NCBI GenBank assembly: GCA_030280995.1
Contig: JASXTE010000004.1
Span: forward strand, 42,967,297 to 43,031,296
Direction of reading: 5' to 3'
Length of the DNA: 64,000 nt
Source: Hemileia vastatrix
Taxonomy: Eukaryota; Basidiomycota; Pucciniomycetes; Pucciniales; Zaghouaniaceae
Part shown: in pieces, positions 1 to 64,000 of the stretch
Numbering within the stretch: position 1 is the stretch's first letter
How the letters are laid out: every line of letters starts with the position of its first letter
Notes under the pieces: model-generated
What the model was told of the DNA's origin: nothing
What the model saw: only the letters and a program-made list of their open reading frames with translations
The model's database searches: none
Program-made: the position numbers and the translations under genes

Positions 1-321
1 CACCCCTTTTTTCCATATAGAGTAAGAGGGGTGAGAAGGAGATCAGTTAAAGTTATTCATAGTGATATGAGATATATAAGGATGGATAGGGGATTAAATG
101 GGGTGATATGTGTAACAAATTAATTTAGGTGAGGTGAGGTGGGATGGAGAGGGGTGGAGAAGGGGGATACAAGAGGTGGTGAGGGGAGAGGACTGGGGAG
201 AGTAGCACTAAATTTAAGAGAGTGAGAGAATGTGTGAGGGGAAGCATATAGGAAGCACAAAAGAGGGGAGGTAAGTATTAGGAAGGATAATTTTTAAAGA
301 GAATAAATAATAAAAATATAT
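1..321. other. purine-rich stretch, no gene seen
   Basis: The plus strand is strongly purine-rich with many GGTGAG and GGAGGGG runs, resembling the purine arm of the fold-backs at 13300-13560 and 34770-35010. It may be a remnant arm of such a structure, but I see no coding frame or clear homology. Confidence 0.35.
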
Positions 322-324
322 AAT

Positions 325-523
325 AGGGCGTATCAAAGTAAGAAATCTTTCATTTCAAAATACCTCTTTTTTCCCCCAAATCAAACATGATTATTTTTTA
401 AAATATGCCATTATGTGCCCCAAAAACAGCTTCTTACTAAGAATTGATGTCAAGTTTGTGGCTTTTTTTTGCATTGCAAAATACCTTTAAAATAGTTACA
501 AATTTCCAACTTTGATATCCCCT
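325..523. mobile_element. 199 bp Harbinger-type MITE, copy A
   Basis: A short non-coding element with terminal inverted repeats: left end AGGGCGTATCAAAGTAAGAA, right end reading outward as AGGGGATATCAAAGTTGGAA. It is flanked by the 3 bp target duplication AAT (322-324 and 524-526). The interior matches a second copy at 30793-30992. The first ten bases match the ends of the two large Harbinger-like elements in this window (AGGGGGTATCA), so it is probably mobilised in trans by that transposase. Confidence 0.85.
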
Positions 524-526
524 AAT

Positions 527-1408
527 AAATTATAGAGAATCAAGAATGAAATGGCATAAAACAAAAATAAATTTATAACTATTGTGAAAATTTTTTTGGC
601 CAAATATTTTATTCTTATTGAAATTTGACACTTATATTTTCTCTATAATTAAAGTTATGGTAAATTATTTTTTTGAAAAATAGTGACAATAAAATATTTT
701 TAAATCTAAAATTATGGTATAAATATTAATTTTTTGTATTTTAAAAGTAACTAAATTATTTTAACCATCAATTTTAAGCTTTATGTAGCTTCCACTAATA
801 CTTTAAAGTTTTAGAAATACTTAAGAATATATAATTGCACAATGAGAGCAAATATATACTTCAGGAAATTTTTACTAATAATATTTTGATGAAAAGTATC
901 ATTTTAATAATTTTTTTTCTTGAATAACTTTTTATAGTATTTGGAGATTCTTTTATAAATTGAATAGTGAAAAATCCTGTAAAAGCATGAAAAAGGGGTT
1001 TTAGTTCAATTTATACAATAATTATTATATTTTCAAAGAAAGAACAAAAGATATGATTTTTCACTATATTATAAATGTGCCCACTTTTTTTTGGTAGTGT
1101 GGTTCACTTACTTCAATATTACTACAAAAATTCTAGTAAGTCAAGCATCAAGATTTTTTTTGATAATGATCAACTGTGCTTCAATAAATTTTTGAATAAA
1201 TTTCAAGTTGTGCTCAAATTAAAATCAATATTTTCTCATGATTGTTTTAAAACCACCTCAATGTGTGCTCAATTAGATATGAATTTGGGTTCAAGGTTGT
1301 GGACTTTCCAGCAAGTCCAACTCCCATATTGCATGGTGATAATAGGAAAATTGTAGATAAAAGTTGAAAACTAAAACAAAAAATTTAAAGAAATTTTAAA
1401 ATATTATC
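527..1408. other. AT-rich spacer
   Basis: Very AT-rich sequence between MITE A and the outer Gypsy LTR. The only longer frame (about 1075-1356) has no recognisable domain and a composition expected by chance. I see no gene, RNA or repeat here. Confidence 0.5.
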
Positions 1409-2322
1409 CGCTGGTTCATCTAGAAGGAGGAGGAATAAAAGAGAAGAGTAAGAGGAAGGAGAAGAAGGAAAAACTTAAAGGTGTAAGAGGAGAAAGGAGA
1501 TAAGGAATAAGAGGTAAATTTACAATGAAATAATAGAAGTAATAGGACTAATGAAGAAAGGTGGACTCAATTACAATAGTAGGTATTTTATTCTATCTAT
1601 GCTTAACTATCAACAACTAATGATTAAAAATCTCTTAAATCAACCATTATAATTTTATTTAATAGTTGAGGGGATAGATGCGCCACAATAAACAATAAAA
1701 TAGACTATAGTATTTAAAATATGATAAAGTAATGCAAGTGATGGGTTGAAGGAGATTAACCAAGACCTTTTTATAGGCAAGGGGTCATCTGAAGCACCAC
1801 AAATTTGTATATACAAAATGATAACAAAATGAAACAAGAAAATAAAATAATATAATTGAAACCTGGTTAATGAGAGAAAAATATGAAACAAGTAATTAAA
1901 ACCACAAATAAGAACTAATTTTTCGCATAATTCATTTCCAACCCAGTTAATAAAAATAGTGAGTAACTACTCAAATTTGTAACATGGGAAGCTGAGAGTA
2001 ATATATCCAAAATAGATATTAAAATGAGTTTTAAATGTTTTAATTGAACTAATATAATCATACCATTTTTATGCAATTAATTATATAATCAATTAAAGCC
2101 CAAAAAAGAATTTAGTAATTGTATTAACTATTCCATTTGAGTAATAATAAATTAAGTGAAACAAGTAATTAATTTGATGAACAATAATTTAAATTAAGTA
2201 TTTAGTTTATTTTATTAAGTAAGTATTTTAATTTATTTAACAAAATATTTTTTGAACACAGTTAAGGGTCAAAAAAGCGCCCAATATTTATGGATTATTC
2301 CATATGAGAAGACTGATTTAAT
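1409..2322 (-). repeat. distal part of the Gy2 3' LTR
   Basis: Matches the 5' LTR at 29733-30650 in order, including the TATA-like box (CTTTTTATA on plus, 1767-1775, versus 30090-30098) and the shared block ending GATTTAAT. It breaks at 2322 where the Harbinger-like element H2 enters. Its continuation is 21415-21763. The last three bases (2320-2322, AAT) are the target duplication of H2. Confidence 0.85.
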
Positions 2323-2768
2323 AGGGGGTATCAATGTTCAGGGATCCGCAATTAATTTAATTGCGGAAAATAATCTGCATACCCCAATTATATTCCACAA
2401 TTATTTTTGCTAACAATTGGGTTATTAGACACTTTACGTGTCAATGTTCACCTCTTATCTGACATTTTTTTACTCAATTTTTCATAACCACATCTTGGAC
2501 AACTTTCTGTCATAACCACATCTTGACCTACATTGTGCCATAACCACATCTTGGACTACTCACTGTATATGTATTCTACCTTTCTGTGCACTCCCATTAT
2601 CATCCCATACTGTTCATTCTATCTGCTCAGAACCCCTCACCATCTCATCTGCTTGTTTCTGCTCCTTTTCATCTCGCTATCTCATATGCTTGTTTCTGCT
2701 CCTTTTCATCTCTCTATCTCATCTGCTTGGTGTTTTCTGCTCCTTTTCATCTTCATTTATATTTTAAC

Positions 2769-4170
2769 ATGCCTTGTTGTCCTAGATCTTTTCAAGGGCA
2801 GCCATCACCCAGTTGTTCTTCAAATCCCACTACTCCCTCTTTCCCCCGCTCAGCCGAGAAATCTAAGACTGTTCAATTAAAAAAAGATGATCATCTCATT
2901 TTTATCAACTGGCTGAAAACCAAATCTAACTAAGATTCTTGTTTTGGTACTGAGTATGCAACTAAAGTAGGACACCCCCCAACATCAAAAGTTAATGGCT
3001 ATCTTCTAATGGCAAATGAATTACGGAATAAGACCAAGGGAAGGATTGATCTTTTGCCTAAACAGATGTCTGAACGCTTCAAGCATTACCAAGCCAAATA
3101 CAAGAAGGCAAAGGCTCTTTCATCTTCCACTGGTTTTGGGGTTACCGACATTGATATAAATAAGGGTATCAAATCCATAGACAATAAAATTGAATCTTTA
3201 TGTTCTTAATTTAAAGATATGGATGCAATTTTTTGAGAGCGAGCTGATGCTAATCATGTAGACATGTTGGATGGACAAGATCCTATCTCCAAACATGATG
3301 TTGAAGAAAATATTTTCCCATCCCCTTCCTCCACTCAAGCATCCCCTCATCTGAATGAGACAAATCTAGATAGCTTTTATGTAGATCCTATTGGTGATTT
3401 AACCTAACCAAATCTAACTCAGGTCTGTTTTTTTTCTTTTATTTTATCAATTCAATTTTTTTATTTACTTATCTTTTTCTTATTTCTTAAAAGGCTGACA
3501 AACAAACCCAGGATCCTCAATCAACTGAGTCTGAAGGTAGTGACAATGATGAGGAGGAAAATATGACCTTGAACAAGAAGTGTAGAGCTTCAAGTAGTAT
3601 AAATTTTGATTCCCAAAGAAGACAAAAAAGTGATACTTCATCACAAACCCCTTTTTTGTCTATGGAACAATTTTAAGAGAAACGTGATGCTGGTAAGTGA
3701 TACCATACCTATTATTACTTTACTCTGCTTTTCTTCTACTTTATATTACTTTTTATTATCACTCTTGAACAAGTGGAAATTGCTAAAGAGACTCTAAGCT
3801 TTGAAATGAAGAAATATGAGCTCTCTTTAAGGAGGGATGATAGGCTACAAGATTTGGAAGAGAGGAAGTATGAGCTCTCTTTACGGAAGGATGATCAGGC
3901 CCAAGATTTGGAGGAGAGGAAGTATGAGCTCTCTTTACGGAAGGATGATTGGGCCCAAGATTTGGAGGAGAAGAAGTTTGAGTTAACTCTAAGTATTGAA
4001 AAATCAAAAAAGAGGAGAAAACCCTTGAACATCAAAACCTATTAGAGCAGATGAAATATAAGTTTGATCATGAAGAAAATTCCAAAAAGAAAGATTTCTT
4101 GATAGAATGTGTTAAAGCTAATAAATATGTTGAAGAAATTGAACGTTCAAAGAAATTGTTGGATGACTAG
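2769..4170 (+). pseudogene. Myb/SANT-like DNA-binding partner of the Harbinger transposase, copy in H2
   Basis: Second gene of the element, probably the DNA-binding accessory protein that PIF/Harbinger elements need for end recognition and nuclear import. The ATG lies in ACATGCC at 2769. An N-terminal Ser/Pro-rich tail precedes the core with WLKTKSN, CFGTEYATKVG, LLPKQMSERFKHYQ and STGFGVTDIDI (about 2890-3170), then MDAIF. Two introns are likely: about 3422-3493 (ends TTAAAAG) and about 3693-3772 (starts GTAAGT). The C-terminus holds 54 bp tandem repeats encoding an 18-residue charged coiled-coil unit beginning KYELSLR (about 3810-3990). Stops in the core (for example after WLKTKSN and after ESLCS) and a frameshift near 4010 make it a pseudogene. 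Convergent with the Tet-like gene. Confidence 0.75.
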
Positions 4171-4329
4171 TTTGTTTTATTTCTCTCACACTTCAACTGT
4201 TCATATTTATTTGTACTTAAAATTTACAATAATTTCATTTATTTCATTACTCTATCAATCATTATTTGAATTTTTGTATTTTAATGTTAAATATTCTTTT
4301 TTTAAATAAAATTTTCATGTCTCCTTTGA

Positions 4330-4745
4330 AAATTTGATGATTTCCCACCCCTGCATTTTTTTGAAGTAAGGGGTGGGTATCACCAAAATTCTTTCATGTC
4401 ATGAATCTTGAAAGTCTTATATGAAAATTTGGCTTTACTACCCCCTGAATTTTACCGGTATCCCCAAAATTCTTACAAGTCAAGAATTTCACAAGTCTTA
4501 TAAGAAATTTTGGCAACCCCCCCCCCCCCCCTGGATTTTATTGAAGTAAGGGACGGGTTTCACCAAAATATTTACAAGTCAAAAATTTTACATGTTACAT
4601 TTGAGAATCTGGCAATACCCCCCCTAAATTTTATTGAAGCAAGGGGTGGGTATCACCAAAATTTTTACAAGTCTTCAATTTTGAATGTCAGATTTGAAAA
4701 TTTGGCAATAACCCCCCTGCATTGTATTGAAGTAAGGGGTGGAAG
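4330..4745. repeat. minisatellite between the convergent genes of H2
   Basis: About five imperfect units of 75-100 bp. Each has a C-rich run, then TTTTATTGAAGTAAGGGG or similar, ATCACCAAAAT, and AAAATTTGGCAAT. The inverted homologous array is at 9472-9905 in H1. It sits between the 3' ends of the Myb/SANT-like and Tet-like genes. The frame across part of it (about 4510-4764) simply translates the repeat and is not a gene. Confidence 0.8.
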
Positions 4746-5749
4746 TCATCTAAATTTAATATAATTACATAAATTATTAAATAAATATCTAATATATATC
4801 AATTTCCCTAGTTTAAAGTAATGGCAGTTCCACAAGCCAAAATGCAGATCAAATCTAGAAACAAAAGTTTGGGACTTTCCACAGGTATAGGCTAGAGGAG
4901 CCCCATGAAACAAATAAATGTTATCATGATTACCTGTTATACAACCAAAGGTCATTGGCTCATCACTTTTGTTGAGCAAATTGATATATAAAAAATATTT
5001 ATTAAAAATTTATGAAAAAATATAAAATTTTTGATGACAACTCTAATCACCATACTTTTTGGATCTAGATAAAGTTTTTTTAAATCGAGTAACTTTACCT
5101 TCTTTCTTTACCTTGTTGATTCTTTGAATCAACTTATGACTGATTTGAAATGAGCAACAAAAATGTGTGAAATCTTGACAGGATTCCAAACCAGGAGGAG
5201 CTTTGGTCATTTGATGATTATCCTGAGAGTAATTCCAAATTTTTTTGATGATACAATTTTCAAAACCAAAATCAATGATGCAATGGTGGTCTGGAAAATA
5301 TAAACCATGTCCTTTGATTTTAGCTGGAGATGGTATTGGTTGGCCAGTTATCAGATTGATATATGAGAATATACCAAAGGTAAGAAAATTAGCATCATTC
5401 CTATTGATATGAATGCTATTGTGGAATCCAGAATGAGTGATAATAACATTAGAAAATAAAAGATATTTGTGGGTGATATCTTCCCATTCGGAGTCACACC
5501 AATTTGGTATTCCAACTTTGGTTGAAAGTTCATGATTTTTTTCAAATGCTTTATTACAGAGCTTTTTGAATCAAAGAGCAAGAAAAGAGTTAAAGGAAGG
5601 TAGAGTGTCCTATAAGCAAAAATATTCATCTTTTTGAGCTTTAGTGATATTCTTGAGCAATGAATAGGGGGTATCAATGTTCAGGGATTCGCAATTAGGG
5701 ATCAGTAATTTTTTTTCCCGGGATCAGACATTATTAATTACGGAAGATT

Positions 5750-5781
5750 CTTATCCACTAGCCCCAGGGCTAGTGGATAAG
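5750..5781. promoter_or_regulatory. subterminal palindrome of H1
   Basis: A perfect inverted repeat: CTTATCCACTAGCCC, two bases CA, then GGGCTAGTGGATAAG. A slightly imperfect version lies at 21300-21330 at the equivalent end of H2. Its position about 85 bp inside the terminal repeat suggests a transposase or Myb/SANT binding site or a hairpin; this role is inference. Confidence 0.6.
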
Positions 5782-6045
5782 AAATCCACGATAATGCATT
5801 ATCCCGCCTCTTATACCCCAATTTCCATTCCTAATTCCTGATGCCAAACTCATCTCATCCATAATGGATTTGCAAGAAAGTCACATGACTCATAATTGCT
5901 GATGCCATCCTTAAGTCTTTCCTCACTCTATGCTACTTAATTTTGGTGGCGAACACTTAAGTTTTTTTTCTATCTACACACCCCAACTGCACATTTGGCG
6001 GTGAATTCCCACTTCCCTCATCACATAACCCTTCCACCAGCAACA

Positions 6046-7308
6046 ATGAAACACCTCTCTACTAGAAGGCTACTTCACTCCACTATTAATGCCATCACTT
6101 TACTTTTAGTTCTCTACTATAAATCTGACTCTGATTTGGAAGATGCTTTAGCTTATATGTGTTTACTTTCCAAAAAGCGTTACATCATCACCAGGGGGCC
6201 AAATCTTTATCATGATCCCCGATATGATCTGGCCTCCATTCTCAACATTCCTCATTTAAACTTCACGCAACTTTTTAGAACTTCTCCCAATTCTTTCTTC
6301 AAACTTTATCAACTCATTTCTGAACATCCTATCTTCCATAACAATTCTCATAAAAAACAGCGTAATCCTGCCATCCAACTTGCTGTTGCTCTATGTGGCT
6401 TTGGCTCAAATGGAAATGGTGCTGCCGTAAGACGTTTGGATAATCTCTTTAACATAGGATATGGTACCGTGATATTATACACCAAGTGCTGTATGATTGC
6501 TATCCTTTCCCTCAAGTCTCAAACTCTTGCTTGGCCAACTCCAGAACAGCGACTTGAATCCTCTCAAGTAATGCAAGCTGAAGGTTTCACTGGCTGTGTA
6601 GGATTTGTTGATGGCACAGCTATACCTTTGAGTCAAAAGCCTGCTCATGATGGCAACCATTATTTTGATCGCAAAAAAAGGTTTCTTCCAAATCTTCTCC
6701 AAGTTCTCATCTTTTACAATCTAACTTTTTATTTTCTTTCTAGATACTCTATCGCCGTTCAACTTGTATGTGATGTCAATAAAAAATTTATTGCTTTTCA
6801 CAGTGGCTGCCCTGGATCATGTCATGACTCTTCCGTCTTCCAAAGAATGAGGATTTCTCAATCCCCTGACTCATACTTTGACGAATCTCAGTACCTCCTT
6901 GCAGACTCAGCATATGCAAGTGGAAAGTACATTATACCTGCTTTCCGTGGTGCAACTTCAGAAAATGACCCCAAAACTGCCTTTAATTATCACCTTGCAC
7001 AATCAAGAGTACGAATTGAACATGCTATAGGTATTTCAAAAGGATGATTTTCTAGTCTTTGGGAGCTCAGAATCCAATTTCAAAAAAAATTGGAGATCAA
7101 AACTGCAAATCATTGGATCTTGACTTGTGTAATACTCCACAATATTCTAGCTGATTTAAAGGATGAGTGGAATGATCTTTATGAAGAAGAGGATCCTGAA
7201 CCACCACCGGCACTCCCCTCCCTTGATTCACAAATCATTCAATCAACTGGCATACGTTCCATTATAATGCCAATTACTCTCCAACATTTCACTTTGCAAT
7301 GCTTTTAA
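6046..7308 (+). pseudogene. HARBI1/PIF-type DDE transposase of H1, one in-frame stop
   Basis: Catalyses cut-and-paste transposition. The first ATG is at 6046 (the frame is open from 5995 without an ATG). The three catalytic acidic residues are visible: Asp in GFVDGTAIPLSQ (about residue 188), Asp in LLADSAYASG, Glu in RIEHAIG. A 63 bp intron (6681-6743, GTTTCT to TTTCTAG) is predicted between FDRKK and YSIAVQL; it is in frame and stop-free, so it is easily missed. A TGA at 7045-7047 follows GISKG, exactly where homologues carry Arg (KGRF), and the frame stays open to a TAA at 7306-7308 through ANHWILTCVILHN. H2 has the same TGA. Its partner is the Myb/SANT-like gene at the far end. Confidence 0.8.
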
Positions 7309-8535
7309 TTTTTAATTTTTACGTTTTCATACTTTCTAAATGTCCTCTTTGTGTACTTTATTCACTTGGTTTTGTATTTTGGTTTGTTGCATATTCATTT
7401 TTTTTTTTGAATTTACGGTGAAAATCTTTTTTTTGGATGGCTCATTGGTTTTCTTTCACCAGCTCAACATGAAATCGCATATTTTGTCAGTGATTTTTTT
7501 TATTCATCCCTCATATCCTTTTCCTATTCTCCTCCAACATCCCTCAAACAATTTGGTTTCATTCATTTTGTCATCTCATCTCTCCAGGTAAGTCATTTTA
7601 TTCTTTTTTTTTGATTTTTTGATTACTAATTATAATTTTTTTTTGTTTTTTTATGTTTATTTTATTTTTTTTATCTAAATTTTTTTTGTAAGTGGTTATT
7701 TTGGATTTCAATGGTATAATTAACATTTTTTTTCTCTCCCTCTTTACTTTATTTTTTAGCTCCATCACCTTACTCTTCATCCCTCCTTGGCATTGTCATT
7801 ATCCCCCCTTTCCCTTATTTCACTTTTTTTTGGCTCCATTTCATTGAAACACATACATTGAACATTCTTTATGCATTTCACTTACTCCATATTCAATTTC
7901 CCCACAATTCCAACATCAATCTTTCTCACTCTATTTTTCCTACTTTTCAATCAAGGTAAGTTTCATCTCCTTTTTTTCATGCCTATATGATATCTCATTC
8001 CTTTTATGAAAACTTCATACTTAAATATATGTATGACTCTTATCTGGATAACAGTGAACTTATAAAACTCCTTTTGATCTGATCTTCATTACCACTTTTC
8101 AAGTTTTTGTAAAATTTTGAAACTCAGACTCGGAATTAGGGTTAGGTTTATTCAAATCTAATGTTTTTTTTACTGAAGATTCTCCTGAAGGCTACCTTTC
8201 ATTTCCTTCAAACAGATTTGAATTTGATTCAGTGGTTGCTGAGATATTGACCGTTAAAGTTGAGCCTTTTTTTTCCCAATTTAAATTTTTATTTCATTTT
8301 TTTATGTAACAAATTAGGGTTAGGTTTATTTAAATCACATGTCCTTTAACTGAAGATTCTACTAAAGCATATCTTTCATTTCCCACAAATAGGTTTGAAT
8401 TAGGTTCAGTGGTTGCTGAGATTTTGACCTTTGAAGTTGAGCCTTTTTTCCAAATTTCACTTGTCTTATTTCACATTTTTATATTGCATATTTAGAGGAT
8501 AAGGATTCTGAAACTCTTATATGATTATTATCTAG
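7309..8535 (+). other. region between transposase and dioxygenase exon in H1
   Basis: Bases 7340-7640 match H2 (18483-18640 and 14930-15032, inverted) and the third copy (35180-35480). From about 7650 the sequence no longer matches H2. It is pyrimidine-rich, with possible splice-like sites (TTTTTTAG near 7759, GTAAGT near 7957). Two direct repeats of about 140-150 bp follow (8134-8284 and 8312-8450), each starting AATTAGGGTTAGGTTTATT. The Tet-like exon 1 seen in H2 is not here, so it has been lost or replaced in H1. Confidence 0.5.
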
Positions 8536-9164
8536 GCATATATTTGTTGGTCAAGAATATCACTAAAGCTCAAAAAGATGAAGATTTTTGCTTATGGGAC
8601 ACTCTACCTTCCTTTGACTCTTTTCTTGCTTTTCGACTCAAAAAGCTCTGTAATAAAGCATTTGAAGAAAATCATGAACTTGAAACCAAAGTTGGAATAC
8701 CGAATTGGTGTGACTCCAAATGGGAAGATATCAGCCAAGAATATCTTTTATTTTCTAATGTTATTATCACTCATTCTGGATTTCACAATAGGATTCATAT
8801 CGATAGGAATGATGCCAATTTTCTTACTTTTGGAATATTCTCATATATCAATCCGATAACTGGCCACCCAATACCATCTCCAGCTAAAATCAAAGGACAT
8901 GGTTTATATTTTCCAGACCACCGGTGCATCATTAATTTTGGTTTGGGAAATGGTTTCATCGAAACTATTTGGAATTCTTCTCAGGATAATCATCAAACGA
9001 CCAAAGCTCCTCCTGGTTTGGAATCCTGTCAAGATTTCACACATTTTTGTTGCTCATTTCAAATCAGTAATAAGTTGATACAAAGAATCAATAAGGTAAA
9101 GAAAGAAGGTACAGTTATTCGATTTAAAAAAACTTTATCTAGATCCAAAAAGTATGGGGATTAG
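8536..9164 (+). CDS. Tet-like 2OG-Fe(II) dioxygenase, catalytic exon (5' exon missing)
   Basis: An open 3' exon of about 208 residues starting after a CTAG acceptor at 8535, in the same phase as H2 exon 2; it ends with TAG at 9162-9164. Family features: the iron-binding HxD as HIDRNDANFLTFGIFSYIN (about residue 98), KGHGLYFP further on, a candidate distal iron-binding His in DNHQTT, then CSFQISNKLIQRI, where an Arg for 2-oxoglutarate is expected. In TET/JBP proteins this fold oxidises methylated pyrimidines; here DNA 5-methylcytosine is the likely but unproven substrate. There is no ATG at the start (TTG only) and the upstream exon with FGWRPDFVKG is absent, so the copy may be silent. It lies downstream of the transposase on the same strand and converges with the Myb/SANT-like gene. 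Confidence 0.7.
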
Positions 9165-9471
9165 AGTTGTCATCAAAAATTTTATATTTTTTCATAAATT
9201 TTTAATAAATATTTTTTATATATCAATTTTCTCAAGTAATGTGATGAGCCATTGACCTTTGGTTGTATAACAGGTAATCATGATAACATTTATTTGTTTG
9301 ATTTGTGAGGTTCCTCTTGCCTATACCTGTAGAAAGTCCCAAACTTTTGTTTCTAGACTTGGTCTGCATTTTGGCTTGAGGAATTGTCATCACTATAAAC
9401 TAGGGAAATTGATATATATTAGATATTTATTTAATAATTTATGTAATTATATTAAATTTAGATGACTTCCA
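9165..9471. other. 3' flank of the dioxygenase gene
   Basis: AT-rich sequence matching 4746-5040 of H2 in inverted orientation. No coding potential beyond a short chance frame; probably the 3' UTR and spacer. Confidence 0.5.
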
Positions 9472-9905
9472 CCCCTTACTTCAATAAAATGCAGGGGGGG
9501 GGTATTGCCAAATTTTCAAATCTGACATGTGAAATTGATGACTTAGAAAAATTTTGGTGATACCAACCCCTTGCTTCAATAAAATGCAGGGGAGAGTATT
9601 GCCAATTTTTTAAAACAGATATAGAATTTTTTTGACTTGTAAATATTTTGCTGAAAATTTTTTGGTGATACCCATCCCTTACTTCAATAAAATTCATGGG
9701 GTTTTTCGCCAAAATTTCTTATAAGACTTGTGAAATTCTTGACATGTAAGAATTTTTGGGATACCAGTAAAATGCAGGAGGTAGTAAAGCCAAATTTTCA
9801 TATAAGACTTTCAAGATTCATGATATGAAAGAATTTTTGTGATACCCACCCCTTACTTCAAAAAAATTCAGGGGTGGGGGATTGTCAAATTTTCAAAGGA
9901 GACAT
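9472..9905. repeat. minisatellite of H1
   Basis: Inverted counterpart of the array at 4330-4745. Roughly five units of 75-95 bp, each with TTACTTCAATAAAATGCAGG or close, GCCAAATTTTC, and TTTTGGTGATACC. It separates the 3' ends of the Tet-like and Myb/SANT-like genes. Confidence 0.8.
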
Positions 9906-10013
9906 GAAAATTTTATTTAAAAAAAGTGGGAGAGTAATGAAATAAAGGAAATTATTTGAAATTTTATGTACAAATAAATATGAACAGTTGAAGTGTGAGA
10001 GAAATAAAACAAA

Positions 10014-11414
10014 CTAGTCATCCAACAATTTCTTTAAACGTTCAATTTCCTCAACAGATTTATTATCTTTAACACATTCTATCAAGAAATCTTTCTTTTT
10101 GGAATTTTCTTCATGATCAAACTTATATTTCATCTGCTCTAATAGGTTTTGATGTTCGAGTGTTTTCTCCTCTTTTTTTGATTTTTCAATACTTAGAGTT
10201 AACTCAAACTTCTTCTCCTCCAAATCTTGGGCCCAATCATCCTTCCATAAAGAGAGATGGTACTTCCTCTCCTCCAAATCTTGGGCCTGATCATCCTTCC
10301 ATAAAGAGAGCTCGTACTTCCTCTCTTCCAAATCTTGTAGCCTATCATCCCTCCTTAAAGAGAGCTCATATTTTTGCTTTTCAAACTTTAGAGTCTCTTT
10401 AGCAGCTTCCACTTGTTCTAGAGTGATAAGCAATGTTAACAATAAGTAAAAGAAAAGCAGAGTAAAGTATTAATAGGTATGATATCACTTACCAGCATCA
10501 CGTTTCTCTAAAAACTGTTCCATCGAAGAAAAAGGGGTTTGTGATGAAGTATCACTTTTTTGTCTTCTTTGTGAGTGGAAATTTAGACTACTTGAAGCCC
10601 TACGCTTCTTGTTCAAGGTCATATTTTCCTCCTCATCATTGTCACTAGCTTCAGACTCAGTTGATTGTGGGTCTTGGGCTTGTTCATCAGCCTTTTAAGA
10701 AATAAGAAAATCTAAGTAAATAAAAAAAAGTATTGATAAGATAAAAGAAAAAAAACAGACCTGAGTTAGATTGGGTTGGGTTAAATCGCCAATAGGATCA
10801 ATAGCAAAGCTATCTAGATTCGTAGAATTTAGAAGAGGGGAGGCTTGAGCGGAGGAAGAGGATGGGAAAATATTTGCTTCGACATCATGTTTGGAGATAG
10901 GATCTTCACCAACCAACATGTTTACAGGATTAACATCGGCTCGCTCTCCGAAAATTGCATCCATCTCTTTAAAGTAAGGACATAAAGTTTAAAGTTTATT
11001 GTCTATGGATTTTATGCCCTTAGTTATATCGTTGTCGGTAACCCCAAAACCAGTGGAAGATGAAAGAGCCTTTGCCTTCTTGTATTTTTCTCAGTTATGC
11101 TTGAATCGTTCAGACATCTGTTTAGGCAAAAGATCAATCCTTCCCTTGGTCTTATTCCGTAATTCATTTGCCATTAGAAGATAGCCATTAACTTTTGATG
11201 CGGGGGGCCGTCCTACTTTAGTGGCATACTCAGTACCAAAACAAGAATCATAGTTAGATTTGGTTTTCAGCCAGTTGATAAGAATGAGATGTTCATCTTT
11301 TTTTAATTGAACGGTCTTTTATATCTCAGCTGAGCGGGGGAAAGAGGAAGTAGTGGGAGTTGAAGAACAACTGTGTGATGGCTGCCTTTGAGAAGATCTA
11401 GGATGACGAGGCAT
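10014..11414 (-). pseudogene. Myb/SANT-like accessory gene of H1
   Basis: Counterpart of 2769-4170. The ATG is at 11414-11412 (MPRHPRSS). The core holds WLKTKSNYDSCFGTEYATK, VGRPPASKVNGYLLM, LLPKQMSERFKH, STGFGVTDNDI and MDAIFGERADVNPV. After two introns (GT near 10760 and GTAAGTG near 10490) comes a coiled-coil C-terminus with 18-residue repeats (KYELSLRRDDRLQDLEER and variants), then EERKKKDFLIE-like charged sequence, and a stop at 10014-10016. Stops at the end of the Pro-rich tail (after SAEI), after FKHN and after DNKL break this copy. The family is recalled from fungal Harbinger-type elements; DNA binding is inferred. Confidence 0.75.
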
Positions 11415-11720
11415 GTTATTATAAATGAAGATGAAAAGGAGCAGAAACAAGAAGATGAGATAGCGAGATGAAAAGGAGCAGAATCAAATAGATGAAATGG
11501 GGAGAAATTCTGAGCCGATAGAATGAACAGGATGGGAAGAGAATGGAAGTGTGTAGAAAGGTAGAAGGCTGGGATATCCAGAAAGTTGTCCAAGATGTGG
11601 TTATCAAATATTGAGGATAAAAATGTCAGATAAGAGGTGAAAATTGACACGTAAAGTGTCTAATAACCCAATTATTAGCAAAAGTAATTGCGGAAGATAA
11701 TTGGGGTATGCAGATTATTT

Positions 11721-11742
11721 TCCGCAATTAATTTAATTGCGG
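11721..11742. promoter_or_regulatory. subterminal AT palindrome at the Myb/SANT-like end
   Basis: CCGCAATTAATTTAATTGCGG, nearly a perfect palindrome, lies about 25 bp inside the H1 right end and again at about 2347-2367 inside the H2 left end. Conservation in both copies suggests a functional end-recognition or hairpin site. Confidence 0.5.
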
Positions 11743-12515
11743 ATTGGTCAACATTGATACCCCCTAATATATGCCTATATAATTGAAATAAGTGAAATGA
11801 TATTAAGAATGGAAAAAAAATTATTATACTTACCAAGAGAATATCCTTTAACAAAATCAGGTCTCCAACCAAATCCAATCATGATACCACCCAACAAATT
11901 CATATTCCTTATAAGTAACCAATCCAAAGCCATTTGATAAAGAGTTATGATAAGATCGGATAGTTGATTAAAAGATTCATCTTTTACACCATCAAATGAA
12001 TGAACTTCCAAAATGAATTGAGCTTTATAAGTATTACTGATAACTGCAACAACTCAATCATCTCCAAATTTGGTTAGATATTTGATATCTTCTGGTAATT
12101 TTTTTGGATATTGATTTTTTTATCTACTTTAGTTTTATGAAAAAAAAGGTTTGGGATATGATAAAAAAAACTTTCACAGAGAATTTTTTTTTCAGATATC
12201 TTTTCTTCTGATTAGACTGATTATCTTTAATTTTTATTGATGATTTAGAAGATGAATTTTTTTTCAGAGATCTTTTCTTCTGATGAGACTGATTATCTTT
12301 AATTTTTTTTGATGATTTAGAAGAAGAATTTTTTTTTTCAGATATCTTTTATTCTGATAAGACTGATTATCATTAATTTTTTTTGATGATTTAGAAGATG
12401 ATTGTATTGAAGTTGATTTTGAAGAAGATGATAGAGATGATAAAGATGAAGATGATAAAGAGGATAAAGATAAAGATGATAGAGAAGTAAGGGGTGAATC
12501 TGAAGAAGAAGACAT

Positions 12516-13019
12516 TTTTTTGATCTGAAAAAAATTTAAATGTCAAAAAAAAATTCAACACATTTTTTTTAAAAAAAACTCACCTAATAATATCTTTTAA
12601 TATAAAATTTAAAGCAAAATCCTTTTAAAAAAAATTTAAAAAAAATTTTTAAAAAAAATATATATACAATAATTTTCAGTAAAATTTATTTCAAAAAAAA
12701 ACAATACAAAAGAAATCCTGAAGTTTGGTTATAAAAAACCTTCACAGAAAATCCTGAAAAAATAATTTAAAAAAATAAATAAATAAATAAATATAATCAG
12801 TAAAAGAAAAATCAAAACAAATAAATTAAATTAAAAAAAATTTAATTTAGTAAAATTTTTTGGAAGAAAAATTAAAAATTAAAATCTAAACCTTTTTTGT
12901 TTTGTAATTTACAGGGAAAGACCTTAACAGAATGTAAAAGATTTTTTTTTTCTAAAATTCTGCCAAAAAAAAAAAGAAAAAAATTACAAAAAACAAATTT
13001 TTAGTATGTCTTTTAGAAA
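12516..13019. other. A-rich upstream region of the H2 dioxygenase gene
   Basis: Poly-A and poly-AAAT-like sequence upstream (minus strand) of the Ser-rich N-terminus. No gene seen; it may hold the promoter of the Tet-like gene. Confidence 0.4.
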
Positions 13020-14930
13020 GTAGGTAACCCCTCTTTAACTGCCATAAAATTCACCTTTCCCCCCCTTATTTATCTGAAATCCCCTATAAAATCCCTCCCT
13101 CCTTGACTCAAAACCCCCCTCAAATCCCCTCCTTGCCTGCCTCAAAATCCCCCCTTTCCCCCCTCCTTAATTGCCTCAAAACCCCCCAAACCCCCCCTTT
13201 ACCCCTCATTATATGTCCCAAACCCCACTCTTTCCCCCCCTCTTTAGCCGCCTCAAAGGCCCCCCCTTTTAGGTCCCCCCCCTTATTGCTAACAATCGTT
13301 TTTTAAGGAGGAGGGGCTAGAGGTGGTTTAAGGGGACCTAAAAGGGGGGGAAGGGGGGATTCGAGGTGGCTAAAGAGTAGAGAAGGGGGGAGTGTTGAGG
13401 CACCTAAAGAGAGGGAAAGGGGGGTCATGAGGCGCCTAAAGACAGGGGAAGGTGGGGTCATGAGGCACCTAAAGAGGGGGGAAAGGGGGGATTTGGGACA
13501 GGTAAAGAGGGTGAACTAAGGGGGACATGAGGAAGGTAAAGAGAGGGAGAAGGAGTGTGTCAGTATAGTCTAGTATATAAGTATGATATAATAGTGTTTA
13601 TTTATGGTCCTACTACTTATTGATAAATGATTTAGTGATTAAACCTCAGGGGAAGACTAATAAAATAGTTATACTCAAATAAAACTCACAATACTTGGAT
13701 TTCAGTGCGTGCTAGTGGTGGAAAATAGATGAATAAAATATAGTTATAGCTTATATAAAGATAATATCAATTTATAATGGCTTTATAATATATTTCTAAA
13801 TGTTAATAATTGTATAGTAGTGTTTGTTGGAGTTGTAGTAATTGAATGATGATAAATAACCGTCGAAATCCCTCCTTACTTATACCCAAATCCACTGGAG
13901 TGCACAGACCTTCAATCCAGATGATGTCACTGCTATCCCCAGCAATTACAGCACTGTGAGGGCCCATCACCTCCCCATGGCGTCCACTTCAAGCAGTTTC
14001 AATACCCAGACCTCCAGTAGGGACCCTCCATCACTATTAATAATAACATAGGTCTATACCATAAATAGAAAATCCAGATAAAAGTGGATACCATAAAGAA
14101 ACAGGTAAAATAAACAGTCAAAAAGAGATTTAATGAAACTAAAAGCATATAAAGGAAACAAATAAAATTTCCAATCCCCCAATAACATCCCCAAGCATCC
14201 ACATTAACCCAAAAACATCCTTCCAACCCATAAATCCGTGAATAACCATCCAAGGAAGTAATTTTAGTTGTCCAAACTGGGTGTATGCGCCTGATATAGG
14301 TGTCTATGCTTCTGTAGGCGTTGTGAGTCCACTGATTTCGTCCATATGACCTAAAATAAGCAGAAAAACAAAGGTTATAGGCTATTAAGGGGCTAAAACC
14401 CACTTATATACCTAACTATACATAATATACTGCATATTTCACTGAATATGAGATTTATGTATACATATAAGCTTATGTATGTCAATAATTACTTCATATC
14501 ACTTAAGATAAGTATATTATGACTCCATCAACACCTTAATAAATATTATTAGGCCATGGATAAGCTATTTAAATTATTATAAGTTATATAATAGAATAAT
14601 AATTATATATATATATAATAAAATAATATATATTATTATTTTAACCTTATTTTTAAGATATAAGCTTAATCTACTTAAGGTTATCTTATTTTAAGCATAA
14701 GAAATACTCAGTCCTAAGGATATTTAAGCTGACAGAGTGACTTGAGGCAGGTAAAGAGAGAGGAAAAGTGGTGAAATGAGGCAGCTACAGAGAGTGAAGG
14801 TGAGAAAGAAAAAAGAAAAAAAAAGAGAAAAAAATTAGTCTAACCTTGAAAATAAAAAAAGAGGACTTACAAAAAAAAAAAAAAAAAAAGCAAAAAAAAA
14901 AATTCATGATTAGCAAATAAAAAACAAGAA
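13020..14930. repeat. C-rich/G-rich fold-back of H2, split by a solo LTR
   Basis: Bases 13040-13300 are extremely C-rich (CCCCCTCCTTGCCTCAAAA-type units) and 13305-13557 plus 14735-14830 are the G/A-rich counterpart (GGGGAAAGGGGGG, GAGGCACCTAAAGAG), centred near 13300. The arms could form a long imperfect hairpin, G-quadruplexes or triplex DNA. A similar structure is at 34320-35040 beside the third Harbinger copy; H1 lacks it. Confidence 0.65.
13558..14734. repeat. solo LTR (family Z), 1177 bp
   Basis: Starts TGTCAGTATAG and ends TTTAAGCTGACA, with inverted ends TGTCAG and CTGACA, flanked by a perfect 5 bp target duplication GAGTG (13553-13557, 14735-14739). It interrupts the purine arm of the H2 fold-back. 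No internal domain remains, so it is a recombination remnant of an LTR retrotransposon. The 134-codon frame on the minus strand (13999-14403) has no recognisable domain. Confidence 0.85.
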
Positions 14931-15032
14931 AAAAGAAAAAAAAAGACTTATCTGGTGAGATGAGTAGAGAAAATAAAATTAAACAAAATATTTGAGTGAT
15001 GTTTGAGGAGAGGATGAAAAGGATATGAGTGA

Positions 15033-18000
15033 CACAGGGGGGAAAAAAGGAGGACTGGTAGGCGAGTCATTTTTTTGAATTTTGGACTAACCTTGTTGTA
15101 ACCTGGTTATATTTCTGGGTAGGATTAAACTCATCTTTTTTACATATTTTTGATGCTATATACAGGTCTGATGCATGATAAAAGTAAAGAAGTTTATCTC
15201 ATTTCTTTAAAATAGACCATTATTAATTTTTTCAATTTCATTTCTTAATATATGTTCTGATAATTTTTTTTATTAATTTATATCAAATTTTTGGCCACTT
15301 TAAAATATTTTTATTTTGATTATTATAGACTTCTTAAGTTCCAAAAAATATTTATATTTGTTCAACTCTTTTTTTACACATATTATCTGGTTCAAATTTC
15401 CATACTATATGTACTTCAATCCACTTCCACATAATGAAATATTGAAATATGTAGAAAATTAAAAATAATTAGTACAAAGTAAAAATTATTGCTCAAATTT
15501 AATGAAAAAATATTTATTTATCATCTAAATTTTATATCCATTATTCATGAATAATGAAAGAAAATATTGGCCAGATTCCATAGGCATATTAAATTTTTTT
15601 TTAAATTTATGTCATTTTTAATATAAATTTTCAACAAGAGTGGATGATTTCTTTCCCATTCTTTGAGGCCCATTTTTTATTTTTTGACCTCAGGTAGATT
15701 AATCAAAGAAAATCTACCCCCCTTAGTTATAAAATCTTTCTCCACTCACTCTTTGTGCTCCACTAATAATAAAACCAAAAAAACCTTGAAAGCATTTATT
15801 GTATCCTATTTTGTACTCTTATATACACTCCATTCTATATGTTTAACTATCATCCCCCAGTGTGTCCTCTTCAAGATGCATAAATCCCATACATTTTTTT
15901 TTGCAAAGATCACACTTCCCCAATTTTTCACTGTCTTGAATTCCCTGTTCTACCCCCCAAATCCTATTTTTTCTGCTTGAATTACCCCCCACTTCTTTAC
16001 AATCCCTCATTTACCCCTGCAAAGATCTTTTTTTCACCCTCAGGATCCCTATTGCACCTCTACATTTTACGTTTTTCTCCACCGGCCTTTCCCATCTTTC
16101 CCCCCATAAATCCTTCTTGTCACCAAGTTACACTCTCACACCTCCACATTTTATGGTAAAAGTTCTTTAGAAACTCTTTTTTTCATTTGGCCTGATGTCT
16201 TATACCACCCCTCTAAAGTATTTTGTACTTACTCATGTAAAGTTTCAAGTCACATGCATCAAAGTGTTGCAGCATCACTTAGCTGCACGGGATCTCAGTT
16301 TTTTTCCTCCCCTTCACTCAAAAAATTGACTCTGGGCCTTGAAAACACAAGTCAGGTGCAGGAAAGTGTCCCGGCGACACTTCCTTGCACGTGACCTCAG
16401 TATTTTCATTGCACTTTTTTCTTCTCTTTAACTCAGTGCATTAGTAAACTGAATCACATATAATTTAATGTTTCTAAAGACCTTTTTTTAATGAAACTGG
16501 GGGGATGTAAGGGACTGTGTAAGACAGTAGAGTGAAGGGAAAAATATTGGGTGGGGCAAGGGGCTAGTATAGAAAATGAGTAATTTCAGAGGATGAAAAA
16601 GACAATGAGTATTGTTATAAATAAATTTAAAAGGAGGGCTTGTAGGGAAAAAAAGGAAAATTGATAGAGAAGGAGGGGGTTCAAGAGGTAAAAAAATTTG
16701 TGTAAGTAGAAGAGATTTAACACCCCATTGAGTAACTCAAGCGCCAGCAGGGGGGCACCTGCAGGGGCAAAAGAGGGGATTAAAAAGGGAAAAAAGGAGG
16801 ATACAGAGCTGTTACAGGAATTTTAAAAGTGATTTCTTCCTCCGCATATTTAATTTAAATAGTAAAGACATTATATAGAAAATTTAATTTAAGACTACCC
16901 AATACAATGATTCATTTTTTTAAAAAAAATTTTGCCTTAAAGATAAAGTATTTTCCCGGTATATGTATTTTGGAAAGACTATCATTTAATAAAAAAATTT
17001 CTAAGCTGACTGAATGTTTGAAAAACATTTTTGAATTCACCTTATATAATTCTTCACCTCATATTCCATTTTTTTCATCCACCAAAAAAAATAAATAAAT
17101 AGAGGTGATGAATTATCACCACAAAATTGTTAAAAAAACTTAACAAATGTAAATATTTTATTGGTACAAACAAAATGTGATGCATCAACTACATCAAGAT
17201 GCCTTAATTTATGATTTATGCAGAAGTAATAGTAGAACTTGTGAATTCTGATAAGCAAAAATTTCTGAGTTAGGTAAAAATAATTTGAAAAGGAGAAAAA
17301 AGGAAAAAATAATATAAAATAAATGTGGCAAAAAATTAGTGAACACCATATCTAGCACTTCAAAACATGGGGAAAAAAATTTAAATAAATCAATTTTTTA
17401 CAATTAAATCCTCAAAATCACTTGTTACACTAACTTTAAACAAGATATTGGTATCAAAAGCATGTCACATACTGAAGTTTATTAAAGAGTTAAAAATGCA
17501 AGATGAGAAAAACAGAAAAACCAAACTTAATAGAAAACAAAGAAAAATTGAAAGTGAAAAATTGCTAATGAGTCTATTACTTTATAAAAATCTTTTTAAA
17601 ATATTCCATTAAATTTAAAGAATTTAATGTGGTAAGATATTGTAGTTTTTTCCACTTTTATTTTTCAGAATAATTTGCAAAAAAAAAAATTTCTGAATCA
17701 TCAAGGGGATAAGTATGTTTATTTTTCTCATTTTTCAAAAATCAACAACTAATATGATTTTTTTTTCTAAAAAAATGTCATTTCAGGTCACAATTATTTT
17801 TTTTTACAAAATTTGATGTATGATAGATATAAAATCCTGAATAAAAAGCTGTAGTTATTTTTTTGTAAAAAATATTTTTTGGGGATATAACATCTTTCTT
17901 TTTTTTCCTACCTCTGTAATAGAAGACATAGCAGTTGAATCATTGCACCAGATAATTAAATATATATTTATAAATTAAAAATTCATGATCAGAACTATAA

Positions 18001-18479
18001 TATTCTTTTACAGCTCCTCATGCACAAAATAAGTAGATAATCAATATTTTATATAAAATTTAATAAATTTTTATCATAAATTCATTTTTAATAAAGATGA
18101 TCAATAAATACTGAAAATGAAATGTGCATCAAAGTTTAATATGTCCTTTACATCTATATAAAATATTTATTGTGTGTCCATGAAATATGTTCAGTATGAA
18201 TATATTTTGATCATTTTATATGGATATTTATATAACTATAGTATGTCTCTTTTAAGATATGCAAGATTCATCAACATTGAAAAAAGAATTAATTTATTTT
18301 CTTCCTTCTTGAGGTCATGATTTCAAGGAACAAAAAGAGGGAGGAAGTAGAAAAGAATTTTCAAAATATTTACTTGAAATTTTTCCACTCATACCCACCC
18401 CTACAATATTACTTCAAAGATTACTCCAGAAGACCTGAAAAATGACTTGATTGCAAGTCCTCATTTTTTCCCCCCTGTG
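15033..18479. mobile_element. 3.4 kb DNA transposon with CACAG ends, no evident transposase
   Basis: Terminal inverted repeats of about 45 bp: left CACAGGGGGGAAAAAAGGAG, right reading outward CACAGGGGGGAAAAAATGAG, both followed by GACT..., with AGTCATTTTT further in. Flanks are TGA (15030-15032, 18480-18482). Removing it restores a sequence matching H1 at about 7515-7545 inverted. The interior is AT-rich with a GC-richer patch near 16260-16400 and 16730-16780. No frame (15663-15980, 16907-17098) shows a transposase motif, so it is probably non-autonomous. The ends and the 3 bp duplication recall CACTA (EnSpm) elements, but the class is not certain. Confidence 0.8.
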
Positions 18480-18672
18480 TGATGAATGAAAAAAAAAATC
18501 ACTGACAAAATATGTGATTTCATGTTGAGCTGGTGAAAGAAAACCAATGAGGCATCCAAAAAAAAGATATTCACTGTAAATTCCAAAAAAAAGTGAATAT
18601 GCAACAAACCAAAATACCAAACAAAGTGAATAAAGTACACAAAGACAAAATTTGGAGAGTACGAAAAATATT

Positions 18673-19987
18673 TTAAAAGGGTGGTGAAGAGAAATGTTGG
18701 AGAGTAATAGGCATAATGGCAGAGCGTATGCCAGTTGAATGAATGTTTTGTGATTCAAGGGAGGGGAGAGCTTGTGCTGGTTCAGGATCATCTTCTTCAT
18801 AAAGATCATTCCACACATCCTTTAAATCAGCTAGTATATTGTGGAGTATAATTCAAGTCATGATCCAATGATTTGCAGTTTTGATCTCCAATTTTTATTT
18901 GAAATTGGATTCTGAGCTCCTGAAGACTAGAAAATCATCCCTTTAAAATACCTATAGCATGTTCAATTTGTACTTTTGATTGGGCAAGGTGATAATTAAA
19001 GGCAGTTTTGGGGTCACTTTCTAAACTTGCACCACGGAAAGCAGGTATAATGTACTTTCCACTTGCATATGCTGAGTCTGCAAGGAGGTATTGAGATTCG
19101 TCAAAGTATGAGTCAGGGGTTTGAGAAATCCTCATTTTTTGGAAGACAGAAGAGTCATGAAATGAGCCAGGGCAGCCACTACAAAAAGCAATAAATTTTT
19201 TATTGAAATCACATACAAGTTGAACGGCAATAGAGTATCTAGAAAGAAGATAAAAAATTAGTTTATGAAGGATGAGAAATTGGAGAAGATTTTGAAGAAA
19301 CATTTTTTTGAAATCAAAATAATGGTTTCCATCATAAGCAGGCTTTTGACTCAAAGGTATAGTTGTGCCATAAACAAATCCTACACAGCCAGGGAAACCT
19401 TCAACTTGCATTACTTGAGAGGATTCAAGTTGCTGTTCTGGATTTGGCCAAGCAAGTGTTTGAGACTTCAGGGAAAAAATAGCAATCATACAGCACTTGG
19501 TGTATAATATCACGGTACCATATCCTATGTTAAAGAGATTATCCAAAAATCTTACAGCAGCACCGTTTCCATTTGAGCCAAAGCAACATAGAGCAACGGC
19601 AAGTTGGATGGCAGGATTATGCTGTTTGTTATGGCAATTGTTATGAAAGATAGGATGATTGGAGATGAGTTGATAAAGTTTGAAGAAAGAATTGGGAGAA
19701 GTTCTAAAAATTTGGGTGAAGTTTAAATGAGGAATGTTGAGAATGGAGGCCAGATCATATCGGGGATCATGATAAAGATTTGGCCCCCTGGTGATGATGT
19801 AACACTTTTTGGAAAGAAAACACATATAAGATAAAGCATCTTCCAAATCAGAGTCAGATTTATAGTAAAGAACTAAAAGAAAAGTAATTGCATTCATTTT
19901 TAAGTGAAGTAGCTTCCTAGTAGAGAGGTGTTTTATTGTTGCCGGTGGAAGGGTTATGTGATGAGGGAAGTGGGAATTCACCGCCAA
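18673..19987 (-). pseudogene. HARBI1/PIF-type transposase of H2, inactive
   Basis: Close copy of 6046-7308. The frame spans 19987-18935 and continues past a TGA to about 18673. It is inactive: the first catalytic Asp is replaced (GFVYGTTIPLSQ, Asp to Tyr), the homologous start Met is Ile (PATIKHLS), and a frameshift lies after the shared TGA near 18895. The other catalytic residues remain (LLADSAYASG, QIEHAIG). The in-frame intron is recognisable between FDFKK and YSIAVQL. It reads outward from the H2 right end like the H1 gene from the H1 left end. Confidence 0.8.
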
Positions 19988-20178
19988 ATGTGCAGTTGGG
20001 GTGTGTAGATAGAAAAAAAATTTAGGTTTTTGCCACCAAAATTAAGTAGCATAGAGTGAGGAAAGACTTAAGGATGGCATCAGCAATAATGAGTCATGTT
20101 ACTTTCTTTCAAATCCATCATGGATGAGATGAGTTTAGGATCAGGAATTAGGAATGGAAATTGGGGTATAAGAGGCGG

Positions 20179-21273
20179 TGTAGACAATCCTATAGTACTA
20201 GCTTTAGGCCTTGACCAAGGGAGTTGGAGAAAAACCAGAGAGAAAATCCCCTGTCCCTTTAGAAAAATAGAGTGAGATTTACTTGCTAAAGTGAGTTGGT
20301 TCCTTTTTTGCTAAAGCTCCTTTTCAACACACTTGACTGCTTGATGAGCCAAGAAAGTAGTCACCAGATAGACTACCAGACCAAAGAACTGAAATGTAGA
20401 ACAAAGTCCACACCAGAGACAGCAAAGATACTTGATGTAGGCTGCAAATCCACACCAGAGACAGCAATAATACTTGCTATAGCTTGCAAGACTATAACAG
20501 AGAAAATAGTTGCCAAAGTTAAGTTAAATGAAGAACTTACTTGCAACAAACACAGCCAATTGTGGCCAGAAAACAGTGAAAACTGAGTGAGGAACAATGA
20601 TATCACCTCCGGATGGTTGTATGATGATTAAGGTTGCCCCAAACTGTCTTATTCACTATGAACACACAGACCACTAACTAAGAGCCCATGCGCACCCACC
20701 AATCTGGCACCTGTACCCGCCAAATTGCATAAAAAACCCTCCTGGAGCGCTCCCCAACCTCCTAAAACAGAGGCTGGCGGGCCGCCCAACGTCGGAGATG
20801 CCACCTGAAGCAGCCCGGCCTCCCTGAAGCCAGAAAACTAATAAAAACAACTAATCTACTTTGAAAAATTAGCTACAACTACTAAAACCTTTAAAACACG
20901 GAATTTCACTATAACAACATTGTGACATGAAATATATAGAGAAAAATTAGCTCTATCCAATGGTACTAAGCACTTAACCCTAAGGCTTAAGGTTAGCCCG
21001 TAAAACAAGAAAAACAAAATTAAACAGCAATCTTTTATAAATGAAAAATGAGTAAATGACCCCTTAAAACTTAGAATATGAAAAATGTCTTCTAGACATA
21101 AAATATAGAGAAAAACCAGGGCTATCCAATGATAGTACACACATACCCTCAGACCCAATATCCATGGAATAAAACCAGAAAAATACCCAATTCCTTAACA
21201 GATTTCAATTAAGACATGCACAAACAGCGCCAAATAACACAACAAAGGCCCCTGCCAATGTTGGAAGACCACA
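20179..21273. repeat. solo LTR of family X, copy 1
   Basis: 1095 bp, TGTAGACAATCC to GGAAGACCACA, flanked by 4 bp GCGG (20175-20178, 21274-21277). It splits the H2 terminal region: the sequence on both sides matches H1 5785-5830 continuously once removed. Inverted homologue at 42399-43449. Contains a GC-rich patch near 20740-20825. The orientation of the parent element is not known. Confidence 0.88.
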
Positions 21274-21414
21274 GCGGGATAATGCATTATTGTGGATTCC
21301 TTATCCACTAGTCCCGCGCTAGTGGATAAGAATCTTCCGCAAATAATAATGTTGGATCCCAGGAAAAAAAATTCCTGATCCCTAATTGCGGATCCCTGAA
21401 CTTTGATACCCCCT

Positions 21415-21763
21415 AATATATAATTTTAATTAATTAAATTTTAATTCCATTATAATTTTAATTTTTCAATTGTGATTATAATATAAATTTACAAATAATT
21501 AATTATCAATTTATTAATATTAAATGCATAAAAAATATACCATGATTTATAGAATATGATATATAATATGTTTGGTGTAAGTGTATAAATCATTTATTTA
21601 ATAATAAAATTAATATAATACTTATTTTACTTATTTTAATAAAATTTTTATATAATTTTATGATGTAATAAAAAATTATTTTAATTGCATAAAATACATC
21701 ACTTTATTCCCTCCAATAAAATATTATACATTTTACTGGGCTCTTCAGACAGCCTGGCTGACA
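21415..21763 (-). repeat. proximal part of the Gy2 3' LTR
   Basis: Starts (minus strand) with TGTCAGCCAGGCTG after the purine tract complementary to 21764-21776. It ends at the H2 insertion and matches the 5' LTR start at 31189 downwards. The first three bases, AAT, are the H2 target duplication. Confidence 0.85.
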
Positions 21764-21795
21764 CTCCCTCACTCTAAAAAAACAATAAAATAATG

Positions 21796-24700
21796 CTAAG
21801 ACTTTTTCTCTTTATACCTTTTTATCAGAGTAGGAAGGTTAGAAATTTCCTTTACAGGTATCCATGTATCATTTTCAGATGATTTATTGTTATATCTTAA
21901 TATATATTCACTACCCTCTACAGCAGTGATAATTCTATCATTTAAAATTTTATAAATTTCTGCAGTTTCTGTGACTTCCTGAGGATTTTTCTTTGGTCTA
22001 CCTCTTCTCTTGAGAAATAAGTCACTGTTGGAAGTACAAGGTTTAAGCAAGGAAATGGGAAAACAGGATGTTTTCTATCATATGGAGTATACAGTTCTTC
22101 TTCTACTGCATTATCAAAAACCATTCTTTTAACAAAGAATGGACCTACAAATGGATCTTTTAATTTTTTATTGCCTTGTAAATTGAAATGGAAAGTAGAT
22201 ATCAACACTTCATCACCCTTGTTAAATGTTTATTCTTTATGGGATTTATCCAATCTTTTTTTCTCATATTCAAATTCTTTATCAATACAGCTCTGATCAT
22301 GTTTTCTGCATAGCTGCTGCATTTTCACAAAAGATTTTACACCAGGGTGTAACTCCAACTTAGGTAATCCATTTTTGAGAATATTACAAGGAGTATTTAG
22401 AACATAGCCTAGCCCAAGCTCAAAAGGCGTTTTCTCAGCGACAGAGTGAACAGTGCTATTATAAGAAAATTTAAGACCTGGTAATAGTGTAACCAAGTCA
22501 AGAATGAACCTTTCATTATCTTTATATTCCAAAGCAAAGGCAAAATACCCTCTAATCATATCCTCGAGATTATGAATCATCCTTTCAGCTAGACCATAAG
22601 TCTGGGGATGGTGAGCAGTAGATAATTTCAACTCACAGCCGCATATATCCATCAATGACATCCAAAATTCAATGGTGAATTTAGGGTCTCTGTCAGAGAT
22701 GATGGCTTTTGGAAATCCAAAAATATTAAATATTTGAGACCACCACAAGAAATCTAACTCTTTAGTAGAAACATCTTTGTGAGTTGGAATAAATTTACAC
22801 ATTTTTGTAAATCTATCTGGAATAATTCAGCAAGAGTTATAACTGTCTTTCCCAGAAATGGGTAATCCTGTGAAAAAATCAATGTTAATTATTTTCCATG
22901 GTGCATCAGGAGTTTCAATATGCTGCATTAATCTAGCTCTTTTACCAGTTATTCTCTTTGATTTCTGGCAAGAATCACAGGATTCAACATATAATCTTGT
23001 GTCCTCAGACATACTAGCCCACCAAGCAGTGTTTTTTATTTTTATAATGGTTTTCTCAAGATCAAAATTACCTGCCAATATGTCATCATGACAAAGCTTT
23101 AAGAAGGTTTCTTTAATTGAAGAGGAATAACAATGACATTAGTAAGTTTTCTCCTGTAGTAAATATAACCATATTCAATAGAAAACTTTCTTTTATTCAA
23201 AGCATTTTGGTTCTTTGGAGGAAGAGTTTTAAATAATTCTTGAATAGAAGCATTCTTTGGATCATTCAAGATTGTAACCAATTTATTTAAATCAGAATCT
23301 TCTTCATATGTATCCAGATTCAATTGTAATAGCTCCTCTTCCATGTCAACCAAATTTATACCATGTTTATGAACTTTATCATCTTCAGGTACATAAGCTG
23401 GATTGGAGACATCATTTGGAAGAGGTAATCTAGACAACATATCTACATTGGAATGAACATATCCAGCCCTGTGAATAATAGTTATTCTACCTCTGTATTC
23501 TTGAACAGCAAGTTGCCACCTAAACATATTTATATTTGGTGTTTTAAAGTTTATGAGTGATTTAACAGCACTGCAATCAGTAACTCATTCAAATTTTTGA
23601 TCATCCAGGTAATAATGAAGCTTTTCCAAAGCCCATACAACTTCTAAGAACTCTAATTGACTAGCACAATACTTCAATTCACTATTTATCAAGGTTCTTG
23701 AAATATAACAAATTACTACATCTGAACATTTATCATTTATAATTTTTTTCTGGTGGAGGGCAGCTCCTAGTCCAACAAAACTTGAATCTGTGTAGAGAAC
23801 AAAAAGTTTATTGAAATCTGGAAGAGCCAGAATTGGCATAGTCATTTAAAATTTCTTCAATGTTTCAAAAGCTTTTTGAGTATCTTCATTCAATATATAA
23901 GCTACATCCTTTCTGGTTAATTTGGTTAGGGGTAGGGATATGAATTGATAATTTTAAACTTACTGTCTATAGTGGCCACACATTCACAAAAAACTTTGTA
24001 TTTCTCTTACAGAAGCTGGTGGTTTCACATTTTGGATAGCAGCAACTTCACCCTGGTCTACGCACATTTGTAAGCCAGAAACAACATTACCCAGGACTTT
24101 TAGGGATTGAAAGCCAAATTTATACTTTTTTAAGGATAGAGTTATGTTAATTTCATACATTTTTTGGAAGACTTTTACTAAGTGCTGCATATGTTCGTCA
24201 AAGTTTTTGGAAAAAACTATGATATCATCAATATGAACCATTAAGCATCCTTCAGTTAACTCCAGATGAGATGTATTATCCATTACTTTTTGAAATACTG
24301 AAGGGGCATTCTTAGGGCCAAGCGGCATCCTAACATATTTATAAATTCCCATATGAGTTGCAATTAGCAAAAAATTTTGGGATGATTTTTCAACAAGTAT
24401 TTGATAATAACTCTTATTACCATCTAGGCAACTAATAAACTTTGCACCCTGTAAGGTTGCATGTATGGAGTTTATACTTGGTAAAGTGTAAATATCATAT
24501 ACTATGTAAGTATTTAAGGCTCTATAATCCCCACAAAATAAAGCTTTATATTTCTCATAAGAGATCAAGACTGGAGAGATGACACAATATTTTGGGGTAA
24601 CATCCACTTTTTCAATAATATTCATTTTTAATAAGGTAGAAATATTATCCTCAATGTCTTTCCTTTTTGTGGGGGAAGCAGAATAAGGTTTTTTCTTCAT

Positions 24701-27700
24701 ACTAAGAGGAATATCACTCAAATTACATGATAAATAAATTTTCATTTCATTCTTTACAACTCCCAATTCATGAGATCCATGTGAAAAAGCCATAGGAAAA
24801 GAAGTAACTAAAGAAATTATAGAATACTTCTGGTCACCAGTTAAATGATCACCAAATGAAGCATTATTTATTTCAGACAATAAATCTTCCATTTCCTCTG
24901 TTGGTTTCCTTTACACTGAATCAATGAATTACAAGATTTTAACAGGTGTGCAGAATGTTTTTTAGGAGGAGCATTTTTAAATTTTCTTTTTCCATTCAAG
25001 CTCAAGGTGAAACAATTGTTTGCTGAATCCAAGTTGATACCAAACATGATTAAAATGTCATTACCCATAATAAACCAATTTCTCAAGTTATCATTTTTAT
25101 TAAAACAAATTCACACATAGCTCTGAAAAAGCCACCATTATATTTAAAAAGACAGTGGTTTTGTACTTACCAATGGGACATAATACAGAGCCAAAACCTC
25201 TCTATTTTTCAGATGTTATAGGTAAAATTTACTATGATAATTATTATCTACTGAAGCAAGTGCCTTTTCAGACACCACACTACCACCAGCACCAGAGTCA
25301 AGAACAACCTCAACATTTTTACCATTAATGATAACTGGTGCTCTCAAAGGGGAGATTAATATGAAGCTGTCAGAAATATCTTTAATAATTTCAGCATTTT
25401 CCACTGAAGATACATTCATGTTACATGTCTCAGATAAAGTATATAAATATTGAATATCATGATCTAACATTAAAAAATCATTGAAGCCATTATCCTCATA
25501 AGAGATATTACTATCACAGTCACTTGAAGTTTCATCAATGTCAACTGTAGCATTTTCAGGATCTTCAGTTTGTTCAACAAGATGAATTTTCTTTTCAAAA
25601 ACTTATAGTTTTTTCCATGATTTGTTACATTTATAACAAGTATTAGTTGCATATTTCTTTGGAGCAAATGGAGCAGAGGGTTTACCAGATTTTTCTGGAA
25701 GTTTTGGTGAAGGTTTTATTTTGTCATTGGAAGGCCTTGAAGAATGATTCCTTGGTTCATATCTGTGGTTGAGTAATACCTAATTACAGATATGAATAAA
25801 AGAAGAATTTTCTCTCACATGCTCAGTTCTGGCTACAATCAAATCGCTAAGTGAGTTTGGCAATTTATAGAGGATTTTGTCTCTCCAAATATCATTGTCA
25901 ATTTTTGGATCCATAGTTCTAGGAATTTTTGTTATTTTCATGAGGAAACTAATAGGTCTCTCAGTAGAAGAGGATGTATATTTAGCATTTTCATATAATC
26001 TTTGTTGTGCCAATCTGAACTTTAAAACACCAACTTGATTCTCAATCAATGTTTTCTATTCAGCCCAAGTAGATTGATGATTATCCATCAAGACAGATTC
26101 ATACCACTTAAGGTAAATATTGGAGAATAAGGAAATCAGCTTAGAGACTATTTCTTTATCTGGAATTTTATAAGAATTTTTTAAATTATCAATTCTTTCA
26201 ATAAAATGCTGCCAGTCAGATAAAGAATCACCGTCAAAGGTGGGATATTGATCAAGTTTAGGCAAATTTTTATGGCTATTTGGCTGTTCAAATTTAGAAT
26301 TATTAATTGTAATTAATTCTTGAAGCCTGGATAGGTGTTCAGAAATTTCATTATTTACAGAAACAGTTGGCTTATGATGAGTATTGAAAAACTTTTTGTG
26401 GTCCGCTGCAGAAGTCCCAGATACTTTGTCAGGATGTTTATTTGACACATTTAAAGGGATGTAAGAACCACTGTTTTCAGGTTGTTTACCCTTATTTATG
26501 AAGGAGGTATAAGTAGTATTGTCAATCTGACAAACATGCTCATCAGGGATAAGAGGTAAGAAAGTGATTTTTTTTTCAAGATCAGACAAAGAATTTCTCA
26601 ACCTAGAAAGTTCAGATAGTTGATCATTAATTTTTGTAAGAGATAAAACATTTCTGTCTTCATATACTGAGAATTTATTACTAAAAGCTTGCAAATAATT
26701 TTTCAATGTGTTTAATTCCTTATGTAAGGATGAATTTTCCTTTCTTAATGTAGCATTTTCATCTATGATGGGTTTTAAATCATGAATCTTCTTTTGCAAA
26801 GTATAAACCTTATCCCCAAGAGACTTTTAATAATTTTTATTTGTTTTTGATGAGAAAGAACAGTATTCAAGGTGTCTTTCAATTTATAATAAGCAGTATC
26901 TTGAGCAGAATAACTCACTTTACAATGTAAATGCAGATTATTCAATCTTTCATCCTCATGTTTCAAAAAATCACTCAGAAGTCTATCCTTGATAACATTA
27001 AAATCAGTAGAATATTTCAATATTTCCTCAGAAGTTTTCTCAAGAAAGAAATATACCTCAGGGGCAACAGAATCATTTTTAATTGCAAGAGATAGATTAA
27101 TTAAAGAAGTTGAAGTTAAATTTAAAGGTTCATCAAATGACAATTTACTAATTACATCATTAAGGCTTCTCATAACAGGATGTTGTATCTTAATAGGTTT
27201 GAAAGTTATTTCACTATGATTAACAAGATTACCTGTAGATGAAGATTTATTATTATAAATACCAACATGTTTATCAAACAAATCAGTCACCATGGCAAGG
27301 GAAGAAACTTCCCCTGTGCCTTCTTTTTTCTGCCTCCCTGATACGGATGGGGCTGTTGATAGAAGGTTTTTGTCCTTGATGGGCCAGGTTGATTAACTGG
27401 TTGATGCTGTGCATTCTTTTGGTAGTGGCTCATGAGATAGTCTCATTTCAACTGCTCCACTTACAGAGTTTTTTGATTTTTATGGGAAAAGTTGGGGGTT
27501 TGGTGGGACTGATGAGTCTGGCTGGCCTGTGAGGGAGGAAGATGTGCCTGTCTTTGATTCAAGAGCTCCTGAATTTTCCCCTAGAGGGTGTCTACCTTTG
27601 CTTTTTATTTCATATTGTCTGCCTTTAGTTTCTTTATGTGACTGTACAAGTTTTTTACCTGTTGTGATAGTGGAATCTTTTTTATTTTTATTCCCTTTAG

Positions 27701-27926
27701 AGGATCTTCCAGATTGATTTGAGGCTTGGCTTCTTTCAGAGTTGTTTGGGGAGGGGGGTTTACTACTCCTTCTGAAATTTCTATGTCCTGAAGAATTTGA
27801 TTTATATTTATCAGTAGAAAAATTTTTAAAAGTCAATTTAGAGGAACCTACAGAGTCAACCTCACATTCTACTTCAATTTCATCAATGTTTAAGTTTTCC
27901 ATTCTCTCAGTTAAATTACTAGACAT
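21796..27926 (-). pseudogene. Gy2 gag-pol, multiply broken
   Basis: Begins MSSNLTERMENLNIDEIEV at 27926 and runs to a C-terminal chromodomain-like segment ending near 21796. Recognisable pieces in order: Gag, protease (VVLDSGAGGSVVS near 25300), reverse transcriptase (VHIDDIIVFS near 24225), RNase H (VLYTDSSFVGLG near 23790), integrase with CDSCQKSK near 22975, ISDRDPKF near 22690 and HHPQTYGLAERMI near 22610 (the usual Asp after QT is Tyr), then KRRGRPKKNP, an AT-hook-like motif. The coding is split into about fourteen pieces by stops and frameshifts. Same lineage as the intact 54653-60844 gene, with which it can be aligned throughout. Confidence 0.88.
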
Positions 27927-28676
27927 GATAGCTAAAAAATCAATTAAATTTCAACAAAAAGGAACTGATTTATAAATATTAATATATTATTTGAGTTAAA
28001 AATAAATTAAAAAAATTTTATTAAGATTATTATTTATAAAGAGAAATAACAATCAAAATAAATATTTATTAGTTATTCAAGTTAATGTGATTTATTTTAT
28101 AGTATAAAATAAAACCACTAATTATTAAAATGGGACAAATACTAATGTATAAATTTCAACAAAGAATAATAATACTATAAAAATAAAGGGAAATAATTGG
28201 GACTAAGAACAGAGTACTATTATTGTCAACCAATATTAATAATACCAAAATCAAATGGCAATAATTGGGATTAAGCACAGAGTACTATTATTGTCAACCA
28301 ATATTATCAAAATTTAATTAAAAATTTAATTAATAACTTAATCTAAAAATTAATGATCTTCTAGGACTAAGAGGGTTGCTCTATTATTTTCAACTAGGAG
28401 TAAAAAATTATTAAAAAAAATTATCACTAACACTCAGTGGCTGAGAAAAAAGGCTAAGGCACTGTTATTGCAATAAAAATTCAAGAATAGAGTTGATAGG
28501 TGCAAAGTTTGACTTACTATAGTGATCAAATATCACCTTAAATAAAATGTATTTAGTAATATATAAACCAAATATGTTGAACCCAAGTTCAAAACTCAGT
28601 TGAAGAAAAAATTTGAAAACTCACGCAATGTGGTCTGTGTGTCAAGTCAATTGTCCAAAAAAATTGTTGTCGTTGT
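27927..28676 (-). other. Gy2 leader between LTR and gag
   Basis: AT-rich leader with two near-repeats of a stretch containing GGGACTAAGNACAGAGTACTA (about 28198-28230 and 28268-28300). Matches the leader of the intact element in places (GTCGTTGT at 28669-28676). No gene seen. Confidence 0.5.
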
Positions 28677-29707
28677 TGTAGAAAATCCTATAGTAATAGC
28701 TATAGGCCTTGACCAAGGGAGTTGGAGTAAAACTGGAGAGAAAAAACCTTGACCCTTTGAGAAATACCAGGTGAGATTTATTTGCTACAGCAAATTAGAG
28801 ACTGTTACTATACCCCTTCAAACACACTTCTTGACTGCTTAACAAGTCAAGAAAGAAGCCTAAATAGACCACAGACCAAAGAGAACCTGAAATGCAGAAA
28901 GATCCACACCAGAAAACTAAAACACTGTGCACTTTTTGCACAGAAAACAGCAATAATACTTGATGCAGGTTGCAAAGCTACACCAGAGAACCAGTTGTCA
29001 AACTTGATTTAAATGAAGAACTAACCTTTCAACAAACACAGCCAATTGTGGCCAAAAAACAGTTAAAACTGAGTGAGAAAAAACAATATAATTACCAGAT
29101 GGTTGTATGATAATTAAAGTTGCACCAAACTGTCTTCTTCAGTATGTACACAAAGATCATCACCTAAAAAATCTATGCACAGCAACTAATTTGGCACTTT
29201 TGACAACCAAATTGAATAAAAACCCTCTATAACCAAGGCGGGAGGACTTCCTATAAGCCAGAAAACCACCCAAGACATCTAATAAAGCCCAAAATACTTA
29301 GAGAAATCCACCACAACTACTAAAACCCTTAAAACACAAAATAAAGCTATGAAAACATTTAGACATAAAATATAGAGCCAAATTAGCTCTAGTTAATGGC
29401 ACTAAGCACTTAAACCTAAGACTTAAGGTTAGCCCGCAAAAAACAAAAAACAAAATTAAATGGCTATTTTTTAAAAATGAAAAATGAGGAAATGACCCCT
29501 TAAAGCTTGGAATGTGAAAAATATCATCAAGACATCAAATATAAAGAAAACAGGGGCTATCAATTGGTAGTATCCACATACTCATAGTCCCAAAATCCAT
29601 CAATTAAAACCAAAATAACACATAATTATTCAATAAATTTCAATCAATACATAAAAATAATTGCCAAACAGACCAACAAAGGCCTCTTCCAATGTTGAAA
29701 GACTAAA
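28677..29707. repeat. solo LTR of family X, copy 2
   Basis: 1031 bp, TGTAGAAAATCC to GAAAGACTAAA, flanked by 4 bp TTGT (28673-28676, 29708-29711). Removing it restores GTCGTTGTTTGGAAAGGCC, which is found in the intact relative near 53965-53985 on the other strand. It lies in the Gy2 leader just inside the 5' LTR. Confidence 0.85.
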
Positions 29708-29732
29708 TTGTTTGGAAAGGCCCCCAAGTATC

Positions 29733-31189
29733 TGCCGGTTTGTCTAGAAGGAGGAGGAATAATGGAGAAGAAGAAGAGAGAGGAGAAGAAGGAAAAACTT
29801 AAATGTAAAAGAGGAGAAAGGAGAAAAGGAATAAGAGATAAATTGACAATTAAAAAATGGAAGTAATAGGACTAATGAAAAAAGGTGGACTCAATTACAA
29901 TAGTAAGTATTTTAATCTATCTCTGCTTAACTATCAACAACTAATGATTAAAAATCTCTTAAAGAAACCATTATAATTTTATTTAATAGTTAAGGGGACA
30001 GAAATGCCACAATAAACAATCAAGTAGACTATAGTTTTAAAATATGATAAAGTAATGTAAGTGATGGGCTGAAGGGGATTACCCAAGACCTTTTTATAGG
30101 CAAGGGGTCCTTTGAAGAACCACAAATTTGTAAATACAAAATGATAACAAAATGAAACAAGAAAATAAAAGAATATAATTGAAAACTGGTTATTGAGAGA
30201 AAAATATGAAACAAGGAATTAAACCCACAAATAAGAACTAATTTTTCCCATCCTGCATTCCCAAACCAGTTAATAAAAATAGTGAGTAGCTACACAAATT
30301 TTTAACATGGGAAACTGAGAGTAATATATCCAAAATAGGTATTACAATGAAATTTAAGTGGTTTAATTGAACCAATATAATCATAACATTTTTACGAAAT
30401 TAATTATATAATCAATTTAAGCCCAAAAAAGAATTCAGTAATTGTTTTAAGTATTCCATTTGAGTAATAACTAAATTAAGTGAAAAAGGTAACTTATTTA
30501 ATGAACAATAATTAAAATTAAGTATTTAATTTATTTTATTAAGTATTTTAATTTATTAAATGAAATATTTTTTGAACACAGTTAAGGGTCAAAAAAGCGC
30601 CCAATATTTATGGATTATAACATATGAGAAGATTGATTTAATATATAGTTTTAATTAATTAACTTTTAATTCCATTATAATTTTAATTTTTCAATTTTAA
30701 TTATAATATAGATTTACAATAAATTAATTATTAATTTATTAATATTATATGCATAAAAAATATGCCATTATTTATAGAATATGATATATATTAGGGGGTA
30801 TCAAAGTTAGAAATCTTCCATTTCAAAATACCTCTTTTTTGCATCACATCCACCATGATTATTTTTTTAAATATGCCATATTGTGCCCCCAAAAGACATT
30901 TTTACTGAGAATTAATGTCAAGTTTGTGAATTTCTATTTGTGCAGTGAAATACCTTTTAAATAATTACAAATTTCTAACTTTGATACCCCCTATTATGTT
31001 TGGTGTAAGTGTATAAATCATTTATTTAATAATAAAATTAAATTATATTTTTTTACTTATTTTAATAAAATTTTTATATAATTTTATGATGTAATAAAAT
31101 ATTATTTTAATTGCATAAAATACATCACTTTATTCCCTCCAAAAAAATATTATACATTTTACTGGGATTTTGAGACAGCCTGGCTGACA
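29733..31189 (-). repeat. Gy2 5' LTR
   Basis: Minus-strand LTR starting TGTCAGCCAGGCTG at 31189 and ending near CCGGCA at 29733. 1457 bp including MITE B (200 bp). A TATA box reads TATAAAAAG on the minus strand (30098-30090), as in the intact element's LTRs. Confidence 0.82.
30793..30992. mobile_element. 200 bp Harbinger-type MITE, copy B
   Basis: Ends AGGGGGTATCAAAGTTAGAA and, outward from the right, AGGGGGTATCAAAGTTAGAA, an inverted repeat of at least 20 bases. Flanked by ATT (30790-30792, 30993-30995). It sits inside the Gy2 5' LTR; the other LTR lacks it at the equivalent place (about 21570). Homologous to MITE A. Confidence 0.9.
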
Positions 31190-34100
31190 ACTATAGAAAT
31201 TATGTATTTTATGAGTTTCTTTTATTTATTTTTTTATTTAATAATAAATTTTTTTGATTAGATAAAAAATAGCTTTGATTTAAATTAAATAATTCAATTA
31301 AAGGTTGAATATTAGATTTATCTACATATATAACTGTTTAGCTTGATTTCTTGTTTTGTGATTACTATATATAACTGGATAATTGACTGTAATAGCCTCA
31401 ATTTAAGAAATTTTAATAAGTTATCTGCCTTAATATATTTACAATAATTTATTCAGTAGCAGAAAACAATTTCTGAGTCCTTTCTTTTGCCAATATTTGT
31501 CATTGCAATGACTATATACATTTTCAAAAAAATTATATATTATGTTTTTGGTGGAACTTAGATTGAACTCTCAATGCAATCCTGTTTCCAAGTGTGGTTC
31601 AAGCTAAGTCAAGCCATGAGAAAATTTATAAATTTTTAAAAGTTTTATTAAGTATTTTTTAATATAAAAATAATTACATTTTTATATCAAAATATTTTTA
31701 TTAAATACTTTGAAGTTCTGATAATAAGTAGAAATTAAGAATTATTTTCAAAAAATATTATATTAAAAATAGTTTTAAGTTGATTATATACTATTATGAT
31801 ATGAGTTCTTTCCATATAACAGATTAAGAAACTAACTAAATATCAATTTTATACAACTATTTTATATAAAAAAGGTGTTGGCTCTTCTGCTTAGATTTGA
31901 AGTACTTCAAAAAAATTATTTTTGCTTTAGGTACACATTATATAGAGTCTTCAGAGCATCATATTAATTTTTTAGACTTATATTTTTAAGTTGAAAGGAA
32001 GCCTCACAGGAGAAAATTGGTGCTTTGTAAAAAAAAAAAGGAAATATCTTTTAAATTAATATATATTTTTATAAAAAGTCAAATTTTAATATATATTTTC
32101 TGTTTTAAATTTGTAATGAAGATTTTAAATTTTTCTATTTAAATTAATTTTTATAACAATATACTCATTCTAGTATTACATTGTGATAAGGCCAATTTCA
32201 AAAAGATTTTTGAATTCTTCTGATAAAATAAAATATCAAAGGGATTATTTTTCATACACTTAAAAATTGAATCGAAACATCATATAAGAAATACAAATCA
32301 GCATGAATATCATAATTACAATAAATCATTGATATTCCTGAACCCATATATTTAATTTTAGAATTGTGTGTAAGTGTTCAGTTGTGGATTGCCTCTATCA
32401 AAACCTTTATTCTAAAGACTAAAAAAGTGCACCTGAAACATTTTACTTAATTTATTTTTCAAAACAAGAGAATTGAAATATTTTTTCTATTCATTTAAAA
32501 TATGTAATAATATTATTTTTAATCAAAATATGATTTCCTTTACAGCTTCTTTGCTACATGGGTATATTCTAAAGTACCTATTTTGTCTTTTTTACAAGAT
32601 GAATACAATATAATAGTTTTTCTATTTGAAACTGATAGAATTATGAAAAGTTGCACTTCTACATATTTAATTCAGTTCTTAAACAATAATACAATAATAA
32701 ATTTTACTTGAAGAACCTTTTTTAACATGAGAATACTTTGCAAGATATATTGTGCTTATTCCCAGGTTGACACTGAAATTATCCCACAATACAGCATTGA
32801 AGCAAAATCAAGCACTAAAATTAAAGTTTAAATAAATTTATACTAATTTGTTTTTATTATCTTTAAGGTTTTACATCTAGCTTGAATTTCATTTTTTCAT
32901 ATGGAAAATTTACTGAGTACTGATTAATTATTTCAACTTGTGAGATTACTCTACCAAATAACCACATTTACATGAAATTTTAATTAAATACATCATGAAG
33001 AGGTCCAGAATATCATATATGTATTGCATTGAATAAATGTATATTGCAAAAATTCTTAGTAGTTGAATATTTAATAGAACAAAAAAAAAGAGCAAAAATA
33101 TATTTCCTCTTTATTTTAAACATCTTCTTGCATATAAAAATATAAAAATCTGGATTAAAATCCCCTGGTATAAGAATTATACTTCTTTATAGACATATAA
33201 TTAAACAATTTATAAATTATTAGTGCTTAGTGTAAAGAAGCTATTAGAGGACTTCATTGAAACATAAACAAGGAAAACATGTTGCTATCTTTTATTTTTT
33301 TTAATTATGAGTCTTTTCACAGTATTCTAAAATAAAATGCTTGAGAATTTTGATTGTTCTATATGTTTCTTAAATAAATCCATTTAGTTGAAAATAATTA
33401 TATTGCATAATCAGAAATAATAAAAATACAAAAAAATCAGTTAATATGCTTTAAATTAAAAAATCAATGCTTCAAATTCTTAGTTAAAAGGAGTTATCAA
33501 TAAAAAGAACCACTGATCTAATTTTATTTTATTTTTTTAAAAAAACTAATAAAATCATTAGAGAGGTTAAAAATAATGCTTTTGAAAGAGATAGTATAAT
33601 TCTCAGTCTTTTTAATGATCAAGTGAAATTCAAAATGAAAATTAATTTTTTTTTATGGAAAAAATTCTGTGAATGGATCAGACTCTTAATCTGCCCTTGT
33701 TATTCTTTCTATAAATTATTCATTAAACTTTCATGATTATTCCAGAACAGACTCATCCATTGTTGGCTAAGAGCTCAAGATGAGTTCAAAGTAATTTTCA
33801 GTATCAGTTCATTATAAGTTCAGTCTGAGTTCCATATGAGATCAATCTAAGTTCAAGTTGAGGACTTGATAGAAAGTCCCCCCAAATATTGTGTGGTGGT
33901 ATCAATTACTAATAATCACAACCACAATGTCCTTTCCACTAGAAGTTAAGTACATGATATTTTATGGTAATGTATTGGGATATTCTTTTTTTACATATTG
34001 TAGTTTTTGAAGTAAGACATATTTTCCAAAGAACCAAAGAAGGCTTTAAAAAATTGTTTCTTTCAAATTAAACTTTGTTTTTGATATGATTTTCTCTTCT

Positions 34101-34319
34101 TATTAGAAATTGTAGGCTTAACTTCTAATAAGGTTTTGAAGAGGATGAGAGTGATGAGAGTGATGAAGACTTTGACATTATTCCAGACATTTTGTTGATA
34201 TTTTTGAATCTTTTATTTGAAATATAAAAAATAAAAAAATAAAAAATAAGAAAAAAATAAGAGACAAGAATTAATTGTTAATAATTAATTTTCAATTTAT
34301 TTCTACCTTAAACCCCCAA
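31190..34319. other. 3 kb AT-rich stretch without recognisable features
   Basis: No frame longer than about 60 codons and no repeat boundary that I can support. It is not obviously homologous to anything else in the window. Near 34130-34190 a short acidic coding-like run (GAGGATGAGAGTGATGAGAG) occurs without context. Possibly old transposon relics. Confidence 0.5.
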
Positions 34320-35040
34320 TTTCCCCCTTTTTTTTCCTCAATATTCCCCCTAATATCCTTTTTTGGTGTCCTAAATGCCCATTTTTCCCCCCTTTGGAAT
34401 CCTCAAAACTCCCCCTTTTCCCCTCTTTGATGTCCTCCAGATCCCCCTTTTCCCCCTTTGGTATCTGCAACCCCCCCTTTTATTCCCTTAAGTGTCCTCA
34501 GACATTTCCTTTTTCCCCCCTTTCATCTCCTGAAAACCCCCCCCCCCTCCCCATCTATCCCACCCCCTAATTGCTTCCCCCCTCACCTCTCCTCCTGTCC
34601 CCCCCCTTCATTATTTAGTGATTCACTAACCAATTGCTAAGTTAATGAACAATTGGTGACAATTGTTCATTAGCCTAGTGAATCATTAGTGATTCCCTAA
34701 GTTAATGAATTATTGGCGACAATTTTTCAGTAACTTAGAGATTTGTTAGAAGATTGCTAAGTAATGAAGGGTGGGGGAGGAGAAGTGAGGGGGTAGGGAA
34801 GGAGGGATAGGAGCAATAAGGGGTAGGGGGGTTTTCAGGAGACCAAAGGGGAGAAAAGGAAGAGGGGGTCTTGTGGACACCTAAGAGGGGAAAAGGGGGG
34901 TGTTGAGAACACCAAAGGGAGCAAAAGGGGGTATTGAGGAGACCAAGAAGGGGGAAAAGGGGAGAATGAGAATATCAATGAGGGGGGAAGTTGGGATAAA
35001 AACCAGGCCTAGGAGGGATAAAGAGGGGATGAAGAAGAAA
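34320..35040. repeat. C-rich/G-rich fold-back beside the third Harbinger copy
   Basis: 34320-34610 is C-rich with units like CCCCCTTTTCCCCTCTTTG; 34770-35010 is the G/A-rich counterpart (GGGGAAAAGGGGGGTGTTGAG). The centre holds smaller palindromes, for example 34644-34673 with perfect 13-base arms TAATGAACAATTG around GTGA. The design matches 13020-13557 in H2. Confidence 0.65.
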
Positions 35041-35613
35041 AATGAGAAAAGATGGAGTTATAGAACAAAAAAAAGTGTTAATTTAACCTTGAAAATAAAA
35101 AAAACCACTTATAAAAACAGAAAACAAAATAAAAAAATAATAATAATTAGAAAAAAAAATCAAAAAAAAGATTAAAATGACTTACATGGAGAGATGAGAT
35201 AAGAAAATAAGTGAAAACAAATTGTTTTAGGGATGTTTGAGGAGAGGAGGAAGCTGATATGAGGGATGAATAAAGAAAAGAAACAGTGGAAAATTATGTG
35301 ATTGCTGAAAATATGCACTTTCATGTTGAGCTGGTGAATGAAAACAAATGAGACATTCAAAAAATAGATATTCACTGTAAATTCAAAAAAAATGAATATG
35401 CAAAAAAAACACCAGCTCAAGTTAATAAAAAATACAAGTTTAAAATTTGGAGAAAATGAAAAAAAAATTAAATGCATTTTGTTTCAAAATATTGGAGGGT
35501 GATTAGCATAATGACAGAGTGTATGCCAGTGGAAAGAATGTTTTTTGATCCAAGGGAGGGGAGAGCTGGAACAGGTTTGGGATCCTCTTCTTTGTAAAGA
35601 TAATTCCACACAA
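35041..35613 (-). pseudogene. fragment of a third Harbinger-like copy (H3), transposase C-terminus
   Basis: 35180-35480 matches the region 3' of the transposase in H1 (7370-7650, inverted). On the minus strand 35610-35480 encodes the tail of the transposase (EEDPKPVPALPSL, TGIHSVIM), as at 7190-7290. The rest of the element is missing; it stops abruptly at 35613 where Gy4 begins. Confidence 0.78.
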
Positions 35614-38600
35614 GTCGTAGGGTCTGAAACGGGTGGATTAATAGCCATTATCAGAAGATAGCGTAGGGCTGTATCATAAATATAGTCAGGTTTAATTACC
35701 AAGTGTGTGTTTTTGTGATCTCTGTTTCAATTTTATATTTTGGGAATGGATCCTACTGTGACTACATCTAGGGGATGTCATGAGAGGGTTAAATTTCCCA
35801 ATTCTTCAGCATCGTTGCCAAAGATGGTAACTACAATCATTAGGTGTAAAGATGAAAGCTTGCATTTTTCTGGCATTAATACCAAGAAGTTTTTACGCAG
35901 GTTTGAGCAGGCAGCTGAAGTTCATGGAGCAACTGAATACGATATGGTGCGTCAAGTACTATTATTTGTAAATAATGAGTGCAAAGACGATTTAGAGGAT
36001 CTAAAAGGGCATGAAAAGCGAGATTGGCCAGCACTAAAAGAACAGATGCTCAAGAGATGGCCAAAGGTTACAGAGGAAACTAGGTATATCATGAAGGACC
36101 TGGATATCTTGGTAAAAAGGGTCAAAGCTAAAGGGGGTGTTCAAGACCCTAAGGAATTTAAAAGTTTTAGGGAAGACTTCGACCAAATAGTGGAATATTT
36201 AGTTAGTAATGAAAATTTTAGTGATGCTAATGCGTCTTTACCTTGGTTTTGTGAAGCGTTAGCGCCAGAAGTTGAAGACTGGGAAAAAAGGCCCTTGGAT
36301 AACGAAGGAAAGCTGGTTAAAAAAAGGGACGGAAATTATAAGTACCCTGGATTAGAAGAAGTAGAAACGGCAGTGGAAGCTTAATTGAAGTTGCTTCAAG
36401 TTGAGAGTCGCGCAGCTAGGGTTGCTTTGGATAATGAGGAGATGAATGAAGATGCGTCTGGTGTACAATCACCTCCTCAGATGTCGTCTCCTAAAGTTAA
36501 AGTTTTTACTAAGGATCCAGATTCAGTTATGGCAAGGATTGATGAGTTGGAGAAAAAGATAATTGAAGCGGCAAAGGCAAAAGAGTCGTTTAGGCCCAAG
36601 AGTTCTCCTCAACCTTTGCGTTTTTCTGCTATGGTGTGCTATTATTGTAATAAAGAGGGGCATACTAGGATGAGGTGTAATGCACTTCAAAGGGATAAAG
36701 AGGAAAAGGTAGTTTACGAGGACGGGACTACGCTTATTTTGGAAGATGGTACTAAGCTTGTTAAAGACAAGGATCTAGGGATGCGAGCCATGGACATTGA
36801 TCATATTAATAGAAAGTCTATGGAAGGCAGGTCAAACAAGGGCAAAGAGCCTGAAATTAAAGAGAAAGGCAAGGATGCGAAGTCAGTTAATTTTGCAGTT
36901 ACTTGCGCAGTGCTGGATTTTAAAGTAAAAGAGGGAGCAGTTTCAGTGCCACTCACCGCAGTGCGTTTGGAGATGTTCGCAGCAAAGCACAAGAAAATCG
37001 CCCCACCTACAGTTACTAGGCCAAGAAGGACTGGCACTAGGTATTCAAATTCAGAGGATATGGAGGAAGTAGGGTATACTACTAGAGAAAATACACCTGC
37101 GCCTATCAAGGATGTTGAAATAGATGGTATGCAACCAGGAGTTTATAGTGTGGATCACCAGGTAGAATATCAAACGGCAATGTTGGAGGAGTCAGAGGTA
37201 GTACAGCAAAGAGTGGTACCTGCTGAAAGAATGCCAGGAGCAAGGCACAATACTCCAAAGAACCCACCTGGAAGAGCAAAAGCTGGTGCGAAGGCAACTC
37301 AACCTAAATGGAGAATGCAGCGCCCGGTTCACTCTGATTTTCCTAAAGTGGCTGAGGATTTAGTTGCGCAATGTTTGAAAACTACAGTTTCTGTTCCATT
37401 GGGGATGCTTACAGAAGTAGTGCTGGATGTAGCAAATGGAATTGTGGATAAGTGTAGGAAGCAAAGGATTGCTAATTGCGCTGAGTTTGATGTTGAACAG
37501 CAGTCATTTCAGCCTGTCGTTGGAATACCTAGGGCGCCACATTATGCAGGACCCTTAGGGTATTTAACAATTACTCTAAATGGTAAGCAAATTAAAGCGT
37601 TAGTGGATACAGGTTCACAAATCAATGTGGTGTCAGTGGATGATGCAGTGGAGTTAGGTCTTCCTGTTAAAGACAATGAAGGCACTGTCTCAGGAGTTGG
37701 TGGAGGTAGGTTACCTGTTATAGGTGTAGCAGAGTATGTATGCACTAGAGTTGCGGGAGCAACGAGGGATATACATTTTTATGTTCCAATGGGTGTAGTC
37801 AAACCAGTTTTAGGCACACCATTTTTAATGGATTACTCTGCAACTATAGATTATTGTTCAAATAAGACTATTGGAATAAGGATTATGGGTGATGATGGTG
37901 TTCCAGTAACAAAGGTTTTAGTAGCGCCTAAGGATGGTGGCTGGGAAACTAAGTACTCTGGAGCTGCGCGGTTAGAGAAAGAAAGAGAATTTTATGAGGA
38001 AGTCTCAGATGACCAGATAGGGCGACTGCCAGGAAGGCACCAACATTTTCATTAGGGACTGGCATTTTAGGTGTTACTATCTCCCAGGATGAGAGGAACC
38101 CAGATAGTAACCAGTCAGTCCAACAATAAGGGATACGTAAAGCGGTACTTCATAGGTGTCTTGGGAATACTACTGTAGAATGTATTATACCTAAGCTTTT
38201 TAATTTCTTTGATTATGGATATTGTTATACTAATATTAAAAAGAAAAGACAAAAACAGGATTTAGGTGCAAACCATAGTTATATTAGAAAGGGTTTTATT
38301 TTAATTAATGAAGGAAGCAGCAAGAGCTGTTTTGCATCAAAGTATAAACCAGTAGCTGTTAAGGTTAAACCAGTGAATGTAGTGATGCCTGATTTGAATC
38401 CTCCTTTTCAGAGGCCGGCGCTGTCTAGGAATCCTTATGATACCCCTTTAACAAAGTTTCCGCCTGATTTTGCGCCTACTAGTAAGATTACGATGGAAAG
38501 GCTTCAGATGGTTAATTTTGGACTAGAGGATTGGTTATCGCAGGAAGAAAAGAAGTTGCTGTTACATGTTATGGTTCTTAGGGAAAATACTATTGCGTTT

Positions 38601-41600
38601 TCAGAAGAGGAAAGAGGTTTGTTGAAACACTCTTATGGTAAACCTTATATTGTTCCAGTTATACCTCATGCGCCGTGGCAGAAGAAGGCTTTTCCAATAC
38701 CAGCTGCTATAAGAGAAGAGTATACGGAATTAATTAGGGGAAGGTTAAAGTCTGGCTTGTATGAACAGTCTATGTCTAGTTATTCAAGTCCAGTGTTTTG
38801 CGTTGTTAAACATAATGGTAAATTAAGGGTTGTTCATGATCTTAAGGAGATGAAAAAGGTTACAGTAAAGGACGCAGGGATGCCACCAATGCCAGAGGAG
38901 TTTGTGGATTCTTTTGCGGGACGTGCATGTTATGGATTAGGTGATATTATGAGAGGATATGATGAGTGCAAATTGGACAAATCATCCAGACCCATGACAA
39001 TTTTTGAAACGCCACTGGGGTGCTTCAGGTTGACAAGGTTACCGCAAGGTGCAATGAATTCTGTGGCGGTATATCAAGCACAGATGATGTGGATATTTCA
39101 GGATGAAATTCCAGAACATGTGGGAATTTTCATCGATGATGGTGGTATAAAAGGACCAGCCAGTGATTATGATGGGGAAGTGTTAGAAGAGAATCCGTAT
39201 ATTAGAAGGTTTTTTTGGGAATATGTGATTACTTTGGAAAGAGTGCTATTTAGGATAGAGGAGGAAGGATTAACAATTTCTGGGTCCAAATTTTCTTGTT
39301 GTGTTCCAGCGCTAGATATAGTGGGACATGTGGTATGCAAGGAAGGGAGAATCGTTGCTGAAAAACAGAGTAATAAGGTGCTTACGTGGCCGAGAACAAG
39401 AAATAATAAGGAAGTTAGAGGGTTTTTAGGCATTTGTACATATGTAAGAATGTTTATTTGAGATTTTGCTTTGTTGTCTTCACCTTTATGGCGCTTAATG
39501 AGAAAAGATGTTGTATGGGATTGGACGGAGGAATGCGAGGAGTCATGTGAGTTATTGAAAAGGATTGTAGGGAAAGATATTCTTTTGAAGAAATTAGAGT
39601 ATGGACCAGGCGCTGGGAAAATTACTCTAGCGGTAGATTCTAGTGTGTCTGCGGTGGGTGCAGTTTTGATGCAGGAGGATGAGGAAGGTAATGATAGACC
39701 TGTCCTTTATAAGCCTAAGACTTTTACCAAAGTGGAGTCCAGGTACTCTCAGTCCAAGCTGGAGTTATGTGGAGTAGCAAAAATTTTTAAGAAGCTACAA
39801 TGGATGCTTTGGGGGCAGCATTTTGAGCTGCAGGTTGATGCACTATCGTTGGTGCAAATGATTAGTAGCCCAAGTTTACTAGATGCGCCCATGACAAGGT
39901 GGGTAGCGCAGATTAATTTGTTTTCTTTCGATTTAGTCCATAAACCGGGAAAATCATTCACTATGCTGGATTCATTATCAAGAAGACCATTGTGTGAAGA
40001 AGACTTGGAAGCGGAAGAATTTGAAGAAGATAAGAAATGGGTAAATGGGATAGATTATTGTTATGAAAGATTTAACAGTATCGTCTGCAATGACAATAAA
40101 CTAGCAGGAAGTATTGTCCATGATGACAATAAACTAGTAATGTGGAATGTCAGTAAAGACATAAAACTGGATATTGACAATGCAAAGGATGTTTGTAGCA
40201 AGGGTAGTCTGCAACTATATTTAGGGGAGGCTGAAGCTAATGTAGCTACAAAGAGTGCGCAAGGCGAGGTAGTGGAAGAGTCAGATGATGAAGATGATTC
40301 AAGGGGAAGTCAAGACAGTAGTACTCATCTTGAAGAAGGGGAGTATTCTGAAGATGGCGCATCTATTGATGAGGGAGTAGAGTTGTTAAGGTTATACTTG
40401 GAAGGTAATAGTCTACCAAATTTTTGTAATAAAAAGGTTTGGCGCAATATTGAGAAGTGCGCTAAAGGTTATTTTAATAAAAATGGGAATTTATGGAAGA
40501 ATAGAACTTTGTCTCCTCAGTTAGTTGTTCAAACTAGGGAAGGGAAGGAGAAGATACTCAGGGAGTTACATGAGAATTTAGGACATAGAGGTCAAGATGA
40601 GACGTATCGCAGAGTTAGGGAAAGATTCTGGTGTCCCAATATGAAAAATGAAGTAACAGATTGGGTTAAATCTTGTCCTGAATGTCAGCGCAGGAGTTAC
40701 AGAAAGCCAAAAGAGAAAGGTAGAGAAACAGGCGAAGATACTCTTTTTGGTAGGGTCAGTTTAGATGCAGTTCATATAAAAGAAGGACGCTTTAAATACT
40801 TGGTAGTGGCCAGAGATGATCTATCAGGATGGGTTGAAGCAACGCCATTGGTAAATCTTAAGGCAAGTAATGTAGCTGAATTTTTGAAGAAAGAATGGAT
40901 TAACAGGTATGGGGTAATGAAGATGGTAACCATAGATGGTGACACCAAATTTGCTGGAGAATTCCAAGAGGTAGTAAAAGGTATTGGTGCAAAGTTACAA
41001 GTTTCAACACCATATTATCCTGAAGCAGAGGGAATGGTAAAATGAGGGCATCAAGTTATAAAGGATGTGCTAGTTAAATTATGTGGAAATAATGGGGCAA
41101 AGTGGAAGAACTACTTGCCATTAGTTTTGTTTGCAGACAGGATTTCAGTTAAAAGAACAACAGGGTTTTCACAGTATGAACTGATGTTTGGTCAAAGGGT
41201 GGTATTACCTATTGATCTGGAGGCTGGATCTTTTCTAGGATGTGACTGGGATCAAGTGCGCTCAACTGAAGATTTAATTCTAGCGAGGGTAGCGCAGCTT
41301 GAAAGAAAGACAAGTTTGTGGAGAAGGCGTATGAAAGAATGATGCAGATCCGGGACAAGTCAGTTAAATATTGGGATGAGCGCTTAGTGCATAGGTTAAG
41401 AAAGCCATTGAACCCAGGAGATTTGGTTTTGGTTTATAATAGAAGTTTAGAAAGCCAATGGGGCAATATGTTTTCTGACAGATTGAATGGTCCATATTGG
41501 ATAAGAAAGAATATAACTGGAGGGTCTTATTTACAGGAGGAATTGGATGGTACTGAGTGGAAGCAACGTGTGGCTGCAGATCAGATCAAAAGATTCTACC

Positions 41601-41659
41601 CAAGGGGTGTTCCAGTGATACAAGATAACCTCTGGAATGAGAAAAAACTACCAGAATAA
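35614..41659 (+). mobile_element. Gy4, 5'-truncated Ty3/Gypsy element of an FIDD clade
   Basis: Begins in the H3 fragment without a recognisable 5' LTR and continues through gag and pol. Downstream, two copies of CCTCCGGGAAGAGGTTAAA (about 41661-41680 and 41711-41730) could include the polypurine region, but no LTR start is certain. Composition is more GC-rich than its neighbours. The 3' LTR might be sequence Y at 46501-47050 (see findings). Confidence 0.75.
35746..41659 (+). pseudogene. Gy4 gag-pol polyprotein, five or more lesions
   Basis: The ATG at 35746 starts MDPTVTTS. Order: Gag with WPALKEQMLKRWP; zinc knuckle CYYCNKEGHTRMRC near 36638; retropepsin ALVDTGSQINVVS near 37600; reverse transcriptase with LRVVHDLKEMKKV and FIDDGG (near 39130); RNase H LAVDSSVSAVGAVLMQ near 39630; integrase zinc region HENLGHRG to CPECQRRS (40570-40700), then SLDAVH, TIDGDTKF and YYPEAEGMVK. 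Lesions: TAA at 36382, a frameshift near 38030, TAA near 38127, TGA at 39459 (expected Arg, FIRDFA), TGA at 41043 (expected Arg before GH), a frameshift near 41320. The catalytic Glu next to the 41043 stop appears to be Lys (MVK). The clade is one I associate with basidiomycetes. Confidence 0.85.
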
Positions 41660-42360
41660 TACCTCCGGGAAGAGGTTAAACTATCAATGATTTTTTATGT
41701 TTTTATGTTACCTCCGGGAAGAGGTTAAACGAACAAGTTATGTTAAGTTTTGATTTTCTAAGAGGACTCACAGGAGGCTTTGACACAGTTGTGACGGATA
41801 GAGGGCGCTTACTGGAAGTTAGGCGGACTATGGCTGAACAGGCAACTGGCATAAGCGCTTAGATGAGGGCATAGAGGAAAATGAAATCTTATATATATTT
41901 TTTCATTGTTAGAGGGGACGTGACCAAATAGGTAATTGGATTAAAGGAGATTTGTTCTATTTAAACACAAAAGACGCTGGGAATTTAGCTAATGGGTTAT
42001 CTAACCAGGAGTGAAATGGCAATTTATAGATGGGGCGCTCTACAGTTCAATTCTTATTTTACATGGTATATTGCTGTATCACAGTAAAGGCGGTAAAGTT
42101 TTATGATATAAAAAAGTTTATTTATGATTTTTTTTTAGGGTTTAAAGTTTTTTAAAGAAAGTAGAGGGAGCAAAGTTAGACACTCTATAGTATGGAAGAC
42201 AGGTGTAATAAAATAGTGCCATGTCTAAAAAGATTATTTGAAGGCATAGCATGAAAAATATATGAAGACTATGTACAGGTAGAATGGACAGAGGAGGCTC
42301 ATAAGGAGAAGCACTAGTGGGCTATTCGGTATCAGGGTTAAAGCTAATAGGATATCCTTT
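41660..42360. other. region downstream of Gy4 pol
   Basis: Contains the duplicated CCTCCGGGAAGAGG element and otherwise no coding frame. It leads into the 3' end of the minus-strand zinc-cluster gene B. It may be the Gy4 3' untranslated region. Confidence 0.4.
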
Positions 42361-44174
42361 CTAGTATTCAGGCATGACGAAGCGACGGGGATCGGCGGTG
42401 TGGTCTTCCAACATTGGCAGAGGCCTTTGTTGTGTGATTTGGCGCTGTTTGTGCATGTCTTAATTGACATCTGTTAAGAAATTTGGTATTTTTCTGGTTT
42501 TATTCCGTGGATATTGGGTCTGCGGGTATTTGGGTACTATCATTGGATAGCCCTGGTTTTTCTCTATATTTTATGTCTTGAAGACATTTTTCATATTCTG
42601 AGTTTTAAGGGGTCATTTCCTCATTTTTCATTTATAAAAGATTGCTGTTTAATTTTGTTTTTCGTGTTTTACGGGCTAACCTTAAGTCTTAGGGTTAAGT
42701 GCTTAGTACCATTTGATAGAGCTAATTTTTCTCTATATTTCATGTCTTCATGTTGTTATAGTGAAATTCCGTGTTTTAAAGGTTTTAGTAGTTGTAGCTA
42801 ATTTTTCTAAGTAGATTAGTGGTTTTTATTGGTTTTCTGGCTTCAGGGAGGCCGCGCCGCTTCAGGCGGCATCTCCGACGTCGGGCGGCCCGCCCGCCTC
42901 TGTTTTAGGAGGTTGGGGAGCGCTCCAGGAGGGTTTTTTATGCAATTTGGCAGGTACAGGCGCCAGATTGGTGGGTGCGCATGGGCTCTTAGTTAGTGGT
43001 CTGTGTGTATATAGTGAATAAGACAGTTTGGGGCAACCTTAATCATCATACAACCATCCGGAGGTGATCTCATTGTTCCTCACTCAGTTTTCACTGTTTT
43101 CTGGCCACAATTGGCTGTGTTTGTTGCCAGTGAGTTCTTCATTTAACTTAACTTTAGCAACTGTTTTCTCTGTTATAGTCTTGCAAGCTATAGCAAGTAT
43201 TATTGCTGTCTCTGGTGTGGACTTTGTTCTACATTTCAGTTCTTTGGTCTGGTAGTCTATCTGGGGACTACTTTCTTGGCTCACCAAGCAGTCAAGTGTG
43301 TTGAAAAGGGGCTTTAGCAAAACAGGAACCAACTTACTTTAGCAAGTAAATCTCACTCTATTTTTCTAAAGAGACAGGGGATTTTCACTCTGGTTTTTCT
43401 CCAACTCCCTTGGTCAAGGCCTATAGCTAGTACTATAGGATTGTCTACAGCGGGGAATCCAAGAATAGTTGATGAGCTGATTTTGTTCATTAGTTCACCT
43501 ATCATTTCTATATGGGTATAGCAAGCTTCAAGTTCAGCGTCAGAAAAAGCTGGTGCTTTAGAATAGGATAGAGACATAGCGTCATATATAAGACAAAGTC
43601 TGGAAAACATTTGCATGGAATGGATAAAGGGTAAAGGAATAGGAACCCATCCCAGGGAGATGGATTCATTGAAGCCTGGCAAGGAGTCAGTGGGCAAGGA
43701 GAGCATAAGTATAATAAAGGATACTTACTTGCTAATAAGTTTTGTGGGCGCGCTGATGGCAAAGTAATGGTAACCATGTCAGGAGCAGTTGCAGTGGAGC
43801 CTGAGCACATAGAAGCATTAGAGCTCAGAGTGGAAGAAGGTGTAGCGCTAGGCTGAATAGATATTTGGCGCCTGGGAAAACTAGGAAGCGCTGGTGATTC
43901 ATGAGGAACATTATTATTAGTGGAGATAGTGGGACTAGTGGTTTTAACTATGGGAGCGCTACTAGTAGAGCTAGGTGGAAAGCAAATATAACCAGTAGGC
44001 TGAGGAGTATTCTGGTTAAAAAGAGATATTTCAAGTTTTGTGGTATCTGAAGCAATTGTCACAGACAGGTCTAAAGGTGGCATACCCCCGAGGTTTAGAA
44101 AATGTACAATGAAAGTTGCGGCGTTTACAAAACAAGCACGCTTGATCTTTGGGAACCGTATGATATTGAGTCAT
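42361..44174 (-). pseudogene. zinc-cluster protein gene B, interrupted by a solo LTR
   Basis: The ATG at 44174-44172 starts MTQYHTVPKDQ, followed by a paired cysteine cluster CLFCKRRNFHCTFSKPRG, then VCDNCFRYHKT and a TGA where the last Cys is expected. A Ser/Thr/Pro-rich linker in a shifted frame follows to 43728, then an intron (GTAAGTATC at about 43727 to GCCAG at about 43679), then a domain with SLGWVPIPLPFIHSMQMF and YTHIEMIGELMN. The last exon is split by the X LTR (42399-43449, TSD GCGG); reading across gives ILGFPADPRRFVMPEY and TAG at 42361. The cluster resembles Zn2Cys6-like pairs of fungal proteins and that of gene A. Function unknown; DNA binding is a guess. Confidence 0.6.
42399..43449. 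repeat. solo LTR of family X, copy 3
   Basis: 1051 bp, TGTGGTCTTCC to GGATTGTCTACA, opposite in orientation to copies 1, 2 and 4. Flanked by GCGG (42395-42398, 43450-43453). A GC-rich block at 42843-42905 contains the palindrome CCGACGTCGG and the hairpin GCCGCTTCAGGCGGC. It disrupts gene B. Confidence 0.88.
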
Positions 44175-44583
44175 AATATTTGGATGAAAGAGATCTAGGT
44201 TATGAGAAAGGCTATTTATAAGATAACAATGGCATCATAGAGGAGTCATTAGTTGCGCCATGTCTTACTTGAGCACTGGATGGTTTCTAAGAAGATAGTG
44301 AAAAAAATTCGTCATAATGAATTACCCAAGGAAAGGCAAATCTGTTGCAGTCAAGGGAAAGTCATATATTGCAAAGATCTGAAAATTACAAGAGAGCGCA
44401 TGCATATACAATGCAGGGGAAGTATTTTCTGCAATAGAAAGTAGCAACAATCTCAAGCAACTCATCTCGCAGTTGTAGAATTCTCACAGGAAAATTAAGG
44501 GAAAATAAATAAAAAAATAATGTTACAGTTTTTTTACAAGGTAATATACAATTTACAGGGAATATATACAAGGAAAATTTTCA

Positions 44584-45039
44584 CTATTCTGCTTCATCAA
44601 AGATTGAAACGCAGAAAGCCCAGTCGTTAACAGCCTCTTGCATGTTTTGTTGCAAGGTGTTTATTAGCTGTTTTCGTTTATCATACTTGGCATGAGTATA
44701 AACCGGGACCGCCTCAAGGAATTCTTTGACGGCAGTTAACATGTTGTTCATACAACGCATGGTTGCATTGTATGGAGCGCAGGCAATTCGCTCTGCAAAT
44801 TCCCAGTTTTGAGCCATGGCGGGCTCTTCATCATCAACGTCCGGAAAAGTTTTGATGGGCCATTTGTCCGGGATGATGGTATCAAAGACCAGCTGCATAG
44901 TTGTCCAGTCAGGGGTGGGTATTCAAGGAGTACACTCTGGAATAGGCTCGGTATCCCAGAAGGGATCTTCTTCCAAGGCTGGAAGGATTAGAGGAACATT
45001 AGGAGGTGGAGGCGTTGCAGAGTAAGGTGTGCCTGGCGC

Positions 45040-45135
<96 letters not shown>

Positions 45136-45700
45136 AGAGAGAATGTTAGCATTAGAAAAGGAAGAAGTAGGAAAAGGAAGACTTATGGTAGTCTCATCTG
45201 AAAAGAGAGATCTTGGGACAGAAGAGATGCTAATGGGTGTAGATTTGCAGTAACCAACCTTGGCTTGTTTGTTGCCAGGTGGGGTAACAGGAGCAGGCGC
45301 CAGGCGCTTGATGGTCATTTGACTCACCATATTAGTGGTTGAAGCGTTAGGGTCCAGGAGTGCAACGGTGGGTGGCCCATGTTAACTACACTTCTTTTTG
45401 CGTTTCTTGCAGTAATTGCATGACTGAAAAAAAAGTAGGAAAGAAATGAAAGGTTAGTAACAACAAGGAAGAAAAGTGAAGATAACTTACAGTGAAGAAA
45501 TTATTGCCATGGCGGGCTTTTGAGAAATGACAAGGAGTTATTCCATTTTCGATGCAGCAGGTGCATCTTGTCCCACCCATCAGTGTAGTTATGGGCGTTG
45601 TTGGTGGAGCAGCAGGGGGCTGAGTGTGCATGAACTGTCGAATTGCATCCACAATGTTGGCGGTATTTTCAGTGTTAGGATTAGTTCTTCTGGTATTCAT
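44584..45700 (-). pseudogene. zinc-cluster protein gene A
   Basis: The ATG at 45700-45698 starts MNTRRTNPNTENTANIVD. Exon 1 has the first cysteine group (RCTCCIENGITPCHFSKARHG) and ends at about 45492 with GTAAGTTATC. Exon 2 starts after TTTTCAG with SCNYCKKRKKKCS and is followed at once by TAA (45379-45381); the next part (FKRLAPAPVTPPGNK-like) is Pro-rich. The intron before exon 3 has an acceptor tract that has grown to 89 T. Exon 3 (45042-44584) holds PPPPNVPLILPALEEDPFWD, a TGA near 44928, then an alpha-helical C-terminus (WEFAERIACAP, MRCMNNML, DWAFCVSIFDEAE). Unknown function; two nonsense codons make it a pseudogene. Paralogous to B and A'. Confidence 0.6.
45045..45133. repeat. 89 bp poly(A) tract, expanded intron polypyrimidine tract of gene A
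   Basis: An uninterrupted run of 89 A on the plus strand. On the minus strand it precedes TAG at the acceptor of gene A exon 3. The paralogue A' has a normal mixed tract (CTTTTCTTTTTTAG) at the same place. Assembly length may be unreliable. Confidence 0.85.
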
Positions 45701-46500
45701 TTAAAGATATGAAGGATGACAGATAAGAGAGGGAGAGGAAAGATAAGAGAAGAAGATGGAAGATGGAGGAAGGAAATGCTGCGAGACACAGGTATTTATG
45801 GGCTCCTGGGGACAGTTGCAAGTAGAGGGAGGATGTGGTACGTGCCTCGCAGGTAGCATAATTTTAGACCAATCAGCGCGTGTAGTCCAGGAAGAACAAA
45901 GGAAGTTAGGGCAATAGGTAGTGCTAAAATATAATATTTATTAGTGTGTTTCAAAGAACAAAGGAAATGGAAGCGCAGAAAAGGATTAAGGGTCTGTGCA
46001 CTCAGATTTTGCAGCAAGATTTTCCGCACAATGGGGAATTGTGTGTTATTGATTTAGGACTGCAAAGCGCTAAACAATATGGATTTGGACTTTCCAATAA
46101 TGATGTGTTACGCATTAAGGAGAGAGTTATAGCTTAAGGATGACTCAAGTGCATAGTATACTGTACCGTGGCTAGTTGGGTAACTTACTGAAACAGGTAA
46201 CAAGGGAGGCTAACTAGTTAAGTGAATTGTTAGGACTATGAACTTAGTATTAAAGAAAGGAGAGTGGGGAATCAGTCACAAAACTACCCAAGAGTCAAGG
46301 CAACTAGGATCAACGTTAGAATGGGTCAAACCTGAAAATAGCGCTGAAACAAAAACAAAGGTATAGTAAAAAGCGCATATGTGGAGTATGAGTAAAACAA
46401 GTTAATACTAGCGTTAGTAATCATAGGGTATGTTTTAGGCGCCGTAGTTGTTACAAGCAGTGTACGTAGTTTACTAATAGATTAGTTATTGTTTTACTAA
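45701..46500. other. upstream region of gene A, duplicated at 48554-49397
   Basis: Not coding as far as I can tell, but homologous in order to the region upstream of gene A' (TTTATGGGCTCCTGGGG, GTAGAGGGAGGATGTGGTAC, AGGGTCTGTGCACTCAGAT, GTAACTTACTGAAACAGG). It is either the promoter region of the gene family or the internal part of a retroelement before LTR Y. The small plus frame 45946-46137 is not preserved in the duplicate. Confidence 0.5.
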
Positions 46501-47050
46501 TGTGGTGCTAGAGCCAGCGCTGGAGATCCACTAGGGAACTGTGTCTTGAGTACTGGAAAAATATAAAAATGAGGACTATTTGATAAAGATAGGGAGTCTT
46601 TTTAAAAAAGTAGAATATATAGAGAGATATAGAATAGTAAATTAGAGATATTTCTGAGTCTATTATCATTCATGCGTCTGTGTGTGTATTTCATATAGCA
46701 TAAGTGAAAGAGTGCAACATAGAGGGAATATATAGATTTAGTAGGATTGACTATTATTAGAGTTATTTTATTGCTATAATAAGGTATATTCAAAGAGAGC
46801 GCTTCAAGAGGGAGTAGCTGTGGATATTAGCGCTTTTTAAGAATAGAAATATCCAGATAGTAATACTTGTTTTTCCTGATCTCTAAAACTCATCTCTCAT
46901 ATTATAAACTTTCTAATCAAATATTAGTGCTACACATTATTGCGCTGTCTTTAAAAACAAGAGTGGCAGGAGCTTCTTTTTAGAAATTGAAGAGGAGAAC
47001 CAACCCATCTCACATTGTGTCTACTTCTTAGTACTTTAGAACAATCTACA
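46501..47050. repeat. LTR-like sequence Y, copy 1
   Basis: 550 bp, TGTGGTGCTAGAGCC to GAACAATCTACA. Copy 2 is 49398-49920. Both copies end sharply, into GCGG of gene A' and into ATGT of Gy5, and both share the sequence to their left, which fits the 3' LTR of related elements better than solo LTRs. The ends TGTGGT and TCTACA equal those of family X copy 3. Confidence 0.55.
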
Positions 47051-48553
47051 GCGGCAGCATCCCAGGTGGGATCTTCTTCCACACTAGGAAGGGATAGAGG
47101 TACATTTGGTGGAGTAGGCTTAAAAGAATAAGGAGTTGCTGGTGTATCCTAAAAAAGAAAAGAAGGATATTAGTGTTAGGTCAAAAGAGGAAAAAGAAGA
47201 AAAAAGAACTGATGGTATGAATACTCTCTTCTGAAAAGAGTAATCTAGGAATTGAAGCAACACTACTGGGAGTAGGCGTTTGGAAACCAACCTTGACACG
47301 TTTGTTGTTAGGTGGAGTAGAAGGTGCAGGCGTGGGACGTTTAAAGGACATCTGACTCATCATGTCAGTAGTTGAGGTGTTTGGATCTAAACGCACAATG
47401 GTGGGAGGCCCATTGTAGCTACATTTCTTTTTGCAATTTTAGCAAAAATTGCATGACTATGAAGAAAGAGAAATGGAAGTTAGTGATGATAGGTTGAAAG
47501 GAAAGGAAGAAAAATGAAGGGAAACTTACGTCAAAATAAGTGTTGCCACAGCGGGCTTTTGAAAAGTGGAAGGGGGATATGCCATTTTTGATGCAGTGGG
47601 TTCATCTTGTCCTAACCATTGTCACCGGACAACCTATGCACAAAGTTGAGGGTGTTCCTGTAAGTGAGATGGAGGGAGGAGTTTAGAAACTTCTTTGATG
47701 CACAGAGAAAATGTTCGAGGAAGTTATTCAAAGATGACTCAAAGGAAGAGCTACTGCTTCGAGATATGTTCAAGAAGAATTCTAATATAACTTAAAGATA
47801 GTATTAAAAATCTTAAGATCTCACAAAGGGTTGGAAACTCAATAATCACAGATTTAGGATTTAGAAATGATTACTGAGAAAATAAGGAAAGATACAATAA
47901 TAATGATTTAACCTAAAGTTTTACCACTATTAACTATATATACGTTTTATAATTTAATTCTAAAGAATGTCAAACCAAAAACCCAACCCCTTTTATATCT
48001 TTTACTCCTCCTTGCATTGTCCTCATACCCATCCACTATTCCGCACACCACAGACCATTAAAAAATACACCCATTACCCCTGGACCCTCCTTACTAACAT
48101 CCTTCAACCCTTTAATCCTCCACTAACCATTCCGTCCATGCTCACTACCCCTTTTAATAATTCACAGACATTTAATAAACCTTTTAGCGTACTATTACAT
48201 TGACTATTGCGCTGTGCGTTGCCTATTGAGGAAAAGACTGAGACACACTATTGAGAGATTGACTAATTTAGATTTAGAGTTTAGACTAGAGAGTCTGAAT
48301 AGTGAGTACACAAAGGAAAGTCGCAGTTGCTATGTAGAATTGCATTCTGCACTTCGAGTATGGATTTAAACCTCTGTATTATTGATTTAATGAGCTGTTT
48401 TTCCTCGAGTGTCATGTGGCGCGTGACAACCATCAGAGTAGTGACTGGCGTCATCGGAGGAGTGGCAGGAGGCTGGGTGCGCACAAACTTTTGAATAGTG
48501 TCCACAACATTGGTGGTATTCTGGGTATTAACTGTTGTAGTTTGCGTGTTCAT
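47051..48553 (-). pseudogene. zinc-cluster protein gene A', truncated paralogue of A
   Basis: The ATG at 48553-48551 starts MNTQTTTVNTQNTTNVVD. Exon 1 is split by an 809 bp solo LTR (47620-48428). The second cysteine group reads SCNFC, stop, NCKKKCSYNGPP (TAA replacing a codon). The Pro-rich part continues with MSQMSFKRPTPAPSTPPNNK. Exon 3 begins after TTTTTTAG near 47149 and stops at 47051 (EEDPTWDAA), where block 1 with sequence Y abuts. So A' has lost its C-terminal half. Confidence 0.6.
47620..48428. repeat. solo LTR, 809 bp, inside gene A'
   Basis: Starts TGTCACCGGACAACC and ends GGCGCGTGACA, with inverted ends TGTCAC and GTGACA, flanked by ACCAT (47615-47619, 48429-48433). Comparison with gene A shows the uninterrupted target. 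The frame 47967-48203 within it has no recognisable domain. Confidence 0.88.
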
Positions 48554-49397
48554 TATTTAGAAGATAGAAGGGTATAAAAGAAAATAGGAAGGTATAAGAA
48601 GTAAAAAAAGAAGATGATGATGATTTATTAGAAAAGTAGAGAAGAATTTAGAAGATGGAGGAAGGACACACGGCAAGGTGTAGGTTATTTATATGCTCCT
48701 GGGGGCAATTGAAAGTAGAGGGAGGATGTGGTACACGTCTTTCAGGTAGTCTACTTTTGTACCAATCAGATTGTGTGTTTCAAATGAATAAAGGGGAATT
48801 ATAGCACAGAAGATAGGGCTATTATAACTATGTAATTGTGTGTTCAGAAGAATTAAGGAAAAGGAAAGCGTGGAAGAAGTTTTAGGGTCTGTGCACTCAG
48901 ATCTTGCAGAAAGATGTGCTGCACAAGGGAATTGTGTGCCATCAACTTAGGAGTGCAAACGCTAAACATTATGGATTTGTACTTTCCAATAATTGTGTAT
49001 TCTGCGTTAAGGAAGAAATTACGGCTCAAGGAAAGCCTCAAGTACATTTTATATTGCACCACGGCTAGTGTGGTAACTTACTAAAACAGGTAAGGTAAGT
49101 TGCAGAGGCTAACTAGTTAGGTGGATTGTCAAAATTATTGACTCAGTAGTGAAGCAAGGAGAATGGGGGCTCAATCACAAAACTACCCAAGAATTGAAGA
49201 GGCAAGGGTCAGCACTAAAAGGTGTCAATGTGAGAAGTAGCGCTGAAACAATGCAAAGGTATAGTCATAAGCGCGCATGTGGAACATGAGTGAAACAAGT
49301 TAGTACTAGTATTAGTAGGAATAGGGTATGTTTAGGCACTTTAGTTGTTTCAAGCAGCGTATTTAGTTTACTAATTGATTAGTTGTTGTTTTACTAA
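48554..49397. other. upstream region of gene A', duplicate of 45701-46500
   Basis: Collinear with the region before gene A, moderately diverged. No gene seen. Confidence 0.5.
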
Positions 49398-49920
49398 TGT
49401 GGTGTTGCTAGAGACAGCGCTGGAGATCAATTAGGGAACTTTGTATGGAGTTCTGAAAAAGCATAAGAAGAAAAGGGCTATCTAATGGAAGAGAGTAGTA
49501 AATTAGGTAGAAATATTTTGAGTCTTTAGAGTTTGTGCGTCTGTGTGTGTATTTCATATAGTATAGTGAAAACAAAAAGAAAGTGCAACATAGAGAGAAT
49601 ATAGATTCAGTAGGATAAACTATAATTAGAGTTATTTTATTGCTATAATAAGGCATATTCAAAGAGAGAGCTTCAAGAGGGAGTAGCTGTGGATACTGGA
49701 ACTTATTAAGAATAGAAATATCCAGACAGTAATATTTGTTTTTCCTTATCTTCTAACTCATCTCTCAAACTTACAAAAATATCTAGTCAGTTATTAGAGT
49801 TACACATTATTGCGCTGTCTTTAAAAATAAGAGTGGCCTGAGCTTCTTTTTAGAAATTTAAAAGAAGAACCAACCCATCTGGAATTGTGTCTACTGATTA
49901 GTATAGTAGAACTCTCTACA
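49398..49920. repeat. LTR-like sequence Y, copy 2
   Basis: 523 bp, TGTGGTGTTGCTAGAGAC to GAACTCTCTACA, homologous to 46501-47050. The right edge abuts the coding sequence of Gy5 in mid-frame. Confidence 0.55.
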
Positions 49921-51457
49921 ATGTCCTGACTTTCATCCAGCACCGGACCAGCTACATACTGTTGGTGCAACATTATTGAAGGGGGACCTTGAAGAGGTGG
50001 TAGTCCTAGATGAGGTGGAACTGAAAGATGAGGCTTTGATGGAATGGGTAAGGAGGGGGCAGGGAAAAGATGAGGTAGTACAGGAGTTGTTGAAGGCCCT
50101 ATTATCAAAGGAGGTATTAGTAAGGAAAGGATTAGAGGAGTATCACCTAGATGGGGAAGCGCTATATTGGCACGGGAGGATAGTAGTGCCAAAAAATGAA
50201 GAGCTAAAGAGGCAGGTGGTCAAATCAAGGCCTGACTCACCAATGGTAGGACACCCAGGACTGCTGAAGACCATGGAGCTAGTGAATTGTAACTTTTACT
50301 GGAAGTCCATGAAAGCATATGTCCAGTGCTATGTAGCAGCATGTGACTTGTGCCAGAGGAACAAAGTCAGTCCAACAACAACACCACTGACCCTGATAAA
50401 CATTTCCAGGCAGCCATTGAAGGAGCTCTTCTATGATTTTATAGTGGATTTACCAAAGTCTCAAGGGAAGAACACTATTCTCACAGTTGTTGACGGTTGC
50501 ACTAAGATGGTGCACTTCATTCCAACCACTACCAGGGTCACATCCGGAGTTATTGCAGACCTAATGGTGGCGCAAGTTTGGAAGCTTCATGGTTTTCCTG
50601 ATAGCATTATATCAGATACGGGAAGTAAATTTAACTCTAAGTTGTTGAAAGAAATGTATGAGAAACTGAATATTGAGCCCATATTTTCAACAGCATGGCA
50701 CCCCCAGACTGATGGAAAATCCGAGATAGTGAACAAGGCAATTGAAAAATACTTATGTCACTTCATCAACTATCAGCAAGATGATTGGGTGCATCTCCTA
50801 CCATTAGCTGAATTTTCATACAACAACCAGCTCCATGTGTCAACAGGAATTTCCCCCTTTTATGCCAACTATGGGTATCACCCAACATTCTCAATTGGCA
50901 CTCCAGCAACACTGCATGTTCCATAAGCAGAAGAGAGAATTCAGAAGCTGTGGGAGATATGTGAAGAACTAGAAGCAGCCCTCAATTTATCCCAACAGGC
51001 AATGAAGCGCCACCATGATCAAGGAAAGGTGCAGCATCGGGTGCTGGGGGTAGGTGACAAGTTCTGGTTAAGCTCACACTTCCTTGCTACATTGCACCCA
51101 AGTTCCAAACTTGATCAAAAGAAAGTATGCCCATTTAATATCAAACATAAGGTATCTGACTTGGCTTTTGAACTGGAGCTACCAATCTTAATGAGGCAAG
51201 TACATCCAGTTTTCAACATTTCATTGCTCACAAAGCACAGGGAAGATACCATTTCAGGACATCCAGAAGAGCTGCCAGCACCAATCCATGTGGAAATGGT
51301 TGTTTCTAAGAGGGAGTATAAGGGAAAGGTTCAGTACTTGGTGAATTGGAAAGGATATGGGGTTGGAGATAGGTCTTGGGAACCAGTGGAAAATTTGGTC
51401 AATGCTAAGGAAAAGTTGAAGGAGTGTGTGAAGGAGCGCAGGGGGCAGGAGGGGTAA
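49921..51457 (+). pseudogene. Gy5, 5'-truncated chromovirus pol (integrase and chromodomain)
   Basis: The frame is open from the junction at about 49919. Integrase zinc region: GHPGLLKTMEL to CDLCQRNK, but the usual first His before DSP is missing (KSRPDSPMVGHPG). Catalytic core: TVVDGCTKM, ISDTGSKF and WHPQTDGKSEIVN give D, D, E. One in-frame TAA (50923-50925) lies before the linker. The C-terminus is a chromodomain (VVSKREYKGKVQYLVNWKGY, SWEPVENL), which tethers integration to marked chromatin in chromoviruses. Stop at 51455-51457. Gag, protease and reverse transcriptase are missing. Confidence 0.85.
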
Positions 51458-51469
51458 AAGAGGGGGTAA

Positions 51470-51805
51470 TGTTAGGATTTGTATTGAAAGGCAAGGAAGA
51501 GGTGCACTATGGGTGCTGTAGGGGTGCTGTGGGCACTATGCATTTGTAAGAGATGGAAGCAGGGATATTGCATTAAGGGGTTATATGGGGCAAGTGCTGT
51601 GGAGCACTCCTCATTGGACAACTTATATAGTAATCCAGTTACTCTTAGTTCCACTGATAACTCAGCATAGTCAGTCCCGCCCTTCTCATTGTTGGAAACC
51701 CCAACATAGTCAGTCTATTTAGTCTCACTGCTGTGTTAGAATAGTCAGTCCCGTTTCAAGGCTAGCATCAGTGCTAGTAGTAGTCTGCCTTCTCAGGTCC
51801 TAACA
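51470..51805 (+). repeat. 3' LTR of Gy5, 336 bp
   Basis: Polypurine tract AAAAGAGGGGG (51457-51467) precedes TGTTAGGATTTG; the LTR ends AGGTCCTAACA. Perfect inverted ends TGTTAGGA and TCCTAACA. The 5' LTR is lost, so no target duplication can be checked. Inserted beside a Myb/SANT-like gene fragment. Confidence 0.85.
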
Positions 51806-52070
51806 GGGGGGCTCAGAATACTCAGATCTACTCTAAAATAATTGTTCTGCTTGATAGTTGAAATTGTCTTCAGGTGAAATATGGTTAGAAGCTGGAGGGC
51901 ATTGATGTCCTTGAATTTCAGGTGTGTTGGGGGGATTATTGGCTTGTTAAGATTCAGAGGGCATATCCTTTGTAGTATTGTGTATAAACCAAGGTTTGAC
52001 ATCAATTTGGGAACCAAAAAATAATTATCCATTTCCTCATAGAAAGGACACAAGACATTGAGCTTTTTGG
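51806..52070 (-). pseudogene. fragment of a divergent Myb/SANT-like gene
   Basis: Minus-strand frame with KKLNVMCPFYEEMDNYFLV, matching 63625-63925. This is the part equivalent to SLCPYFKEMDAIF of the H1 accessory protein. The upstream part is missing, replaced by the A-rich array. Confidence 0.6.
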
Positions 52071-52816
52071 AAACAAATAAAAATAAAAAATAAAAAATAA
52101 AAATACAGATAAAAAAAATTAAAATTAAAATTAAAAAAAAAAATTAAAATTAAAATTAAAAATTAAAAATTAAAAATTAAAAATTAAAAATTAAAAATTA
52201 AAATTAAAATTAAAATAAAAGTAAAAATAAAAATAAAAATAAAAATAAAAATAAAAATAAAAATAAAAATAAAAATAAAAATAAAAATAAAAATAAAAAT
52301 AAAAATAAAAATAAAAATAAAAATAAAAATAAAAATAAAAATAAAAATAAAAATAAAAATAAAAATAAAAATAAAAATAAAAATAAAAATAAAAATAAAA
52401 ATAAAAATAAAAATAAAAATAAAAATAAAAATAAAAATAAAAATAAAAATAAAAATAAAAATAAAAATAAAAATAAAAATAAAAATAAAAATAAAAATAA
52501 AAATAAAAATAAAAATAAAAATAAAAATAAAAATAAAAATAAAAATAAAAATAAAAATAAAAATAAAAATAAAAATAAAAATAAAAATAAAAATAAAAAT
52601 AAAAATAAAAATAAAAATAAAAATAAAAATAAAAATAAAAATAAAAATAAAAATAAAAATAAAAATAAAAATAAAAATAAAAATAAAAATAAAAATAAAA
52701 ATAAAAATAAAAATAAAAATAAAAATAAAAATAAAAATAAAAATAAAAATAAAAATAAAAATAAAAATAAAAATAAAAATAAAAATAAAAATAAAAATAA
52801 AAATAAAAATAAAAAT
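52071..52816. repeat. (AAATA)n satellite-like array
   Basis: Begins with mixed AAATA, AAAATT and ATTAAA units and from about 52218 is an almost perfect (AAATA)n for about 600 bp up to the LTR at 52817. It is the insertion site of the intact chromovirus; the array resumes at 61995. Confidence 0.9.
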
Positions 52817-53956
52817 TGTCAGCCAGGCTATTCCAGGAGTCCAGTAAATGATATATAAATTATAAAACCCTAAAAAGTGGGTAAGACTTGTATTTAATGA
52901 ATATAACCTAATATTTTATTGTATAATGAAATTATATAAGAATTTTATTATATACAAGTGTTACATTAAATTTATTGGTTATATATATTTTTATATACAA
53001 TTAAATTGAGCATAATATAATAACTTCTACAAATAATGGCGCATTTTTATGTATTTAATAATTATAAATTTATATTTAATTAATTAAAAAACATATATTA
53101 TAATTACAAGTGTAAATTTGATTTATAATATATTTAAATTAATTACTTAAATTTATATATTAAATAATACCTCTCATATGATACTAAACAATTATTAAGG
53201 ACGCTTCTTTTGACCCTTAATTGTGTTAGAAAAAATAAATAAATTAATTTGGACTAAATTGAGATTAATTGCTTGTTTTGTTGCGTCAAATTATTTTTTG
53301 TTTCACTTAAAATGTCCTCTAATCAGAATGTACCATCTGTTGGGAATTATATTTCTCATAGTTCCTATGTTTCCAATCTTGTTTAGTTATTCACTATTGT
53401 CACTTACTGATTTGGGAATTAATGGCGGGGAAATTGGATTCTTAATTGGGCTTTTAATTATTTGTTTCATGTTTTTCTCTATATTGTTATGTTTCATTTA
53501 CTCTTTTGATATGTTTGTTTTATTCCATTCTAATCATTGTATTTACAGATATAGTAGCGCTTCAGAGGACCCATTGCCTATAAAAGGGCCTTGGATAATC
53601 CCCTGTAGCCTTATCACTTATTACACACTCAACAATTTAAAGATAAATTTATTACGCTTATTATTATTTTTATTAGTATTAAATTCTAATTAAAAATTCT
53701 AAATAACAATTTAAAGGTTGCCTTAAGTCTGATAGTAATTATATTGTTTGCCGCGCATAACTCTTACTTAAATAATAATAATATTAATAAAACCAATTTG
53801 TTGTCACCTCTCAGATCACTCGTCGTTGCCTTATCTCAAATAAATTAAATAATTGTAATTGTTTTTATTTCTTTTACTTCTAAAACTATTATCTCCTTCT
53901 TGTCCTCCTCTCTTTTCTTCCCTCTTCTCTTATATCTTCTAGACGATTGACCGACA
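52817..53956 (+). repeat. 5' LTR of the intact chromovirus
   Basis: 1140 bp. A canonical TATA box, TATAAAAGG, lies at 53579-53587, in the right place for the U3/R promoter, and is copied at 61617-61625. A hydrophobic 156-codon frame inside (53223-53693) lacks an ATG and is treated as chance. Confidence 0.92.
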
Positions 53957-54652
53957 ACTGAGGGCCTTTCCAAACAACGACGACGATCGAGCCTGGCGAC
54001 GAACGACAAAACGCACGGACCACCTAGCAAAACGAAACTTTTGCCGCGACTGTGTTTCAAACTTGGGTTCGACATCTTAGGTTTATATAATATTAATTTT
54101 TATATTATTTTGAAGTGATTTTTCGATCACTATAGTAAGTTCACCTTTGCGCCTCTCACTCATATTACTATATTTTTATTGCAATAACAGTGATTGTGGC
54201 TTAATTGCTGATTCACTGAGTGTAAGTGTTCAATTTTAAAAAAAATTTTTTTTCCTAGTTGACCATTATAGAGTGTTAAATCCTCTTAGTCCTAGAAGAA
54301 TTGACATTATTATTAATACAAATTGAATTATTAATTTAATTTTTTTTTATTATTAATTATTGTTAATTTTGGTTGACTTAAAAGTACATTGTGCTTAGTC
54401 CCAATATATTGCCATATTTAATATTGGTAATTAATTGGTTGAATTAACTTACTTGTTATTCCCAATTTAAACTTGCAATCCATTTTTTTAAAAAATTAAT
54501 TTTTTAATTATTACTTTATATTGAAAGTTATTTTTTCTATAATTTAATTAATTAAAAAAATTTTTTTTTTATATTATTTGGAGCAATTATTGACTAACTT
54601 TGATTATTTTTTTTTATAAAGTACAAAGTAAAATATAAATCTTCCCACTAGT
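53957..54652 (+). other. leader of the intact chromovirus
   Basis: Starts ACTGAGGGCCTTTCCAAAC, conserved in Gy2, then a short GC-rich stretch (GACGACGATCGAGCCTGGCG), then AT-rich DNA. I could not match a tRNA primer site. Gag starts at 54653. Confidence 0.6.
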
Positions 54653-57600
54653 ATGTCCAACAATTTGGCAGAAAAAATGGATAACATGCAAGTGGATGAG
54701 ATAGAAATTGACTATGATGCTGACACTGTAAGTTCTTCTAAAGTTGGTCATAAAAAATCTTATTCTAGCACAAAGAATTCACATACTGCAGGATGTGGAA
54801 ATGACAGGAAATGCAAACAAACCAAACCCCCTTCCCCCAGTACCACAGAAGGAAGTAAAGCCTCTAGTGCCTCAAGAAGGTCTTCCAAAAGGCTTCAAAA
54901 TAAAAAAGCTTCCTCTGCCACAACAAATCAGCAACCTATCCAGTCATATAAAAGAGTTGAAGACAGAAAATATGACGTACAAAGCAAAGGTAGACACATT
55001 GTGGGATCAGGTCCAAGAACTCAGGAACCAGATTCAGGCCCAGGCCCCTCCTCAATTGCCTCCCAATCAGCTTCAATTTCAGGCTCAACCTTCACAGCCA
55101 CCCAGCTCAACCATCCAAAATCCAAATACTATGGAAGTAGAGCAATGGAAATGGGATTATCTAATGAGTCACTACCAACAGAATGTGCAACACCCTCCTC
55201 ATCATCAGCCTGGCCCATCCAGAACACCCAATTTCCATCCACCTCCTCATCCCTACCAACAAAGCAGGAGAAAGAAGGCCCAAACACAATCCCAAACCCA
55301 GTCCCAGGGGAAGTTTCCTCCTCTGCCATGGTAAGTAATTTGGTTGATAGTCACTTGGGTATGTTTTCTAATAAATCTTCTTCTGCAGGTAATATTATTG
55401 AACATGGTGAAAGAACAGTTAAACCTGTTAAAAGACAGCTTCCTGTAACTAGTAGCCCTATTGATGTAATTAGCAAATTGTCCTTTGATGAACCTTTACA
55501 TTTAACTTCTACATCTTTAATTAATCCTTCTCTTGCAATTAAAAATGATTCTGTTCCCCCTGAAATCTATACCTTAATTGAAAAAACTTCTGAGGAAATA
55601 TTGAAAGATACCCTTGATTTTAATATTGTGAAAGACAAACATGTGAGAGACGTGTTAATCCATGAAAATGATAGATTAAATAATTTACACTTGCAATGTA
55701 AAGTGAGTTCTTCTGTACAAGATACAGCTTATTTAAAAATCAAAGAAACCTTAAATATTGTTCTTAGTCAACAAAAACAAATAAGAAGTGACCATAGAGC
55801 TATCTCAGATAGAAATATCAGTCTACATAAGACATTGAGTGAATTGAAACCCCTTATTGAGGAAAATTATTCATTCAAAAATGAAATAAAATCTCTACAA
55901 AATGAGTTTAAGAAGCTAAAAAATGACTTCCATGCACTAAGTACCAAACACTCAGTTTCTGAGGACAGAAATGTTCTATCTCTTGCAAAAGTAAATGACC
56001 AGATGTCTGAAATTCCAAGAATAAGAAACTATGTGTCTGACCTACAGGAAAAATTCTCAACCTTAACCATCAATAATGAATTAAATGAGATTTCTGCAAA
56101 TAAGCTGCATAAAAATAAAGGGAAAAAACCTGAACAAAGTTCATTCTTTCTTCCTCATATTTCAACCATTAAACAAACTGACAATGAGTCTGTAAAATCT
56201 TTTGCTACTAGCAAAAAATCTTGTGATGGTCATGCACCAGCTGTTTCTGTAAATAATGAAATTTCTGAACACCTGGCTAAACTTCAGGAATTATTACTAA
56301 TGAATAATTCAAACCAAAAAGTGGACCATCCAAGTAGTCAGAAAAATTGGCCTAAGTTAGACCAATATCCTACCTTTGATGGTGATTCTTCCTCTGATTG
56401 GCAACACTTTATCCAGAGAATTGATAATTTAAAGAGATCTTATAAACTACCTGATGAGGAAATTGTTTCTAAGCTAATTTCTTTATTTTCCAATGTAGCC
56501 TTGATGTGGTATGAATCTGTCCTCTTAGATAACAATCATTATACATGGAATGATTGGAAATCCTTGATTGAGAATCAGTTTGGTGGTTCAAAATTCAGGT
56601 TAGCTCAGCAAAGACTGTATGAGAATACTAGATATGTATCCTCCTCTGTTGAAAAGCCCATTGTTTTTCTGATGAAAATAACTAAAATCCTTAGAGCAAT
56701 TGATCCAAAGATGGATTATGATATTTGGAGAGATAAAATCTTGTATAAATTACCAAATTCTCTTAGGGATTTGATTGTTGCTAGAACTGAGCATGTAAGG
56801 GAAAATTCTTCTTTCATTAATATCTGTAATGAAGTACTACTCAACCATAGATATGAACCAAAGAATTACCTTAGTAAATCTTATAATGATCAAAATAAAC
56901 CTTCTATAAAGCTCCCAGAAAAATCTGGTAAACCCTCTGCCCCAGTTGCACCTAAAAAATATGCAACAAATACTTGTTATAAATGTAACAAACCGTGGCA
57001 GAAGGGTCATGTTTGTGACAAGAAAATTCATCTTGTTGAACAAAATGAAGACACTGATGAAATTGAACTTGATGTCAATAATTCTTCCAGTGACTGTGAA
57101 AGTAATATCTCCTATGACAATGAATCTGTTAAAGATGTTTTAATGTTGGAACATGATGTCCATTATTTAAATAATATATCTGAAGATTGTGTATTGAATT
57201 TATCTTCAGTAGAAAATGCTGAAATAATTAAAGATATTACTAACAATTCTATTCCTATATCCCCTTTAAAGGCACCTGTTATCATTAATGGTAAAAATGT
57301 TGATGTAGTTCTTGATTCTGGTGCTGGAGGAAGTGTAGTATCTGAAAAAGCTTTGGCTTCAGTGGATAAGGAATATTTGAGTAAATTATTGCCTATAACT
57401 TCTGAAAAATGGAGAGGGTATGGTTCTACCTTATTTCCTATTGGCAAATACAAAACCTCTGTATTCTTCAAATATAATGGTGGTTTTGTCAGAGCTATTT
57501 GTGAGTTTGTTGTCATGAAAAATGATAATTTGAGCAATTGGTTTATTATGGGAAATGATATTTTAACCATGTTTGGTGTGAAACTGGACCCAGCAAATAA

Positions 57601-60600
57601 TTGCTTTACCTTAGGAATGAATGGGAAAAGAAAATTCAAAATTTCTTCTCCTAAACCTTCTGGGCATTTGTTGAAATCTTGTAACTCACTGACCCAATGT
57701 AAAGGTAGAACAACAACTGAAATGGATGCTTTATTACATGAAATAAATACCGCTTCTTTTGGTGATCATTTGACTAATGAACAAAAGGATTCTATTGTTG
57801 CCTCTATTACCTCTTTCCCTATGGCTTTTGCTCATGGTTCTCATGTCTTGGGAATTGTTCAGGAAGAAATGAAAATTACCTTATCCTGTAATTTGAGTGA
57901 TATTCCTCCTTCCCTTAAGAAAAAACCATATCCTGCTTCTCCATCAAAAAGAAAAGATATTGAAGATAATATTGAAACATTATTGAAAATGAATATCATT
58001 GAGAAAGTGAATGTCACCCCCAAATATTGTGTCATCTCCCCAGTCTTGATTTCATATGAAAAAGATAAAGCTAGATTATGTGGAGATTACAGAGCTTTAA
58101 ATACTTATACTGTTGATGATATTTATCCTTTACCCAGAATTAATTCAATACATGCTACCTTGCAAGGTGCAAAATTTATTAGTTGTCTGGATGGTAATAA
58201 AGGTTATCATCAAGTTCCAGTTGAGAAAAATTCTCAAAATTTTTTGCTTATTGCTACTCATATGGGAATATATAAGTATGTTAGGATGCCATTTGGCCCT
58301 AAAAATGCTCCTTCAGTTTTCCAGAAAGTCATGGATAACACTTTCCATCAAGAGATTATTGAAGGTTGGCTCATGGTTTATATTGATGATATTATTGTTT
58401 TTTCTAAAACTTTTGATGAACATATGATTCACTTGAATAGAGTTTTCCAAAAAATGGATGAAATCAATATGACCTTATCTTTAAAAAAGTGTAAATTTGG
58501 TTTTCAATCTTTGAAAGTCCTTGGCCATGTTGTGTCAGGCTTACAAATTTGTGTAGACCATAATAAAGTTGCTGCCATTCAAAATGTTAAAGCACCAACT
58601 TCTGTAAGAGAAATCCAAAGTTTTTTGGGTATGTGTGGCTATTATAGACAATATATTAAAAATTATCAGGTCATAGCCTTGCCTCTTACAAAACTAACCA
58701 GAAAAGATGTTGCTTTTCTCTGGAATGATGACTGTCAGAAAGCTTTTAATACATTGAAAAATTGCTTAATGACAGCCCCTATATTGGCTCTCCCAGATTT
58801 TAACAAGCCATTTGTACTTTATACAGATGCTAGCTTTATTGGTCTGGGTGCTGCCCTTCACCAAAAGCAAATTATTAATGATAAATCCTCAGAGGTTGTA
58901 ATTTGTTATATTTCAAGAACCTTAAGGAATAGTGAATTGAAATATGGTGCCACTCAATTGGAGTGCTTAGCAGTTGTTTGGGCTCTTGAGAAACTTCATT
59001 ACTACTTGGATGACCAAAAATTTGAGTTGGTAACTGACTGTAGTGCTGTGAAATCTCTCTTAAACCTCAAAACACCTAACAGACATATGTTCAGGTGGCA
59101 ACTTGCTGTTCAGGAATACAGAGGAAGGATGACTATTATCCACAGAGCTGGAAATGTTCACTCTAATGTTGATATGCTCTCCAGATTGCCTCTTCCAAAT
59201 AATGACTCCAATCCTGCTTATGTACCTGAGGATGACACTGTTCATATACATGGTATATTTATAGTTGATATGGAAGAAGAGTTATTACAGTTAATACTGG
59301 ATTCATATGATAAAGATTCTGACTTAAATAAATTAGTTACTATTTTGAATGATCCTAAGAATGCTTCAATTCAAGCATTAATAAAAACTCTTCCTGCAAA
59401 GTACCAAAATGCTTTAAATAAAGGAAAGTTTTCTATTGAAGATGGTTATATATATTATAGAAGGAAGCTTACCAATGTAATTGTTATTCCTCCTTCAATG
59501 AAAGAAACTATCCTCAAACTTTGTCATGATGACATATTAGCTGGACATTTTGATCTTGAAAAAACATTGATTAGAATCAAAAACACTGCATGGTGGGCTA
59601 ATATGTCTGAAGACACAAAATTATATGTTGAATCTTGTGATTCCTGCCAAAAATCTAAAAGGTTGACAGGTAAAAGAGCAGGGTTATTACAACATATTGA
59701 AGCACCTAGTGCTCGCTGGCAAATCATTAATATGGATTTTGTCACTGGTCTTCCTGTTGCAGGTAAAGACAGCTTTAACTCTTGTTGGGTAATAGTTGAT
59801 AGATTCACAAAAATGTGCAAATTTATTCCAACCCACAAAGATGTATCCACCAAGGAATTAGCTTTCTTATGGTGGTCTTACATGTTTAATATTATTGGTT
59901 TTCCAAAAGCCATTATCTCTGATAGGGATCCAAAATTCACTTCTGAGTTTTGGACCTCTTTGATGGATATTTGTGGCTGTGAGTTAAAATTGTCTACAGC
60001 TCATCATCCTCAGACTGATGGTCTAGCTGAAAGAATGATTCAAACTCTGGAAGATATGATTAGAAGGTATTGTGCCTTTGGTTTAGAATATAAAGACAAT
60101 GACAGATTTACTCATGATTGGGTCACTCTTTTGCCTGGTCTTGAATTTGCATATAATAGCACTGTTCATTCTGTCACTGAGAAAAAGCCTTTTGAGCTCT
60201 GGTTAGGTTATTTCCCAAACACTCCTGCTCAAATTCTCAATAATAAATTACCTAAGTTGGAACTGCACCCTGGTGTAAAATCTTTTATGCAAATGCAACA
60301 GCTCTGCAGAAAACATGCTCAAAGTTGTATTGATAAAGCATTTGAATATGAAAAGAAAAGATGGGATAAATCCCATAAAGAATACACATTTAACAAGGGT
60401 GATGAAGTGTTGATCTCTACTGTCCATTTCAATTTACAAGGTAACCACAAATTAAAAGATCCTTTTGTAGGACCATTTGTTGTTAAAAGAATGGTTGGTG
60501 ATAATGCAGTAGAAGTTGTATTGTATTCTCCATATGATAGGAAACATCCTGTTTTTCCCATTTCTTTACTTAAACCTTATACTTCCAACAGTGACTTATT

Positions 60601-60844
60601 TCCAAAAAGGAGAGGAAGACCTAAGAAGAACCCTCAGGAAGTCACAGAAACAGCAGAAATTGATAAAATTCTCAATGATAGAATTATCACTTCTGAAAGA
60701 GGTACTGAATATTTATTGAGATATAAGAACAAATCATCTGAACATGATGCATGGATACCTGGCAAGGAAATTTCAAATCTGCCTGCTCTGTTGAAAAAAT
60801 ACAAAAAGAAAAAATCTTCGCATTTTTTTTATTGTTTTTTTTAG
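54653..60844 (+). CDS. Gag-Pol polyprotein of the intact chromovirus, 2063 residues
   Basis: Encodes virus-like particle protein and replication enzymes. Domains by rough residue: low-complexity Ser/Thr-rich N-terminus (1-225), Gag core with TFDGDSSSDWQHFIQRID (about 575), zinc knuckle CYKCNKPWQKGHVC (about 775), retropepsin VVLDSGAGGSVVS (about 886), reverse transcriptase with ARLCGDYRALNTY (1140) and YIDDIIVFS (1243), RNase H LYTDASFIGLGAALHQ (1388), integrase zinc region to CDSCQKSK (1623-1670), core NMDFVTGLP, ISDRDPKF, HHPQTDGLAERMIQ (D, D, E all present), AT-hook-like KRRGRPKKNP (about 1985), and a chromodomain-like end (IDKILNDRI, YLLRYKNK, AWIPGKEISNL). The ATG at 54653 has A at -3. 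The Gag and Pol parts are fused without a frameshift. Its gag overlaps a second frame (54801-55334). Confidence 0.93.
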   Translation: MSNNLAEKMDNMQVDEIEIDYDADTVSSSKVGHKKSYSSTKNSHTAGCGNDRKCKQTKPPSPSTTEGSKASSASRRSSKRLQNKKASSATTNQQPIQSYKRVEDRKYDVQSKGRHIVGSGPRTQEPDSGPGPSSIASQSASISGSTFTATQLNHPKSKYYGSRAMEMGLSNESLPTECATPSSSSAWPIQNTQFPSTSSSLPTKQEKEGPNTIPNPVPGEVSSSAMVSNLVDSHLGMFSNKSSSAGNIIEHGERTVKPVKRQLPVTSSPIDVISKLSFDEPLHLTSTSLINPSLAIKNDSVPPEIYTLIEKTSEEILKDTLDFNIVKDKHVRDVLIHENDRLNNLHLQCKVSSSVQDTAYLKIKETLNIVLSQQKQIRSDHRAISDRNISLHKTLSELKPLIEENYSFKNEIKSLQNEFKKLKNDFHALSTKHSVSEDRNVLSLAKVNDQMSEIPRIRNYVSDLQEKFSTLTINNELNEISANKLHKNKGKKPEQSSFFLPHISTIKQTDNESVKSFATSKKSCDGHAPAVSVNNEISEHLAKLQELLLMNNSNQKVDHPSSQKNWPKLDQYPTFDGDSSSDWQHFIQRIDNLKRSYKLPDEEIVSKLISLFSNVALMWYESVLLDNNHYTWNDWKSLIENQFGGSKFRLAQQRLYENTRYVSSSVEKPIVFLMKITKILRAIDPKMDYDIWRDKILYKLPNSLRDLIVARTEHVRENSSFINICNEVLLNHRYEPKNYLSKSYNDQNKPSIKLPEKSGKPSAPVAPKKYATNTCYKCNKPWQKGHVCDKKIHLVEQNEDTDEIELDVNNSSSDCESNISYDNESVKDVLMLEHDVHYLNNISEDCVLNLSSVENAEIIKDITNNSIPISPLKAPVIINGKNVDVVLDSGAGGSVVSEKALASVDKEYLSKLLPITSEKWRGYGSTLFPIGKYKTSVFFKYNGGFVRAICEFVVMKNDNLSNWFIMGNDILTMFGVKLDPANNCFTLGMNGKRKFKISSPKPSGHLLKSCNSLTQCKGRTTTEMDALLHEINTASFGDHLTNEQKDSIVASITSFPMAFAHGSHVLGIVQEEMKITLSCNLSDIPPSLKKKPYPASPSKRKDIEDNIETLLKMNIIEKVNVTPKYCVISPVLISYEKDKARLCGDYRALNTYTVDDIYPLPRINSIHATLQGAKFISCLDGNKGYHQVPVEKNSQNFLLIATHMGIYKYVRMPFGPKNAPSVFQKVMDNTFHQEIIEGWLMVYIDDIIVFSKTFDEHMIHLNRVFQKMDEINMTLSLKKCKFGFQSLKVLGHVVSGLQICVDHNKVAAIQNVKAPTSVREIQSFLGMCGYYRQYIKNYQVIALPLTKLTRKDVAFLWNDDCQKAFNTLKNCLMTAPILALPDFNKPFVLYTDASFIGLGAALHQKQIINDKSSEVVICYISRTLRNSELKYGATQLECLAVVWALEKLHYYLDDQKFELVTDCSAVKSLLNLKTPNRHMFRWQLAVQEYRGRMTIIHRAGNVHSNVDMLSRLPLPNNDSNPAYVPEDDTVHIHGIFIVDMEEELLQLILDSYDKDSDLNKLVTILNDPKNASIQALIKTLPAKYQNALNKGKFSIEDGYIYYRRKLTNVIVIPPSMKETILKLCHDDILAGHFDLEKTLIRIKNTAWWANMSEDTKLYVESCDSCQKSKRLTGKRAGLLQHIEAPSARWQIINMDFVTGLPVAGKDSFNSCWVIVDRFTKMCKFIPTHKDVSTKELAFLWWSYMFNIIGFPKAIISDRDPKFTSEFWTSLMDICGCELKLSTAHHPQTDGLAERMIQTLEDMIRRYCAFGLEYKDNDRFTHDWVTLLPGLEFAYNSTVHSVTEKKPFELWLGYFPNTPAQILNNKLPKLELHPGVKSFMQMQQLCRKHAQSCIDKAFEYEKKRWDKSHKEYTFNKGDEVLISTVHFNLQGNHKLKDPFVGPFVVKRMVGDNAVEVVLYSPYDRKHPVFPISLLKPYTSNSDLFPKRRGRPKKNPQEVTETAEIDKILNDRIITSERGTEYLLRYKNKSSEHDAWIPGKEISNLPALLKKYKKKKSSHFFYCFF
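54801..55334 (+). CDS. candidate overlapping gene within gag (+1 frame), 177 residues
   Basis: A frame shifted +1 from Gag, first ATG at 54801 (MTGNANKPNP), stop TAA at 55332-55334. It encodes a Pro-rich start, a helical, coiled-coil-like middle (KIKKLPLPQQISNL, SHIKELKTENM, KAKVDTLWDQVQELRNQ), a Gln/Pro-rich part, WKWDYLMSHYQQN, a basic RRKKAQ and the end GKFPPLPW. In the decayed Gy2 (27300-27780, minus) the same frame reads KIKKIPLSQQVKNL, SHIKKLKADNM, DYLMSHYQKN and GKFLPLPW. By hand alignment the alternative frame is about 65-72% identical in two blocks while the Gag frame over the same bases is about 44-49%. That suggests selection on this frame. In Gy2 it has four stops, three of them at or near Trp codons. 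No homologue is known to me. Confidence 0.6.
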   Translation: MTGNANKPNPLPPVPQKEVKPLVPQEGLPKGFKIKKLPLPQQISNLSSHIKELKTENMTYKAKVDTLWDQVQELRNQIQAQAPPQLPPNQLQFQAQPSQPPSSTIQNPNTMEVEQWKWDYLMSHYQQNVQHPPHHQPGPSRTPNFHPPPHPYQQSRRKKAQTQSQTQSQGKFPPLPW

Positions 60845-60854
60845 AGTGAGGGAG
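60843..60854 (+). promoter_or_regulatory. polypurine tract
   Basis: AGAGTGAGGGAG immediately before the 3' LTR, overlapping the stop codon of Gag-Pol. It primes plus-strand DNA synthesis in LTR elements. The same tract precedes the Gy2 3' LTR on the minus strand. Confidence 0.8.
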
Positions 60855-61994
60855 TGTCAGCCAGGCTATTCCAGGAGTCCAGTAAATGATATATAAATTA
60901 TAAAACCCTAAAAAGTGGGTAAGACTTGTATTTAATGAATATAACCTAATATTTTATTGTATAATGAAATTATATAAGAATTTTATTATATACAAGTGTT
61001 ACATTAAATTTATTGGTTATATATATTTTTATATACAATTAAATTGAGCATAATATAATAACTTCTACAAATAATGGCGCATTTTTATGTATTTAATAAT
61101 TATAAATTTATATTTAATTAATTAAAAAACATATATTATAATTACAAGTGTAAATTTGATTTATAATATATTTAAATTAATTACTTAAATTTATATATTA
61201 AATAATACCTCTCATATGATACTAAACAATTATTAAGGACGCTTCTTTTGACCCTTAATTGTGTTAGAAAAAACAAATAAATTAATTTGGACTAAATTGA
61301 GATTAATTGCTTGTTTTGTTGCGTCAAATTATTTTTTGTTTCACTTAAAATGTCCTCTAATCAGAATGTACCATCTGTTGGGAATTATATTTCTCATAGT
61401 TCCTATGTTTCCAATCTTGTTTAGTTATTCACTATTGTCACTTACTGATTTGGGAATTAATGGCGGGGAAATTGGATTCTTAATTGGGCTTTTAATTATT
61501 TGTTTCATGTTTTTCTCTATATTGTTATGTTTCATTTACTCTTTTGATATGTTTGTTTTATTCCATTCTAATCATTGTATTTACAGATATAGTAGCGCTT
61601 CAGAGGACCCATTGCCTATAAAAGGGCCTTGGATAATCCCCTGTAGCCTTATCACTTATTACACACTCAACAATTTAAAGATAAATTTATTACGCTTATT
61701 ATTATTTTTATTAGTATTAAATTCTAATTAAAAATTCTAAATAACAATTTAAAGGTTGCCTTAAGTCTGATAGTAATTATATTGTTTGCCGCGCATAACT
61801 CTTACTTAAATAATAATAATATTAATAAAACCAATTTGTTGTCACCTCTCAGATCACTCGTCGTTGCCTTATCTCAAATAAATTAAATAATTTTAATTGT
61901 TTTTATTTCTTTTACTTCTAAAACTATTATCTCCTTCTTGTCCTCCTCTCTTTTCTTCCCTCTTCTCTTATATCTTCTAGACGATTGACCGACA
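60855..61994 (+). repeat. 3' LTR of the intact chromovirus
   Basis: 1140 bp, nearly identical to 52817-53956, followed by the AAAAT duplication and the resumed A-rich array. TATA box at 61617-61625. Confidence 0.93.
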
Positions 61995-62478
61995 AAAATA
62001 AAAATAAAAATAAAAATAAAAATAAAAATAAAAATAAAAAGAAAAAGAAAAATAAAAATAAAAACAAAAATAAATTAAAAAATAAATATAAATATAAATA
62101 TAAATATAGAAACAAAAATTAAAATTAAAATATATAAATATAAATAAAAAGAAATATAAATATAAAAATAAAAATAAAGATAGAAAGAAAAATACAAATA
62201 AATAAATATAAATAAATATAAATATAAAAATTAAAATAAAAATAAATATAGAAATAAATATAAATATAAAAAATAAAAATAAAAATTAATAATTTAAATT
62301 AAAATTAAAATAATGATTAAAGTTAAAATTGAAATAAAACAATAAAAATAAAAATAAAAATGAAAATGAAAGTAAACATAAAAATTTAAATTAAAATTAA
62401 AATTTAAATTAAAATTAAAATTAAAAACAAAATTTAAAAATTTAAAAATTAAAAAAAAAAATTTTTTAGAAAAATCAT
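61995..62478. repeat. degenerate A-rich array
   Basis: Starts as clean AAATA units, then mixes AAATATA, AAAG and AAATTA units. It is the continuation of the 52071-52816 array beyond the insertion. The minus-strand Phe/Leu frame here is only repeat translation. Confidence 0.85.
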
Positions 62479-63416
62479 TGTAGACACACTTATAATACTA
62501 GTTCTATATAAGCCTTGACCAAGGGAGTTGGATTAAAAAAATTAAAAAATAATAAGAAATAAAAAATAAAATAAAAAAACACCCAGAAAGCGAGAAAATT
62601 CCACTTTCCCTTCAGAAAAAAAAAACGTGAGATTTACATTCTAAAGTAAATAGAATCTTGTTTTCTAAAACCCTTTTCCAACACACTTGACTTTTTGATT
62701 AGCCAAAAAAGTAATCACCAGACAGACTACCAGACCAAGGAACTGAATTATAGACCAATGTCCACACCAGAGAAAACAATGATACTTGATGAAGGTTGCA
62801 AAGCCACACCAGAAACAGCTCTAATACTTGATAGAACTTGAAAGACTATACCATAGAAATCAGTCACTAGAGTTGAGGTCAAGTAAGAAATCACCTTTTC
62901 ACAACCCAACCAAAAGATGCCACAAACACACACACAGAAGATTGAAGCACAGAGATTCCAGGTATACCATATGGTTGATGATATACTAGAATGTTCTTAA
63001 ACTTCCTTTTTTCTCTCAGGCACAGACCACCCTGGCCTCCTCTTAAGCAAATCCAGCTCTCCCACCTTTCCTCATGCATAAAAATGCCTCTAGAGGCCTC
63101 CATGTGCACAGGCAGGCAGGTGGCCCCTTTTAGGCCCCTTAAACACCCAAAAACACCATCTAAATCATCAAAAAAACAGTCATTTCACATAAAAACAAGC
63201 TAATCACACATAAAACATACCAAAATGATGAGAAAAGAAAGGACATTAAGATGAGACATAATAAGTGACCCTAGATTAAGCCTACAAAAACACAACTAAG
63301 CATCTAAAAAAACAAACAAAACACCAATAAAAAACACCATAACCTTAACTGTACCCTACATACTAATTACCTCCAAATATGCACTTCAAAGGCCTACCCA
63401 GATTTGGAACACCACA
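62479..63416. repeat. family X LTR, old copy 4
   Basis: TGTAGACACACTT to TTTGGAACACCACA, with collinear but diverged matches to 20179-21273 (CCTTGACCAAGGGAGTTGG, CAACACACTTGACT, AGACTACCAGACCAA, GTCCACACCAGAGA). A small A-rich insertion lies near 62530-62580. Flanks TCAT and CTGA give no target duplication. Confidence 0.75.
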
Positions 63417-63624
63417 CTGAGGCTTTAGTTTTAAGTTTGAGCTAGAGTGTTCAGGAAGTTGATCTAAAGCAGGATTGTTATTTCTGGAATTCTTATTTTT
63501 TTAAAAAAATTTGAGTTTGAGCAGGAGAAGACTAGAAAAGAAAAGAATGAGAAATTTAGCTAAGAAATGAAGAAAAAAGAGAATGTAAAAATACATTTAA
63601 ATTTATTTATTTATTTATTTATTT

Positions 63625-64000
63625 ATTGGGGGGGAGGGGGGCTCAGAAGACTCAGATCTACTCTGAAATAATTGTTCTGCTTGATAGTTGGGATTGTCTT
63701 CAGGTGAACTATGATTAGAAGCTGGAGGGGATTGATGTCCTTGAGTTTCAGGTGTGTTGGGGGCATTTTTGGCTTGTTGAGATCCAGAGGGTATATCCTT
63801 TGTAGTATTGTGTATAAACCAAGGGTTGACATCAACTCAGGAACCAAAAAAAGATTATCCATTTCCTCATAGAAAGGACACATGACATTGAGCTTTTTGG
63901 AAACAGTAGTGATTCCAATCACCATATCATCATCATCAATACTAAAGACAGTGGAAGTGAAAGCAAAGTGAGCCTTTTTATATTTGGATTGATAACTTTT
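63625..64000 (-). pseudogene. divergent Myb/SANT-like gene, continues beyond the window
   Basis: On the minus strand from the window edge: SYQSKYKKAHFAFTSTVFSI, then DDDDMVIGITTVSKKLNVMC and PFYEEMDNLFLVPELMST. This aligns in order with the H1/H2 accessory protein (YQAKYKKAKALSSSTGFGV, IKSIDNK, SLCPYFKEMDAIF). So a different Harbinger-like family lies to the right. I see no stop in this portion, but a promoter or start is outside the window. Function, DNA binding, is inferred. Confidence 0.6.

Follow-up and report, generated by a model that had tools for sequence, protein, structure and literature searches.

Harbinger transposons that carry a TET/JBP-type dioxygenase (TET+) were reported from rust fungi in December 2025, when 15 families from six species were described as the lineage PHISTA (Kojima 2025, PMC12730594). 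According to the accessible part of that report, PHISTA is defined by TA target duplications and has third proteins without Myb/SANT similarity, an anti-silencing role has been proposed for the TET+ elements, the fungal relative CcTET oxidises 5-methylcytosine (5mC), and other activities of the dioxygenase are left open. Here, we describe two related elements, H1 and H2, in a 64,000-nucleotide window (the whole stretch analysed) from the coffee leaf rust Hemileia vastatrix. A sequence-only reading of this DNA had been aware of no Harbinger association of a Tet-like gene, but the association is not new, as it has been published for other rusts (PMC12730594). The Hemileia elements share with PHISTA a Harbinger-class transposase, a TET/JBP-type dioxygenase as a regular gene, a third protein, a rust host and a proposed anti-silencing role. 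Compared with the accessible description of PHISTA, they differ in their 3-bp duplications, in a sub-threshold Myb/SANT similarity of the third protein and in their host, as the six named species do not include Hemileia. Further additions to that description are measured selection, an apparent exchange of the gene among Harbinger elements and an abundant form whose N-terminus is replaced. KDZ elements (Kyakuja, Dileera and Zisupton) are likewise DNA transposons bearing a Tet-like dioxygenase, but they have 7-8-bp duplications (PMC12730594) and a KDZ transposase, whereas the Hemileia transposase is of the DDE_Tnp_4 type. Nuwa and canonical PIF-Harbinger elements resemble the Hemileia elements in their 3-bp duplications, DDE_Tnp_4 transposase and further protein, possibly of Myb/SANT type, and differ in that the Hemileia elements bear a dioxygenase.

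H1 (5666-11765) has the defined ends that had been read from its sequence, a perfect 16-bp terminal inverted repeat (left, 5666..5681, + strand; right, 11750..11765, - strand) flanked by the target duplication AAT (5663..5665 and 11766..11768). Its two-exon PIF/Harbinger transposase gene (6046..7305, + strand) was also correctly recognised by type, with a DDE_Tnp_4 match (E 4.4e-17), but a TGA at 7045-7047 breaks the frame. Exon 2 of the Tet-like dioxygenase, including its stop codon, follows on the same strand (8536..9164), and the frame at 8496-9161 matches PF20515 (Tet-like 2OG-Fe(II) oxygenase) with E 2.6e-27. The iron motif HxD (8796-8804) sits in HIDRND, as had been claimed, and the distal H lies at 8919-8921 according to our alignment of ten dioxygenases. 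The domain is incomplete in H1, as exon 2 covers profile positions 50-211 only and the long-form exon 1 is absent; a search of the window with exon 1 of H2 found only the query itself. Its place is occupied by an 838-bp segment (7689..8526) that is common to short-form copies. Within it, a candidate alternative first exon (7871..7955, + strand) of 28 hydrophobic codons would be joined in phase to exon 2 through a GTAAGT donor, giving 237 open codons. The third gene, a Myb/SANT-like candidate with a coiled region (10014..11414, - strand), is broken by stops. H1 as an intact three-gene element is therefore ruled out. It is a short-form copy that could move only in trans, because its own transposase is broken.

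H2 (2323-21414) houses H1 and further insertions. It lies in inverted orientation and matches H1 in its ends, its AAT duplication and the kind and order of its three genes. This much of the earlier reading stands, but the H2 genes are not intact. The H1 insertion splits the dioxygenase gene a few bases into exon 2 (5046..5657, - strand; PF20515 E 3.7e-18 for 5043-5570), in which HxD has become HIN. Exon 1 (11834..12515, - strand) matches PF20515 weakly at E 0.075 (11775-12053), contains a stop and has frame breaks upstream. The transposase region (18676..20041, - strand; DDE_Tnp_4 E 1.2e-15 for 18935-20041) and the third gene (2769..4170, + strand) are also broken. At the positions that we take to be catalytic, the first D of the H2 transposase is replaced by Y, and a TGA follows the E in both H1 and H2.

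Both elements are bounded by AGGGGGTATCA ends. With up to two mismatches, this pattern has 31 matches in the window against 13.6 expected, and none of 100 shuffles gave as many; an exact 14-mer of the element end occurs 8,469 times in the genome, and the reversed pattern 0 times. The exact ends are thus not due to chance. When one AAT is removed, the empty sites of H1 and H2 are joined without a gap, whereas the TA reading requires a 3-base gap in both. The AAT reading is therefore right, and TA duplications are ruled out for these two elements. A 200-bp MITE with the same ends (30793..30992; duplication ATT; empty site 21508-21623) brings the gapless junctions to three of the three elements with a usable reference; a second MITE of 199 bp (325..523; duplication AAT), whose similar ends have one mismatch each, has no usable reference and is left out of this count. 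Of 19 end pairs, some of them from MITEs and non-autonomous elements, 18 have 3-bp duplications; L051 (AAT on both sides) raises this to 19 of 20, the exception being L013. Together with the terminal inverted repeats, these duplications agree with PIF/Harbinger, and they call the TA duplications of TET+ Harbingers into question. As the ends of all 19 pairs would also permit a TA reading, the TA duplications published for PHISTA might reflect another reading of one and the same structure.

The genome contains at least one copy, L018, in which all three gene frames are open over their domains. Its spliced dioxygenase matches PF20515 with E 7.3e-37 over profile positions 9-211 of 211. Like the H1 match, this is over the profile cut-off, which supports a Tet-like assignment of the predicted protein. 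HxD and the distal H, the facial triad of TET/JBP enzymes, are invariant in all ten rows of our alignment, which comprises L018, H1 and 8 of 30 fetched PF20515 loci picked for long open frames, H2 being excluded. Outside the alignment, HxD is HIN in H2 and L012 and HTN in L054. The predicted enzyme thus has the HxD...H iron motif and the Pfam family in common with CcTET and PU-type TET/JBP proteins, but it differs from them at the expected 2OG site. After the distal H, where we presume the 2OG-binding Arg to lie from TET/JBP and AlkB, the alignment has no invariant Arg and one invariant Lys. A further difference is that searches of solved structures (PDB, by sequence) returned no TET, only unrelated weak rows or none. 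NCBIfam gave no match to the dioxygenase, and of the 36 and 81 candidates from protein searches with exon 2, alone and X-padded, none reached E <= 0.001. The AlphaFold model of exon 2 was unusable (pLDDT 34).

The third protein is possibly a divergent DNA-binding partner of the Myb/SANT type. The similarity noticed earlier is present, as PF13837 is the sole Pfam match in L018 (E 0.019), L049 (0.0021), L050 (0.024) and H2 (0.041), but all of these fall below the Pfam cut-off of 27 bits, and the H1 piece had no PF13837 match in the Pfam search. Its AlphaFold model is of low confidence (pLDDT 66); with this model, Foldseek and VIA-align returned a few weak rows and no Myb/SANT, and a profile search of solved structures returned no match.

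In the genome, tags of the transposase, exon 2 and exon 1 occur at 2,972, 3,882 and 1,748 places. Among the 74 exact transposase tags on C2 (0-25.77 Mb), 36 are followed on their own strand by an exon-2 tag at a distance of 1-5 kb and 2 have one on the wrong side, whereas 500 random shifts gave a mean of 0.57 and a maximum of 4. Transposase and dioxygenase are thus co-located far above chance. Another 29 of the 74 have no exon-1, exon-2 or short-form tag within 5.5 kb, and of 100 exon-2 tags, 49 belong to short-form units that have no transposase tag. The ten end-to-end copies on C2 all have the transposase and the third gene. Exon 2 is present in eight of them, both long-form exons in two, and exon 1 is missing in eight, including two that lack the whole gene. 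These copies and the genome tags support the dioxygenase as a regular component of the family, as had been proposed. Where the C2 copies have the gene, it lies inside the element ends, and so it does in L049 and L051. L049 represents a second subfamily, with 59% transposase identity, the same layout as L018, an open 393-codon dioxygenase and AAT on both sides.

Between the two subfamilies, the catalytic exon has dN 0.085 and dS 1.60 (L018 and L049) or dN 0.088 and dS 1.43 (L050 and L049), a dN/dS of about 0.05 that is rough because dS is near saturation; exon 1 has 0.2. These ratios show purifying selection on the predicted dioxygenase between subfamilies. Between H1 and H2, the transposase exons are constrained (dN/dS 0.44 and 0.45; p 0.014 and 0.015), and the dioxygenase exon does not differ from neutral (0.73; p 0.41). 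In a third subfamily, the transposase is close and the dioxygenase much more diverged. As this divergence conflicts with that of the neighbouring genes, the dioxygenase seems to have been swapped between Harbinger subfamilies as a cassette, and the conflict is within-genome evidence that exchange and selection act on the gene as one unit. The window has a CpG observed/expected of 0.27 (GpC, 0.99). At 44 of 76 sites with CpG in either H1 or H2, the other copy has TpG or CpA, against 20 of 167 equivalent GpC sites. This decay pattern shows that the elements undergo a methylation-like process.

We propose that H1 and H2 belong, in decayed form, to a large Harbinger DNA transposon family in H. vastatrix. 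Its long-form members have genes for a DDE transposase, for a Tet-like 2OG-Fe(II) dioxygenase of two exons downstream in the same orientation and, on the opposite strand, for the third protein. On element DNA, CpG would be methylated by the host and 5mC oxidised by the dioxygenase; this oxidation may keep the transposase transcribed and the ends usable, and slow CpG decay. Purifying selection, the Tet-like profile and the regular presence of the gene fit such an anti-silencing role, and we consider this explanation as a whole probable, its enzyme and methylation steps being deduced from sequence. The co-location with the transposase, the invariant HxD and distal H, the shared layout of the second subfamily, the CpG decay and the 5mC oxidation stated for CcTET (PMC12730594) also count in its favour. 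Counted against it are the neutral H1/H2 exon, the scarcity of exon 1 on C2, the two C2 copies lacking the gene, the transposase and exon-2 tags that occur apart and the absence of both a TET structure match and an invariant Arg. If the enzyme works in this way, one crop pathogen genome, whose elements show strong CpG loss, would contain well over a thousand self-propagating elements that have, or once had, a methylation eraser of their own. This would provide a testable natural system for transposon escape from DNA methylation in rusts. More tentatively, and with somewhat less than even confidence, the dioxygenase could be a modular anti-silencing cassette that subfamilies exchange within a single genome separately from the transposase and partner gene. 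Such exchange would be expected if the enzymes or their specificities turned over in an arms race with host methylation or hypermutation. In this reading, non-autonomous elements parasitise the segment, and the catalytic exon acquires another N-terminus in the abundant short form.

A captured dioxygenase that spread with the element without any role for it would account for the near-neutral H1/H2 exon, for the whole gene being found in only two of the ten C2 copies and for the spread of exon 2 alone by non-autonomous elements. This reading is weakened by the low dN/dS between subfamilies, by the invariant HxD and distal H of the aligned copies and by the conserved position and orientation of the gene at 59% transposase identity, and we regard it as very improbable. 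Accidental cargo is judged unlikely for the same low ratios and the co-location. An active 2OG dioxygenase with another substrate or role (glyceryl-5mC as in CMD1, 6mA as in CcTET, RNA or the transposition reaction) is unlikely, though the least so of the alternatives. The lack of a sequence match to any solved TET and of an invariant Arg favour it, and Kojima leaves such activities open, but Pfam and the accessible part of the same report group such proteins with TET/JBP (PMC12730594), and CpG decay points to a methylation-like process on the elements.

The short form could itself be functional, its hydrophobic leader and exon 2 forming a protein with a replaced N-terminus that regulates or competes with the full enzyme. 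In all ten short-form loci examined, namely H1, six C2 copies and three non-autonomous elements, the leader is an open frame in the phase of exon 2 and its last bases are CAAG, followed by the GTAAGT donor; in H1, L010 and L012, leader and exon 2 are together open for 237 codons. In addition, the short-form tag is found at 3,562 places in the genome, more than the transposase tag. However, agreement in phase is expected by chance in one of three cases and the copies are close relatives of each other, exon 2 is stop-free over the compared 175 codons in only four of seven Harbinger copies (L012 with HxN), both comparable non-autonomous copies have one exon-2 stop each, and the domain lacks its N-terminal part (profile 1-49). 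Non-autonomous elements that carry the segment account for at least part of the abundance. A functional short form is therefore quite unlikely, and 7871-7955 is a candidate exon only; the anti-silencing explanation given above is preferred.

The transposase has relatives in other rusts. Its Pfam matches are DDE_Tnp_4 (E 7.8e-26 in L018), DDE_Tnp_1 and Plant_tran only, as in Harbinger and with no KDZ-type match, and NCBIfam gives weak IS5-type matches. It has 129 homologues at E <= 0.001; rusts are prominent among the 120 listed, two of which are named HARBI1. Among these, the closest relatives of the H1 transposase are from Puccinia (50% identity), and rows from Austropuccinia psidii have 36-45% identity over 300 residues. 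In a tree of 38 rows, which held no named Nuwa sequence, the window transposases group with P. coronata and P. striiformis (97/96), and a larger, separate Puccinia group contains all P. graminis rows.

The spliced dioxygenase gene of L018, a copy found elsewhere in the genome, matches PF20515 at E 7.3e-37 over profile positions 9-211 of 211, which supports, by profile, the Tet-like identity proposed for the Harbinger cargo. Both exons of this gene are open and HxD is kept, the transposase frame is open over 454 codons (intron read in frame) and the third gene has an open frame of 261 codons. Compared with other copies, the dioxygenase and the coiled exon of L018 end sooner, by about 14 and about 20 codons respectively. 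L049, on contig C121, represents a second subfamily with ends AGGGGGTGTCA and duplication AAT/AAT; its dioxygenase is uninterrupted over 393 codons, its third-gene frame is open, and its transposase, 59% identical to that of L018, has one stop. The compared exon stretches are stop-free in three of the five complete-dioxygenase loci (L011, L018 and L049), while the dioxygenase of L050 has one stop and that of L051 three TAA in the match.

A Harbinger with a Tet-like gene is real, but it is not new, as the kind has been in print since December 2025 (Kojima 2025, PMC12730594). The portions consulted of that paper describe 15 TET+ Harbinger families, found in six rusts, that have TA duplications and whose third protein lacks Myb/SANT; they also describe TET genes transferred between superfamilies. 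In a literature search at the level of titles, no second report of a Harbinger with TET was found. A 2019 H. vastatrix paper gives 2,954 Harbinger repeats, and the word dioxygenase does not occur in its main text as far as available (PMC6472787). The genome adds four points: duplications of 3 bp, a dioxygenase apparently under purifying selection when subfamilies are compared, signs that the gene is exchanged as a cassette, and a short form in high copy number.

The TET+ Harbingers described in the consulted portions of PMC12730594 have TA duplications, whereas those of the family studied here are 3 bp long. Both termini of H1 (5666-11765) are AGGGGGTATCA; H2 (2323-21414) has the same termini in inverted orientation, and H1 sits inside its dioxygenase gene. 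The target duplication of each is AAT. When the flanks are joined with one AAT, the H1 junction matches the paralogous gene in H1 and the H2 junction matches 30583-30710, both gap-free, so that the defined ends and AAT duplication first read for H1 hold. A TA duplication was rejected, as it requires a 3-base gap at the empty-site junction in each case. A 200-bp MITE at 30793-30992 shares these ends, with duplication ATT and an empty site at 21508-21623 that is gap-free at the junction, and a second of about 200 bp (325-523) has Harbinger ends and a 3-bp duplication. We found 3-bp duplications in 18 of the 19 end pairs checked, and L051, beyond these pairs, has AAT at both sides; the duplications of L013 are unequal (AAT and ATT). 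A fragment at 34984-35612, about 71% similar to the H1 transposase 3' end and downstream region, may be what is left of a further Harbinger copy.

Both window copies are damaged. Their transposases are DDE_Tnp_4 and are each interrupted by a TGA, which we take to lie 3' of the catalytic E; in H2, the first catalytic D is presumably replaced by Y. The sequence-only reading had placed a dioxygenase exon with HxD in H1, and the frame at 8496-9161 indeed matches PF20515 (E 2.6e-27, profile 50-211), but the domain lacks its first part; the long-form exon 1 was looked for in H1 and not found. H2 likewise has the dioxygenase gene ascribed to it, with both exons there, but exon 1 (11834-12515) is broken, HxD in exon 2 (5046-5657) is HIN, and the two are parted by H1. 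The third gene is damaged in both copies. H2 also holds an insertion of about 3.4 kb (15033-18479) that is bounded by CACAGGGGGG...CCCCCCTGTG, has TCA as its apparent 3-bp duplication and resembles EnSpm/CACTA in its ends, and a solo-LTR-like insertion of about 1.1 kb (20178-21274) with TG...CA ends and relatives at 42396-43452 (92%) and 28677-29703 (73%).

We then considered how regular the dioxygenase is across the genome, which comprises 791 contigs with a total of 747,610,610 bases and has the window at C121:42967297-43031296. The end-tag pattern had 8,469 matches, and the 100 listed all lie in the first 10.3 Mb of contig C2. Ten facing pairs 5.4-7.5 kb apart formed the end-to-end sample, leaving out closer and wider pairs. 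All ten contain transposase and third gene (the L009 transposase is partial). The expectation that most full-length copies hold the dioxygenase inside their ends is borne out for exon 2 (8/10), but not for exon 1 (2/10). The entire gene is present in the long form (L011, L018). In short A (six of the ten, and H1), 838-850 bp replace L018 2037 to ~4186 including exon 1, and the exon-2 acceptor follows the junction by ~9-15 bp; the dioxygenase is absent from short B (L013, L017). Genome-wide, with up to two mismatches, tags numbered 2,972 for transposase, 3,882 for exon 2, 1,748 for exon 1 and 3,562 for the short-A segment (reversed-tag controls: 0 for each), ratios that are rough because tag sensitivity differs. 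Among 74 listed transposase tags (C2 0-25.77 Mb, all exact), exon 2 lay 1-5 kb downstream on the same strand for 36, exon 1 for 17 and either for 42; for exon 2, the wrong side gave 2 and 500 random shifts a mean of 0.57 (largest 4). For 29 of the 74, no exon 1, exon 2 or short-A tag lay within 5.5 kb. A PF20515 search of the genome gave 10,849 first-look candidates, and all 150 scored were above the cut-off, compared with 0/14 control genomes. Exon 1 was present in all of the 30 best loci, as expected because they were chosen by score, and a coiled third gene or transposase piece lay in the 1.5-kb flanks of ten.

The short form is abundant in the genome. Its segment contains a 28-codon hydrophobic frame, from ATG to CAAG|GTAAGT, a candidate leader. 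In all ten loci checked (H1, six C2 copies and L052-L054) this frame is open and shares the phase of exon 2. Leader and exon 2, if joined, read through 237 codons up to the regular stop in H1, L010 and L012, and meet an earlier stop in the other seven; the predicted product would lack the N-terminal portion of the domain. Within the segment that replaces exon 1 in H1 lies a 172-bp direct repeat (adjacent copies 8134-8305 and 8312-8482, 82% identical). The short-A tag was upstream of 63 of the 100 listed exon-2 tags, 49 of them without a transposase tag. L052:2654-6108, L053:3216-6949 and L054:3370-7115 are non-autonomous elements, 3.5-3.75 kb long, that have AGGGGGTGTCAGTTCTGGCAAAT at their ends and AAT or ATT as target duplication and combine L049-subfamily termini with an H1-family piece including exon 2. 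They contain a stretch like L015 1662-4017 (94-95%), in which the exon-2 frame stops early, and an inverted transposase-like block, ~70% to L015 602-1001, that in L054 has a frame resembling the L049 transposase by eye. As such elements carry exon 2, the 3,882 tags overstate the number of dioxygenase genes.

There are signs that the dioxygenase was exchanged as a cassette. L018 and L051 show 0.21 and 0.14 differences per synonymous site for the two transposase exons and 0.27 for the third gene, but 0.61 and 0.76 for the two exons of the dioxygenase, whose bootstrap intervals do not overlap those of the other two genes; the L051 dioxygenase lies within proper ends (AAT/AAT). L049 and L018 have distant transposases and a closer dioxygenase, with a nucleotide identity of 79% over L018 3685-5309, against 69% for the transposase and 68% for a stretch of the third gene. 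Differences in rate between the genes could also separate them, but because the conflict appears at synonymous sites, exchange between subfamilies seems the better explanation for the three elements compared. Over longer time, the dioxygenase looks constrained: between L018 and L049, dN is 0.085 and dS 1.60 in the catalytic exon, and 0.157 and 0.76 in exon 1 (transposase synonymous sites are saturated). Between the damaged H1 and H2 it looks relaxed, with dN/dS of 0.73 in exon 2 (p 0.41), against 0.44 (p 0.014) and 0.45 (p 0.015) in the transposase exons and 0.32 (p 0.23) and 0.43 (p 0.11) in third-gene pieces.

The window as a whole has a CpG observed/expected ratio of 0.27; the ratio is 0.36 for H1, 0.19-0.23 for two stretches of H2 and 0.44 for 35.7-51.5 kb, while GpC is at 0.67-1.13. 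At 44 of 76 CpG sites in H1/H2, the other copy has TpG/CpA, compared with 20/167 for the GpC equivalents (p 2.6e-13), and H1 retained the CpG in 33 of the 44. This pattern fits, but does not prove, cytosine methylation followed by deamination. An intact-looking Gypsy-type LTR retrotransposon lies at 52817-61995 (LTRs 52817-53957 and 60855-61995, 99.8% identical), with a single 2070-codon frame (54632-60844) that has just 6 CpG (observed/expected 0.03). A long simple-repeat array at 52190-52850 has frames that alternate Lys-Ile, Phe-Tyr, Phe-Ile, Leu-Phe or Asn-Lys.
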